Assembly: GCA_019775845.1 (NCBI GenBank)
Contig: JADQAV010000044.1
Span: 310,001 to 374,000 of the forward strand
DNA from: Myrmaecium sp. VS I D KN 1
Lineage: Eukaryota; Ascomycota; Dothideomycetes; Valsariales; Valsariaceae
DNA length: 64,000 nt
Direction of reading: 5' to 3'
The notes beneath the pieces were generated by a model. It was not told the origin of the DNA, made no database searches, and worked only from the letters and a program-made list of their open reading frames with translations. Each line of letters starts with the position of its first letter. Within the stretch, counting starts at the first letter, position 1. Position numbers and translations under genes: made by a program. Below are positions 1 through 64,000 of the stretch, in pieces.

Positions 1-2
1 GG

Positions 3-302
3 CTCCTCGGCACCTCATTCACCTTCCCCGGCTTCCTCGCCAACGTCGCCCCGGATTCGGTCCGCGTGGCCGCCGGCTGGACGCATCTCTACCAGCTGTG
101 CTTCCTGGTCGGCTTCGCGGTCGCGTTCACGACGTATTGCGCCTTGCATTGGGCGTTTCCGGACCCGAGGCTCCGGGAGTGGGTGAAGTCGGATGAGAGT
201 GCGATGGAGACGATCAGGAGGTTTCGGAAGGAGGGCGGTGGGGTTGAGGAGGTGGAGGAGAGGGTGCGGGAGGTACCGGGGATGGGGGAGGGGGAGGTTT
301 GA
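3..302 (+). CDS. NCS1-family nucleobase/allantoin permease, C-terminal end (partial)
   Basis: An open frame runs in from the left edge and ends at a TGA at 300-302. It reads through a segment with FTFPGFLANVAP and then a hydrophobic helix (LYQLCFLVGFAVAFTTYCAL), followed by a charged tail. The PGF-(I/L)xN turn before the last membrane helices and the short cytosolic tail rich in Glu/Arg are what I know from fungal NCS1 transporters (uracil, allantoin, cytosine and thiamine permeases). These are plasma-membrane proteins that import bases or related rings with protons or sodium. Only about 99 residues are in the window, so the substrate cannot be told. The upstream exons lie outside the window. 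Confidence 0.75.
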   Translation, partial: LLGTSFTFPGFLANVAPDSVRVAAGWTHLYQLCFLVGFAVAFTTYCALHWAFPDPRLREWVKSDESAMETIRRFRKEGGGVEEVEERVREVPGMGEGEV

Positions 303-619
303 TGGGTTTTTATTCTGCCTTTGTCCTCTCGTTCCAAGAAGATCTGAACGTAGACTGATATACGTTGGTGATTACCTTGTCCTTGCATCCAACATCTCTC
401 TTGCGAGTTGATATAGGACGATGCCAGTCGCATAGAGTAAGAGTGTTGGAAGTGAACATGGACGTGAATGTGAACGGGACAAATTTCGCTCCCTGGACGG
501 GATGACATGTACTGCGATAAGTCCCCCCCCCCCCTCTCTCCCGTCCATACCACTAGCACTACATACCTTTGAGCAGCCGACTTCCACCCAAGCAAGCCCA
601 TCCTTCCCCTCCCTCCATC
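303..619. other. Intergenic stretch between convergent gene ends
   Basis: This is the space between the 3' ends of the NCS1 permease (plus) and the GH16 gene (minus). It holds a C10 homopolymer near 526-535 and no open frame that looks like protein. It is presumably the two 3' untranslated regions. Confidence 0.5.
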
Positions 620-1503
620 CTACGCAGTATTATAATACATCTCAATCTCCTTAATCCTCAACACCGCATCCGTCGCCGGCGGGTCGCCCGTCCAGCCCGG
701 ATCACCATTCCTACAATACAAATCCCATCAGTAAGGCTAACACCACAACATCGAAAAACAAAAAAAAAAAAAAAAAAAAAAAAAGAAAAAAAAACTTACG
801 CCCAATTATTCCACACCCAGCTGCCCGGCACCGTCGGCACATCCGTCGACATCTCCGCCACCAACACCCCATCCACGAAAAACCCCGTCCACCCTTCCCT
901 CCAATCCACCCGATACTCATGCTCCACACTCACCGCATCCGCCGGCGCCGCCACCATCGCTCGCGTCGCCTCCCCATCCCCATCTGCATCCTGATTCGTC
1001 AGGAACAGCACCCGGGACCCGTTTCCGGGGTTGCTCGTGCTTGCTGCACTAGAGAGCCACTCGATGTCGCTCTCCTCCGTGTCCGACTGGTAGAAGAAGA
1101 AGCCGTTGCAGACGCCCGCCACGTCGGTGAGGATGGCGGTCGTGCGCACGCTGGCGTAGCGGATGTTGGACGCCGTCGTGACGACTTCGCCGCCGAGGAG
1201 GGGGGTGGTGGTTTGTCCGCCTGGCACGGTCAGGGTGAGGTATCCGTTGGAGAGGCTGATGCCGGAGGGGCTGAAGCGGTGGTGGTAGGGTGCGGGGGCG
1301 CTGTCGGCGACGGTGTAGGTGCTGATTTGGAGACCGGGGGGCAGGGTGGCGGTGGTGAAGGTGTAGTGGGCGTGGTGGGTGTAGGATTGGTTGGCGTTGA
1401 TGGTGTATAGGCCGGTGGTGGGGTTGTAGGTTGCGGGGGGGGAACGGGTGGCGTAGGTCAGGGGGAGGAGGAGCAGGAGGGTTGGGGATGGGGGGAGCCG
1501 CAT
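620..1503 (-). CDS. Secreted glycoside hydrolase family 16-like protein, two exons
   Basis: Predicted as exons 800-1503 and 620-710 on the minus strand, with a GT-AG intron at 711-799 that carries a long A/T homopolymer. The product is 264 residues. Residues 1-19 form a signal peptide with a leucine run. The core has the GH16 catalytic box E-x-D-x-E (E144, D146, E148 within SDTEESDIEWLSS), nucleophile and acid/base of this beta-glucanase/transglycosylase fold. The end of exon 1 (PGSWVWNNWA) joins in frame to exon 2 (NGDPGWTGDPPATDAVLRI), the usual C-terminal part of fungal concanavalin-like GH16 proteins. It probably acts on beta-glucan or chitin-glucan in the wall or outside the cell. A TATATAAA at 1581-1588 (minus sense) lies 78 bp before the ATG. 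Exact substrate class is unknown. Confidence 0.88.
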
Positions 1504-3556
1504 GTTGGGTGGTGGTGATGGGGGGGATGCTGGTGAGTGTGGGATGCGCTGGGGGATGGGGGATGGGCAGGAAGGGGGTTTTTATATAGGAGTAGCTGTA
1601 CCGCCCTGATCGACGTCGACAGCCTTGCGAGGATATGTATGTAATAAGCTTACCGCGCAACTTAATTCACCCCACAGCTGAGGTGTTTACCCCGTGTTGG
1701 TGGCGCGAGGGGAGGGCGGTTGTGGGGGCCGAAACGACTCGGAAATTCCGTTGCGGATTTTCGGCCCCCGCGCAGATTTTTCTGTCTCCTTCAATAGGCT
1801 CGAGTGAAGGTCAGGATGTTTATATATGTCTCTCTGCTAGGTGATTACTGTTACACTGCGTCGGGGTGGAGCGAAGTCTTCGAGAGGGCGTGGTCGGTTG
1901 AACTTCCATCGTAACGTGCACCCTGAAACAGCTCAGGTATCTATAGACGCCAACCCCTTCTAGGCTCAAGGTCAGACTGCTGCTTTCGACTTCAGTCTGT
2001 CTGTGGAGGAAGAAGTAGCGCTCGATCCTCTCTTTCTCTGTGACTGCCGTGCTTCGCCCGAGCTTTCGCGTTAAAGCGATCAAAGCTAAACCCCGGGCCG
2101 CAAGTCGCAAGGCTGCGATTCGGATACATATTTTCGTCGTGCTTAGGTCATAAACGGGGTTAGTGGATTTTATATAAGTCCTGAGGCTGAGGGGGTACTT
2201 TGAACCGGGACGAAGTCAGATGGATAGCGTTTAAGGGGTGTTGGTCTGGCGAGACTCGAGATCGCAAAGGGGTTGAATTCGTTCATGAGGGTATTTCAAG
2301 CGGAGAAGGTGGGTGCAAGAGAGCGTTCTCTGATATGACTTGCTCAATGTGATTGTATAGCGTTATCTGGTGGATGTGCACATAGTAGAGGAGATGAAGC
2401 GGACCAGGGCCGAGAAGTGGGATGGGGAAGCCTTCTATCTTCTGTGGAGAAGCTCTCTATCATCTTTTAGATGTTGCCTGCAACCTGGTGGACGATGCCA
2501 GGCTGATTTCTGAGACATAAGATACCCGTTATTGAGCCGTGCTGACGGTGCAAATTAATATGATTGACGAATAGGTACTGCTGGAGGAGTTGTAAATAAG
2601 GCATGGTAAGCAAACCACTATGGTCGGGATCTGCCGCAATTCCTCAGCGGATAGCTGCGCTGGAGCATAGAACGTCCACGTTGCCTGTCTATCACCTCGT
2701 AAAAACAGTCTCTATTGAGTTGAGTTCGGAGAATGCGGTATGTGGTCGGTCTGCTCGGTCGCATAACCCGCTTCCCGGCCTCCCCCCTCCAACCCGTTCA
2801 ACGATCAGCCTCGCAAGAGTACTTCATTCGGATTTTGAAGCGCGGTGATTGGTCTGGCTTTTGAGGCTAAACCGCTTTTGGACGTTGCCTCGTCGAGATG
2901 TCTACCTAAATCATGATGTCGCTTTATTCCCGGTCATCGGGGTGCGAGGCTAAAGCGCCACGAAAGCTTGTTGATAGGGGCCGATCTATGTGACTACAGG
3001 ACTCCCCCTCGTTACGTGAGGGTCCACAAACTACAGGTCGTCAGCTAGAATGAGGATGCGGAAGAGGGGAGTGGTAAGTATTCCTGCCTTTGTTTATGTA
3101 TATATATAACCTAGCAGTGCCGTGGAAGCTGTCCTATTTTCGATACTCAAGATATCATTTCACGAATAATTGGCCATGTGAAGAGACTGTTGCAAAGTGC
3201 CCACTCCTCCCCCACAAACTTAGCCCATGGGAAGCGCTCTCGGTATATAACGTGCAGAAGCGCGCGCAGGTACACCGGGCACACGACAGCTGCAGCTGCA
3301 TGTGCCTCTACCCCGTGCCTTTCCAGGGAAGCCCTCAGACGTCACCCAACCCGGATTGCGCATAATCATGACCGCTTCACAGCGACGGCTGATACTATCA
3401 GCCAGCGCAGCATGTAGACCCAACACGAGCCTCCTATACGAACAACCGCAACCTCCCTCCACCTACCACCACACCGTCCACCTTCACTTATTACTCCCCC
3501 GCCCACCACCCCCTTCAAATCCATACCCACACCCGCCAGAGTCACCCCCCACCGCC
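1504..3556. other. Gene-free 2-kb stretch
   Basis: Open frames here are short, low in codon bias and match nothing I recognise. The left part must hold the promoter of the GH16 gene and the right part that of the acidic hypothetical gene. I see no tRNA, no clear repeat and no terminal inverted repeats. Confidence 0.4.
1581..1588 (-). promoter_or_regulatory. TATA-like box of the GH16 gene
   Basis: The minus strand reads TATATAAA here, 78 bp upstream of the GH16 start codon, a usual spacing for a fungal TATA element. Inferred from sequence only. Confidence 0.4.
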
Positions 3557-4188
3557 ATGTCCCCACTTCCCGAAGACGACAACAACTCTCCATATCGCGG
3601 ACCCCCACCACCCCCGAAAGATCCCGCAGCCCAACAAGCCTTCCTCGACCGCATCCCCTGGTGGCACCCTCCAGCAGCCGCACCCACCTCCTCCCGCCGG
3701 CAGCTAGAGAGGCCAAATCTTAAGTTAGGCGTGGTCGAGCCCTCGCCGCTCACGCCTGGGGTAGCTGAGAAGGAGGAGGAGAGTGAGCAAGAGGGGGAGG
3801 AGAGTGAGGAAGTGGAAAGTGAGGAGGAGGAGGATGGGGAATATGAGGACGAGGAGTGTGAGGATGAGCAGTATGAGGATGAAGAGTGTGAGACGATGAC
3901 GATGGCGAGGATGAAGATGAAAACCCGAACGAGCGCGCGAGTACTGCGGTCTGCACTAGAAGTAGCGCTACGCGTGAGCCCAAACGCGCGTACGCGTTCC
4001 TTCCATCGAGCTCGTCGGCCGCCAAACGGGTCCGTTGCGCTTCGGAGGTGGCGACGGCTGCTGCTGCCACCGCGGCGCCTCTTCCTTCTTTGGCTTGTCG
4101 ACCGCTGAAGAAGGGTATTGCTCGGAGTATTGCTCGGAGGATTGATCGAAGGAGGGAGAGATGCTATGATGAGCGGGGGAAGGAGTAG
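3557..4188 (+). CDS. Hypothetical acidic protein with a frame switch (or hidden intron)
   Basis: Not recognised. The ATG at 3557 (CCGCCATGTCC context) opens a frame with proline-rich N-terminus (NSPYRGPPPPPKDPAAQQAF), a DRIPWWHPP motif and then about 45 residues rich in Glu/Asp. Near 3890 the acidic pattern stops in this frame but continues in the next one (DDDDGEDEDENPNERAS), which runs on through KRAYAFLPSSSSAAKRV to a TAG at 4186-4188 and ends in a basic segment (ARSIARRIDRRRERCYDER). So either the acidic repeat has suffered an indel, or an intron is spliced; one formally possible intron is 3783-3892 (GTGAGC donor). Total about 175-210 residues. An acidic then basic disordered protein would fit a nuclear or chaperone-like role, but that is only a guess. 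Confidence 0.45.
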
Positions 4189-4914
4189 AGGCAGGAGGAG
4201 GAGGTGAGAGATTGCATTGTTGTTGATCGGAAGGGGTGGTTGATGAGGAGGTCGAGGGGAGGGGGACGTGGTGGTTGAGTTTGCCCGGGGTGTTTCTGGA
4301 TTGTAAGAGCTGGAAGGAATGTATGTGGAGGGTACCTGACTAGGAAATGTAGATAAAAGGAAGAAAAAGTAATCTCTGAGTAGAAGAGAGGAAGATGGGA
4401 TCTCACTTGCGCGTGCTGGTGGTTTCAGGTGTTACACTTTCGTGGTGAGTGATCGAGTATGTACTAAGCCTTTTCCTTCTCTTAATTACTCACCCATTGA
4501 GCTTCAAGAATTGTTACTATACATGCAAATAGGGATGTATGTGATGGTAGATATCTTCATACAATCGATGTTTCACTGCCCGACCATCACATGTCGTCCT
4601 GACTCGGTCAGGCACGAACGGGAGGGGCCGCGAGACGGCACTGTTAAGTGTCATGCTAGTGAGTTTGCCGCTTCCCCGGGGCAGGGATGCGAGTCAGGCA
4701 CCGTTGAGGCACAGCGGCGGCCAAAATGGGACAATCAGGCGATGGGGGCACTCAGTGTACCAAGTGGACGGTACCGGACTTCACTGGCCACATAGAAATA
4801 TGAAGGTGCGGGGTTTGCCCTGGAGAAGAGAAGAAAGAAACTTGCTTTGCTCTCACCTTCTCTCTAGTCTCTCTGTATCCTCCTTTCTTGACCATCTCGA
4901 GTGTGAGTGTAAAC
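4189..4914. other. Intergenic, promoter side of the methyltransferase gene
   Basis: No convincing coding frame. The last 60 bases before the ATG at 4915 are CT-rich (TTCTCTCTAGTCTCTCTG), as is common in 5' leaders of ascomycete genes. Confidence 0.4.
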
Positions 4915-6399
4915 ATGGCTGCTGCTCTCGAATCAAACGCACCGATCGAGGTCGATCCCGCCATCGAGGAGGTATGGCTGCTTTGCCCAGAGCCAACGGA
5001 AATCTTCAATTGACACAGGCTGTGCGGACAGAATGACCGTGACTCCACCTTCTCCGAGTACGCGATTCACATCCGCACGGGTTCACGGAAGATCTGACCT
5101 CGCCGTAGCGCAAGCGAACGGAGCGCCTCGTTGACCTCGAGTGTTATGCGATTCCGGGAGGAAAACGGAAGGACGTATCATGCCTATCGTGAAGGAAGTA
5201 AGCTTGACATCCTTCTGCTGTCGTTCTCTTTTGCTGATTAACTTCGATGAAGAGTACGCGATTCCAAATGATGACACCGAGAACGATCGATTGGGTATGT
5301 TGCGCTGCTTCCCGTGCTGTTCGAATACATGATATATATATTAAGTTATTGAGCAGACCTCCAGCACGCCCTGTTCACCCTTACCCTCGATGGAAAACTG
5401 TACCTCGCCCCAGTCAAGAATATTCGCAATTGCCTGGATGTTGGAACAGGCACGGGGATCTGGGCCATCGATTTCGGTATGTCTGGCTTCGTTCTAGAAC
5501 TCGATTGCCTACGCTAATAGTACTTGCCTTCCAGCGGACGAACATCCCGAAGCTAACGTTTGCAACCCCTTAGCAGCCCCTTAAGTACGCCTTACAGTAT
5601 TCCCCCTGACATCCAGCGCAGGTCATCGCCGTCGATCTCTCACCCATCCAGCCCTCGGTGGTCCCTCCGAACGTCAAGTTCCTCATAGACGACGTCGAGG
5701 ACGAGTGGCTTTATGATGAAACCTTCGACCTAATCCACGCGCGAATGATGGTAGGCTCGTTCGCCGATTGGCCCCGCTTCTTGCGCAAATGCTACGACCA
5801 CCTCACGCCCGGTACCGGCTGGGTCGAGCTGCAGGATGGTTTCCGGCTGCGGTGCGACGACGGCTCGCTGCCGGCGGACAGCATGTACAAACGGTATATG
5901 GACCTCCTCGACGAAGCGTACCGCAAGATGGGCCGAGAGATCTTCGTGGCGGACCAACACAAACAGGTAAAGACCGAGCCCCTCTCCCACTCCCATTCCG
6001 CGAACACCTCAGCGATCTGACCACTGCCTGCCTGCCTGCCTTCCATCGCTCGTCCTGCAGCGCTTGCAGGACGCCGGCTTCGTCGACGTCCATGAGGTCG
6101 TCCGGAAGTGGCCCTCGAACACCTGGCCCAAGGACCCACGGATGAAGGAGATCGGCCTGTGGAGCCGGGAAAACATCCTGCAGGCGCTGGAAAGCCTGGC
6201 CCTGGCCCCGCTCACCCGGTTGCTGGGCTGGACGGCCGAAGAGGTGCAGGTGCTTGTCGCTGGCGTCCGGAAGGACGCCTTGAATACTAAGATCCATGCT
6301 TACTTCGATGTGTATGTGCGAGCAGCCCCATTAACCGAGAAGTGTCGTGCGCTGACCTTGTTGGTGGGTAGCTACGTGGTGTATGGACGAAGACCGTAG
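4915..6399 (+). CDS. LaeA-like SAM-dependent methyltransferase, eight exons, one in-frame stop
   Basis: Exons: 4915-4971, 5032-5197, 5253-5294, 5357-5476, 5535-5557, 5622-5966, 6061-6311 and 6372-6399. All junctions are GT-AG and phases agree, giving about 343 codons. The order of blocks is that of fungal LaeA-like methyltransferases: [65 protein letters not shown]-binding motif [55 protein letters not shown], and C-terminal YVVYGRRP. Family members act in the nucleus or cytosol, and some regulate secondary metabolism or development; substrate is mostly unknown. Odd: codon 5095-5097 in exon 2 is TGA, and I find no plausible splice that removes it. The rest of the frame is clean, so the gene is either a very young pseudogene, an assembly error, or spliced in an unusual way. 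It is followed by a decayed P450, which could be the relic of a small metabolite cluster. Confidence 0.8.
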
Positions 6400-7184
6400 T
6401 GTGGCGGCGGCTTCCTTCGCCTTAGGCGTTGGTATGAACAGATGACGAAAGGATGGGTTTGCAGGGAGAAAAGAGAGGGAGGGAGAAAAAGCACAGCTCT
6501 TCGGTTGTTAGACTGTCAATCTCTTCCATCACGACGTTTCCCACCGTATCCAGCTGGTATATCGGGGAACAAAGAAGTCAGACGTGGCAGAAGTATAGTA
6601 GATACACTCCTTTGGCGCAGCCGACAGTCAGCGCAATCTTCTGCACGTCTTGAATCGAGAGGGATGGCGGCCAGGGAGAGCTTCTGATCTGCTATAGTAT
6701 TCCTTCAATTTGTAGTTTGTTCTAGCCCTGGTGTATGCATGATACGTACCGCTTCACCGAGCAGCAGGAGTTGGCGGGGGGTATGAGGAGCCGCTCGTGG
6801 TGAGGCGCTGACGAACCCGCGAGCCATGACTCCTTGAAGTCTCATACTTGCAGCTTTTAACTCTCTTGCATGTTGTATGTGGATATAGCATACGGGCTTC
6901 CGTCAAGGGTTCGTCCTCTCCAGTCTGGTGCTGTGCCGCCGTGCCCCCTTCATGCGCCTCGCAACCGCCCACGCTCTGCAGACCAGGACATCCGCCGGCC
7001 CTTTGGGTTGGCGTTACCCTAGAGCATTTTGTCTCTGTGCTGGTAGGACCTAGGGCTACAAGTCTCTGTACGATTCTTTGATGACTGAAAGTCTCTTAGG
7101 GCGCTGGGAGAAGTGGTCGGTGATCATTCCAATTTCACTCTGTCTATCTCCCATTCCGACACCCTCTTTACCCAAGACCCCGCT
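6400..7184. other. Intergenic between methyltransferase and P450 remnant
   Basis: Short frames only, none recognised. The final part serves as the old promoter of the P450 remnant. Confidence 0.4.
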
Positions 7185-7985
7185 ATGGACGTGATTTTGC
7201 TTATAGTGGGCTTTGGCCTCGCACTCCTTGTCGTTTCCCGGCTATACGGTTTGCTTGTGTCTCAGCTAAAGTTTATTCCCGGCCCATCCCTTGTCATAAT
7301 TACCAATCTCTGGCGTCTTTGGGATACGTACCGAGGCAACCAGATCAATGACCACCAACGTTTCCACAAACGGTATGGCCCGGCCGTCCGCATCGAACCC
7401 CATACCGTCAGCCTGAACGATCCTTCACTTATCAAGACCATCTACTTACCCCGCGAGAATTTCGTCAAGGTTGGCACCCGCAGTTGGTCCGGAGACCAGA
7501 TCACGCGGTTGACAAAAAAAGGGACCCCGCGAAAGAAAAATCAATTAATCCAACAGGATAAGTTATCTTGATCTTTTCTAAAAAGGACCTGATATATAGT
7601 GAATTCGATCTTAAGAATAATATTCAGAAGTTAGAATTATTTATAGACTCTTGTGGTTGATTTAATAAGGTGTAAAAAATAGTGATATCGGTGATATGGG
7701 TCCTTTATTTTGTCAACCGCGTGCAGATCTACTGAACTTGTGGCCCAGAGCGATTTCTGCACCGTCAACGATGCAGTTTAGGATAGACAAGTGATCCAAG
7801 CACTAACGGTCTTCATCTTCGAGCTGAAGCAACCCTCACCTGCTCACCGGCGTCTCTCGCAGACATCGGCGACATCACCTTGAACATGCGGTTTGGCTTC
7901 CTTCAATCCGGCTCAAATGTCGGGCACGCAATCGCCACCGAAATATTTATCAAGGTGATGACCTTGCGACTGAACATCGACTAAA
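7185..7985 (+). pseudogene. Cytochrome P450 pseudogene, interrupted by a small transposable element
   Basis: The N-terminal part is clear: a membrane anchor (MDVILLIVGFGLALLVVSRL), then LKFIPGPS, LWRLWDTYRGNQINDHQRFH, KRYGPAVRIEPHTVSLNDP, typical of microsomal fungal P450s of the pisatin-demethylase/benzoate-hydroxylase type. The frame is cut at about 7503 by a 221-bp inverted-repeat element. Beyond it, decayed pieces in different frames still look like P450 helices (VIQALTVFIFELKQ and then DITLNMRFGFLQSGSNVGHA, cf. the usual FGFLexGxDVGxxI). No I-helix, ExxR or heme-cysteine region follows before the tRNA at 8243. The gene is therefore truncated and dead. Heme monooxygenase function is known for the family only; nothing functional is expected here. 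Confidence 0.85.
7503..7723. mobile_element. 221-bp MITE-like element inside the P450
   Basis: Both ends carry a terminal inverted repeat: ACGCGGTTGACAAAA on the left and its complement on the right, with a further AAAGG/ACCC match inward. The element is flanked on both sides by the direct repeat CAGATC (7497-7502 and 7724-7729), which looks like a target-site duplication of 6 bp or slightly more. The inside is AT-rich and non-coding. Size, ends and lack of coding capacity fit a miniature inverted-repeat transposable element. I cannot assign a superfamily. Confidence 0.8.
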
Positions 7986-8242
7986 GCCAGTCCCTAGCCG
8001 TTACCAGCGCTTCGACATCCAACTGAACATGTTTGTCCTACTCCGTACTATTTTCATAATTCCCCACCACCGCCGTTGGCGAGTTCGACCGTGCTGCTGC
8101 CTCTACTACTTCCCTGCGTCTCCATCTGCAATCTAACTACTACGTCGACGGTTGCGCCTTGTATCAAGATCGATTTGATTGAACGTGGAGTATCCTTTTG
8201 CATCTCTATATAAACGTGAAAAAATAAATACTCGTCATTAAA

Positions 8243-8334
8243 GCGTTGGTGGTTTAGTGGTAAAATCTGCCGTTGCCATTCCATTAGGAAGTCAACGTGT
8301 CGGCAGGCCCCGGGTTCGATTCCCGGCCGACGCA
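8243..8334 (+). tRNA. tRNA-Gly (GCC) with 21-nt intron
   Basis: Acceptor stem GCGTTGG pairs with CCGACGC. The D arm (TTTAGTGG), anticodon arm TGCCG/CGGCA with anticodon GCC at 8275-8277, and T arm with GGTTCGATTCC are all present. The anticodon loop reads TTGCCA, then an intron at about 8279-8299, then T: the canonical position after base 37. The discriminator base is A at 8334. A near-identical gene with a shorter intron lies at 26510-26593 on the other strand. Confidence 0.95.
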
Positions 8335-9407
8335 TTTACTTTTGCCTATCTTCTTGACACCCGTCACATCCTTCTTTTTTGATTTATCTGATCTATGCCT
8401 TCTTTTGATGGACGCTGCGTTGGACGAAGGAGTGACATAGGGGGCTTTTTAAAAGTTATGAGCCGGATGGAGCTCAAGAAGTCGAGGATGCGTTCCACAA
8501 CATCGGCCGCAATCTTCGATATCCATGGACTTGCAGCATCTTGCGACAGAGCAGGGCTGCTCTTTATGATATTGAAAGCCAGGGTGGGTAGGCCATCCTT
8601 TCATTATAATAGAAGGGTGTCCGGCCTCTTTTCTTTCTGTCGCTTGTTCTTCCGGTCGCAGCATGGAAAGCGTCCAATGATTTCCTCGCTTCTTATCACT
8701 ATCGTCTATTGCCGTACCCGTTTCCGTTCCGGTGTGGTCCTTCCTGGTCAGCCTTGCTCAGGTGTGAGCATTCCGCCTTGAGGGCCGTCTAGGCGGAATA
8801 GGCTTGAAATTCAGGCGGTGCAAGGCGTAGTATGTATATAGTAATCCGGCGCATGTGGACCGGTAATCATCGGGGCAGTCGACCCCAAAAACCTCCCATG
8901 CGGATCTCCCGCAGATGCACCTGGACAGAGCTGGCTCCCTCCATCCCCCGTCCGGTCCGTGTTGGCATCTGTTGTCATTTGCTGTACGCTCGCGATTGGG
9001 ACGCCGGTTTCGGACGGCCGCAGTGGGCCGCAGTCGGGCGCTTAGCGACGAGCGAAGGACAGACCTATCATCGCCGTGCTATTCCGCCCAAAAGTCAGCC
9101 TTGCGCCGACGCGGATATTGTGTTGCAGGGCGGGTCAGCCGCTCTTGCCTGTCCTGACTCTCGGTGTCGGTCGTACTCTGCTACTTATATGTGTGTGATC
9201 CTGCTGGCTCGTGTTGCGTTTGCTTCTGGCCCCACGGCCCTCACGCTGTGACGGCTCCACTGTTTTCGCGATATCTACAGTACTTATCTGCTGGAAAAAC
9301 ATTACTTCCGAGATCGTCGAGGCTAGAACCCCATCGGACTGGATCATCACCTATACTGGAATCTGTCTTGAGTACTTATCGTGGTCGCGATTCCGTGTCC
9401 AGTCGGC
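8335..9407. other. Intergenic stretch before the RdRP gene
   Basis: No recognisable gene. A degenerate stretch around 8460-8600 translates to a protein-like run (KVEDAFHNIGRNLRYPWT) but is short and unassigned; it may be another remnant. Confidence 0.35.
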
Positions 9408-12400
9408 ATGCTGTCCGCCTTTGTCAGCTTCGCTTGGGATCGCTATTGGGAATGGGCGGCGCCGGACGCATATGGGGAAGCCAAGCCTGCCCTCAAACAG
9501 AAGACGACGAGAGCGTCTCGCCGAAGCAAGGCGATTAAAGTGGAAGAAGAGTCGTCTCAACCTGTCGCCCATATCAATGAGCGCACTAGCGCAGCGGCAG
9601 TCAAATCTGACAAGTACGATTCGGCCTTCGACGACTCTGACTTGGGGGACTCGGATCTTGAAGAGGCGCTTCGAAAGTGTGAAGTCCCATACCCTCGCCT
9701 GCCTTCAGTGAGCTCGTCCAGGACCCCTTCCTCAGATGAAGTGAGCGTGGATGCACCACATCAGAGCTTGAATCGGAGCGTCGCCGTAGGACCTGCAAAC
9801 TTCTCAAAAGCGCCACTGCATGTAAGATGGGAGTGTCAACGGGCTGCAGAGCACTATGGCATCCCAATCCTCCACATCACACGACAATATGATCCGAGCT
9901 GGCAGGACTACGATGTGTTGAAGAAACATTTACAGATGCATTGCCCGCCGGGCCACGAGCCGTTGCCAGCCATGTCAGCGCCCGATGTCTGGGAAGCCGC
10001 ATGTAACGGCTTCAAAAGCATTTGTCTCTCCGGTAGCTTTGACGCTTCCTCCCTCCACAAGAACCCGCCCATATTCAAATTGACGTTGAACGCACTGAAA
10101 TACACCGAGGGCAAGCGGTCGAACCGCTTTCAGCGTCGGTTCGGCTTTGAAAACGTACTCAACCTGACGCTGCCTTATTTTCACTACGAGAAGGTCAAGG
10201 GTCGAGACCCGCAGGTGTTCTCTAAAGCGCTCGTTCAGTGGCTCATGACAAAGAAGCGGCTGCTGGGTAAGACATGGAGGGTCCTTCAAATAGATGAGTC
10301 AAGCGGGTCGAAGAAAAACGGCAGTTGGGGCGGCGCTGGCAAGAGAAAGAAGCAGAAGGTCTACGAGATTGTCCTGATCGCAGTAAATGATACAGCGTCG
10401 CCGTACAGTCCACCGGATGCGCCGACGTACAGTTTCGCGGATGTGCTGGAGTGGTACTTCGCCCTTGGCCAGAACGAAAAGATGCCGTACCTGAAGCTGT
10501 ACTCGCGAGTGGCGCTGGGCCTGTCCATGACGCATCCGTCGTATGTCTTCAAAGCTACTGAGATCCGGATGGGAGAGGATGTCCTGGCGGACGGTACTGC
10601 CGAGGACAAGCGATTCAACGAAGCACGTCGTCCGGTTGTTCTACGGCAGTGGATGGCTTTTCAACGGCACTATGACCCGGGCTTCAAGTGCGGTAAGCGA
10701 TCGGTGATGAACGACGGTTGTAGCTATATCTCCGAAGCCGCGGCGCGTGCGATCTGGCGCGCCTTGGGTCGAACGGACCCGTTGCCAACGCTGTTCCAGG
10801 GCCGCATTGGAGCGGCAAAGGGAGTGTGGACCGTGGTGGCCGGTGACGAGGTCTGGATCCAGATCACGCCGTCGCAGCGAAAGCTGCAGCCGCATGCGCC
10901 GGAGAGCCCTTGGGCGGACGACGAAGCCCATCGGACGTTCGAGGTGGTCAACTGGTCGAAGCCGCCCACCAGCAGCGCGACGCTGAATCTGGCTTTTCTG
11001 CCCATCATGGCTGATCGAGGTGTGCCGTGGCAGGCCATCGAATCGATTGTGCGGCAGCACTTCAGCCTGGAAGAAGAGATCTTTGACTGCATCGATACGA
11101 GTGAGGAATTCCTCTACTGGCTGTCGCGCCGGGGACTGTCTTCTCAGTTCGAGGCCAGCATCACGAATGCCACGTACAGAGGCGGTCTCCCGCTGAAGAA
11201 GACGCTGAAAGCGGCCTGCATGTGTCATGCTGGATTCGTTCCCCGGGAGTTCTCGTACCTGGCGAGGCTGACAAAAGAGATTGTGGATGACTATCTCACA
11301 TCCTTGGTCGACAAGTTCAGCATCCCTCTGCCTCGGTCTGTCAATCTCTACGCAATTGCAGATCCTCTCGGTGTCCTCAACCCGGGCGAGATTCATGTAT
11401 CGTTCTCCGAAGGGTTTCTTCCAGAGGGCCTTGAATATCCCATTGCCTTTCTCAACGACGTCGATGTGCTGCTGGCGAGGTTCCCATGTAACCGCAACTC
11501 CGACATCCAACGCGTCCGCGCCGTCTACTACCCCGAGCTCGCCGGCTTTCCCAACGTGGCCATCTTCCCCGCGAAGGGGTGTGTCCCCTTGGCCGAGCGA
11601 ATGTCCAACGGCGACTACGATGGCGATACGTTCTGGATCACCTGGGAGCCGTCTCTGGTCCAGCCCTTCCGCAACGCGCCGCCGCCGTGTCCGCCCAAGC
11701 CTGAAAGCTACGATATCACCCAGGACCGGCGACCGGTATGGGAAGTTCTGGCAGAAGGCGGGACCGACAACCTGCTCCGCGAATGCTTCACCTTCATCCT
11801 CCAAGACGACCTCCTCGGCAGCATCACGTCCACGTTGAAAAAGCACGCCTACGCAACCAACTGCGTCCGATCCAACACCCTCGACTGTCTCGCCGACATG
11901 GCCGACCTCCTCGTCGACCGCAAGAAGCAAGGCTACCACCTCGACCACCGAACCTGGCTCGCCTTCCAAACCCGCCACAACATCGCCCGCTTCACTAAAC
12001 CCGGCTACGAGCTGAGCCTCGCCGAACCCAACCCCACCTTCAACCCCTCCCACATCCTCGACCACCTCAAATTCGCCGTCTTCAAGCCCCTCAAAAACGA
12101 CCTCCTCCAGCGTCTCGACACCCGCCTGGCCACCGCCCGCCCCGACGACGCCGATCTCGCGCAGCCGTACTACCAGTGGCGGCAGCAAGCCGCCAGCGAC
12201 CCGGCCCTCGAGCGCGAGCGCCAGCACCTCCTCTCCCGCCTCGCCGACCTCGCCCGCACCGCCAGCGCCCGCACCGCCAGCTTCGACGACTACACCGACC
12301 GCGTGAGTCGGCTGGGGGAGGCCTACGCCGCGCTCGTCCCGCTCGACCGGGATCTGCGCCGGCACTGGGTCGATGAGGACCCCACGCCTGGCCCGGGTCG

Positions 12401-12683
12401 ATGGGAGCTGCTGAAGGCGTCCACGCTGTACTCGCAGTGCCTTCGTCAAGGTGGTGGCCGGCTGCCGGATGGACATGTGGTGAGGGGGAATGCGGATGTG
12501 CTGTTTACGTGGGCGGGACGGGAGTTGCTGTTTTTGAAGGCGTTGGCGCGGAGTCCACGGGCGTTCCCAGTGTGCACGCCGGTGTTGGATACGTTGAAGC
12601 CGAGAAGGAGGGCGCTGGTGCGGGTGCTGGAGGATGGGGAGGAGGAGGAGGAGGAGGAGGAGGAGGAGATAGGCGAGGACTAG
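9408..12683 (+). CDS. RNA-dependent RNA polymerase (QDE-1/SAD-1 family), single exon
   Basis: The 1091-residue frame begins at the ATG at 9408. It carries the cellular RdRP core, including the catalytic DxDGD box, here DYDGD at residues 736-740 within RMSNGDYDGDTFW. Preceding blocks such as PLGVLNPGEIHVSFSEGF and the DVLLARFPCNRNSDIQRV-AVYYPEL segment are family hallmarks. The N-terminal 130 residues are basic or low-complexity and likely disordered; the C-terminus ends in a Glu run (EEEEEEEEEEIGED). Known members make double-stranded RNA from single-stranded or aberrant RNA for Dicer and Argonaute in quelling, meiotic silencing or antiviral RNAi. It is shorter than Neurospora QDE-1 and SAD-1. 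Which paralogue it is cannot be told by eye. No intron is visible, and the coding sequence looks intact. Confidence 0.95.
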   Translation: MLSAFVSFAWDRYWEWAAPDAYGEAKPALKQKTTRASRRSKAIKVEEESSQPVAHINERTSAAAVKSDKYDSAFDDSDLGDSDLEEALRKCEVPYPRLPSVSSSRTPSSDEVSVDAPHQSLNRSVAVGPANFSKAPLHVRWECQRAAEHYGIPILHITRQYDPSWQDYDVLKKHLQMHCPPGHEPLPAMSAPDVWEAACNGFKSICLSGSFDASSLHKNPPIFKLTLNALKYTEGKRSNRFQRRFGFENVLNLTLPYFHYEKVKGRDPQVFSKALVQWLMTKKRLLGKTWRVLQIDESSGSKKNGSWGGAGKRKKQKVYEIVLIAVNDTASPYSPPDAPTYSFADVLEWYFALGQNEKMPYLKLYSRVALGLSMTHPSYVFKATEIRMGEDVLADGTAEDKRFNEARRPVVLRQWMAFQRHYDPGFKCGKRSVMNDGCSYISEAAARAIWRALGRTDPLPTLFQGRIGAAKGVWTVVAGDEVWIQITPSQRKLQPHAPESPWADDEAHRTFEVVNWSKPPTSSATLNLAFLPIMADRGVPWQAIESIVRQHFSLEEEIFDCIDTSEEFLYWLSRRGLSSQFEASITNATYRGGLPLKKTLKAACMCHAGFVPREFSYLARLTKEIVDDYLTSLVDKFSIPLPRSVNLYAIADPLGVLNPGEIHVSFSEGFLPEGLEYPIAFLNDVDVLLARFPCNRNSDIQRVRAVYYPELAGFPNVAIFPAKGCVPLAERMSNGDYDGDTFWITWEPSLVQPFRNAPPPCPPKPESYDITQDRRPVWEVLAEGGTDNLLRECFTFILQDDLLGSITSTLKKHAYATNCVRSNTLDCLADMADLLVDRKKQGYHLDHRTWLAFQTRHNIARFTKPGYELSLAEPNPTFNPSHILDHLKFAVFKPLKNDLLQRLDTRLATARPDDADLAQPYYQWRQQAASDPALERERQHLLSRLADLARTASARTASFDDYTDRVSRLGEAYAALVPLDRDLRRHWVDEDPTPGPGRWELLKASTLYSQCLRQGGGRLPDGHVVRGNADVLFTWAGRELLFLKALARSPRAFPVCTPVLDTLKPRRRALVRVLEDGEEEEEEEEEEIGED

Positions 12684-13392
12684 ATGATTGCTGTGAAGGG
12701 CGTTAGTAGGGTCTTGATGCTTGCGATCATTTGGAGCGACGTTTGACTCTTTAGGTTACTTTTATCGTCTCTCTCCTTGGGCCTATAGACCTGGGCCAAT
12801 CTCCATGAATTATCATGATTATGTTTCCGGGCAGCAAGCTTCGTCTAGCAATATAGAGAGCTCATGTCACTGTTCTTCGTCCAAAATAATGTTAGACCCC
12901 TAGGAAACTTGTCTACGTATTAACAAAAACCGTGTCATCTCGCGGTTTGAACATCTCCCGCTGGTTATGCCATCCCAAATGTCACACAGCAGCTGTCATC
13001 ACCTTGCGATTCGGAGGGGTAAGGAGGAGCAAAACTCCATCTGGACAAACATATTCCGCCATCGCAGGCTAAAATGGCACGATGCATCCCTCGCTCCCCC
13101 CGGGGCCCCACCCAAACCCGTTCCCTTTATCGCGCCCTTTCTATCGGTACTCTCATCCTCGCACATTCGACCATTACCCGTTAACCAGAGAATTACGTGC
13201 TCGTCCTTTCTGCATCCTCCCGACAATCTCTGCAGGAAGTGGCTTGAGGGATCCGTGAGGATGGTTCTCCCAAGGCTTTGGGTAGATATAAAAGCTTGCT
13301 GATCCCAGCTGCTAGAGGATGTCGCGTATCTATTCCTGGGGCACCGGACCGGATCAACCACTCTCGCATCGAAAGCAGGAAATTCTCTTTAA
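12684..13392. other. Intergenic, with promoter of the DAL5-type transporter
   Basis: No gene is recognised. TATAAAA at 13287-13293 lies 106 bp before the transporter ATG. Confidence 0.4.
13287..13293 (+). promoter_or_regulatory. TATA-like box of the 13.4-kb transporter
   Basis: The sequence TATAAAA in GTAGATATAAAAGC sits 106 bp upstream of the ATG at 13393. Inferred from position only. Confidence 0.4.
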
Positions 13393-15000
13393 ATGGCTGG
13401 GGATGCAGTTAACAAGGATACGGGGGATCAACATGCTGGGCAGCCTGAGTTATCCCCCATCGGAATCACATCCACTCCTCCCTCCCAGCACCACCGCGAC
13501 GAAAAAGCCGCCGGACTCACTACCACCACCGTGACCTCTACCACCACAACCGCCGACGCAGCCCTCGAGCTCCTCGCCTCCACCTCCTCCTCCGAACCAA
13601 TCGAGCCCCTCACAGCCGCAGCAGCCAGCCGGCTCATCCGCAAGATCGACCGGCGCATCCTGCCGCTGATCTGCACCGTCTACTTCCTGCAATACCTCGA
13701 CAAAATCAGCATCAGCTACGGCTCCGTCACGGGCCTGCGGACCGACGCCCACCTCATCGGGAACCAATACAACTGGGTATCCGCGGCGTTCTTCTTCGGC
13801 CAGCTCGCCGCCCAGCTGCCCACCGCCTGGCTCGTCCAGCGCTTCCCGCTCGCCCGCTACGTCGCCCTCAACGTCGTCGCCTGGGGCGTCCTGCTCGCCT
13901 GCCTCGCCGCCTGCCGCGGCTTCGCCGCCCTCGTCGCCTGCCGCTTCCTGCTCGGCGTCGCCGAGGCCGCCGTCGTCCCCGCCTGGGTTGCGTTCACGAG
14001 CCAGTGGTACCGCCGCCGTGAACAGGCGTTCCGCGTTGGGGTTTGGTTTAGCATGTGTGGGTGGGCGCAGATGCTGGGGGGGTATGTTGCGTATGGGATT
14101 GCACGCGGCGTTGGGCCGGACGCCCGCTTGGCGGGTTGGCAGGTTATCTTCCTCCTGCTCGGCGCCCTGACCGTGGTGGTTGGCGTGGCGTTTTGGTTCG
14201 TGCTGCCGGATAGCCCCGTGAGCGCGGGCTGGCTGAGCGGGCAGGAGAAACGCTGGCATGCGGAGCGGCTCCGCGAGAACGAGCAGGGCATCGGCAGCCG
14301 TGTGTTTAAGCGGGAACAGGTCGTCGAGGCCCTTCGCGATCCGAATACGTGGCTGTATAGCTTCTGGGTGTTTGCGGCCAACATCCCCAACTCGATCGCG
14401 ACTAGCTTCGGCAACATCCTCGTCACGGGTATGGGCTACTCGAGCACGGAGAGCTTGCTGCTCGTCACGCCCCTAGGCGCGTACGAGGTCGTCGCCCTCG
14501 TTGGCCTGACCTGGATGGCTATGCGGACGGAGCGACGGCTGCTGTGGTGCATCGTCGGTCATGTCCCGGCATTTGCGGGTGCGATCTTGATGGCGACGAC
14601 AGATAAAGTGCCCGCTCTCATCGGCTACTACCTCTCCGGCGGCATCCCTATCGGCTGGACGACTATCCTTGGCCTTACTAGCAGTAACGTCGCCGGATCG
14701 ACTAAGAAGCTCACCGTCGCTTGTATCCAGACGGCCGCTTACACCGTTGGAAACATCATTAGCCCGCAGACGTTCCAGGCTAAGGATGCTCCCCGCTACC
14801 TACCCGCTAAGATCGCCATCGTCATCCTGTACTTTCTAATTACCATTGATCTCGTCGTGATTTGGTGGCTGGCTGAGCGGGAGAATAAGAGGAGGGATGC
14901 GCGGAAGGCGGCGTTGGGGGATCGCTATGTGGTCGAGAAGAACCATGAGTTTATGGACTTGACGGACCGGCAGAATCCGGAGTTTAGGTATGTCGTGTGA
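13393..15000 (+). CDS. MFS transporter, allantoate permease (DAL5) / anion:cation symporter type
   Basis: A single-exon frame of 535 residues. About 75 Ser/Thr-rich residues precede the core. Then KIDRRILPLICTVYFLQYLD-K marks the first membrane helix and the family motif (…LDKxxIxYxxV/AxGL). Loop 2 has the usual RFPLARYVA-like stretch, TM4-5 carry CRFLLGVAEAAVVPAWV, and WFVLPDSPVSAGWLSGQEK closes the N-terminal half before the central loop. Twelve helices in all. DAL5-family members import allantoate, ureidosuccinate, dipeptides, nicotinate, pantothenate or similar organic acids at the plasma membrane. The D-amino-acid oxidase gene follows 575 bp downstream on the same strand, which hints at shared nitrogen use, but this is inference. 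Confidence 0.92.
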   Translation: MAGDAVNKDTGDQHAGQPELSPIGITSTPPSQHHRDEKAAGLTTTTVTSTTTTADAALELLASTSSSEPIEPLTAAAASRLIRKIDRRILPLICTVYFLQYLDKISISYGSVTGLRTDAHLIGNQYNWVSAAFFFGQLAAQLPTAWLVQRFPLARYVALNVVAWGVLLACLAACRGFAALVACRFLLGVAEAAVVPAWVAFTSQWYRRREQAFRVGVWFSMCGWAQMLGGYVAYGIARGVGPDARLAGWQVIFLLLGALTVVVGVAFWFVLPDSPVSAGWLSGQEKRWHAERLRENEQGIGSRVFKREQVVEALRDPNTWLYSFWVFAANIPNSIATSFGNILVTGMGYSSTESLLLVTPLGAYEVVALVGLTWMAMRTERRLLWCIVGHVPAFAGAILMATTDKVPALIGYYLSGGIPIGWTTILGLTSSNVAGSTKKLTVACIQTAAYTVGNIISPQTFQAKDAPRYLPAKIAIVILYFLITIDLVVIWWLAERENKRRDARKAALGDRYVVEKNHEFMDLTDRQNPEFRYVV

Positions 15001-15575
15001 GAGAAGGGGTCGATCGGCGTGAAGACGGAAAAAAAGGGGATGAAATTGTAGTGGAAAGAGAGGTTGAAACACGCTGTGAATCTATATCAAATCATAAGGT
15101 GACTGCGTTGAATATGGTTAAAGGACCAGAGAGAATCGAGGTGACTTCATCATTCCCCATCAGGCTTCCACAAGCCCATGGAAGAGACGAGCTCCACCAT
15201 TCGTGACGTTCCACGAGACTATATATCTGGAAATCAGGTGTGAATAGCTCAAGGTACAGATGTTGCTCCCCCTCAGGGCATTTTAAGCGAAGCGGGCGGG
15301 GTTCGCTCGTGTCTTGGCTGAATAGCGGGGTGGGGAGTGGTGGGACCACCTCCCGACTCACAACTTACATCTCACATTTTCCTACTATGGAGTATCACAT
15401 TCGATATCACTGTCACCACCATCTCGCGTAGAGGAGATATAAGAGACACAGTATCTTCCACTTCCGTCCGAGGCTGCTCCCATCTCTCCAAAGAGCAGAC
15501 GAACCAACGCCATCCCAACCTCACATACAATCCAACCACCACCTCCCACCTCTCACTAAAGTCAAAGATACCAAG
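15001..15575. other. Intergenic between transporter and D-amino-acid oxidase
   Basis: It holds the 3' end of the transporter gene and the promoter of the oxidase. CT/CA-rich sequence precedes the ATG at 15576. No other gene is seen. Confidence 0.4.
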
Positions 15576-16817
15576 ATGAACCCACCAACCCCCTCCCCTC
15601 CCTCTCCTCCTCTCCCTTCTCCTCCACCACCCCCAACCATCCTCATCCTCGGCGGCGGCATCATCGGCCTCACCAGCGCCCTCACTCTGCAATCCCAACT
15701 CCACGTCCAACCCCCCTCCCAACCAACCATCCTCCTCCTCGCCACCGACCTCCCTTCCACGCACCCCCACCTCGACTCCCCCCCAGACTACGCCAGCATG
15801 TGGGCCGGTGCGCACGTCCGACCCATCCCCGCCACCACCCCCACGCTCCATCAAGAAGCCGCCTGGCTCCGGCGCACAGTGCCCGTCTTCCGCCAGCAAG
15901 CCGCGCGCGAGCGGGACGCGCTGGGTGTCCGGGCGACGCGGGGCGTGGAGGTGGTGCGGCGGGCGGATGCGGTGGGGGCGTATGACGAGGCGTGGCGGGA
16001 TCCGGGGGCGTTCGAGGCGGAGACGGGGTTGAGGGGGTTCCGGAGGGAGGAGATGGGTGACCGGGGGGTGAAGGGGTTGGGGTTCGAGTATGAGACGTTC
16101 TGTGTGAATGCGCCGGTGTATTGTGCGGCGCTGCTGCGGAGGTTTGTGTTCAGGGGGGGTAAGGTGGTGAGGGGGACGGTGGGGGATGAGTGGGATGCGT
16201 TTGCGGTGGGGGCGCGGGAGGTGGACAGGTTGGGCTGGGGACCGGTGGCGTGCGTGGTGAATGCGAGTGGACGGGGTTTCGGGGATGCGAAGGTGTTTGT
16301 GACTCGAGGTGGGTTCAGTGTATCTCTGATACCAAGGAAGGAGACGCTGATACACATGTCCATCCATCCAGGCCAAACCGTCCTCACCGCCAACCACACG
16401 GACACGACCGTCACCCACCAAAACGCCGACGGCACCTGGACCTTCGCCATCCCCCGCTTCCTCGACGGCGGCACCGTCATCGGCGGCACCAAGGAGCCTC
16501 ACGACTGGCACCCGCTCCCGCGCCCGGAGACCCGCGCCGCCTTGCTCCGCAATGCCCGCCAAGCGTTTCCCGACCTGTTCGAGGACCCGGTTGACGACAA
16601 GGTGATTGCGGATATCGTTGGCCGTCGACCGACGCGCGAAGGCGGCATGCGTGTGGAGATAGAGCGCAGGATGGTTGGGGGGACGGAGCGCGCGGTTGTG
16701 CATGCGTATGGCGCTGGCGGGAGGGGGTTTGAGATGAGCTGGGGGGTGGCGGAGGACGTGGCCGGGTTGGTGGGGGAGGTGATGCAGGGCTGCGGCGGGA
16801 GGAAGGAGAAGTTGTGA
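15576..16817 (+). CDS. D-amino-acid oxidase family flavoenzyme, two exons
   Basis: Exons 15576-16308 and 16372-16817 give 392 residues. After a proline-rich leader the FAD-binding GxGxxG variant appears (ILILGGGIIGLTSALTL). The active-site part includes CVNAPVYCAALLRRF, VVNASGRGFGDAKVFVTRGQTV across the splice, and the C-terminal signature VVHAYGAGGRGFEMSWGVA, which fits the DAO pattern (H-A-Y-G-x-G-G-x-G-x5-G). Known members oxidatively deaminate D-amino acids (or D-aspartate) to keto acids, ammonia and hydrogen peroxide, usually in peroxisomes. The C-terminus is EKL, close to but not a canonical PTS1 tripeptide, so targeting is uncertain. The intron (63 bp, GT-AG) has a length divisible by three and no stop, so a retained-intron product would also be open; the family pattern TRGQTV supports removal. 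Confidence 0.9.
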   Translation: MNPPTPSPPSPPLPSPPPPPTILILGGGIIGLTSALTLQSQLHVQPPSQPTILLLATDLPSTHPHLDSPPDYASMWAGAHVRPIPATTPTLHQEAAWLRRTVPVFRQQAARERDALGVRATRGVEVVRRADAVGAYDEAWRDPGAFEAETGLRGFRREEMGDRGVKGLGFEYETFCVNAPVYCAALLRRFVFRGGKVVRGTVGDEWDAFAVGAREVDRLGWGPVACVVNASGRGFGDAKVFVTRGGFSVSLIPRKETLIHMSIHPGQTVLTANHTDTTVTHQNADGTWTFAIPRFLDGGTVIGGTKEPHDWHPLPRPETRAALLRNARQAFPDLFEDPVDDKVIADIVGRRPTREGGMRVEIERRMVGGTERAVVHAYGAGGRGFEMSWGVAEDVAGLVGEVMQGCGGRKEKL

Positions 16818-17929
16818 GGATGTTGACTCACCAGTGAAGGGGTACGGTGGGCAGGTTTGGTGTTTGATGTGAAGTAGTATATGACCCCGATTCTTCGGGG
16901 AGGAATAAGATCGGGCGGGTGTAAGGGACGGTGAAGTCCGGAGACAATCCAGCGCGGTGTTGTTATGATAGATAGTTTGTTTACAAATGCTGTGAGCGGA
17001 TCACTTAGTAGGGTGAGCTGGTCAAATCGACTCACTAGGGGAGGCAAGTACAGTATGCAGGGTTGACTTCACACCGTCTGGATTACAGTACGACGTATCG
17101 ATGAAATGGGTAAGAAGTCGCGCGACTCACGCTCAACGGTACAAAAGGGTGAGTCACAGTACATCAGGTTGTAGATACACACCCTCAATAACTCCGGTCA
17201 GGTACAGGACACCCCCTACACCTGCTACGTCGGACCGGGCCGCAGCCGCCGACCGTTACGACACCCGTTACAGTGGGGGTCCAAAGTCAATGAACTGAGG
17301 TATTGATCCCTACTGTTAGTTCACTACTAGATATAATAGTATATTCAGTACTTTCGTGATCTCTAGGCCAGGGTATAGTCTAGCTGTGGCAGAGAATACA
17401 GGACTAAAAAAAGTGATCGAAGCTGGTGACTCTGGTCATATCTATTGTCAACGCCGGATGCCTGCATTTACTGACTCATGCCCCCCACTGTGCCGTTACC
17501 TGTCAGTGTGAGCGGGGTGGAACCGGCTGAGGCTGGGGCATCTCCCAGGTAGTACTGAAATCACTCTGAATTTACTGGCTCACTTATCTTTCCCCGTACT
17601 TTGCGCAGCCCTGAGGACCCTGGCTACTGTCTGCGCAAAGTCTATACGGTCTTCAAAGTGAATCCCTTACAAGCCCGAGGAGTAGTATGGCTGGGGACTA
17701 AACGGTTTATAAAGCCTCCTGTAAACTCATCAATTTACTTCGCCCAAACCCACCCTCCATAAATTCAGCCCTCCCCTCCGCCCTCTTCCCTCATCATTTC
17801 CAACTCTCTCCCACCCGATCTTGAACATCCGCAAAGTACAGTACTGTTTCTCAGCTACTCCCTACACTGCACATCAAGATTCGAAAACGTCCAAACCAAG
17901 ATCCACACCACCACCCGAACGAACGAACC
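16818..17929. other. Intergenic 1.1 kb with a short inverted repeat
   Basis: No gene is recognised. The stretch contains scattered GTACAG/CTGTAC-like words and the 44-bp palindrome at 17598-17641. Close to 17700 a TTTATAAAG element could be the TATA of the secreted protein gene. Confidence 0.4.
17598..17641. repeat. 44-bp inverted repeat with ACTTTGCGCAG arms
   Basis: The arms ACTTTGCGCAG (17598-17608) and CTGCGCAAAGT (17631-17641) are perfectly complementary around a 22-base spacer. The same 11 bases form the core of the terminal inverted repeat of the element at 61429-61739. It may be a minimal derivative or shared end motif of that element family. Confidence 0.6.
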
Positions 17930-18403
17930 ATGCGCATCCCGTCGCTCTTCCTTCTCGTCCTGCTCTTCAACCTCGTTGTCGTCCCCGCGATGGCGAAGAA
18001 GGGTAACCACCCTCACCGGGCTTCGAAGACGGATCTTGTCGACACGTCTTGGCTGCCTCCGTGCTATGTAAGTTCTCCTTCCCCATCCCCCATCCTTCAT
18101 CCCCCTCCATCATCCCAAAACCCCAACTAACCCCTTCTCCCACAGCAAGAATGCGTCCCCGCCTGGTTCAACGACCGCACCGCCAAGGACTTCTGCCACG
18201 CCTGGAAGATCTGGCACTGGCACATGAAGCAGAACGGCCGCTGCTTCGAGGCGAACTGCGACGGCGATGGCGCCCGCGTCCGCCGCAGCATGATCAACAG
18301 CTGGCATCGCTACTACTGCGGCTGGCCCCGCGACGCCCGCCGGGTCATCAAGGCCGAGGTCGTGGAGCATGGGTGGGGGGTCGTGGGGTTGGTGGAGAGC
18401 TAG
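17930..18403 (+). CDS. Small secreted cysteine-containing protein, two exons
   Basis: Exons 17930-18067 and 18146-18403 give 131 residues. The 78-bp intron has a GTAAGT donor, a CTAAC branch-like site and a CACAG acceptor. Residues 1-22 are a signal peptide (MRIPSLFLLVLLFNLVVVPAMA). The mature part has six cysteines (PPCY, QEC, DFC, GRC, ANC, YYC), many Trp/His (HAWKIWHWHMK) and Arg pairs. I do not recognise a domain. Size, secretion signal and even cysteine number are what is often seen in effector candidates or antimicrobial-like fungal proteins, but function is not shown. It lies next to the telomere-like island. Confidence 0.75.
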
Positions 18404-18880
18404 GAGTAAGAAGGAATGGGGATCGTTTCGCGAGTTGTTCCTTTTGAGTTTGGAAAGGGGATGTTACTGGGGACTTTAGCTGTGTACAGGGGCTGTTTGC
18501 TTTATTCCCTTTTCGTTTTTTTTGTTCTGGGGAGACTTGTACATGGGGCTGGGGCTGGGGCTGGCACTTCTCTTTCCGTTCGTCACGCTCGGAAATGATT
18601 AAATGAATTGTCTGCCTCCACATTATCTGTTTTGCTGGCATTACCTAACTGTGACTTTAGCAGAGATTGAAGGAATAAGGGCCTGCTGCTTTTACCTCGA
18701 GCTTGCGCATCGTCACCGCTCATACATAACCTTACCGCTAGTAATACCTTCCTTCTTCACACCCGCGCAAGAAAGATAATTAATACGGGTACCCGGTATT
18801 CGTAATCGTCCCCGATCTCCCAGACACACCCTAACCGTAGACGAGCGCAACTACCTAGCAGCGTACGGTTGCAAAAGAGA
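18404..18880. other. Intergenic between secreted protein and telomere-like repeat
   Basis: Non-coding. A GGGGCT microrepeat at about 18547-18564 (GGGGCTGGGGCTGGGGCT) lies in the presumed 3' region of the secreted protein gene. Confidence 0.4.
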
Positions 18881-18914
18881 CCCTAGGGTTAGGGTTAGGG
18901 TTCTAACCCTAACC
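18881..18914. repeat. Interstitial telomere-like repeat, head to head
   Basis: About three TTAGGG-type units run on the plus strand (TAGGGTTAGGGTTAGGG) and are followed, after a short TTC junction, by about two CCCTAA-type units (TAACCCTAACC). G-rich then C-rich order is what a fusion of two chromosome ends would leave; insertion by telomerase at a repaired break is the alternative. Confidence 0.8.
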
Positions 18915-19486
18915 ACCGCCTGCTTTACCCTTGGGATTCCCGCGCCGATGTATAGACTCTCATCGATAGCCTCGACACCACTACCTGGCGCCTCCTACTC
19001 CCCTGCCCTCTCACCAACCCCCTTACTAGGCCTTTTGACAGGATTCTCACCCTTGCTCGCAGGACCTCTCGTGGGCCTCTCGCTGCGTACCTTACAGGGT
19101 CTCTTACAGGGTAAGAGTAAGTTACAACCCTGCCGCAGCTTCTTCGAGCCTATCTGTGAAAATCGCTCGTGAACCTGAATTGCAGGGCTTCACAGGCCTA
19201 CCTGCATGGTTTTTTATGGTGCTTCTTGCAACGCTGCAACGAAGAGAATACCGATAGAGGGAATGATAAGTAGGGAGAGTGGGAACAACAAGATATTCTG
19301 AAGATAGATACTCTGTAAATAGGTATCCTATACAAGTAAACCCTTGAAAGAGAGGGCTGGAATGGGTAAATTCCAACAATAGAAATACTGCAAAAGCAGT
19401 CCCCAAAAAGGGCGGGCTGAAAAGTGTGAAAAAGGGGTATTTCGCTGCAAAAGAATTGGAAGAAAAACCTAACGCTATTAAAGAAT
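18915..19486. other. Non-coding flank of the nuclease-like gene
   Basis: No gene is recognised. The left part holds degenerate ACAGG/CTCGCAGG words, loosely like those at 34.6-34.9 kb. Confidence 0.35.
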
Positions 19487-20811
19487 TCATGCATCGCCTT
19501 CCCTCTCCTTCCCTAACGCATACTTCTCGAACCACGGTAGGTACGTCTCGACAGACCACTGCGCGAGGAGCTGGAGCATAGTGATAATCTGGTAGACTCC
19601 CGAGATGTCGCGAGTGCTGCCGATGAGCACGTTGTGCCAGATTATAGTCTGAGAAAAAAATATTAGTGAACGGACCGACCGAGTTGAATAGAGCAGGTCT
19701 AGGTAGGAGTACTTACCTCGACGCCGTTGCGCGTCGCCGTAAGAAAATACCAGTCGGGACCTTGAATAATAACAAGGGGGAGGAACGGCGGGAGGAGGGC
19801 GCGCGCATCGGTTGCTGGGGCGTGAAGGCGCACGAGCTGCTCGAGCCGCTTGAACTGCGCCGCGACCCAGAGCCCGGCCTGGAGCTTGGCGAGCTGGAGG
19901 TTCTGCCCAGTCTTAATGCTGACCGAGATCGGCAGGTCGAGCAAGGGCTCGTAGGCCGTATGGTTGAGGTAGAAGTCGTCGAGGGCGTAGTGCCGGACCA
20001 GCTCGTTGCGCGCCTGCTGCGCCGCCTCGCTCAGATTGAGACGGAACACGGCGTCGATCATCCCGGACTCGGAGTGACGGCCAGACGGGCTCATAGTGAG
20101 GATGGAAGGAGGCTCAGCGCGTGCGGAGGAACTGGAACGGAGTTCAGCTATAAATATATAAGCTGAAGAGTGAGGGAGAAATCGGCTCCAGCTAAAGACT
20201 TACCACTCCACGCATTCCAGTAACGATGAGCGGTCGCGCAGCGCAAGGTCGTAGATATAAGCATATACGTGAACAGCCCAATATGCTTCATCATGGCCCT
20301 CGGCTAAGCACTTCAGCGTCCTTGACTGGACTTTGGCGGCTTTCTTCAGCGGTGGAACCCAGCCTAGCTTCCTACGCGCATTGTCCGAGTCGAAGCAGCT
20401 GTCGCAAAGGTCGTCGGCAAGCTTATCGGAAAGGAATGTGTCCTTCACGCATAGGGCTGTCAGCATGGAGCGATGGGAAGGTCCAAGGAACGATGAACGT
20501 ACCTTCAAATCGGCAGGCAAGATATTGCGACCGCGCGATACCTCCGTCCGGACCTTATTGAACCACACCTTGGCCTCCGCCGGCAGCCTCTCGTCCCGTG
20601 TGTCAAACGGGTGGTATTTGATGGGCTCGTTATGATGGCGTGTATCGGTTGTCCTCTTCACCGAACTCGCCCGACGCGACCGAGCGGATTGTGACGTCGA
20701 AGTAGGCCCGGAGAGTGACGAGATGATCAGAGGGGAGCGAGGGGAAAGATCGACATCGGATGGGGTGCATGAGTTCTCGGAGTCATCGCTGGGACGGATG
20801 CGCTTAGCCAT
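19487..20811 (-). CDS. PD-(D/E)XK nuclease-like domain protein, three exons
   Basis: Minus-strand exons 20204-20811, 19717-20131 and 19487-19648 are separated by GT-AG introns of 72 and 68 bp; phases agree and give 394 residues. The order of blocks matches fungal PD-(D/E)XK nuclease-like proteins: a disordered N-terminus (RPSDDSENS…), a helical middle, GMIDAVFRL (the expected Asp strand), PISVSIKTGQN, AKLQAGLWVAAQFKRLEQL, LPLVIIQGPDWYFLTATR, IGSTRDISGVYQIITML and YLPWFEKYAL. In relatives I recall, the second active-site strand reads like ISIETK; here it is VSIKTG, so the E-x-K pair appears lost and the protein may not cut DNA. The biological role of this family is unknown to me. A further upstream frame to 21011 (MQPPSILKS…) might be an additional 5' exon. 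It is divergent to a second, broken member at 21.5 kb. Confidence 0.72.
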
Positions 20812-21546
20812 CGGTTCTTCGAGGAGGTCGGACCAGCCTCGAGCTTGCGCTTAGTGGAAGCACCATTGGGAGCCGAATAAAAAGCGAGGACGCCCTGACG
20901 CCAGGATTCGACGAGGGAGTAGAGGTTGGAATGGCCCACGGCCGTTGGACTGTCGCGCATAGAGAGGTAGGGAGTACATACTGAACTTTTCAAGATGGAG
21001 GGAGGCTGCATGGTCGTTACCTACGCACTGAAGTACTTACAGTACCTAGGTAATCAGCAGGGGTTAAGTTCCAATTCGCGGGGTAAATAGGTAGCTTTAC
21101 GCGGAGCGGAATAACTCTTACCCTAGCAAATCCTTCTGAATAAACGTGGCCGTATATGGAGTATTAGATAAGTTAGATATTATTTTACCTTCATTTTTAA
21201 TGGTAGACCCCTATATATAGGCACATAGGCTACCTGGTGTACTACTAGATAGAAAACTATTAATAATTTCACTAGGTATCTTTTAAAGAAGGAAGCTAGA
21301 AGGTTAGAAGAATATCTAATAATTTTCCCTACTAATATACTATAATAGATATATTATAAAACTTTCCGCTACCGTACTGGTTGAGGGATTAATAAGGTGG
21401 ATTCAGATAGATAAGATAGCACATTCCCCACGGGGCTTAGGGGTGCTTCCCTCGAGTATCGAATGCAGCGCAGTGGACTAAACACATGTGAACACGGCGG
21501 AATGTGACCTATCCGCTATCCGCTATCCGCTATCCGCTCAAGCAAC
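20812..21546. repeat. AT-rich, RIP-like block between divergent nuclease-like genes
   Basis: From about 21120 to 21420 the sequence is strongly AT-rich and full of TA dinucleotides (for example AATAATTTTCCCTACTAATA), with no coding sense, as left by repeat-induced C-to-T mutation. Nearby at 21508-21538 is a short tandem TATCCGC repeat of about four copies. The block separates the two divergent nuclease-like genes and presumably includes their promoters. Confidence 0.5.
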
Positions 21547-22998
21547 ATGGACACGAAGAAGGTCCATCAGTGGCTGTCCTCCCTGCCTCCATCTGTTCAA
21601 ACCCGGTCGTCAACAACCCCGCTCAGTGCTGATGGCAATATCACTGGCCCTCCGCCGCCCTCTCCATGTCGCTCTCATCGCGGTCGCAAGAGGCGGAGAG
21701 TCCTTGACTCCGATACTCCATTGACGATCCTTCCTCTGCAACCGGCTCAACCAGCCCGGGCCTTCTTACTGGCCATGTGATCCTCAAGCCAACCGCCCCG
21801 TCCCCGAAAGGAAGCCGATCGGGCTCGCGGAGTCCCCTCCGCCGCCAGTACGTGCTGCTGGACAGAGCGATCCCGCCGTTTCGAATCTGTCAGCCCGGTC
21901 CGAGTGTGCAGTCTCCTGCTTTGGTAGTAGAAGTGCGGAACATCTTAACTCAGGATCTCACGGTCGGCGTAATCCCCTCCTGCCTCAAGGTTAGCTGAGC
22001 CTTGAACGCTGGCATCTGTTGCCCGAGAAGGTTCGTTAACAGATAGGTTAAAGGAGCGACTAAAGAGTATCGACCCTGAGGGCTTCCCTGGCATTCCGAG
22101 TACGGCGTTTGATCAGAGTAAATCCCCGCCGATCGAGGTGTTAATGAGCTCTGGAGCCGCGTCCAGCGCATCTTTACGAAGGCAGAGCGTTGCTTCACTC
22201 ACCAGAAGGATGAAGGGGCATGGATGGCGGTCGTTCAATCCGTCCTGGAGCCAATCTCGACTCCTCTAGACGATATGCTTGAACTCAACAACGTGTACGC
22301 TATGATTTATGTAGCTTGCTGCCATACTCCGAGATTGATTGACATCTAGGCAGTTCCAGGCCATCGAGCCCGAGCACCTGCCCGTCCTTCCTAACGTGAA
22401 GGGCCGGTCGATCCATGGGAAAGCTGACTTTGCGCTCGCGTTCAATCCGCACAACAGCACTGTAATCTCAATAGTTGATACGGTGATTTCTGTTCATCCT
22501 GATATCATGCTGAGCCAGATGGCCGATGCGTATACCGGACGATTGCCGGTAGCATGTGGCGTAGAAGTCAAATCTAGCGGAGGCGATGCCACCGAGGCTC
22601 TCCAACAGCTTGGAGTATGGTCTGCGGCAGGCCTGGATAAGGTTCGCACTTTGGCGATGCACGCGCGCCGCATGGAGCTGTCGACCGGAAGCCTGCAGCC
22701 ATTCATCGGGTGGACTATCGTAGGACACGATTGGAGGCTTTTTATTATCTGGAAGGACGAATGAAGTGGTGCCGTAGTAAGTTATCTTCCAGATATGCTC
22801 TCATTCAGTTAACCTGACCCTATGTAGACTACTCTTAGACCTATTACTTCACTCTCACATAGTACGGACAGCTACCAGAGTATCTTCATCCTCCTCCGGC
22901 TTGGCGCCCGGGTGCGGGAATGGCTTACCATGAAGTATTGGCCGTGGCTGCATAAGGAGGTTCTGACACCCTTAGCCGCTATGGACATTTGTAGTTAA
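21547..22998 (+). pseudogene. Second PD-(D/E)XK nuclease-like gene, apparently broken
   Basis: The N-terminus MDTKKVHQWLSSLPPSV and KRRRVLDSDTPLT fit the start of this fungal family. Further on, GVIPSCLK, GFPGIPSTAFDQSK, RSIHGKADFALAF (Asp strand), VACGVEVKSSGGDATEALQQ (E-x-K with E and K both present), QLGVWSAAGLDKV and the C-terminal REWLTMKYWPWLHKEVL can be recognised. Unlike its neighbour at 19.5 kb it keeps the E-x-K pair. The pieces are spread over different frames and the copy appears broken in a few places, so it is probably not expressed as a full protein. Presence of two divergent members in one small island suggests duplication or transfer of a subtelomeric gene family; this is inference. 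Confidence 0.62.
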
Positions 22999-24805
22999 TG
23001 CCTCTTTCTATTAGGATGTTGACAGAAGCGCAGGAAAGAGTCTTGGGAACCGATGGGACGCAGACCCCATATAAGGAATAATTTCTTAGTTTAACGACGT
23101 GCGAGTACCTAAAGCGATTTAAAGTGATTTTAGCGCAATCGATACGCAAATGGATGGCGAGCTGCTCGGGGTATAAATAATTTCCATACGCATCCTCGAC
23201 AGATATGCTCGGGTTCGCTGGCAGATTTTAGCACACGACTAGACTTATAGAGTTAATGACAAGACTTGCCTAGAAATCGATCTCGCTCTGGGCCTTTCAG
23301 CCTTGCTTTTACCTGTTAACCATTGAACAACAGTTTCAATGACCTGGTGCCGGTGAGTAAATTACAGAATAAGGGCTAGGGCTAGGGTTAAGATATATCG
23401 TTACAATGGCATCTCCAGGAAGGAGAACAAGCAGAATCGCGATATCTCTGTCCATGAATCCAGCGGCCAGAGTACCAATATTTAATGCCATATACGACTC
23501 TCCAAGGCTCTCCGGCTGCTGAGGTTAGAAAGAAATCACCTGCGCGGTGTCGCGAGAGAGGGTGCGACGACTAATTCACAGGCATTGAAGCATTTTATTA
23601 GGCGACTGGATCGAGAATTTGACATCGGAAGCGTGAAGGACCGGAGTCTTGAGCACTGGAAGCGTGAAGGGCGGAGTGGTGTTTGCGATGTTATGGAGTT
23701 AAGAACGATGAGCGTACCACACTATTCCGAGCCAGATGGATAGTTACTTCTTCCAAACTGGGGATCCCTAATACGAGGAGTTTTCTGGATATTGAAGAAT
23801 TGTCAAAGGGAATGTAAGAGTGCCTGCTCATTTTAATCATTTTTTCCTCGATCGGCCATGACAGGCTACCTCAACTCTGCAAGATGCGTCACTGCCACCA
23901 CCACAATCAAAGCAATCCACAAGCGGACTGCGATTCCTTATCACCCAACATAGATTGTCGACTGGGACTCCTGTCTCCTTCTTCACTGCTCTCCCTTCAA
24001 ATCAAAAGGCGTGACCATCACAGACGTCAAAGTGAACTCATAATGTCGTCCCAGTTGGCTCACGGTTTCCGCGATTTTAGCGCAGGAGTACCTGCGCCCT
24101 ACCGTCTGCTTCTCATCCGGAAGTCGCCCATGGATTTCCCAGAAGGCATCGATACGGCAGGGTGGTTCGAGCGGCGGCTCACTTGCCCAGAAATCCCAGA
24201 TCAGGTATATTCCGGCCTGCTGCCCCGTAAAGGGGTTGTACCGAATCACGACATGGAAGTTGGTTGCGGAGGGTTGATTATGTATTTGCGATGCGTGCGG
24301 CCGAAGATGTGGTCGGGGCTAATCGGTCGTGGTAGACGGATGGATGGCTGGATGGTGGAGGAAGTGAAGTGAACCGACCGTGTCCTTCCGATGGGAGCAT
24401 GCAACGGGCGGCGTGAGGGTAACGTACTAAGCACAGCGGCGGGTCAACGGCGACGGGTCAACGGCTTCCCGGAACCGACTCCGGCTGTGAATAGGCTTAA
24501 GAGTAGAAAGCTGAGCGTACCGAGGCTGGAATGCCGCGCATATTGATACCTTGTATCTTGAATTATCGTTTGCGCATTCCCATGGGCCTGCTGCTTGCTC
24601 TGTAGGTCCTGAAGAAATGAACTTTCCGGGAATACTCGAGGTACCTTACGCTCTGTAACGCCTAAAGATGAATGTGTATACCACGCATTCAGAGGTGTTG
24701 AGGCAAGATATAGCATGCATCAGGCTGGGGAGACGGCTGTACACCAAAGCTGGCGGTAGCATACATGTTGTGCCTAGTGTTCTCTTTGTCATCAACTAGA
24801 AATAG
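22999..24805. other. Gene-free stretch with a degenerate telomere-like tract
   Basis: Only short unconvincing frames. At 23372-23390 a GGGCTAGGGCTAGGGTTA tract resembles degenerate telomere units and forms the right border of the nuclease island. Surroundings are low in coding bias. Confidence 0.4.
23372..23390 (+). repeat. Degenerate telomere-like tract
   Basis: Three TAGGG-containing units, two of them GCTAGGG and one leading into GGTTA. With the clear TTAGGG/CCCTAA site at 18.9 kb it brackets the two nuclease-like genes. Short enough to be chance on its own. Confidence 0.4.
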
Positions 24806-24905
24806 GCAGGATGGCCGAGTTGGTTATGGCGCCAGGTTAAGGTTCACCTTAGCATACTGATTCCTGGTGGGGAAACCCGCGCGAGTTCGAGTCTCGTTCC
24901 TGTCA
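24806..24905 (+). tRNA. tRNA-Leu, class II, probably with a short intron
   Basis: Acceptor GGCAGGA pairs with TCCTGTC (one G-U pair). The D arm (TGGCCGAGTTGGTTATGGC), a long variable arm with a GGG/CCC stem, and the T arm with GAGTTCGAGTCTC give a class II tRNA. The TGGCCGAG start and acceptor fit leucine rather than serine. The anticodon region lies at about 24833-24865 and includes a short intron whose CCTTA can pair with the loop. By eye I cannot fix the anticodon register between a TAG/TAA and an AAG reading. Confidence 0.82.
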
Positions 24906-26509
24906 CTATTCTTTTTCAATTATTTTAGGCCCTCTTCGTCCTCTCGCCGGCTTCAGTCTTGCTTATCATCCTTTTTGCAATCTTCAGATTGCCCCAACCG
25001 GGATAGCGGATGGTGACTGGCGGAACTGGTCGCTATAGAGCGACGTCAAGAACCTGAGATTAGAAAAAAATAACAATCACAGCCTTTCCCCTCCTCATGC
25101 TACTTTTCCGCCTCAATGCAATCTACCACCGTCCCAAGACAATAATAAGCGAAGACATCCCCTCCTTACCTATCGCCTTCCTCATTTTTCTTCTGCCCGC
25201 TGGTGCCTATGGAACCCATGGGATTGTCGGCCCCTATTAAAACTCCGAGTGGCTTCTGGAACTTTCAGAAGATGCTGCTGCTGTTATCTGCAGCACAAAG
25301 GTATGGCTGATACGCCGTAGCGAGGAGAGCTCTGAAAGAAGCCGGTTTTCCTAGAAGGCTGCAGCAAACCCGAGCAACAGCAGTGTAAACGATATGACAT
25401 AGTTGCAAAACATACCTACCTTTACAAAACCGAAGCGGACACCACATGGATGCTGGAGGAGCAGGACGGCAGAAAAGAAGATGACAGTGCCTTTATTCCG
25501 AGTCGTAGTGCTCTCACATCGATAAATCAGCTGTAGAAGAAACAGCAGGACCAGTCACAAATGCCCTTAAGCAAGCAAAGGTAAACACAACGGCCCAACT
25601 TATTCTCACCTTCCTCGAGCCCCATACTGCCTCCTACACAATTTCTCCCCCACCGTTCACCCTTCAGACTGTCCACATCATACAACATTCCTCCTCCCTC
25701 ACCGCCTGCGCTCCGCGCCCTCGTCCGCAATGAAGCTCACCAGCGCCCTCAGTCCGGCTAGTTCCTGCCTCCCGCTTGGGCGTTCTCGGCCCGGTATTGG
25801 TCCCGTATTCAAATCCTGCGTCCCCGGGACTGCGTGTACCCTCATTGCGGAAGTGGTGCGGTCCAGTGAGCTAGGTTGACAGCGATGCGAAGAGGTAGGC
25901 TACGCGGGACCCTCTGCGAAGCTTCCAGACAGAGTTGCGTCCGACCGATCGGCCTGGGTATCCCTTTGAAGCGTTATCTTCCCGTGGAGATGGTGAGATT
26001 CCGTGGCTGGGCGGATGATTTGACTTCTTAGGCGATGGATAGACACCCGACACGGCAATTCAGGACTGATTGTTCTCTGATGATGCTGGTGGCGGGAGAG
26101 CAGAAGGCTACGTGATACGAGGCAGGTTCTATCAAGCAGGAGTGGTGGGTGAGAGGAAGATATGGAGAGAGGAGGATGAGGAAAAGGACGGGCACGTTAG
26201 GCGTGCAGAGGGGTATATTATAATGATAAAAGATGACACGGAAGGTAGGTCTACTGGAATATATACTCTGGGGTAATAGAATAGGGCTGCGGCGTTTTAA
26301 AAGCAGGTTGCAGTACTCTGCTACACTCACACAGCAGGATATACGAGCGACATGGTCTTCCTAGTATAGCGGGGGATGGAGCTGGTCGGCCCCATTTGCG
26401 ACAACGATCGTTAAAAACCGACCCAGACGCACAGGATATATCGCTTGCCGCTACTTTCGAAATGAAAAAAGAAGAAAAAGCAAGTATCAGTCTAGCATAG
26501 AAGCAAAAA
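24906..26509. other. Gene-free stretch between tRNA genes
   Basis: No gene, repeat or tRNA recognised besides the flanking tRNAs. Open frames here are short and biased to low complexity. Confidence 0.4.
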
Positions 26510-26593
26510 TGCGTCGGCCGGGAATCGAACCCGGGGCCTGCCGACGTTGTCCTATTATGGCAACGGCAGATTTTACCACTAAACCACCAACGC
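26510..26593 (-). tRNA. tRNA-Gly (GCC) with 13-nt intron
   Basis: On the minus strand the gene begins GCGTTGGTGGTTTAGTGG and ends CCGACGC plus discriminator A. Arms are the same as in the copy at 8243-8334. The anticodon GCC is at 26559-26561. The intron after TTGCCA is about 13 bases (TAATAGGACAACG), shorter and different from the 21-base intron of the other copy, while the exons appear identical. Confidence 0.95.
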
Positions 26594-26889
26594 TTTGCGC
26601 TTGGAATCACATGTTGAAGAGTGAGGTTTTGCCATTCATATAGTTAGTTGTGTAGCAGTAGCTTAATTCGGGCTCGTATAGAGTGAATCGTAGTAATAAG
26701 TTATACTACTACTCTTCTGCTATCCCTCTTCTCCATCTCCTATTCTTATGCGCCTTACGAATCTCTTATTCTTGAACCGGAGGAAGGTTAAAGTTCACCT
26801 TCATACTAATATAGGAGAATATATCGTTTAGTAGAGAGCGAGTGAAAGTCTTCCTCTTTACCTTAAAGCGAAGATAGTTAGTACATGAC
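26594..26889. other. Intergenic, moderately AT-rich
   Basis: Non-coding; TA-rich words such as AATAAGTTATACTACTACT occur near 26695-26715, consistent with a mutated old repeat. Confidence 0.35.
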
Positions 26890-27279
26890 CTACCGGGTAG
26901 CCCATTCGACCTTGGTCGGCGTTTTCAGATGGGAATGGGTGAAGTAGAACTCGTTATTCTTGTACGCAACTAGTTCGAGCTGGGATTCCAGAGACGTTAG
27001 CTAGGTAGATTCGACAAGGACGACTTATGGAAAGTATCATACCTCCGCACTGCCAGCATCTTTCCAGGCGCGCTGTGTCGCGTTGAGAAAGTCATCCTCG
27101 TCGACACCGAGGCGGACGAAGCCGCCGAAGCTGGTGGAGAGAACGAAGTGGTCGCCGGCTTCTACGCGGGCGACATACTCGGCCGTTTCGGCGTAGCCTT
27201 GGAGGAAGAGCTCGTAGAATTTCTTGTTGCCGAAGATACTGATGTCGGACAGTCGGTGCTTCTTGACCGCGGGACGCAT
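26890..27279 (-). CDS. Hypothetical small protein, two exons
   Basis: Not recognised. The minus-strand exons 27043-27279 and 26890-27000 join across a 42-bp GT-AG intron (GTATGA…CTAG) into a clean frame of 115 residues. Parts include RLSDISIFGNKKFYELFLQG, YAETAEYVARVEAGDHFVLS, FGGFVRLGVDEDDFL and LESQLELVAYKNNEFYFTHS. Mixed charge and hydrophobic pattern look like a small globular protein without signal peptide or membrane helix. The intron is short for a fungus, so the model is not certain. It lies just outside the nuclease-like island. Confidence 0.45.
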
Positions 27280-28187
27280 GGTTTACTAGGAGGTGTGAAA
27301 GATGCGTATGCGATGATTTGAAGCGAAAGATATCCTTCGGTTCTGGTTCCCGCAGAAAGAAGGCAGATGTTGTAGCGATTAGCTTTTTTCAAAGCCTGGC
27401 GGCTGTCCTGATGTGCTCTTAAGTAGTCTGATTACAGAGGTTGTGTTGCGCTACTCTTTGGGGTTCGTACCGTGCGTGATTGGTGTGCACGTGGTTCACC
27501 TCTCCGGATAATTTATGTGCTTGCGCGTCTACGAGAGAAGCACACGATGCTTGGTCCAGTGTATTAACAGTCTCATTGGGGGTAAGGGTTCGCATAACGA
27601 TGCGCCAGCATGACCTGGAGATGTTAAGCAGGTTGAGATATTGAACGCAAGGGAGAACAGTGACAGCGATCAAAAGTACTGTTACATTTGAAATGTGATG
27701 GATCTTGAATTGTGACTTCATACAGGATTGGTGAATGATAGCCACATCGGATTGGAGACTTACACCATGTAACTTGAGGTCAAAGACCGCGGCGAGTACG
27801 CCGCCCACGAGATACATATCTGCGAACACCTTGCGAGGACGAGTCCATGCTGCAAGCGGCCCTGTCGATCTGTGCGATGAGCTGTCAAGTCCATGATTGC
27901 AAGCACATTTCCTAACAATAGTGCCATGGTGATACGAAGCATATGTTCTGTCTCGCTGTCCCGAATGTAATTCTGCGCAGATCAAGAGATCATGTTATAC
28001 CGTACGGTACTATATGTACGTAAGGTTTAGCACTTCAACTCTGCATCATTTCATTGAAGAAGAAAAAACCGATCGAGAAGGACAATCGATATAAAACTCA
28101 TATAGAAAAGTTGGCCTCTCTTCTCTTCCTCCGGTTTTCCCTCCTTCCTCTCGTCCCTCCCGGCCATCCACCTCAGCACACCATCAC
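27280..28187. other. Intergenic stretch upstream and downstream of flanking minus-strand genes
   Basis: Long open frames on the minus strand (about 27419-27985) have no recognisable domain and poor codon bias, so I do not call a gene. Confidence 0.35.
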
Positions 28188-29582
28188 TCAATTATGCACC
28201 TTCGCCAACAAACCGGGGATGATCTCCAGATCCTCCTTCCGGTACGTATACTCGCCCTTATCGGAAATGGTGGGCACCTTGTTCGGACGCTGCTGCTGCG
28301 TCTGGCGACGGCGGACCCATTCCTCTGTGGTCAGATGTTGGCCCAGTTCGGTGAAGACGTTGGACGTCAGGCCGAGCCGGGTAAGCACGGGGCTGTTCTT
28401 GATGGGGTCCAGGATGACGTGGTTGTTTGGTCTGGAAAAGGTGGGTTGTGTTAGTGTTTCCTGCGCCTGCTTCTGTTCGATCGGTGGTGGGGAAGGGGAA
28501 TGGAGGATTTGCGCGGTGTCAAACTTGCTTACCGTGCGAAATACAACACACCCAGCCGATCGACATGCGCCTGGTCATCGGGGGGAGCATGGACGCGGTG
28601 CACGCTGCTGGCGACGTAGCCACCCGTCAAGGCGGTCAGCGCATCGCAGGTGTTGATGGTGATGGTCGCGTCCTGCGGCTTGACCCATTTCCACTGGCCG
28701 GTGGCGGCATTCTGGATCTGCAGCGCTGCGACGGGCTGGCGGAAGAGCAACGTGATCGAGCCCAGGTCGGTGTGGCCGGGGCTGTAGAGCTCGCCGACCT
28801 TGCGGTTCTCCTCGGGCGTGCGCGCGGCGTAGTGCATGTAGCGCAGGTGGTCTTCGCCGCGGTCATCGTACAGGTGGTCCCGCACGAGCTGGTCCTCGTC
28901 GGGAAGCTCGAGGAGGAGGGCGAAGAGGCGGAGCAGGGGGACGACGACTTCGGAGTGGCATTTCTGGTGGAGGTCGTGCGTGGGTTAGTGAGTGGAAGAC
29001 TGTCTCAATCGCGCTGGTGGACGATGCGTGTGAGTGCGATGGACGTATGTGCGCACCCGACTGAAGGTTTCAATCTCCTTGATGTGGTCCTGCAGCACTT
29101 GGGGATGCTTGCGGTCGTGGAAGCCGTCGAACTTGGGGAGGTTGTAGACTTGGATGTTGTCGTAGATGCCGTCGGCGAGTCTGCCAGGACATCGAGGTCA
29201 CTAATCAGCCACCACCATGTCTCAGGTGTGGAGGAGAGAGGGCAAAGCTGACGTACTTCCTCCTGCCAGCGGGGCGGTACCCGTTGTAATCCCCCTTCTC
29301 CAGCTTCTCTCGATCGTGGTACTTGAGCTTCTCCTCGAGGGGGAGGTTGTAGAACTCCCGACCCAAGGCGAACTGGCGGTCGACCTCCTCCTGGGAGATG
29401 TTGAAGTTGGTGACGTAGAAGAAGCCGACGTCGCGGACGGCGTGCTCGAGCTGTTGAACCAATTGCTGTTTACCGCCAGGCTGGTTGAACAGGCTGAGGT
29501 CAAGGGTGACCAGCTCGGCCCAGTCCAGGTCGGCCTTGGTGACGGGGACCTGCTCGTACGGGGTGAGGATTTTGCCCGGCAT
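28188..29582 (-). CDS. 2-oxoglutarate/Fe(II) dioxygenase, isopenicillin-N-synthase-like, four exons
   Basis: Minus-strand exons 29257-29582, 29057-29180, 28533-28963 and 28188-28431 with GT-AG introns give 374 residues. The N-terminal DIOX-type domain has VTLDLSLFNQ, HAVRDVGFFYVTNFNI, and GREFYNLPLEEKLKY; the C-terminal 2OG domain has the iron ligands H214 and D216 (GHTDLGSITLLF) and H272 (SSVHRV). The arginine that usually binds 2-oxoglutarate is R286, but the following residues read LG rather than the common x-S. Members hydroxylate, desaturate or cyclise small molecules in secondary metabolism or catabolism; substrate unknown. It is divergent from the MFS transporter at 30.36 kb with about 770 bp between start codons, so the two may be co-regulated. 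Confidence 0.92.
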
Positions 29583-30355
29583 GGTGAATAGAATGACGGG
29601 GAGCGAGGACAGGCAGGATTGGTAGAGGAGAGAGAGGCTGATGGGTAGGGAGAGAAGGGTAGCTAGGAGAGTGAGCGATGGAAAGAAGACAGGAGGAGGA
29701 CAAGGAGGAGGTAGAAATACAGGCGGACTGACTCCATCGACTTCCCCCCACCCCCTGGCATCGCAAACCCCGCCCGCCTTCCCCTCCTCGATATGTCGGC
29801 GATTGAGATGGGGTACGGGTGGATTGGTGATGTTTCGGGGGGAAGGGAGGGGTGGATGGATGGCGTAATGTGGGGTGCAGGTCACGACAAACTCCCTCCC
29901 TCACACATCACACATGCATTCGCAGAAACGTTCGCAAGTCAACCTGGCTCTGACACCATTCACCTCTTCCCCTCTTCACCATGTCTCCCCCCAGTCACCA
30001 CTTCAATCCCCTCCTAAATCCCTTGGAAGGAGCCCAGCGGGTACGGTACGTTCCTTCGGCCCGCTCGGGATATGCTCGAGAGAAAATGAATGGGGGCGGC
30101 ATCGGCTGTGCATTTCCCCCACCCCCATCCCGGCCTTATCATTCACTGTGCCATTTTAGCCCCCCTGATGCCATGAGATAGACGGCTGTACTGTAGGGAG
30201 ATGGATATAACTGCGCGTACAAAGAACACCAGATTCAGGCGATTTATATTTCACAACCTGTAGTACTTGCGTGCCTACATAACTGCCTCAAACCAACCTG
30301 CCTGCCCGCCTGCCACAAATCCGCCCAATCATCCTTCAAATCCCCAACTGAGCCA
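29583..30355. promoter_or_regulatory. Shared divergent promoter of oxygenase and transporter
   Basis: The start codons at 29582 (minus) and 30356 (plus) face away from each other across 773 bp. Several GATA words are present (for example GAGATAGACG near 30176 and GGATATAACTG near 30202), which could bind nitrogen-type GATA factors, but they are common by chance. No other gene is needed to explain the stretch. Confidence 0.45.
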
Positions 30356-32793
30356 ATGGGAACAGTCGAAGCCAAAAGGCCGGGCCTGCTGGCCGTCTTC
30401 AAGGAGGTCTTCAATTGGTACCCGTCCAGCTATCCGGCTGCGGAACGAAAGTACGTTTGAATCACCACGAAGATATGAAGAAGATCGCACATCCATCGCG
30501 GAAGGATGGCTGAACTGATCATACCAACCCTCACAGGCTGCTGTTCAAGCTGGATGTCTCGATTCTTATATTCGCCTGTCTTTGCTGTATGTCCCCACCA
30601 TTCATCCAAAGCTGAACCTGTTAATGCTGACACTGCTCGAAACAGTCTTTGCCAAGTATCTCGGTGAGTACATAGGACTGGGACACGCCCAGGAAGTTGT
30701 GGATATACCCAAAGGACCAATCGATCTCTAATCGAGCAAGCAGACCAATCCAACATCTCGAATGCATACACCAGCGGCCTGAAGGAGGAGTTGGAGCTGT
30801 ACGGCAACGAGCTCAACTACCTCAACATCATGTACTACACCGCCTACGTGACCTTCCAAGTTCCGTTCCTCCTCCTCTTTTCCCGACCAAAGCTGTAAGT
30901 TGTACCCACAAAATGAAATAAGAAAGAAAGAAGAAAGAAGAAGAAACCGCACGCGACTTTCCCTTCCCTCCCTCACTCCCTCACTCACTCACTCACTCAC
31001 TCACTCACTCACTCACTCACTCACTCATTCACCCCCCAACAGCGCTCGCTGGCTGCTCCCCACCCTCGAGGTGCTCTGGGGCATCTGCACCTTCGTCCAA
31101 AGCCGGGTGACGAACGTGGGCCAGCTGTACGCGCTGCGGTTCCTGGTCGGCATGACGGAGGCGCCCGTCTTCGCGGGGACGCACTTCATCCTGGGTTCCT
31201 GGTACAGCGGGCCGGAGCTCTTCAAGCGGGCCGGCACCTGGTTCACCTGCAACTCGCTCGGGTCCATGTTCAGCGGGTACCTGCAGGCGGCTGCGTACAC
31301 GCACCTGTCCGGCGTCGGGGGGTTGTCGGGGTGGAGGTGAGTGGTTCACCTTTATTCTTCTTTCTGTTTCTATTTCTGTATTTTTGTTTTCGAGGCAAGC
31401 GTCGGGCCGGTGTGCGTGCATGCGACCACCAACAGGAACGAACGCCAGATGATAATCCCCCTTGCACTCTAGGTGGCTCTTCATCATCGACGGGATCATC
31501 ACCATCCCCATCGCCCTCGCCGGCTACCTCTTCTTCCCCGGCATCCCAGGCTCACCCAAGACGCCCTTCTTCACCGCCGCCGAGATCGAGCTGGCCAAGT
31601 CGCGGATGGCGAAGGCGCGCGTGCGACCGCCCACGAAGCTGAACCTCGACCTCTTCAAGCGCAGCCTCGCACGGTGGCACATCTGGGTCTTTGTCTTCTG
31701 CTACATGTGAGTTTTTTTCCCCCATGCGCCCGGCTTGCCTTTTTTTTAAAAAAAAGGTATCCGCCCCACCTGAAGTGAAAGGGGAGAACATGACCACCGA
31801 CCACCGACCACAGCTGCATGATCATCTCCTCCTACCCGATGAGCTACATGAACCTGTGGCTCAAGGCCGAGGGCGACTTCTCCGTCGCGCAGATCAACAA
31901 CCTGCCCACCGTGATCAACGCCATCAACGTGCTGGCCTCCTGGCTCGGCACGACGCTGGCGGCCATCTACCCGGCCTGGGCCATCTATGGCGTCGCCACC
32001 GCCGCGCCCGTCTTCTCCTCCGTCTGCATGACCGTGTGGAACATTCCGCGGGCGCTGAAGTACGTCGACCTCATCCCTCCATCCATCCATTCCTCCTCTC
32101 CTCTCCTCCGCCATCAATCCATCCATCCTCCTACCCCCGCTGACCCAACATGTGCCAGATTCATCGCTTGGTACGCCTTCGGTCTGACCGGCTGCTCCAG
32201 CCCCATCCTCTACTCGACCGTGAACACGATCCTCAAAGATGACGCCGAGGAGCGCGCTTTAACCGTCGTAACGTTCCCCCCCCCTCCCCCCTCTCAAATC
32301 CACCACCCTCACTAACCCTCTCTGCTTCTTCTTCCCGAGTCCCAGGGCGCCATGATGACCGTCGGCTACTCCTTCAACATCTGGGTGCCCTTGCTCGCCT
32401 TCCCCACGGCGGGTGAAGGCGGCGTCGGCGCGCCGCGCTGGTCCCGCGGCTGGCCCCTCTGCATTCCGTTCTTCACCCTGCTCTACCTCGGCTTTGTGGC
32501 CGCGTTGGTGTTGCATCGACGGGAGTGAGTGCATTTATTTTTCCCCTTTCTCTTCTCTGCGTTTATCTCGTTGTCGAGGGGGGGGGGAAAGGTCATGTTA
32601 ACGGGAGAATGGTAGTCTACGCCGCCGAGCGCGACACGTACAGCAGCTCCCGTCGCCGGTGGTGGAGGAACACCAGCGGGCGGCGAGCGAGACGGGTTCG
32701 TCGGTCGAGGACGAGGAGGGAACGGCCGTCGTAGTGATGGTAGGGAAGGACGTTCCGGTGGAGAAGTGCGGGAGGACGGAGGGGGGTTTTTAA
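30356..32793 (+). CDS. MFS transporter, pantothenate/vitamin (Fen2/Liz1) branch of DAL5 family, ten exons
   Basis: Exons: 30356-30450, 30537-30586, 30646-30663, 30744-30894, 31043-31336, 31473-31706, 31814-32059, 32159-32267, 32346-32524 and 32616-32793. All are GT-AG and in phase, giving 517 residues. The segment across exons 2-4 reads FFAKYLDQSNISNAYTSGLK, the TM1-loop signature of the Fen2/Liz1/Tna1 group. TM4 has LRFLVGMTEAPVFAGTHFIL; loop 4-5 has WYSGPELFKRAGTWF; GYLFFPGIPGSP ends the first half. The last exon supplies RRDLRRRARH and an acidic tail. Known relatives import pantothenate, biotin, nicotinate or related acids with protons. Exon 3 is only 18 bp. Intron 4 (30895-31042) carries a long TCAC microsatellite. 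It is divergent from the 2OG oxygenase. Confidence 0.92.
30981..31026. repeat. (TCAC)n microsatellite in a transporter intron
   Basis: About eleven perfect TCAC units occupy most of intron 4 of the MFS gene, directly before its polypyrimidine/acceptor region. Confidence 0.9.
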
Positions 32794-32996
32794 AGCATAT
32801 AAGGCGGGGGAATGTGCATAGGTTCTCTGCTCCAACTGAGGCTGGAGAGTGGAAGGTATGATAGATGAATATAGGATAGCTATACGTAATCGCCGTATAC
32901 TTGCCAGTCCTGCAATTCACCCAGCCAACAGCCGATCTGACATCGTCCGGGCCTTGCACACGAGAGATGGGTGCCTGCAGGCCCTCAATTTCAGCC

Positions 32997-33192
32997 TCCA
33001 TCGCTAATGGAAGGGGTCTCCATCGGTAATGGGAGGGGTCTCCATTGCTGATGGAATAGGAAGGGGGTCTCCATCGGTAATGGAAGGGGTTTCCATTACC
33101 GATGGAGACCCCGACGGGTAAGAGCCCCTCCCTACCGGCAGAGACCGCTACGGCCGACGGAGACCGTCCCTAGTAGCGGAGACGTTGACGAT
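32997..33192. repeat. 22-bp tandem array with a perfect hairpin
   Basis: Imperfect units of about 22 bp (core TCCATCGGTAATGGAAGGGG) repeat four times from 32997, then reverse orientation at 33091. At the turn, arms 33066-33085 and 33091-33110 are exactly complementary over 20 bases with a 5-base loop. Further on, looser GGAGACC-type pieces continue to about 33192. The array lies between the MFS gene and an AT-rich block, perhaps as the end of an old element. Confidence 0.75.
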
Positions 33193-33799
33193 GGGAGCCT
33201 CTCTCTATAATTCCTATTATAAATTTTAATAAAAGGATCTATAAATACCTAGGAAGAGCTAAAGTTAGTATTAGTACTTAAAAGTAATCTATCTTATTAA
33301 ATATTAAAGACTCTTCCTATACTCTTTAAGACTTAATAGTACCTCACTGAAATAAAACCTTTAATACTTTAGTACAGTACAGGATGAATAAGGACTTCCT
33401 TCTCCGCCCCAGAAATTATAGAGAAGAGGGAGGAGAAAGAAATTATGAATAGGAAAAGAACTAAAAGGGGATAAAGAAAAGAATACCGCCTATAACAGAA
33501 TAAAAGCGATGAGGTTAGGCCTCACGCGTCATCCACAAAGAATCCTGACGGCAGTTTAGCCAAGTTTATTCGGGATCCCCCAAGTGGTTCAACAGTACTG
33601 AGAACGGCCAAAACTTGTCGGTTAGGACGCAGATCAGCTGTGAGCACTATCGGTAGTCCTACTCCTTCACACCACAAGCAAACTCGGGGTTAAGAGGTTC
33701 ACGTGAGGCCGGCTCGTATAGGATCGGGGGAGTCCCGGATTGAAGATGCCTCGGACGTCCGCGGCGACAGAGACGGAGCCGGTGGCGGAGGAGGGAAAG
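33193..33799. repeat. AT-rich RIP-like block and non-coding flank
   Basis: From 33193 to about 33480 the DNA is TA-rich (ATTATAAATTTTAATAAAAG) with no coding sense, contrasting with the GC-rich neighbours. This is the look of a repeat mutated by RIP. From 33480 to 33799 composition returns to normal but no gene other than a possible C-terminal tail of the FunK1 remnant is seen. Confidence 0.5.
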
Positions 33800-34440
33800 C
33801 CATCCAGCGAGCTAAGTACGCATCTTATCGATTTGGATCCTCAGGATCTTGATCATACCCTTACCCAGGCTCTTACCTGGCGTTGTCCTGGGCATATTGT
33901 TCGCGAAAAGTAGGTCATTCAGCTCGAGCATCATCGTGAAGAGGACGGAGTACTCCGGGATGAAAGCCGGACGTATTAGTGTCCTGAATATATCACTGCT
34001 GATTACGCAACGCTTCAGGGAGGTTAGTTCCAAGAGGTCGCACCGGTTCCAGCGTTGCCAGTCCTCCCTCATCGCGCGTTATTCTGGTTTCAGGGTTCGC
34101 GGGGGACTGTTGGCCGGAACGTGGAAGAGACAAATATAGTACAGCACCCGAAAGAAGGATTCGAGGTCCCACATGAAGCTATAAACGCAGTCCTGAGGGT
34201 TGAATTGGAGGGCATAGCCGGCCTCGCAAGCCCCGATAGCCATGAAAGGCTTAGTGCCAGTGATATGAGGCGCTCCGGTCACTTCCTTCCGATCAAGGTC
34301 CAAGGCCAGATCCAGGTCGATGAGGAAACCGTAGACACCATCCTCGCTCCCCGGCTGGCCGCACACCTCCCGCATGAGTAGGATATCATTGCTGATACCA
34401 CACTGCAGCAGCGGTTTCACAGATGAGCATAACTACGACT
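33800..34440 (-). pseudogene. Fungal-type protein kinase (FunK1) remnant
   Basis: On the minus strand the C-terminal half of a FunK1 kinase is clear: GFLIDLDLALDLD (the DFG-region equivalent), RKEVTGAPHITGTKPFMAIG, and SFMWDLESFFRVLYYICL. Further pieces (WQRWNRCDLLELTSLKRCVI, then FIPEYSVLFTMMLELNDLLF) fit the tail of the family but lie in another frame. Where relatives have the catalytic H-R-D-I-S the copy reads QCGIS, so the catalytic Asp is gone. No N-terminal lobe is seen upstream. FunK1 kinases are expanded in fungi and often sit in repeat-rich regions; their targets are unknown. This copy is truncated and frame-shifted, hence dead. Confidence 0.75.
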
Positions 34441-35413
34441 CATTATCTTCGCCCCGCATCACGTACTCCGTTCCACGCAAGCCCTCACGCAGGCTCTGGT
34501 AGAACCGTTTATAACCACCAGGAAGGACATTAGCTGGAAGCCTACCGCAGCCCCTGAGACCTATATAGAACGTTCGTAATCCTACCGCAGCCTCTTGAGG
34601 CTCGCTCGCAGGCCCCTTCGCAGGCTTTTCTCGCAAGCCCTTAAAGCGCCCTCAGGCACAGGCCCTTCCGCAAGCCCTTTTGCGGGGTCATTCGCTGGCC
34701 CTCAGAGCGTCCTCAGGCTTTCACCTAGGCTTCTATATAGGCTTGCACGCAGGCTTCTACGCAGGCTTCTACGCAGGTCCGCTCGCAGACCCGTTGGCAG
34801 GCCCCCTCGCAGGCCCGTTTGTAGGTCTTCAGGGTTCTCTGAGGGCTCTCTGAGGGCTCCCTAAGGGTCCCCCTCACTGGCACCCTGACAGAGGGTCGTT
34901 TTCAACCTTTGAAAATGCCATTAGATGGAAGCCCTGCGAGCCCTGTGCGCAGGGGCCCACACGGGCGTCGTGGCGTGGATGGTAGCGGGGAGGGGGGAGA
35001 ACTGGTCCCAGTCTCCTATGTAAAATTTCCTTTTATACTATTCTAAAGCTCAGCACTTTTAACTTACGCGTTAGTCTGAGCTTGCTAAGGTAAATAAATA
35101 CCTACCCACTGCGTGGATAGTGCCGGGATTACTTCCCCGCACGCTGCCCCCCGCGTCGCTACCCCGCGTTTTGCGATCCGACCCGGACCCACACCTCGCC
35201 GATCCCGTGTGAATGCGGGGAAAGACGTGGGGGTCAGGAGGGGAGGAGGATCGATATAAAGTCACGTCCCTCTCCTCCTCCCCCTCCTCTTCCTCCTTTC
35301 CCGTTCCTAATTTCTCCACCACAGGGAAGAAAGAGACCCCGGTTCTGCTTTCCTACCCGACGGACCATCAGACCGTACTCTCTGCCCCGACTATAAACCA
35401 CATACCACGCACG
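34441..35413. repeat. Degenerate GCAGGC-type tandem repeats and intergenic DNA
   Basis: From about 34580 to 34870 many CTCGCAGGCCC, CGCAAGCCCTT and ACGCAGGCTTCT words recur every 12-18 bases, with ATATAGGCT variants. It is a decayed short-period repeat array. The rest up to 35413 is non-coding and holds the promoter of the alcohol dehydrogenase, with a CT-rich leader at 35265-35305. Confidence 0.5.
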
Positions 35414-37096
35414 ATGTCGGAAGCGTTCGAGATCCCGAAGACGTGCAAGGCGGGGGTGGTGGTGAACGAAGGGCCGGACTTCCGGGTCGAGATCCGGGAC
35501 GTGCCGGTGCCGGAGCCCGGTCCGTCCTTTCCTCCACCGTAACGAAGAACGTCCCTAGATGCGCCTCCAGTCCCAACGGAGGCAGCAGCTGTTTCTCTCT
35601 CTCTCTCTCTCTCCCCCTCTCTCTCTCTCTCCCCCTCTCTCTCTCTCGTTTCTCTCTTCCTCATGTAATACATAAGTACTCACGGTCTGTCTTCCGCTAA
35701 TCAATCTCTCCCCACCACCCGAAACGACCCACACACAGGCCCGACCGAGCTGCTCATCCGGCTGAACTGCACGGGGCTCTGCATGTCGGACGTGCACTTC
35801 ATGGCGCACGACTGGCCGGGCATGGCGGCCATGAGCGCAGCCGGGATGACGTGCGCCGGGCACGAGGGGGCCGGGGTGGTCGTGCAGCTCGGATCCGCCG
35901 TGCCCACCGGCGGCGGCGTTGGCGGCTGGCGGGTCGGCGACCGCGCCGGCGTCAAGCCCATCTGGGACGTCTGCGGCCGGTGCGAGGTCTGCTACGAGGG
36001 ACGGGAGAACTACTGCGCGGGGAAGGTGCTGACGGGGTTGGCGGCGCAAGGTGAGTGAGGGGAATCCAGCATGGATGGATGGATGGAAGGGGTTTTCTTG
36101 GAGACATGCACAAACTAACGTCTTCTCCTCCTTCTTTTCCGACGGTCTTCGATCCAACAGGGACGTACCAGCAATACATCGTCTCGCCGGCCAAATACAC
36201 CTCACGCATCCCGGACAACGTGCCGGACGAAGTCGCCGGGCCGATCATGTGCAGCGCATCGACCATGCACCGCGCACTGATAGACTCCGGACTAAAGCCA
36301 CAGCAGTTCGTCGTCTTCCCCGGTAAGCAAGCGAGCGAGCAGAAACGAAACACCCACCACTCCCAATCCATCCCAACAAAGAAAACGCCCCCCAAAATCG
36401 AAACCAGGCCAAACCAGACCAAACCAGACCAGCTAACCCACTAACCTCCTCGATCCAGGCGGCGGCGGCGGCGTCGGCATCCAAGGCGTGCAGCTCGCCA
36501 AAGCGATGGGGATGCGACCGATCGTCGTGGACACGGGGCCGGCGCGGCGCGCGCTGGCCGAGGCCATGGGCGCCGAGGCCTTCGTCGACTTCCGCGCCGT
36601 CCCGGATGCGGCGGCCGAGGTGGTGCGGGTCGCCGGCGACGGCGCGGGCGCGGGCGCGCACGGCGTCATTGTCACCGCGCCCCAGGCGTACAAGGACGCC
36701 ATCGCGTACCTGGGCCCGCGGGTGGGCGGGAAGGTGGTGTGTGTGGGTTTGCGTGAGTGATGGGAATTTCCTTTTCTCCTTCCCTCCTCCCATCGTCGCG
36801 TCACGTCTCCTTCCGATCGATGGGTCTAACGAAGGAGGCTGGCATGTCCCACAGCCCCCGCGGGCACCGCGACCATCGGCGCGGACCCGAACGTGTTCGC
36901 CTTCCGGGGCCTGCACGTGATGGGCAGCCTCGTCGGCACGATGCGGGACACCCAGGCCGCGCTCGAGTACGCCGGCCGGGGCCTGCTGAAGCCCATCGCC
37001 GAGGTCCGGGGCTTGGGCCGGCTGCCGGAGTCGGTCGAGCAGCTCCGGCGCGGAGAGGTCGCGGGCAGGATCGTGATCGATTTCAATCGGCCGTGA
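35414..37096 (+). CDS. Zinc-dependent alcohol dehydrogenase (MDR family), five exons
   Basis: Exons 35414-35519, 35739-36050, 36161-36322, 36459-36752 and 36855-37096 give 371 residues with all GT-AG junctions in phase. The N-terminal GroES-like domain carries the catalytic zinc site (CTGLCMSDVHF and the GHEGAGVV box) and the structural zinc cysteines (C-x2-C-x2-C-x7-C in DVCGRCEVCYEGRENYC). The Rossmann part has the GGGGVGIQGVQLAKAMG nucleotide-binding turn with an acidic residue after the second strand (IVVDTG), favouring NAD. It resembles yeast Adh1-type cytosolic alcohol dehydrogenases that interconvert alcohols and aldehydes. Intron 1 is 219 bp and contains a CT-repeat tract at about 35594-35650. 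The gene ends 315 bp from the end of the carboxypeptidase gene, which is convergent. Confidence 0.94.
35594..35650. repeat. (CT)n microsatellite in intron 1 of the alcohol dehydrogenase
   Basis: Runs of TCTCTC broken by two CCCC interruptions fill the middle of the 219-bp intron. Likely polymorphic in length. Confidence 0.9.
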
Positions 37097-37411
37097 GGAG
37101 GGACAGACGGGAGGAAAAGGGTGTGTTTCGACGAAGTCTCTTGGCCGCTGGAGGGTTTCTGGATGGTTGCGATCGTTGATTCTTATATCCTTTCTAGTTA
37201 TTTCGTACACCTATTTCCCCTGTTTGCCACCGCTCTATCCGCTGTAGTTTGGCGTTCGTCTATCCACGGTTCGTTTGCTCGACTCTTCATCTCTCCATAC
37301 CTATATCATCCAGAACAAACAAGGATCAAAATAAGGCCAAGAGGTAAAAGAAGAAGAAGAAGAAGAAGAGGAAAAGCAGTAACCCATACGAAACACCACA
37401 GCGCAACCCCC
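37097..37411. other. Intergenic between two convergent gene ends
   Basis: Holds the 3' regions of the alcohol dehydrogenase and the carboxypeptidase. An AAG/GAA repeat at about 37345-37375 is the only structure seen. Confidence 0.45.
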
Positions 37412-39720
37412 TCACCACACACCACTCAAACCGACCGGACCCGCGCCACGAATCACACGCGCATGGACCCCTTCCTCCATCTCCGCTCGCTTGTAGATGG
37501 TCGACGAGCCGGTGTAGTTGCCGGACTGGGTGGTGAAGTCGCCTTCCTGGGACAGGTTGGCGACGCGGCCGAGGAGGAGCTCGAGTTGGCGGTAACCAGC
37601 GCCGGGGGCGTATCCGGGGAGTTCTGCCAACGACGGAAACCGAGTAAGTACAATTCTTTTCCTCACCGGTGATTGCAAGAACAGAAGAGGAGAAAAGAGG
37701 GGAACGGGAAAGAGAAAAATACAAAAAAATAAAAACGTACCATGTCCCGCAAGCTGAACCCAGTAAAACGTCAGACCGCGCTCGGCCGTCCAGCCGCCCA
37801 CGACGCCGGCCGCGCTGAGTGCGCCGGCGTTATACTCCGGATGGTAGGGGACGTAGAAGGGCTGGGTGGGCGGGGTCTGGAAGCCCTGCACGCCGTTCCA
37901 GGTCAGGTTCTGGAGGGCGAGGAGGGTACCGTTGGTCGGGAGGATGTAGTCGAGGTTACCGCTGCCGATGATCACGTTGTTCGTCGCCTCGATCACTCGC
38001 TGGAGGACGCCGTCGAGGGCCGGGCCGAGCGAGGTGTCGCCCAGGCTCTCGTTCTGCGTCCCCAGCCCGAACACGTTGGTCGAGGAGCACTGCTCCCAGT
38101 AGGTGCCGACGGGCGCGTTGATGGCGGCTTGCACGTCCGTCCGGTTGAAGTAGACCGTCGCGTCGGGCGGGGAGTAGTCGCCCGAGTTGACGATCCCAAG
38201 GACCGAGTACGGATGCGGGCACGTCTCGGTGATGTGGTAGATGTTGAAGCAGGGGTTGCTGAGGAGCACAGCCGCGTACACGTCGTCCCACAGGTCGCAG
38301 CGGTAGTTGTTCGCCTCGCTTGGCGTGGGGAGCAAGGGAAACGGTCCCGGCGGCGGCGGAAAGGTGAGGTATTTCTCCTGGTAGGCCGTGAAGCCGCACT
38401 TGTCGGATTTCTCCTGGATGGCGGCGGTGAACGTATCGTTGAGGAAGCTGCAGACGTTAGCGATCACGTCTCTCGGGCGATGAGTGATGAGGGAAGGAAA
38501 AGTAGCAATTAGGAAGGCGGGAAGGAGACGCACAAGAGATCAGCCCAGTAGTTGAGGAAGGGTACGACAGGTACTGCGAAAGGTCAGTGAGGTGCAACGC
38601 TCAAGATCACGAAGGGTGCAAGCGTACCCTCCTGCTGGATGGTTCCGTCCCCGATGATGGGGTCGTTGATGGCAACTAAAAATGGACCGGTCAGCATCCA
38701 CAAGATCACCGCGGTGCAAGAGGAGTTGCCTCACTCCCTTTCAGATTGTAATAATCCGTGTCATTAGCCGTCAGGAAGGCATCCGCAATGTACGGGACGT
38801 AGTAGCTGTAACGTACAAGTCAGCATGCGTCAGCATGCGGGGAACAGGCCAAAAACGCAAGGAAAACAGGGACGTCACTCACCCAGCATACGACTCGCCC
38901 GTCACGTACACGTCCCAGCCGTGGACGTCGAAGGCCTCGACGAACTGCTTGTAGAACCCGATAAACTCCTGCCCGAGCTCGACCTCATTCGTGATATTCG
39001 GGACACCTTGACTGAAGCCCACGCCCACCGGCTGTTCCACCCACAGCATATTCGTGAGGTTATGCCAGCTGTAGGGGTTCGCCGTCGGCTCCAAGGTGCC
39101 CGCCTCCCACGTGAACGGGCCGTTCTCGGTGAGGAGACCACTCAAAGAGCTGCATCCGGGTCCGCCATTGAGCCAGATGGTGATCTCCTCGGCCGGGTTC
39201 TCGTTGATGGTCGGGAAGAACCTGGATTGGGTGGGTCGGGGAAACTTCTTAGCTCCTGTTTTTCACTTTGCGAGGAACGCGACTCGCGACGGGGATTGGG
39301 GCGACAGTATGTACCAGAAGAAGAGCTTGCGCGTCTCATTGGGGTCCCCGGAGATGGGCAGGAGGCCGGCGTAAGACTCGCCGACATCCCAGGTGACATT
39401 GGGAATGGCGCTGCCGTTGACGACGAACTCTGGGAGGGTGGGTGGGTTGTCAGCGCACGTTCGCAAATCGCACGCCACGCGGCGGAAAGCTCGCCAGACT
39501 CACTCTCGGTGACGTTGTTGAGGAAGGACGAGGCGCGCTTCTGCAGCTCCTGGTGCTGAAAGGGCTCGTGCAGGCTGTTCCTCTTCTCAACAATGGCGGC
39601 GTGATGCTTCTCAGCGCGCTTGAAGACGCGCATCGCGTTGCCGAAGTTGGCGCTGTTTGCGGCCACAGCGGGAGATGGGGCCAGCAGCAGCAACGACGAG
39701 AGCCACGTCAAAAGCTGCAT
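37412..39720 (-). CDS. Secreted serine carboxypeptidase (peptidase family S10), eight exons
   Basis: Minus-strand exons 39504-39720, 39315-39429, 38883-39221, 38735-38805, 38628-38675, 38534-38573, 37741-38447 and 37412-37623 give 582 residues with consistent phases. Residues 1-20 are a signal peptide ([20 protein letters not shown]). Family marks: [11 protein letters not shown] (oxyanion hole), [12 protein letters not shown], the nucleophile S221 in TGESYAGYYVPYI, D443 in [11 protein letters not shown], and H512 in [13 protein letters not shown]. The enzyme trims C-terminal residues from peptides at acid pH, in the vacuole or outside. Several N-glycosylation sites (NVTE, NVTW, NLTN, NDTD) are present. 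The His codon is split from its flank by an intron at 37624-37740. Confidence 0.95.
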
Positions 39721-41474
39721 GGCGGCGAAAAAGCGAGTGTGCGTTCCAATGGATGGATTAGTGGGTGACCGAACGATTGGGAACGGGGAGGGAGAAAGGG
39801 AGAGAAGGGAAGGGATGGAGGAAGGGAGGGGGGGGGAGGAAGAGGGGGAGGACAGCAAGGTGATAGCTCCAGGTCAGGCCGGTCGGTTGGGTATTTATGT
39901 ACAGTGACGATGTGACGGCGGTCAGGCTGCGGGCTGACTGACATTTAGGTTGTCCCCTTGCGTCCCGGGCCGGGGTTCCCGCGGGTGCCGAGCGGGGATC
40001 GGGGCTGACAGGTCACTTGAACGGTCCAGGTTAGCAGCCAGCGCCCGCGTTATCGGAAAAAGGCTCGAAGGGGCAGGTCGTTTGACGATTCGTGATACGC
40101 CGCTCGAGTCCCGATGCGGCAGGTCGGAGACGCTTTTTCTGCATTCCGCCATCATGACAGCAACCGATCAATCGGTGGCGTGCTCGACATGCTTGACCGC
40201 TGATAATGCACCAGCGAGCCGTGAGGGATGGATGCGATCGTTGCGGATGGAAGCCATGGAGCATGATATTTGTCCGGTGGTGAATACGGCAGCGAGATAA
40301 ATAGAGAAAAGAAGAAACACTGAATGGCAGATCTTATTGCAATTCGAGATTGCGAAATTCGTCTACCATAGAAATCTGAACGGAAGAGAGTGACAAAAAC
40401 TCAAGACACGATCCCGTCGATCACGAAAGCCGGATCTCCGCAACAGATGGACGAGAAAACAGCGAGAGAATGAGAAGAAAGTCTAGAATAGACAGACGAG
40501 AGAAAGAGAAAAAGACCCGTAAAAGACACCGTCAATCAATCGACGACGGCAAAGCTCAAACACTCACCACCACGCCCTCACAAGAAATTCAGAAGGAAAA
40601 CCAAAAAGCAGAAAGAAAGCGCGCGCTCACCTCTCACCTATTTCACTTCGCTGACCAGCAGCAGTCATTCCCATACTTATTCATCTCACCCCATCTCATC
40701 CAAAGTCAAACCCCCGCTCCCACACCAGCCCGCGTCCGTCTACGCTGGCCACTATACTTATCATCACTCCCGCCGAGCCAACGCGCCGCTGCCGCCACCG
40801 GCAAACCAGCCGCACCTGTCTGGCTGTCCTCGTCTGGTGAACGGGCAGGGGGAATGTAGTTTCGAGTCGAGTCGAGTGGAGGAGGAAGACGAGGGGCGGT
40901 CGGTGCAGGTACGGCCGGGGCGGGACGTAGCGGTCGGATGGATGGTCGAGGGGCGGCTTCCATGCGTAGGGTGAGGGGAGGAGTTGTGGCGGCGGAGGGA
41001 GCAAAGGGTGTCACGAGGGGAGGTGAGATGGGATAGGATGAGATGGTGTCGTGAGGGTGGATGCTTGATGATGGAAGAGGAGAGGTGATGGATGGGGTGG
41101 ATGGATGGGGAAGGGAAGGGCGACGCACTCATCGATGGACATCACGTGACGGCGTGTAACCGTGAAAGGAATCGCTCTCTATGGGATACACAACATTCTT
41201 TGTACGAAGGGCAAAGGCTGATTGGTCTTGCTTAATTAGAAGACGACTTATAAGTGGAAGTGGCATACTTGCATAGCATGGTCACACGCGGGACTCTGTA
41301 AATCCAACAGAACACCAGCGACTATAAGAATACCTACTCGCCCTTAAATTTGCACTCCGAGCCTCGAGAGATCGCAATTATCACTCTATCTTTCTATCCT
41401 CAGACCTTTTCTTGTACTCGCTACAAGAAACATGCACTAGTCTATCAAGTGGAAGTCCCATCCTTACTGCAAGT
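39721..41474. other. Gene-free 1.75-kb stretch
   Basis: It holds the carboxypeptidase promoter (minus strand) and the 3' end of the MFS gene. A proline-rich minus-strand frame at 40706-40963 (begins MEAAPRPSIRPLRP) is open but low-complexity, and I do not call it. A G-run lies at about 39829-39836. Confidence 0.4.
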
Positions 41475-42998
41475 TCACCGTGAAGCCCCCTCCCTCACCC
41501 TCACCGGCTCCAACTCCACCACCTCCTCTCCCTCCTCCCGTTCCGCATCATCATCCAGATCCTCTTCACCCTCCCCCTCCCCCTCACCCTCCACCTTCAC
41601 CTTGACGAAGACAGCCCAAAGGCCCAGATCATAAACGACACGCAAGAGGCCCGCGGCCGCGAATGCGAGGCCAAAGCGACCGGACTCAGCCAAGCCGCCC
41701 GTCAGGCTGGGCCCAACAGTGGCAGCGAGGGTGCGCAACAGACCCGTGAGGCCCATGACGGCGGTGCGCTCGTGGGGGGGAACGACGGCGGCGATAAAAG
41801 CAGCGCGGGGGGCCTGATCCATGCTGTTGAGAGCGGCGCGGACGAGGAGGAGGGCGACGGCGGCCCAAGGGTGGCGGGGGAGGGGGAAGAGCAGGACGGC
41901 GACGGAGGAGGGCAGGTGGGTGAAGACCATGGTGCGGATGAGGCCGAGGCGGCGGGCGAGCGGGGCGGCGAGGACGGTGGAGAGGCCGCCGAGCAGGTGG
42001 GCGGCCAGGAAGATGCGGCCCAGCGTCGCGGCTGGCAGGGCGGCCGGGAAGGTCGCGGTCAGGTAGTACGACGTGAGGGCGTAGCTGGCCATCCCGTCCG
42101 CCAGCGAGTCCATCGCCAGCAGCAGCCAGAGCGGCCAGACCGTCCGGAGGGTCGGGCGGGAGATGCGGGCGAAGACGGAGGTCGACGGAGAATAAGAAGC
42201 CGATGGCTGAGGGACGTGACGACTATCTTCCGCCTCCTCCTCCTCCTCCTCCGCTTCCGCCTCCCGCAGCAATCCCTCCGCCGCCTCCGCATCTCTCCCT
42301 TCCGCCCGCATACCCGCCTCCTCCTCCCCCTCCCTCCCCTTCCCCCGCCGCCCGGCATCCACCTCACACCGCTCGCTCATCGCCCCCGCGCACGCCATCC
42401 CCAGCACGCCCATCCCAACATACCCCGCAAACACGACATGCCCCGCCCTCCGCAGGTCCCATCCCTTACCCTCCCGCAGCGCGCGCACCACCGCACCCGC
42501 CGCCGCCGTCCCCCCCGCCGACCCCAACGTCGCCACCGTCACATACCACGTCAGCACATCCGCGCGCGTGCGCGGGCCCGCCAGCTGCGCCAGCACACTC
42601 TCCTCCACCGCACGAAACGGACCAAAATCGCCCCCAGTCACACTAAGCACGCCCGCCGTGGCGGCACAGAGAAGGAGGACGTAGCGCTCCGAGACCGCGA
42701 AGGCGACGCCGGAGCCCGCCATCAGCGCGCCGCCCAGCAGCAGCACGCGGCGCCGGCCCCACCGGTCGGCGACCAGGGTCAGCGCGAGCGAGAGCGCAAG
42801 GTCGCCGGCCAGCGTCAGCGTCATGAACAGCCCGATCCGCGCGTCGGACGTCCCCAGCGCGGCCAGGAAGCTGGCCAGGATGAGGCTGCTCCCGCCGTGC
42901 GCGATCATCCGCCCGCCGCGGGCGAGTAGGATGAGGTAGGCGTCCCGGCCGGCGGCGTGGAGGGCGGGCAGGCCCAGGGTGTGGAGGAGGGAGACCAT
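41475..42998 (-). CDS. MFS transporter of unknown substrate
   Basis: A single-exon frame; I choose the ATG at 42998 because the protein then begins at MVSLLHTLGLPALHAAGRDA, directly before the first conserved block, while the longer frame adds about 100 low-complexity residues. The 507 residues give twelve hydrophobic segments in two halves. MFS motif A appears as DRWGRRRVLLLGG after TM2; GPFRAVEESVLAQL follows TM4-5. The halves are joined by a Glu-rich loop (GLLREAEAEEEEEEAEDSRH). The second half has WPLWLLLAMDSLADGMASY and NSMDQAPRAAFIAAVVPPHERTA, which I know from a group of uncharacterised fungal/bacterial MFS proteins. The C-terminus is strongly acidic. The substrate cannot be told. Confidence 0.85.
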   Translation of the reverse strand: MVSLLHTLGLPALHAAGRDAYLILLARGGRMIAHGGSSLILASFLAALGTSDARIGLFMTLTLAGDLALSLALTLVADRWGRRRVLLLGGALMAGSGVAFAVSERYVLLLCAATAGVLSVTGGDFGPFRAVEESVLAQLAGPRTRADVLTWYVTVATLGSAGGTAAAGAVVRALREGKGWDLRRAGHVVFAGYVGMGVLGMACAGAMSERCEVDAGRRGKGREGEEEAGMRAEGRDAEAAEGLLREAEAEEEEEEAEDSRHVPQPSASYSPSTSVFARISRPTLRTVWPLWLLLAMDSLADGMASYALTSYYLTATFPAALPAATLGRIFLAAHLLGGLSTVLAAPLARRLGLIRTMVFTHLPSSVAVLLFPLPRHPWAAVALLLVRAALNSMDQAPRAAFIAAVVPPHERTAVMGLTGLLRTLAATVGPSLTGGLAESGRFGLAFAAAGLLRVVYDLGLWAVFVKVKVEGEGEGEGEEDLDDDAEREEGEEVVELEPVRVREGASR

Positions 42999-44060
42999 CG
43001 GTAGTGGTAAGTGTTGGGCGGCGAGAGAGGTTGAGGGCGTAGTCGTGTGCGCGGGCGGCTCGGAGGTGCTGTCCAGAGAGCGGAGTGTGTCGTTGATTCC
43101 TTTCGGACCTGGTCGCTCTTGTATCGTGACCTTTTCAATGCTAATGGATCGTTTCAATCCTTTTTCCCAGCTCTTCCTTTCCGTCAGAATTTTTACCAGG
43201 TGGGTGCGCTTGGTGTTTGCATTGAAACATGACAGACGAGACGGAGGCCATCCACACCCATCCAGGGCGGGGAAACCTCTTGACGCCATTGTGGTGGGGC
43301 CTTCCATCCATGATTTTCGCCGTCGATCCCGGATGCGGCGGCACGTCGAGACACGTGACTGGTGCTGCTGACGTAAGCAAGGCTTGTGAATCTCGCTCGT
43401 ACTGTCCTTTTCCGAGCGAGCGAATATTGAGGGTGAGAGATCACCCAGCTCCAGAGGAGAACCGAAAGATGAGGAGTGCCATTCCGACGTGGTGGGATGG
43501 AGACAATATGCTTCTCCAGTTGAAAAAAAAAGAGGAACATTGAAGGATATTCTCGAGGAGGAAGTAGGATCTTCGAGGTAGCGAAGTACATGATATGTCA
43601 GGAGACGTGCAGGGAATGCACATCGCCTATTTGATCCAGCGGGTATCGACAGTACTTGAGCGTCTATCTGCTCAGTGTGAATGTTTATAGAGAAGTGCGA
43701 TATACCTACCCCGCCTGATCACCATCCTATCCGCACCGCTGCTAACCGCGCCCGGATCAGCCCGCCAGCCGACTACCAATGGTGTTGACACCTCAGCCTA
43801 ATCGGCCCGTTAGGCCTTGGGCCAAAGCGGATCCACGTATTCACGTATCTGTCATTTGCGACCGTACATATACAGGTAACCTCGAGCAATCAGGATCTGT
43901 AAGTTCAACTTCTCATAGCTGGCAAAGCTGACTACCTTGTAATCAAACCTACATCGCATTCACATCAACGAAAGTCATCAAATCCAACGACAAACCTCCA
44001 AAAGAACACAGTAAGAACATCCATCCATCCCTCCCCCACCCCACACCCACCCCCAATCAA
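42999..44060. other. Intergenic between MFS promoter and ribonuclease gene
   Basis: No gene is recognised. The right end is CA/TC-rich (CATCCATCCATCCCTCCCCC near 44020), probably the 3' region of the ribonuclease gene. Confidence 0.4.
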
Positions 44061-44700
44061 TCAATTCTTCCTTACATCACACCCCTCAAAATCACTGCCC
44101 TTATGATAAATCGTGCCGCAATACACCGCCGTCGGGTTTCCCTCATAATCCGGCTCAGAATTCGGGTCATGCAGGTAGATCGCACGGAACTTATACGCGT
44201 CGTCGTTGTCGCCCATGAAAATCCCGCCCTTCACGATTGGGAACTCCTTCCGGTCGGCTTGGGGGTACTTGTTGCAGTCGTCGGTGAGGAAGTTGAAGCG
44301 CTTCTGGGCGCCGTTGTTGCCGTAGTAGTGGGGGTAGTTGTTTGCTGTTTCTTACTGTTAGCTTGGTCGGATAATGGGGGGGGTTTTGCCCGGCCTCGCC
44401 GCTCTGACTTACAGCCCAGAGTATCCCCCGCGCGCTCGAGGTTCACGCCCCAGGAGACGGCTTGGTGGATGTCGTTGCCTTTGATGGTGATTTTGCCTGT
44501 TATGGGGGGGGCTTGGATTAGATCGCTTGCGAAGAGCGACTGCTTGCTTTTAGGGGCAGCTATTACACACCGCATTTAATATCGAAGTCGGCGTCGAGGC
44601 CGACGACGTTGACGGGGGTGTGGTCGGGAAGACGTCTTTGGAGGGGGCTGGGAGCGGCCAAAACCAGCGGGAGGAGGGCGAGGATGGCGGAGAACTTCAT
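44061..44700 (-). CDS. Secreted guanyl-specific ribonuclease (N1/T1/U2 family), three exons
   Basis: Minus-strand exons 44571-44700, 44413-44496 and 44061-44344 give 165 residues. Residues 1-15 are a signal peptide (MKFSAILALLPLVLA), followed by a short stretch ending in QRR that could be a Kex2-type propeptide site. The four catalytic positions of T1 RNases can be aligned: H77 in YPHYY, E105 in KEFPIV, R125 in KFRAIYL and H152 in YCGTIYHKGSDFEGC. Cysteines C95/C147/C160 and C43 could form disulfides. These enzymes cut single-stranded RNA after G. The long insertion before R125 (FMGDNDDAYKF) is close to T1 relatives from filamentous fungi. Role could be nutrient scavenging or host/competitor interaction. 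All junctions are GT-AG. Confidence 0.88.
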
Positions 44701-45626
44701 GGTGTATGAGTTGAGATGCGCAGAAGGTGATGATTGGGCTTGGCTTTAGAGTGTGAAAGTTGATGTCTGTAGGGTGTGAGGTTTGAGCTTGCTGTCTTTG
44801 AGTGTGAGGTAGCAAGTGGAAGAACCGGAGGCTTAAATACTTCACTACACTCCTAGAGATCACCCTTATCCAGCTCTACAAACACTGCATCCATCTTCCT
44901 GTAAGAAGCCGAAGGACTAATTTTAGAAGAGATATAACCTTAACGGCCAACTCGCAGAGTCCTTAAACATAAGCTTACTCGATCACATAGCCCGCTCACA
45001 GTCTCGGCATCCATCATCACTCCCGAGAAGGACCGGCTATGGAATTCCTTTTCGCAGGCGGTTTTCTAATTCCACAAACAATGTGACGCGAGGAGAGGTT
45101 GGTGTCTTAGTCACAGAAACTATCTTCAGAACACAGCTCAACGGTGCGAGTATACATCTGAGTAAGACGACTACCGTGCTTGGTGGGACCATAAAGCCCA
45201 GCTTCCTTCGCGAACGCAGATCATCGTACGGGAGGCAGTGATCGGATCCTTCCGCTGTTGGTTGCTGGCTCGGCGTGGGGGCAGGATCGGCGTCATCGTA
45301 TGGCGAGAGAGAAAATGTCTGCTCGGTGTGCACCAACACTAATACCAACCAGAACAAAGGTCCAAAGACCCTCAGCCTGCCGATCCGGCGTTGGTGGTCA
45401 GCCGGAACGAGACTGCCAGTGTTGGTGGCGGTGTCGATCCGCTCCGCTCCGCCCCCGCTTCCGGCCCCCAGCGGCTGTGCTGCCGTGTTGGACTCGACGT
45501 CATCTCACCCCTCCCTCCGCTTCGATCATATAGAGACCATAAATGCGCCGACATAACATCAATCAAACCACCTCCACTTCAACAACCCCAAATCCAAGCA
45601 AAAAGATCAATTTTAAACCACGCGAA
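44701..45626. other. Intergenic, divergent promoters
   Basis: Between the start codons of the ribonuclease gene (minus) and the DUF3632-like gene (plus). No gene is seen. An ATTTAAG-like TATA in minus sense at about 44834 may serve the ribonuclease. Confidence 0.4.
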
Positions 45627-46580
45627 ATGGACCACTTCACCCTCCTCCCCCCTTCCCTCTCCACCGTCCCCTCCTCCTGGTTCAACGCACAACACACCCG
45701 CTACCCCCTCACATCCCCCCTCCTACGCTCCTGGCTCGACACCGCCATCACAGAGCTTGAAGCCTACCAGCAGGATCACCTCTCCGCCCGCGCCGCCGCC
45801 GCCCGCATCACAGCGCCTATCTCCACAAGCCCAGTACCAGATCTCGGCACGTACGCCGACGAGCTGGCCGGACTCCCGCAGCTCTGGCAGCTCCTCGTGG
45901 ACGCCCTGATCGAGTGGCCCGACAGCCAGCGGGGCCGGGTGGTGGCGCTGCTGGTCGTGATCGGGGAGGTGGATGCGCCGATCCATCGGGGAGAGGCGAC
46001 GGAGGAGGATGGGGAGACGCCTTTGCGGTGGCGGGGCTTGCCGTATTTTGAGGCGATGTGGCGGGATCGGTTTTGGATGGCGCCCGGGCAGATGGTGAGG
46101 CGGTGTGGGGAGGAGGAGGGGAGGAAGAAAGCGAGGGAGGTGTATTTGAGGAGGATGGAGGTCGAGGCGAGGTTGGTGGAGGCCGGGGTTTGGAGGTTGG
46201 ATCGGGGGGTGAGGTTTGTGATTTCGGTGTTGGAGGGGGAAGTGAGGCTGGATGATGAGCAGAGAGTTGCGAGGGATGATGCGGAGGGGGAGGAGCAGCT
46301 GGTGGTGGACTTCCATGTGCCGGCGGTGGCGATGTGGTTTCGGTGGTGCGGGATGCAATTGTGGGAGGCGGTTGTTGTGAGAGATGAGCTCAGGCAGTGG
46401 GAGAGGAGAGACGTTCCGGTTGTGGCTCGTGAGTTTGCGGAGCTAAGGAAGAGGTGGGAGTTCTGGGAGGAGAAGATGGCGGAGGTGGCAGCGTCCGTCC
46501 CGGATGAAGCTGTGAGGAAGGCTGCCCAGGAGGCCATGGTCCGTATGCAAGAGATAGAAGAGGCTGCAGGAAAGGCATGA
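45627..46580 (+). CDS. DUF3632-like hypothetical protein
   Basis: A single-exon frame; the ATG at 45627 (CGAAATGGACC) is preferred to an upstream one at 45543 because the extra 28 residues are low-complexity. The 317-residue product is mostly helical. PLLRSWLDTAITELEAYQ and LWQLLVDALIEWPDSQRGRV are typical of the fungal DUF3632 family as I recall it, followed by LRWRGLPYFEAMWRDRFWMA and a C-terminal coiled, Glu/Arg-rich part (WEFWEEKMAEVAASVPDEAV). No signal peptide or membrane helix. Function of the family is unknown. Codon use changes from C-ending in the first third to G-ending later, common in this window. Confidence 0.8.
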   Translation: MDHFTLLPPSLSTVPSSWFNAQHTRYPLTSPLLRSWLDTAITELEAYQQDHLSARAAAARITAPISTSPVPDLGTYADELAGLPQLWQLLVDALIEWPDSQRGRVVALLVVIGEVDAPIHRGEATEEDGETPLRWRGLPYFEAMWRDRFWMAPGQMVRRCGEEEGRKKAREVYLRRMEVEARLVEAGVWRLDRGVRFVISVLEGEVRLDDEQRVARDDAEGEEQLVVDFHVPAVAMWFRWCGMQLWEAVVVRDELRQWERRDVPVVAREFAELRKRWEFWEEKMAEVAASVPDEAVRKAAQEAMVRMQEIEEAAGKA

Positions 46581-46730
46581 TTGGGCTCGCGTTCTCTGGA
46601 ATTCAGAGGGACTGTGATTTAGCAAAGAATATTTCGATTTCTGATCCTCGCCATCTCCATCATCATGTATCCTTGTGCCTTGAACGTGAAGAACATTGGA
46701 GCAAGAAATTCCCTTATAACTATATGGCTT

Positions 46731-47006
46731 CTACATCGTCGCATAGTACTTCTTCAAATCCAGCGCTGTCCCATCCCTCTCCTTCTCACACTCGGTGAAG
46801 GAGCAGGTGTTTTTTGCATTGGGGGTCACGGTGCCACACTGTCCGCACTTCCAAGGCGCATTAGGGTCCTGGAAGGCGGGAGCTTTCCCCTTCCTCTCGC
46901 GCCAGCACTGCGTAGGGTCGCGCAAGATGGGAGCCTTGCCCTTTCGATCGGCCGCGTTGCTGGAGCTGGGTTTGGGGCCGGGGGATGCTGCTTGTTGAGC
47001 ACCCAT
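46731..47006 (-). CDS. Small zinc-ribbon-like hypothetical protein with internal duplication
   Basis: A 91-residue frame on the minus strand. Two similar 16-residue blocks follow each other: DRKGKAPILRDPTQCW and ERKGKAPAFQDPNAPW. The second runs into a Cys motif C-x2-C-x10-C-x4-C (WKCGQCGTVTPNAKNTCSF and TEC), which could bind zinc as in RanBP2-type or ribbon fingers. The N-terminus is low-complexity. No signal peptide. I know no named relative; RNA or protein binding would fit such a finger. Confidence 0.55.
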   Translation of the reverse strand: MGAQQAASPGPKPSSSNAADRKGKAPILRDPTQCWRERKGKAPAFQDPNAPWKCGQCGTVTPNAKNTCSFTECEKERDGTALDLKKYYATM

Positions 47007-47948
47007 GTGGATTTGGTGAGGTACTTAGGGTGGATTCCCGGTGTGAATGGGTAGGCTTTTATACAGAGGTGTAACGACGGTGTGGGCAGTTTGAAGTAAG
47101 TGGTAAGGAGCAAGCTATCTGCGCTTCATGCCGGCTTTTATAGCGAGATACTTGGAGGTGTTTGGGCGTTGCGCAAATCTCCATGGCCTTGGAGACAGCG
47201 ACAAAGTGCGCGCAGGAAGCTGAGGCTGGTGATGTGTAGTCACACTGTCAGCTCAGCTACCATATCTTGTGGTGGTTTCGCTTCTCTGCCATCGACGCAC
47301 TGGGATCATGCGGAGAAAGACACCTACTCCGTGGGCTTAACACCTGGACACTGGCGCAGTTACCGTGACTGGAATAAAACTTCCCCAAGGAGGCTCGTAA
47401 ATCTCTCCTCGTCTAAGTATTGACCAAGCGGGACTTTGTATTATAGCGGATAGCGTAGAGGCGGTAAATGGATTGAAATACCCCCAGAGTCATCGGTCAA
47501 CCACTGGTCTTTTGAAAGAAGAAAAGTAGACTGTTGGATGCCTCCTCATCGACACAAGTCCGGGGATAGTTTGCCCGATAGCCGGAGGACCGGCGACTTC
47601 GCCACCAGCGTTACTGCGTATGCATCTCCAACACCAGGTTGTGACCTCGACTGATTTATATATGCAAGTATTGCCAGGAGCCTGTCACAAGTCCCAGTGA
47701 AGAAGTAGGGAGGAGCTCATCAACATACCATTCACACTTGAAACAAACAACTGAAAAGGCAAGCAAACCGCGCACATACCTTCACCGTCACAAACCCCAA
47801 TGCACAACACTTTAAAGAAATTCCCACGCTTTGTCCCCTCAACAACTGACCCAAACAACTGACCACCAGCACAAGCGCAGTAAGGTCGCAACAATGCCAG
47901 ACAACAACGACGCATCGCAAGACCGCGCCTCCTACAGACCCGCGCAGC
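47007..47948. other. Intergenic, nothing recognised
   Basis: Short frames only. The last 120 bases before 47949 are CA-rich like a 5' leader. Confidence 0.4.
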
Positions 47949-48506
47949 ATGCGCCAGCGCAAGAACGCACGCGAGCAAGTCATCCTCGGTCGAGGGCTGC
48001 TGCTAGCCACAACAAAGAACCACCAAGACACCAGCCGACGGTCGAAATCGCAGCATCCTCTCCCACCACACCCAACCTTCCCATCCGCCGACGAGCGCGC
48101 AATTTCCCAAGGCAAAGAAGAGTCTACGAAACCTCTTCTACAACCTTCATTCCACATACCTTCGCCGGGCCTCGATGCAACGCACCCCAAGGCGCACACC
48201 ACCAGCAACAGCGACGCACCCTCCTTCACCGGCCACGGCACCATGCCCGACACCGCCACCAGCTTCGCCCTGCGGCGCAACATTCGTCGACGCGTCGTGC
48301 GTTCGCGTCGCACCGTCGGTACAACGTTGGGGCATGCGCCTCAGCCGGCGGCGCCGCAGGATGGAGACGGTCTGGTGCTAACTAGAGCGCCGGGTGAGAA
48401 GGAGAAGGAAAGGATGAAGCGGAAAGCGCAGAGCCGTGACGTTTTTGAGGTGCCTGATGGGGAGACTGGGATGGAGAGGGTGCAGCCAGGAAAGGGAAGG
48501 GAGTAA
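47949..48506 (+). CDS. Hypothetical basic protein
   Basis: Not recognised. The ATG at 47949 opens 185 residues, rich in Ser/Pro/Thr in the middle and basic further on (FALRRNIRRRVVRSRR), then EKEKERMKRKAQSRDVFEV and an acidic-basic end. Another ATG at 47895 in a different frame gives a competing product (MPDNNDASQDRASYRP), so an upstream exon joined by splicing is possible. No domain, signal peptide or membrane segment. The codon pattern supports this frame over the alternatives, though not strongly. Confidence 0.4.
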   Translation: MRQRKNAREQVILGRGLLLATTKNHQDTSRRSKSQHPLPPHPTFPSADERAISQGKEESTKPLLQPSFHIPSPGLDATHPKAHTTSNSDAPSFTGHGTMPDTATSFALRRNIRRRVVRSRRTVGTTLGHAPQPAAPQDGDGLVLTRAPGEKEKERMKRKAQSRDVFEVPDGETGMERVQPGKGRE

Positions 48507-49024
48507 GGGTTGATAAAATGGAAACGGTCTGGGGGTTTGGGGCATTTGAAGCTTTGTCTGAAAGCATCAAGATACTTCAACGTCTCCTCAGGCGTAGGGA
48601 TGGCGGATCGGCCTGTTGCAACGAGCGTATAGGGGAAAGGATCGGATATCTGCCTCGGTCTCTGTGAGGCACTTCGTCGGTCCCACTAGGAATAACTTCT
48701 TAACATAAGGGGTGAATTAGCTGCGAAGCAGGCTACGAATGCTGGTAACCTACATGTGTGCTCTAGAGCCATCATACTTCCCGCAATATCGACGCTTGCA
48801 GAGTGAACCTTAGCCCTCGATACACAACAGCATCATGCTCTCCAAATACTGAACACTATCGCTACACATGAGGTGTACTTTCCTATACCAGAGTAGTTCC
48901 TCCGTGCGTATTAACTGCGACCACAGGGCCTGCTAACATCTAGCAACTCTACAGCCTCATTAGCCAGAACCTCACCTTCAAGAGCCGCAGCAGGGTCAGT
49001 CTCTCACTTTAACCAAGCCACGAC
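48507..49024. other. Intergenic, nothing recognised
   Basis: No coding frame, repeat or RNA gene recognised in this 0.5-kb stretch. Confidence 0.4.
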
Positions 49025-49651
49025 ATGTCTTTCCGACATCAAAAGCCCATACATAACGATCCCGTTCACGCATCAACGTACATCAAGACGCCTTCCTACC
49101 GTCCACCTCCCTCCCATCGAACGCGAAGGAGGACAAGCACGCTGCACGATACGCTCAGCAAGTCTCCCAACAACGAGTACTCCAACATCTACCACAACCA
49201 CAATCTACCCATGGGCGGGAAGTACTCGACTCCGATCTCGGCACCGGCAAGGCTGCTTGAGCGCGTCGCCAGCTGCCATCAGCGCCGCTCCGCATCCACT
49301 TCTCCACCGACGAACATCGCAGGTGTCTGTTCCGCCCGGCCTAGCCGTTCGACAAGCGACTGGTCGGAGGCTGATATGACACTGCATCAACAGCGAGCTG
49401 GGCGAGTTCGCTGGGCCGCGTCAAGCACCGGTGGTTCGGTGTGGGGTACTTCCAGCTTATTTGCTAAAGCCGGGATTGATACTTCTCCCTCTCAATCTTC
49501 CGTCCCAAATCGTTTGGTGAAGGTTGTTTATAGCGGTATGACGCTTGAAAGCGTCTGGGACGATGGCAGCGAAGCTCATCGTGCTATATATCGCACGCAG
49601 GGAAGCAGCACACACCCCGGGTGCGATCTGCGTAACAGATCGAGCAGGTAG
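49025..49651 (+). CDS. Hypothetical Ser/Arg-rich protein
   Basis: Not recognised. The 208-residue frame begins MSFRHQKPIHNDPVHASTYI and is rich in Ser, Thr, Arg and Pro, with segments such as PPSHRTRRRTSTLHDTLSKS and SGMTLESVWDDGSEAHRAIY. It has no signal peptide, helix bundle or cysteine pattern. It is likely disordered if real. The frame is uninterrupted over a length that is unusual for this non-coding stretch, which is the main support. Confidence 0.35.
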   Translation: MSFRHQKPIHNDPVHASTYIKTPSYRPPPSHRTRRRTSTLHDTLSKSPNNEYSNIYHNHNLPMGGKYSTPISAPARLLERVASCHQRRSASTSPPTNIAGVCSARPSRSTSDWSEADMTLHQQRAGRVRWAASSTGGSVWGTSSLFAKAGIDTSPSQSSVPNRLVKVVYSGMTLESVWDDGSEAHRAIYRTQGSSTHPGCDLRNRSSR

Positions 49652-52559
49652 GTAGGTACCCGCCGGGATTTGGAACCGTAGTCGAGGGCGAAGGAACGGG
49701 ATTATACCAAGCGATGAGCAAACTGATACGGATGTAGTAGTAATGCGGATGTTGCGTCTCCATCCGGAGAAAGGGAAAGGTTTTCGTACACAGTACTGGA
49801 CTCGTGTGTGCCAGAGAGTCCGACAGCTTGACAGCAGGGTATTATATCGCATTGTACAATAGCGTGCCTGATATGATGGGAGAGAAAGACAGCGAGCACA
49901 CCAGGTGTGTCCTTAAGTCGGCTCGAGGGACTGGGCGTGCGACAGGCTCGACGGTGTAAGGCTCGCTGGCCGTGAGGAACATTCCAGGAGGAAGACGATG
50001 CAGTGCGCATGTATCCTCATTAATAAGGCGAAAAGGAGGTTGAATTGTATGTCATGTATGCCTGCTGTACAAGGGCAACTTGCTCTGGATGACTGAGCGG
50101 GAGGAGCTTGCTCGGACGTCCGACACGTCTTGGCCGACAATAGGGGAGGAGAGGGGTGGTGTTGCTCATGCTGCGGCTGGCAGAGGGCGCGGATGCTGTG
50201 CTGGTCTGTCGATACTGAGGGAGGTAGGGCATCGGAAGGGCCCTCACTTGCAGGCGGTAGGGCGAGGCATTCGACCAAGAGTGTCGAACGCCTTCCTGCA
50301 GTCAAGATGGCGGAGCTCAAGCAAGGTGGACGTACTTTGCCGAAAGGAAGACAACGAAAGAGATACGTTCAACGTTCGGCAGTGTGGCGAAGCAGGAGTT
50401 ACAATCTTGTTCCAGTCGTTGTGCGGTGAGTGAATAATCTTCCAGAATATTCCTGAGCGCAAGGATGTTCCTGTACTGCATCTGCGCTTGGATCAAAAAG
50501 AAAACCCAAAGCTTCATTACTGCACCCTACATTACCCTTTCCCATGGCACTGGACTCTTGTTGGACCGTAGGGAGGGTACGTACCGTACAAGAGCTCCAA
50601 GTACCACCGAGTCGGAGGACCGGGCGTGTCTGACTCTGTGGAATGAGGACAATTGTTGGGAGAGGTCTTCTGCTCGAGGAAATTGGTAATTTACTGAGGA
50701 CTAGATCAAAGGCCGAGGAAGCATGCGCGCAGGAGACCTTTGCGGTTAATGACTCCCTGTCCTCGACAGGTGGAAGGGTCACTCATGCTCCCGCGAGCTC
50801 ACTCCTCCAACATGCCATCAATAACACCATGGGTGAAGAGCGAACGAGGAACACGCAGGAAACGGAAGGCCTGAGCACGTCCGTCATAACGAGGACGTGG
50901 GAGTCCATATCCGAAGAATGCCCTTTACGTACCCAAGACCAACCAACACCCCTTTTCATGGCATCCGAGTGTCGCCGAAAAGAGCACTGTGGTCGCCGCT
51001 TGACTCCTCCCTTCCTCCTTCCGTGCAACGGAGGGATCGCACAAGGTACCAGTTTCCAGGAGGCGCCGAGAGAATGCACTCACGGTCTTCATCAGCTGTT
51101 TGCGCAATGCCCAAACCTTACGTCCAGCTCCACCCTCATTCCATCGCTGGCCCTTCTCTGCTTTCCTGTGGTGTCTACCATGTGACATGGCGCCATTCCG
51201 TCCGACCTTGATGTCTCGCCGTCGCTCCGGAGGCCGTCTATGTCTCTTCTCCTGAACGAACACCTCACCGCTGATGCATTGTTGTTTGCGTGCACGCGCG
51301 GGGAGATCCGGAAGCATGCGCGAGTTTTCCAGCGAGACAGCAGGCCTACTGGCGAGCGCGGACAAGGTACCGCTCCATCTGCTGCGCCGCGCGTAGACCA
51401 GCTTGCGTATGAAGTGAAGAGAGCGATCAGCGTTGGTCGTCCGGAAGCAGCGGATGGACGATCATATCGTGCTGTTCAATGAGAGCATCTCTCTCGACCA
51501 AAGGAGAAAGCAGAAGTGACCCTGACCCAATCGTGTGCGAGGCGCGGAAGCTGCCGAAGTGCTCAGGAGCTTCGCTGCCTGCAAACGCGTCGCGCTGGAC
51601 ACGGACGGTCAGCAAGGACAACATAACAAATACAATAAGTACGGACATCCTGGTACGCTGCTGCATAGCCTTGGGATCTGCACTTCCCCTCGCACGTCAA
51701 CGCTCACGTACCTGGTGTGCGAGTATTCGTGGTGAGCGTGCGGGTCGTGTCTGGTTGCGCAGCTGGGAGGAGCGAAAGGAGGAAGTGATGTGCGGATGGC
51801 GTTGGGGTTGTGGGGATGGATGCGGTTGCTGCCTCCACCACCCGACGTCAATAGAGTTGAAGGAATGGAGAGCGAAGAAGAGAGTGAAAAAAGGAGGAAA
51901 AGAGAGAGAATGAGAGAGGTTGAGAGGCCGAAGAGGCGGACGGGCCGAAAGAGTGAAGTGGGCAGGACAAGTGGGCAAGTGGGCGGGACGCGCATTCAGT
52001 CCGCGGATGGTGACGCCAGCTTCCGGTTACGTAAGCCCTCAGCCTTGCGCCGCCTGGACCAATCAACGGCCCTTCCCCAGCTTCTCGGCTTCAATGTCCT
52101 CCCCCTCGCCGCCTCCTCCCGGTCTCTTGGCAGTCAACGTCCCGAATACGCATAGTCAGTCATTGCGTACGCCGTCAACAGTGAGTGTCATGGCGTGCCC
52201 GCCAGCAGTCTCCACCGCACTCACTCACTCGTCGCCAGCGGAGTGAGCTACCCAGCAGCCTCCTCATCCATCCCGCCGACGGGCAGTCCACCTTCTGCAA
52301 GGTACCGTGCAGCTTCAGGTACGCAGCACTGCCAACCTCCAAGGGAGACCTCCTTTGTGAATGCAGATCGCTCTTCAAGAGACATGTATATAAACCCGCT
52401 GGAGATGCCCCTTTGAACACAGCATTCCAACACTCAACTCACAACACTTCCAATCACTACAACAACCACAACAACCACTTCCATCGCTTCATCCATTTCA
52501 TTCACTTTCCCTTCGTACTTTCACTTCCAACCAACCAACCAACCAAGTCCACCACAACC
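49652..52559. other. 2.9-kb stretch without a clear gene, upstream of the Kex2 repeat gene
   Basis: Several overlapping open frames on both strands (for example near 50640-51185 and 51480-51913) have no recognisable domain and poor codon bias, so none is called. The right end is the promoter of the repeat-protein gene, with a TATATAAA at 52387-52394 and a CA/TTC-rich leader. Confidence 0.4.
52387..52394 (+). promoter_or_regulatory. TATA box of the Kex2 repeat-protein gene
   Basis: TATATAAA lies 166 bp upstream of the ATG at 52560 and is followed by a CA-rich leader, typical of a strongly expressed fungal secretory gene. Confidence 0.5.
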
Positions 52560-54047
52560 ATGCGCTACTCTACCGTCTTCATTGGTCTCGTCGCCCTCGC
52601 GGCCGCCAACCCCATCAGCGGCCCTCCCAAGCCGGAGCGGACCGACATCGCTCCTGCGAACCCCCAGGGGCCCCTTCCCTCCGCCAGCCTCCAGGGCCCT
52701 CCGCCCCACGTCACCAAGCGGAGCGAGCAGCAGCAGGGCCCACAGCCGCAGGACGGCAAGAAGCCCACCGACCAAGGCCCTCCGCCACCCCGCGTCACCA
52801 AACGCAGCCAGAAACAGCAGAAGCAGCAGGCTCCTCCTAAGCCCTCTGACAAGAGCGGCGACGTTCCTCCTCCGCCACACGTGACCAAGCGTGCTGAGCA
52901 GCAGCAAGACCAGCCTCAGGGCCCTAAGCCCACCGATGGCTCCGTTCCTCCTCCCCCTCCCCCTCACGTTACCAAGCGTGAGGCCGAGGAGCCAAAGGGT
53001 CCCAAGCCCACCGATGGCTCCGTTCCTCCGCCTCCTCCCCACGTCACTAAGCGTGAAGCTGGTGACGAGCAGCCCAAGGGTCCTAAGCCCACCGACCAGG
53101 TCCCTCCTCCGCCGCACCTTACCAAGCGTGCTGAGCAGGAGCAGCAAGCTCCTCCCAAGCCTACCGACCAAGTCCCTCCTCCGCCGCATGTTACCAAGCG
53201 TGAAGCTGGTGACGAGCAGCCAAAGGGCCCCAAGCCTACCGACCAGGTCCCTCCCCCTCCTCACGTAACCAAGCGCGCCGAACAGGAGCAGCAAGCTCCC
53301 CCCAAGCCGTCCGACAAGAGCGGCGACGTTCCTCCCCCTCCTCCCCAGGTCACTAAGCGTGCTGCCGACGACGAGCAGCAGCCCAAGGGTCCCAAGCNNN
53401 NNNNNNNNNNNNNNNNNNNNNNNNNNNNNNNNNNNNNNNNNNNNNNNNNNNNNNNNNNNNNNNNNNNNNNNNNNNNNNNNNNNNNNNNNNNNNNNNNNNN
53501 NNNNNNNNNNNNNNNNNNNNNNNNNNNNNNNNNNNNNNNNNNNNNNNNNNNNNNNNNNNNNNNNNNNNNNNNNNNNNNNNNNNNNNNNNNNNNNNNNNNN
53601 NNNNNNNNNNNNNNNNNNNNNNNNNNNNNNNNNNNNNNNNNNNNNNNNNNNNNNNNNNNNNNNNNNNNNNNNNNNNNNNNNNNNNNNNNNNNNNNNNNNN
53701 NNNNNNNNNNNNNNNNNNNNNNNNNNNNNNNNNNNNNNNNNNNNNNNNNNNNNNNNNNNNNNNNNNNNNNNNNNNNNNNNNNNNNNNNNNNNNNNNNNNN
53801 NNNNNNNNNNNNNNNNNNNNNNNNNNNNNNNNNNNNNNNNNNNNNNNNNNNNNNNNNNNNNNNNNNNNNNNNNNNNNNNNNNNNNNNNNNNNNNNNNNNN
53901 NNNNNNNNNNNNNNNNNNNNNNNNNNNNNNNNNNNNNNNNNNNNCCCTCCCCCTCCTCAGGTGACCAAGCGCGCCGAGCAGCAGGAGCAGGCTCCTCCTA
54001 AGCCCAAGCCTACTGGTCCTGCGGCGCCGAAGAGCTGGAGGGCTTAA
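52560..54047 (+). CDS. Secreted proline-rich Kex2-processed repeat precursor, with assembly gap
   Basis: The ATG at 52560 begins a signal peptide (MRYSTVFIGLVALAAA). After a spacer, ten visible copies of P3-6-(H/R/Q)-(V/L)-T-K-R follow, each ending in the dibasic KR that the Golgi protease Kex2 cuts. Spacers alternate between two kinds, EAGDEQPKGPKPTDQV and AEQEQQAPPKPTDQV, so the unit is a two-part higher-order repeat of 24-25 residues each. Residues just after KR are often EA, AE or AA, which a Ste13-like dipeptidyl aminopeptidase could trim, as in pheromone precursors. The repeats lack cysteine and the WC…C core of alpha-type pheromones, and lack aromatic residues, so it is neither an obvious pheromone nor a typical ustiloxin-like RiPP. 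A run of 547 N splits the repeat tract (53398-53944). The end is PKSWRA. I call it a KEP-type (Kex2-processed repeat) precursor of unknown peptide. Confidence 0.85.
   Translation: MRYSTVFIGLVALAAANPISGPPKPERTDIAPANPQGPLPSASLQGPPPHVTKRSEQQQGPQPQDGKKPTDQGPPPPRVTKRSQKQQKQQAPPKPSDKSGDVPPPPHVTKRAEQQQDQPQGPKPTDGSVPPPPPPHVTKREAEEPKGPKPTDGSVPPPPPHVTKREAGDEQPKGPKPTDQVPPPPHLTKRAEQEQQAPPKPTDQVPPPPHVTKREAGDEQPKGPKPTDQVPPPPHVTKRAEQEQQAPPKPSDKSGDVPPPPPQVTKRAADDEQQPKGPKXXXXXXXXXXXXXXXXXXXXXXXXXXXXXXXXXXXXXXXXXXXXXXXXXXXXXXXXXXXXXXXXXXXXXXXXXXXXXXXXXXXXXXXXXXXXXXXXXXXXXXXXXXXXXXXXXXXXXXXXXXXXXXXXXXXXXXXXXXXXXXXXXXXXXXXXXXXXXXXXXXXXXXXXXXXXXXXXXXXXXXXPPPPQVTKRAEQQEQAPPKPKPTGPAAPKSWRA
53398..53944. other. Assembly gap (547 N)
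   Basis: A run of N lies inside the tandem repeats of the Kex2 repeat-protein gene. Both sides are in the same repeat, so true copy number is unknown and the gap size may be an estimate. Confidence 0.99.
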
Positions 54048-54952
54048 GGGTCTTCGCCTTTTTTCTTCCTGATCTGAACTGAGGGGGTTTTTCTTTTGTT
54101 TGGGTGGGTGGAGATAGATGGAGATAGGCGAGATGAAGTGGGGATGAGATGGTGGTAGGAGTAGGAGGAGGAGGAGGAGGTGTAGGGTAGGTAGATGATA
54201 GAGAATAATAGAACGATCTACCTACGAAAAAGCAACAGACCCACTGTTAGTTTTTCTCTTTTTCTCTTCTCTATGTTCTTTCTCTTCTCTTTTTTCTCTC
54301 CTCTTTTTTCCTTCTCTTTTCTCCCTCTTCTCCTTTTTCTCTTCTTTCTTCTCTTCCCAGATGCTCATTCCAAAAGTAAAGTCAAACAATAACTTCCCTC
54401 AACACCCAGCTCGTAGAAAGAATGGGAGGTTGGCGGGGGGCAATACGTTGCGACTCAACAACTGAGCAGATCGCGACAAGAAACCTTCAAAATGGGAAGC
54501 TCCGCTCGCAGCAGCAACGTATGGGACGAGACCAATGACACAAGCACAGCGGACGTCCGAAAGACAGCCGATCCCCGTCGCCAGACACATAGAAACGGAG
54601 AAGATGCATACGATACAGTGTACGTCTACCTACACACCCAAGAACAACACCGACCGATGAAAGAGAAAAAATGGAAAGCCAAGCAAGACTCAAGAAGTAA
54701 AAGAAACGCACTTCTGACTCAGACCAGCCGTCCGTCCTGTCACAAGAGGTTCTCATCGATCATATGGCACGTTCAATTGAAAGTCCAGATGGGATTGTAT
54801 CATTATTTGCTCAGGATCAAAACTGGGTATCAAGCTCTCCCAGACCAGAAGAAGAACAACAAAACAACGACAAAGAACGAAATCCATGATATTAAACACC
54901 ACCACCACCGTTTCGCACACAACACGAAGACACCCAAACATCACTATCGGCT
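54048..54952. other. 3' region of the repeat gene with a long polypyrimidine tract
   Basis: From about 54246 to 54360 the plus strand is almost all T and C in (T)n-CTC-type words and ends in CCCAG, much like an oversized splice acceptor or a microsatellite. A GGAGGA repeat lies at 54161-54181. No gene is recognised. Confidence 0.5.
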
Positions 54953-56320
54953 TCATTCGCGCCAGTACACCGGGATGGAATACGGCGTGCCCACGGTAGC
55001 GTTCAGGCCTCGCGACCGCAGCTTCGCGCCCTGGTCGTGCACTAACGCTTTCTCCTCGATGTCGAAGCACGGTCTATAATTGGTGGGCACTCCGGCTTTG
55101 TCCTATATAACATCAGTTTCCGTCGGTCCTTTCGAGGTCGAAAGAGAAGAAGAGGAGGAAGAAGACGAGAGCGACAGACCTTTCAAAAGGGATACAGCGT
55201 CTTGGAGAGCATGTCACAGAACATGCCCTCCAGCACCGATGCGTAATCCGGCCCGAAGCTCGCCGGAGACTCGCCCAGCTCCGAGGCGCCTTGCGGCGGC
55301 GCAGCCGGCGAGTCGGCGATGATGACCGTGTGGCCGTGGTCCAGGGGTCGGCAGGCTCCTCACCATGATCGCCGTGCTTGCCATGCTTACCATGCTTGCC
55401 GTGCTTGCTATGCTTGCCGTGCTTGCTATGCTTGCCGTGCTTGCCGCGTTTGCTGTGTTTGCTGTGCTTGCCCTTCGTCCGCTTTGGGGTCGGCACATTG
55501 AACGTGGTGCCCGTGCAGAGGCTGAAGTTACCCGCGGCCCGTTTCGGGGTGACGATGTACTCGTCCGAATCGACCATTATGCTTTGTGCCTGACCGTGGT
55601 AGCCCGTCCCGTCGAGGTACGTGCACCGGGGCTGGTAAGGGAGCCTTCTCTTATTGTCGTCCCCAACGGTCAGGCCTCCGTGGTACCAGGGCATCCCGCA
55701 CTCGAAGCCCACGTCTCCGAACCAATGCACAGTCTGGCCATCGGGTTGCTCGAGTGCTGTGAGGGGAGGAAGTAAGGCTGGTCAGCGGTTCACGTTCGTG
55801 GGGTGGGGATGCGGGCCGCGCCTTACTCATCGCGTTAATGCAGATGGTATCGTCTTTGCCCTCAATCACAAATTTGCGGGCATTCTCCTTCCTGGATGGC
55901 TCTCCGTAGAAGTCTTGGTAGCCCGCGTCGCGGATCTTGGGCGGCCCTGTTAGAATGTTAGTTAGGGCAATCAGTGACGGACGCCACGGGAGGGAACGGA
56001 CCTAGAGACTTCGAGAGGATGTTGTCGTGGTAGTTCGACAGAAACGTCACATGGCCTACCCTGCCGCCGAAGTGCACGCCAGGAATACCGGTGGCGACGT
56101 GCACACGGAGGAAGCCATACCTCTTTCTCGTTTGTTCCTTGGATATAAAGTTTAATAAGGCTGACGTCACCCCGATTACCGTATTGAACGCTCCCAACCC
56201 CTGGGTGACCGCGGTCGCGAGGCTCATGTGTGCTGCGGCTTCATCGACGGTGTTGGCTACGGTATGCGTGGAGAGCAGCAACACCAGAAGAAGGGACACG
56301 ACGATAAGGTGATACATCAT
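54953..56320 (-). CDS. Hypothetical secreted protein with HGK/HSK repeat tract, four exons, frame problem
   Basis: The ATG at 56320 starts a signal peptide (MMYHLIVVSLLLVLLLSTHTVA). Exons 56002-56320, 55827-55946, 55180-55756 and 54953-55102 are inferred from GT-AG sites. Blocks include VHVATGIPGVHFGGRVGHVT, KFVIEGKDDTICINAM, VHWFGDVGFECGMPWYHGG and a lysine/histidine/glycine tract (about 55378-55465) of 9-bp units giving HGKHSKHGK. After the tract the sense moves to another frame (HTVIIADSPAAPPQGASELG, then VLEGMFCDMLSKTLYPF) near 55340, then meets a TGA at 55183-55185 before the last exon (NYRPCFDIEEKALVHDQGAK). With one extra base all splice phases agree. So the copy is either mutated or affected by a sequencing slip in the repeats. 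Family unnamed; I recall similar secreted proteins in plant- and insect-associated fungi. Six or more cysteines. Confidence 0.6.
55378..55465. repeat. 9-bp tandem repeat coding for HGK/HSK
   Basis: Units of CTTGCCGTG or CTTGCTATG (plus strand) repeat about nine times and code for alternating His-Gly-Lys/His-Ser-Lys triplets in the minus-strand gene. Such tracts slip easily in replication. Confidence 0.85.
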
Positions 56321-58789
56321 GATGGATGGCGGTGTCAGACGCGGGCGATACGGATGTGGCCGGCAGCGGATAAATAAATTGATCTGGGAAGCGGTAGTTG
56401 GGCGATGGTGATAATCGATGATGCGGCTGCGGATGGGGAAAGGGATTTTGGATCCGTGAAGGGGTGGGCGACCTTTATACACGATCAGTCCAGCAGGCGA
56501 GAGCACAGAGGATTCCGGACATGGCCGATACCTATCCCCGCGTCCGCAACAAGTGGAGTGCCTCCTCCTTCCTCCATGAGAGTGCGGGAGCTGAAAAGGC
56601 CACTTCAGCTGAGGGAGTTTCCAAGTGAGCACCAGGGCACGGCAGGCGGGATGCGTCGATGGGTGCGACGTACTACCTTTACTCTCACTGAGAGTCGAGG
56701 TGGCTGGCAGGAACAGTTAGAAGGAAAGAAAATATGTACCTACAGTAGGTGCCACCATGTGGTACTTGGTAAGATACGTAGGGTAAGGTAGGTACTGTAC
56801 TCAGCTTGGTCAAGGTGAGTGAGTAGTACCTAGTAAGATACTACTTCGTACATGCAGGATGGGGGTTGTTTACGGTATCCGAACTGGAAGGACCAGACAG
56901 ATTACTAATGGACACTGATATTTAGGTAGTACTGTACATACTGTACTATACCTACATCCACACCGTCCGATACAATACGAAGGAAAATGCCTCGAGTGCC
57001 GCAGATCTAGGTACGTTCTTCAGCAAGACGCCGTAATCTCGGTCAACGGACAGCTCGACCGTTCAGGTCACGCTGGGCCGACCGGTAGCAACCATGAGGG
57101 TATTCAAATCTAGAGGGATTGAGTAGTACTGACACTTCGCATACCGCAGAAAGGTTACAACTCGTACCTACTACTACAGTGATAAGTAGGTACTACCGAC
57201 TGATTTCTATCTTCGTAAGGACGAGTACCTGGTAGCTACCCTAACTTACAACACCTCACGAACCATCTAACCATTGCAAGCATGCCGAGCGCGATTGCTG
57301 GTGCAGCTACTTAAGCTGGCCCCTACTGGAGCAGGCAGGAGCCCGCAAGGTTGAAGCCAGCTGCTAGTTAGTATTAGTTGGGCGTTCACATTGCCTATCG
57401 TCGCTTCCACCTCCAGTCCAAGTTGGCCCGGATCAACAAGAAGTGGAAGCTCACATGCAGGCACTACTACCTACCTGGTAACCTCGGATCCTTCCCACCG
57501 CATTCTTTTTGTCCGCGACAAGCGGGAAGGTGTGAGTACAGTAAGCTACTTGTACTGTACCTAATAGAAGAAGAGGTTGGCACCACCAAGATCATTACTA
57601 CCTACTACCTACCAACATCATCAACCTCACAGCTCTGGCGGTCCAGCGCAACCCGCAACAGCAAGAGAAAGATCCACCCATCGTCTGCATTAGTCCCCAC
57701 GCATTCCCTAAGTACCCTATTACCGTACTATGCCGGACCGCTCCTTCTTCCACCCTTCCCCCTATCTCTCAACCGCAACACGCAGCAGCAGTGGCGACCC
57801 GTTCCGCACCCGCCCGCAGCAGCAGCGGGTTCCGCCATGCTCAATAACGCCCTGCAGTGACCGATCTTTCTTTCTTCCCGCCAACAAAATTTCATGCATA
57901 CATTGGTGGACACAAGGGCTTCCTTACCTGCGCGCCCAAGCCTGAAGGTTTTGTGGCAGGACCAAGGTAGAGGAGTATGTAGGTGTGATTGACCGGCGAG
58001 GGGATTAGAGGGGTTTCGCTTTCTTCTTCTGTTCTCCAGTTCTTTGCAACTGCCGTCATGATTGTCAACTGCCCGTTTCGTCGTCAGGATAGAAACATCC
58101 GGTGGTGGAAGGCATGCCACGGTCACTGGGAGCGAGTGCGAGTGAATGCAGTGGGATCCGCGCTCTCCATAGATCGAAGTAGTACAATGCGATATGCGGG
58201 TGATTGTAGAAAGCCACGGGGTGCTAGAACACATCCCTCCCCCATCGCACCTGCTCGACGCAGTACCACCGCAACGAGAATCAAGAACTGCAAATCCCTC
58301 ATACTACCTAACCTCCTCACTTCACCGATTCATCGCCCACCGGAGGAGGTCGTCGCTACCTACGGTACGTCCAGCGCAGCTAGGTCGGGACGCCTGGCTC
58401 ACCTCCGTCCCGGTCGACAAAATCCCAGTTGGGGGAGCTTAGAGGTGTCGAAGCGAGTCAAGCAGATGATCACGTCGAACAACTATGGCCGCTCGAACAG
58501 ATCAGCCTTTGAGAACTGCGTTGGGCTCTTCGATTACATCGGGGGACGGAGGGAGAGGTGATATGAGGGAAATTGTAAAACTGCAAGAGGAGAGTGTCGG
58601 ATCACTTCCCGTCGAGAGCAGTCGTCGGATATGAGAGCCGGTGTGGTTCGCATTTTAGATAGAGTACATTGAGGAGGGTATGAAGCTGTAATATCCACGC
58701 GCCCCAAACGCCTTCACCGTAAGAGTAGCACATGCTATTAGCACCACCACCACGCTGGTCATTCCAGTCACATGTCAACATCCCGCCCA
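56321..58789. other. 2.5-kb stretch without a clear gene, rich in GTAC/TAGGTA words
   Basis: From about 56740 to 57610 the words TACCTA, TAGGTA, GTACTG and CAGTAC recur far more often than elsewhere in the window (for example GTAGGTACTACC at 57187). Open frames are short and unconvincing. The left end is the promoter of the HGK-repeat gene. Confidence 0.4.
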
Positions 58790-60094
58790 TCACTCCGTCC
58801 TCTGCTCCAACTCATCGTACTCAGGCAACGTCCAGTTCTTAATACGCTCGCGCTCAAAGAACTTCGCAACAAGATCAAGGCGGAACAGCGCAGCCAGCCA
58901 GGCGATGAAGTTCATGCAAGCGATACCCACAGCCGAAGTAGGAAGCCAGCCAAAGTGATCCGGTGTAATCCCATCCTGAACCTGCTCCATAAACGGGCGA
59001 AAGCGGTCCTCATACGCCTTCAGCGCCGCAGGGAGGTCCTCCGCGCTTCCACCACGGGCAGCGAGGCGCGCGAGCTCGCCAGCGAGGATGTAAGCGCCGA
59101 CGAGGGCGGCGGTGGTGCCCATGCCAGTGACGGCGGAGGGGCAGTAGGCGGCGTCGCCGAGCAATACGACGTTCCCGGCCGACCAGGCGGGCAGGCGGAC
59201 GGTGCCGAGGCGCTCGAGGTAGAAGTCGTCCGCGCGGCGCATGGCGGCGAGGAAGTCGTCCGCGCCCCAGCCGGCGCCGCGGAACGCCGCGGCCAGGGCG
59301 GCCTTCTCCGCCGCGACGTCCCCGCGCGGCACCGCCTGCAGCTGCGCGCCGCAGGGGCTCTTGTGCACGTGCACGTGCAGGTAGACCTGGACGGCGTCCG
59401 GGCTCTGGCGGCGGGTCATGACGGCCCGGCCGCCGGTCGCGACGTAGCCGCGGACCTCGTAGCCCTCGCCCGGCGCGAGCGGCGCCGGCATCGTGAACGA
59501 GGCGATCCACATCCCGAGGAAGTTCACCGGCTCTACCTCCGGCATCGACCTGGCCAGCATCAGCCGTCGCACCCGCGACCACTGCCCATCCGCCCCGACG
59601 ACCAGATCGAAGCGCTCCCGCTCGCCGCCCTCATACACAACCTCCACCCCACGGCCGAGGCCCAAATCCTCCATCCCCTCCAGCGTCTTTCCAAACACCC
59701 ACCGCACGCGCTCCCCCGCCCAGTCGCGCAGGATGCGCACCAGATCGCCCCGCATGATCTCCCACTCCGTCGAGAAGCCCGCCGCCGCGGGACTGCTGCC
59801 GCCCGCTTTCCGCAGCGGGAACCACGCCACCGTCGCACCCGACGACGCGTTCAGCAGCCGCAGCCCGCGCTCCGGCACCACGTGCGCCCGGAAGGTGGCT
59901 TCGAGGCCCATCCGTCGCAGCGTCGTGATGCCGTGGCCGCGCAGGTCGACCTGTTGGCCGCCGTCGCGCAGGCCGGCGTGTCGCTCCAGGATGGTGAGGG
60001 AGAAGGAGGCGGAGGGGGCGGAGTGGGCGAGCCAGCCGGCCAGGGCGGGCCCGGCGATGCCGCCGCCGACGATGAGGATTTTGAGGGGTGGCAT
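58790..60094 (-). CDS. FAD-dependent monooxygenase (PHBH/TetX-like)
   Basis: A single-exon frame of 434 residues. The N-terminus has the dinucleotide-binding motif ILIVGGGIAGPALAGWLAHS and an acidic/Arg end of strand 2 (ILERHAGLRDGG). The group A flavoprotein DG motif appears as VVGADGQWSRVRRLM, and the GD motif as VVLLGDAAYCPSAVTGMGTT followed by a helix (ALVGAYILAGEL). These three motifs define class A flavoprotein hydroxylases, which use NAD(P)H to hydroxylate aromatic or polyketide-like compounds; TetX-like members inactivate tetracyclines. Substrate unknown. The C-terminus has a hydrophobic stretch (ACMNFIAWLAALFRLDLVAK) that could rest on a membrane. No cluster partners sit next to it. 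Confidence 0.93.
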   Translation of the reverse strand: MPPLKILIVGGGIAGPALAGWLAHSAPSASFSLTILERHAGLRDGGQQVDLRGHGITTLRRMGLEATFRAHVVPERGLRLLNASSGATVAWFPLRKAGGSSPAAAGFSTEWEIMRGDLVRILRDWAGERVRWVFGKTLEGMEDLGLGRGVEVVYEGGERERFDLVVGADGQWSRVRRLMLARSMPEVEPVNFLGMWIASFTMPAPLAPGEGYEVRGYVATGGRAVMTRRQSPDAVQVYLHVHVHKSPCGAQLQAVPRGDVAAEKAALAAAFRGAGWGADDFLAAMRRADDFYLERLGTVRLPAWSAGNVVLLGDAAYCPSAVTGMGTTAALVGAYILAGELARLAARGGSAEDLPAALKAYEDRFRPFMEQVQDGITPDHFGWLPTSAVGIACMNFIAWLAALFRLDLVAKFFERERIKNWTLPEYDELEQRTE

Positions 60095-61428
60095 CGGCAG
60101 AGAGGGGGGAGGGGATTTGCTTCGGTCGTTTATCTTCTTGATGGTTTCTTGGGGAGTTATGTTTGTTGGTTTCAGAGCTGGGGTGTGATATGCTTTCCGT
60201 GAGAAGATCCGATGGAGACAAGCAGTGAAGAAAAAAAAGAAAAAATGAGAAAGTAAGTACTACGCCTCGTGCAACCCTATCATTATAACTATCCCTCCCG
60301 ATCCTCCTCCTCCTCCTCCTCTCGCGCGGAGTCATCCTCTCGTACGGTCGGGAGCTCCTCCGTCTCTCGTACGGGAGCGCCCCTCCGACCCGACCGGCAT
60401 GACGGCCATTATCCATCGCCGTCTCCGCCACGCCCGGACGAAGGATTCCACCACCTCAGCCACCCAACTCTTTCCGCCCAGTCGTCCTGTGGCGCCCAAT
60501 GAATGGCGAATGTTATTGGCGCAGCACTGGAGTTTGTATTTGGGTTGAGGAGGAATGGGAAGAGGATGATTTACGGCTCTGTGTCGATGGTCTATGGGGT
60601 GATACTCCTCTCTCTCGCTCTTTCTTTATTTCCTCTCCCCTTCCTCATCTATTATAAAAGCCTCAACAAGGACAGGAAAAAGAAGCCAGGGTAAAAGCAA
60701 GTACAAGTGGAATATCTTTCATCTATATATCCCTGTGGACTCATATAAGCATCATATCCGGGAACCGCGGGGAATGTTCCTTTCCATTAATCCCCCGCCT
60801 ACCAAGCCCTTCAAGAGAACCACAGATCCATCCTATCGTACATACATGCACGCTTCTCCTCATCGTTCAGGGGACCTTTTCGATATGGGGAAAATCCTCT
60901 GGTGTTTCGCTTTACGCATATGAGAATTCTATATTTCCTCTTTTTTCCTTTGCCTGATTTTTCTTTTCGAGCGGTTCTCTCCTTCTCACTCTCTCACTCA
61001 CCGCCATCACTATTCAACATGTTCCCAATAAAATATTTGAAGCATATATTCTATAGTGGTCAGTAGTAGGAAACTCTCTTTCTCTCTTCTTCTTAAGTCA
61101 ATTTGCTGAAGAAAGGAGAAAGGCGGAGAGAAGCATATACCTACATATGCACCTATGCGAATCGAGGGTTAGGTTGTGGGTTGGGCGGAAGGGTGTGGGG
61201 GCAACAATGTTACACCTCTCTTTTCCCCCACATTAACCCCCTGTTGAGGTGGAGATAGGGTGGTATCGTGTGGTTTCTCGTTTGCGCTTGATGTGGGGGG
61301 GAGGTGTTAGGGAGCAAGAAAGTGGGGCTGGCTCGCTTCGTTCGGTTTCATTGGTTTTATACAGGAGTTAATTTCTGATCATTGGTATTTATGCTTTCTC
61401 TAGAGGTGAATATTCCTCATTCCTAAGT
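60095..61428. other. Intergenic, monooxygenase promoter and gene-free DNA
   Basis: A poly-A-rich stretch at 60229-60246 and TCC repeats at 60303-60320 (minus-strand promoter side) are the only structures seen. No gene is recognised. Confidence 0.4.
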
Positions 61429-61739
61429 AGGGCCTTTGCGCAGCGATATTATGCAAGAAATATCTCAGAAATAATATCTCCTCCTGCCTGAAAAGGCAGG
61501 TCACTAAACCATTCCTGTCGGGAGCCACCGTAAGAATTTTCGCCGAGAAATATCATATTTCTTCGAGGAATAACGCGAGTGTGCGAAAATATACCCTAAG
61601 CGGGAATTACTAGGCCTTTAGCGGTAAAAACCTGGTCCACTTCCCCAGAGGGCACGAGCTTCGAAGGGGCCTTGGCTTGCACAAGTCGATATTTCTCAGC
61701 CGTTATTTCTTAGTATTAAAATCGCTGCGCAAAGTCCCT
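61429..61739. mobile_element. 311-bp non-autonomous inverted-repeat element
   Basis: The left end AGGGCCTTTGCGCAGCGAT and the complement of the right end AGGGACTTTGCGCAGCGAT agree in 18 of 19 positions. Inside each end, AGAAATA words recur in both orientations (for example CAAGAAATATCTCAGAAATA on the left), giving sub-terminal repeats. It is non-coding. The size and structure fit a MITE. I cannot make out a clear target-site duplication, so exact ends and superfamily are open. Confidence 0.75.
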
Positions 61740-64000
61740 TGTATATCCTTCTCGTCTTCGCTGAAAAGGGAGGGAATGAGTTGTGCGGGTTATGTAAGCG
61801 TGGACGGTTCATAATTATCGAGAGGTGATTACGGTGATCCTATCGTTCGTTGCGATGCAGCACCTCCGATCGAGGGGGTTGTAAGATCTTCGATCCAATG
61901 ATTCTGTACATCTCGTCCTCTGAAATACAAGGCACGTGACGCGGCAGCAGACATGCAGAGTCTCAGCCTCAGGCACAACGGGATACCCGGGACGGAAAAG
62001 GTTCCGGTCTGGGAAATCTACGTACACGAAAGCGAATGCAACGCGATGAATACCTTCGTCCTATAGATACTGGAGCTTTTTAAGACGAGCTCCGAAGAAG
62101 TTATCACTGCTCCTGGTCGTAATATATAAGACATCTTTCTTCTATCACCATACGAAGTATTGCTTACTAGCAACTTTGCTTGCTTCGTTGCAGGGCAAGT
62201 TATGAGGGTCCATTATGTGCGTGGGAGGCGCATCATGGCGCACCTCCCTTTCGGAGTACGGCACGGGGTGGCGGCAGAGGCGGTTTTTCGCCAAGCTATC
62301 ATTGGAAGCACTTTGTCGCTTGCTTACCAGTTTTTCTCTATATTAGTTTTTTAGTCCTTTTTTTCCGTTCTCCTTTTTCCTAGGTGGAGGAGAAAGAAAA
62401 GGGATATGGTTCGTTGTGTACTGCTGCAGATTTTGTTCTGCATTTTCTTCTCGTTTTCCCCGGATCGGATCGAGGCAGGGAGGGAAGGAGGGGTCCCCAG
62501 GGTGATGAATGTGGGGAGTCAAATCAATCTTCACGAAGATGAAAAGTCAGAGGCCGATCGAGATCTGGGTTGCGTTCGTCTCGGTTCCCTCCGTCGCAGA
62601 ACACACCCGGGCGATGAATGAACGGTTCCACGCATGGCTGGCCGTTTCAGCAGTGATCTGGAGAGAATATAATCCCATATACATATGTTCATGGATGGTT
62701 CTGCAGCAAGAGTGAACGAGGCGGATGATTTTAATTGTTTGCCGCTCTCTTCTCCGACTGCTCGACGCTATATCCGTGAGAGCGCCTAGCAAATGCCGCA
62801 ACGGGACCGGCAGGATTCTGGCGAAGAAAAGCATGTGGGTCCTTCGTTCCATCGTGCCGTCGCTGGCCGTTTGGCGTCGCATCCTACCTACCAGTTAGGA
62901 CATGCCCAGCCAACCCCCATAAGTCAACGTAAGATCCATCCTTCTGTGCCCGGGCTGACGAACGTCGATTTGGACGTGCGTTTGGTGTGAGTTCTCCGGT
63001 CTGGTAGGCTACCTCAGGCTACCATTCACTATCGAACTGCGCAAGGCCGCGGAGTCGACCGTGGGTCGGCCTTGGTCGTCACGGAGGGGGAAGCCATCGA
63101 AAAACTTGAAGCCATTGCCGCAGGTGTTGGAAGGGGAGCAGGTCAGTGGCGGCCGATGGACCAATCAGCGCACGTGCCGGGCTCATTCGGGACCCACTCG
63201 CTCCCCCAGGGGGCCCCCAGGCTTTTCAAGGCCTCAAGGCGGCCACCAGCCAAGCCAAAGCCAGCTAGCGCCGTCGTCTCCACCACTCGCCGTCCTCGCC
63301 CTCCACCCTCACCAACCAAACCCAACTTTCTCTCCGGCTTTTCGCCCACGCTGCCCACGTTGGATCGCCGCCTCTTCACCCGCATCTCTCCTCGGCCATT
63401 CCTCGGCTGCTGTTTCATCAAACAAAAGCCGACAATGACATTGTCCTTATACCCCTTGTACACACACACGCTCTGCGGCTTCAGGGCATGACCGTTGCGC
63501 GTCGAACCCGCATGCGGCGTCGTCCTTGTCTCGCCCATCCCATCTCCCTTTACACCGGGGCGCCCGACCGACCGTTGATGAAAAGATCTTCGAAGCGGCC
63601 GGTCGAAAGACGACGCCAAGATGCAGGAACCGTCCGGTGAACGGATGGTTACAGAAACTAGACAGACGGTGGAGGAGGACCCTCGAGGAAGAAGAACACA
63701 AGCCACTCTGTGAACGGATACGGAGCCAGGCCCGATGCTTTCCTCTTGCCTCCCATCGCCTACGCGGGCTTGGCCCGTCTCGCTGAATTCCTTGTCGCCA
63801 TGCGACCAGATGACGTCGGGGCTGACTGTTGCCCGCCGCCGCATCCTCTCCCGTCCCCTCTCCATCACATCACCTTGTCCGCTGAGGATCAGTAATCATG
63901 AATAACGATGACTACAAGGATTCATGACGCCGGAGGAGGGCACTGTGCCGTGAACCGACCCGAACCGACTCGAGTCAGCAAGCAAAAACGGCCTTTGTTG
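61740..64000. other. Gene-free 2.3-kb right end
   Basis: Several overlapping frames (the longest a 241-codon minus-strand frame at 63143-63868) show no domain or convincing codon bias. I see no tRNA or repeat. It may be a long promoter for a gene beyond the window. Confidence 0.35.

Follow-up and report, generated by a model that had tools for sequence, protein, structure and literature searches.

A proline-rich, KEP-type repeat precursor with predicted Kex2 processing in the genome of Myrmaecium sp. VS I D KN 1

The stretch of DNA considered here (the window, 64,000 nucleotides) corresponds to bases 310001-374000 of contig 35 in a host assembly of 25.66 Mb and 66 contigs. On its forward strand lies a gene with an ATG at 52560 and a stop codon ending at 54047, a single open frame that spans a run of N and encodes a protein with first residues MRYSTVFIGLVALAAANP and last residues PPKPKPTGPAAPKSWRA. 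The features of the locus, with KR sites converted from residue numbers to window coordinates, are as follows.

52387-52393, + strand: TATATAA, a TATA-like motif found by pattern scan, 173 bases upstream of the precursor ATG
52560-54047, + strand: KEP-type precursor gene, intronless, 495 codons plus stop as assembled
52560-52607, + strand: predicted signal peptide, residues 1-16, MRYSTVFIGLVALAAA, proposed from its hydrophobic core and A-x-A context
52608-52721, + strand: pro-region, residues 17-54, to the end of the first PPPHVTKR
52716-52721, + strand: KR site 1
52722-53360, + strand: eight complete repeat units of 24-29 residues each, nested tandem arrays in the sequence
52800, 52887, 52974, 53049, 53124, 53196, 53271 and 53355, + strand: starts of KR sites 2-9
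53398-53944, no strand: run of 547 N inside the repeat array, frame kept on both sides
53945-54047, + strand: end of the last visible unit, PPPPQVTKR, then the C-terminal tail, AEQQEQAPPKPKPTGPAAPKSWRA, and the stop
53967, + strand: start of KR site 10

TATA-like motifs are numerous (48 in the window), so the TATATAA near the gene is weak evidence. A long CT-rich tract just downstream, at 54254-54356, is perhaps the 3' flank of the gene. A sigma-70/terminator scan of the window was set aside as not applicable to a fungus. The convergent neighbour (55113-56320, - strand) is predicted to have three exons and to encode a secreted protein in which a long Lys/His/Gly repeat of the KHGKHSKHGK type occurs; no Pfam family matches it above cut-off, Collagen appears only below threshold, and its 3' end is uncertain. 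The precursor gene is also flanked by genes for an MFS transporter (41478-43718, -), a DUF3632 protein (45543-46577, +) and a FAD_binding_3 monooxygenase (58793-60259, -). Farther away, at 9372-12680 (+), lies a cellular RNA-dependent RNA polymerase (PF05183, 345 bits), which we take to be of the RNA-silencing type.

The N-terminus of the precursor, MRYSTVFIGLVALAAA followed by NP, contains a best hydrophobic 9-mer, VFIGLVALA, with a mean Kyte-Doolittle value of 2.9, and an A-x-A cleavage context; the signal peptide proposed in the initial annotation is therefore likely. Outside this segment the protein is hydrophilic, i.e. it has the N-terminal signal without a membrane segment that is expected of a KEP. 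By inspection the C-terminus carries no hydrophobic stretch and thus no GPI-anchor-like or membrane end. The composition is of low complexity (27.6% P and 13.3% Q), and a Pfam search with the precursor returned no family at E ≤ 1. Cys is absent from the visible protein, as had been claimed; W, Y and F are absent from the array before the gap, as is any N-glycosylation sequon, and one W occurs in the C-terminal tail beyond the last visible KR.

The dibasic repeat ends described at the outset are borne out: ten KR sites are visible, nine before the 547-N run and one after it, and every one stands in [VL]TKR (VTKR nine times, LTKR once), with H ahead of seven of them, Q ahead of two and R ahead of one, and with P runs of 3-6 upstream. 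The units follow the scheme X(n)-KP[TS]D-X(n)-P(4-6)-[HQR]-[VL]-T-KR, with a variable N-terminal part, a KP[TS]D block present in all eight complete visible units, and a short linker. Two alternating spacers had been reported; the two types, GDEQPKGPKP.. and EQEQQAPPKP.., are indeed present, and their alternation is seen across units u5-u8, with Tandem Repeats Finder (TRF) placing a two-unit 147-bp repeat at 53031-53315. The repeat count is only a lower bound because positions 53398-53944 are N, either an assembly gap or a withheld stretch; the run could hold about seven further units at about 26 residues each.

Could such an array of KR sites arise by chance? Nine KR occur before the gap, whereas 100000 shuffles of the pre-gap part gave 1.17 on average and never more than 7; for this purpose the part began one residue past the likely signal cleavage site, and 9 of the 11 arginines in this mature part lie in KR. 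When KR is counted within one fixed two-residue context, the precursor has 9 (VTKR) and the next ORF in the window has 2, with at most 2 per context in the other 230 of the 231 stop-to-stop ORFs of at least 100 residues. The same count gave at most 2 in all 777 ORFs of at least 100 residues from a 200-kb sample of this genome that includes 7,045 bases of N. Those bases are the 7043 N that open contig 8 (L019 1-7043) and two more near base 94172 of the joined sample.

Substitutions were also compared between the units. Across the eight complete units, pN/pS is 0.068 in the last eight codons (the tail) versus 0.609 in the spacers; the KR codons of these units vary by silent change only (pN 0, pS 0.509), and over all 10 visible tails, again taken as the last eight codons, pS is 0.611 and pN 0.043. 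Spacer alignments are uncertain and the units share ancestry, probably with conversion, such that the pairs are not independent and the contrast between tail and spacer carries more weight than the exact pN/pS values. Between units, then, purifying selection acts strongly on the PPP[HQR][VL]TKR tail with its cut site. This conservation could reflect the docking context for Kex2 alone, without a function of the tail itself.

Codon usage provides a further measure. With weights from GAPDH and EF1a exons (found through PF02800 and PF03143, EF1a being separated from its relatives by eye), the precursor has a codon adaptation of 0.477, compared with 0.202 +/- 0.020 and a maximum of 0.290 among 5000 versions of the same protein drawn with background codons. 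The other window ORFs with 300 residues or more, 14 in number, all lie at 0.148-0.295, and of 64 background ORFs in that size class, some of them spurious frames, 1 exceeds the precursor. The reference set is small, at two exons, and GAPDH and EF1a themselves score 0.787 and 0.830, having also trained the weights. In other words, the codons of the precursor are shifted towards high-expression use, well below the reference genes, which suggests that the peptides are made in quantity. The precursor locus is a real gene under selection.

Is the machinery for processing such a protein encoded in this genome? The genome search found one kexin, with a P_proprotein domain, whose best solved relatives are the Kexin entries 2id4, 1r64 and 1ot5 at 590-593 bits. 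Kex2 specificity suits an aliphatic residue at P4, K at P2, R at P1 and a residue other than P at P1'; the visible sites have the first three, and P stands at P1' in none of the ten. A Kex1-like carboxypeptidase, encoded on contig 36, matches KEX1 (1ac5) at 221 bits, with carboxypeptidase Y next at 87, and has a C-terminal hydrophobic stretch by eye. A Ste13-type peptidase of the DPPIV family, presumably of the Ste13/DapB kind, has an N-terminal hydrophobic stretch by eye. The window also has a serine carboxypeptidase S10 gene (37742-39220, -), roughly 13 kb upstream of the precursor gene; it is distinct from the Kex1 candidate.

We consider it probable, on the strength of the sequence, that the gene encodes a secreted, Kex2-processed repeat protein. 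The signal peptide would route the precursor into the ER, and in the late Golgi Kex2 would cleave behind every [VL]TKR site, of which there are at least ten, after which Kex1 would trim the C-terminal K and R from the cut peptides; both steps are suggested by the sites together with the enzyme genes. The Ste13-type peptidase could then strip EA or AA from the segments after 4 of the 10 visible sites, a trimming that would be partial. Of the claim that KR is followed by EA, AE or AA, the listed dipeptides hold (EA three times, AA once, AE four times), and SE and SQ also occur. The related proposal of Ste13 maturation applies to the four XA sites and fails for AE, as the Ste13 signature given in PMC6339444 is XA/XP. 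Minus KR, the eight unit peptides have 22-27 residues, and the three complete EA units would have 21 if trimmed by Ste13, lengths that exceed the 15-20 residues first predicted. The product would be a mixture of linear, mostly acidic, P/Q-rich peptides of about 21-27 residues, probably disordered, that share the PPP-[H/Q/R]-[V/L]-T tail and the KP[TS]D block and differ in their N-terminal part. For example, one predicted peptide is the T-ended EAGDEQPKGPKPTDQVPPPPHVT, or the same without EA. All eight unit peptides are hydrophilic (GRAVY -1.3 to -2.1), with a net charge of -2 in six, 0 in one and +2 in one.

The initial annotation took the locus for a candidate undescribed system, and here we differ: the architecture is not new and places the precursor in the known class of KEPs, which was named in 2019 (PMC6339444) and has already been surveyed in 250 fungal secretomes, with 1193 KEPs in 226 species (PMC6339444), and in 1461 assemblies, with 7878 KEPs in 1345 strains (PMC7329392). 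Like these proteins, the precursor has a signal peptide and at least three similar, dibasic-separated units that fill most of the visible protein. Its units of 24-29 residues fall within the 3-352 residues reported in PMC6339444. Its eight units agree with the rule of Umemura (at least three repeats of 8-100 residues between KR, KK, RK or RR; PMC7329392), and the 213 of 279 pre-gap residues that lie in repeats exceed the 15% of the protein asked for by Le Marquer (PMC6339444), where agreement refers to count, length and protein share rather than to the authors' repeat scoring or FIMO. A conserved KEP core of Pezizomycotina, SPPHKT (motifs 3-6; PMC6339444, section 10), has PPH.T in common with the PPPHVT tail by eye; with a core of just six letters, this is a lead and not a sign of membership.

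The peptide sequence is a different matter. Among the 7995 protein database candidates that share most words with the pre-gap protein, none reached E ≤ 0.001, and in a second search, where X stood for all but the outer letters of each P or Q run, none of 4280 candidates reached E ≤ 10. In a sensitivity control at the same database size, the precursor found itself at 552 bits and residues 55-164 matched residues 165-279 with 104 bits (E 1.8e-24), the strongest individual segment having 61 bits (E 5e-11), with 0 of 200 shuffles listed; a relative as similar as these two parts of the array would thus have appeared, if among the word-picked candidates. As a coverage control in the same database, the Kex2 of this fungus gave 5020 matches of 7995 scored; among the 120 listed, Zopfia rhizophila led the named ones with 69% identity, and the top match overall reached 72%. 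The named species that we recognised among these 120 are presumably Dothideomycetes. Fungi are therefore covered by the database, though seemingly none closely related to the host species. Within the genome, the gene itself was the sole match among 12 candidates scored, and a DNA pattern of the precursor matched at three places, all in the precursor gene. A PDB search returned no chain at E ≤ 10. In the literature searched, HVTKR or PPHVT occurred only in one unrelated listing and SPPHKT only in PMC6339444, and PMC8329847, checked for KEP, just cites Umemura 2020. The earlier claim of a new peptide family may thus hold for the sequence, which is unlike any found here, in a comparison that lies outside the supplementary KEP lists of the 2019 and 2020 surveys. 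Orphan status is ordinary for the class, since 2560 of the 7878 KEPs in PMC7329392 are given there as having no homologue.

What, then, might the peptides do? Our tentative proposal, one that we hold to be possible and no better than that, is that they are abundant and have a bulk extracellular role, such as matrix or phenol binding, rather than acting as receptor ligands, toxins or surfactants; it draws on the raised codon adaptation, the scarcity of hydrophobic and aromatic residues, and the Pro/Gln-rich composition. Pheromone precursors, however, can also be highly expressed, which counts against codon bias as a basis for a bulk role, and a signalling role is nearly as likely, though doubtful in itself: the HVT-tailed peptides would, like alpha-pheromones, be ligands for a receptor of this fungus itself or of a partner. 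The multi-copy KR architecture, the EA or AA after 4 of 10 KR sites and the conserved tail beside a variable N-terminal part are all consistent with signalling, and ascomycete alpha-pheromone precursors likewise have KR-separated copies, some followed by EA. Those precursors carry a core such as W-C-x(3)-G-x(2)-C, whereas W, Y, F and C are all missing from the pre-gap array (the N run being unread), the Ste13 signature occurs at just 4 of 10 sites, and the peptides are longer and heterogeneous (21-27 residues); the earlier statement that neither a pheromone core nor an aromatic RiPP core is present is true of the visible repeats. Two alpha-pheromone core patterns had 4 and 6 matches in the genome versus 3 and 6 for reversed-pattern controls, i.e. 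chance level, and none of the loci inspected (4 of 4 and 5 of 6, the one at L041 being left out as its match crosses a stop codon by eye) held a KR-repeat precursor, such that the pheromone of this fungus was not found with these patterns. That result is not evidence of absence, because dothideomycete pheromones may depart from the patterns used. Additionally, section 9 of PMC6339444 describes basidiomycete KEPs that are pheromone-like and bear a STE13 signature without being sexual pheromones.

The remaining readings fit less well. The low-complexity, proline-rich composition would also suit a secreted structural or matrix protein in which KR stays uncut and the repeats simply form an extended proline-rich spacer, but we judge this unlikely: KR is kept amid many silent changes (which likewise disfavours the wall protein with unprocessed KR sites named earlier as the counter-case), most pre-gap arginines lie in KR, Kex2 is present in the genome, and the features that could anchor such a protein (a hydrophobic C-terminus, Cys, a sequon) are absent. 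Repellent or antimicrobial peptides, a role that had been suggested, are a poor fit and in our estimate improbable. Ustilago Rep1 does have Kex2-type repeats and a structural bulk product (PMC9769878), a likeness to our precursor, amyloid-like fibrils of Rep1 are cited as a KEP fate in section 3 of PMC9769878, and one KEP type bears the HMM name Apidaecin in Table 2 of PMC7329392. The peptides predicted here are by contrast strongly hydrophilic, with scarcely any hydrophobic residues, and only one of the eight is cationic. In one test covered by PMC9769878, synthetic Coprinopsis KEP peptides had no antibacterial activity; that source also describes kep knockouts without a detectable phenotype. 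The least probable reading, and a very remote one, is a RiPP precursor of the dikaritin type, with cores that UstYa enzymes would cyclise. The precursor architecture is shared, and the window also contains MFS genes and one for a FAD monooxygenase, but dikaritin RiPPs of the ustiloxin type have a Tyr-containing core and the pre-gap cores have neither Tyr nor another aromatic residue. Of the 61 further ORFs listed for the window, 28 were scanned and none was UstYa (DUF3328), and PF11807 gave no candidate genome-wide, a result that leaves absence unproven, as its control set was prokaryotic and gave no signal anywhere.

Returning to a bulk role, we can offer one more specific picture by analogy, a long shot by our own reckoning: the peptides may be a fungal counterpart of salivary proline-rich proteins (PRPs), made in bulk, cut by a convertase into many peptides, and released to bind and neutralise plant tannins and other phenols around spores or hyphae. 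The precursor is similarly P/Q-rich and, in the pre-gap array, aromatic-free, a matter of analogy and not of shown homology (no Pfam match); it differs in being mostly acidic and in its cleavage motif, and salivary PRPs are richer in P and G. According to PMC10454625, human basic salivary PRPs are P/Q-rich, aromatic-free and fully cut by convertases, and some of them bind tannins. For fungi, protection by mucilage through proline-rich proteins of high affinity for phenols has been suggested (PMC5431061). If the picture is true, the proline-rich, phenol-binding material suggested for fungal spore mucilage would have in this gene a defined genetic origin. With the selected part of the unit, the PPP[HQR][VL]TKR tail, identified, and with codons shifted towards high expression, the gene is well suited to decisive experiments.
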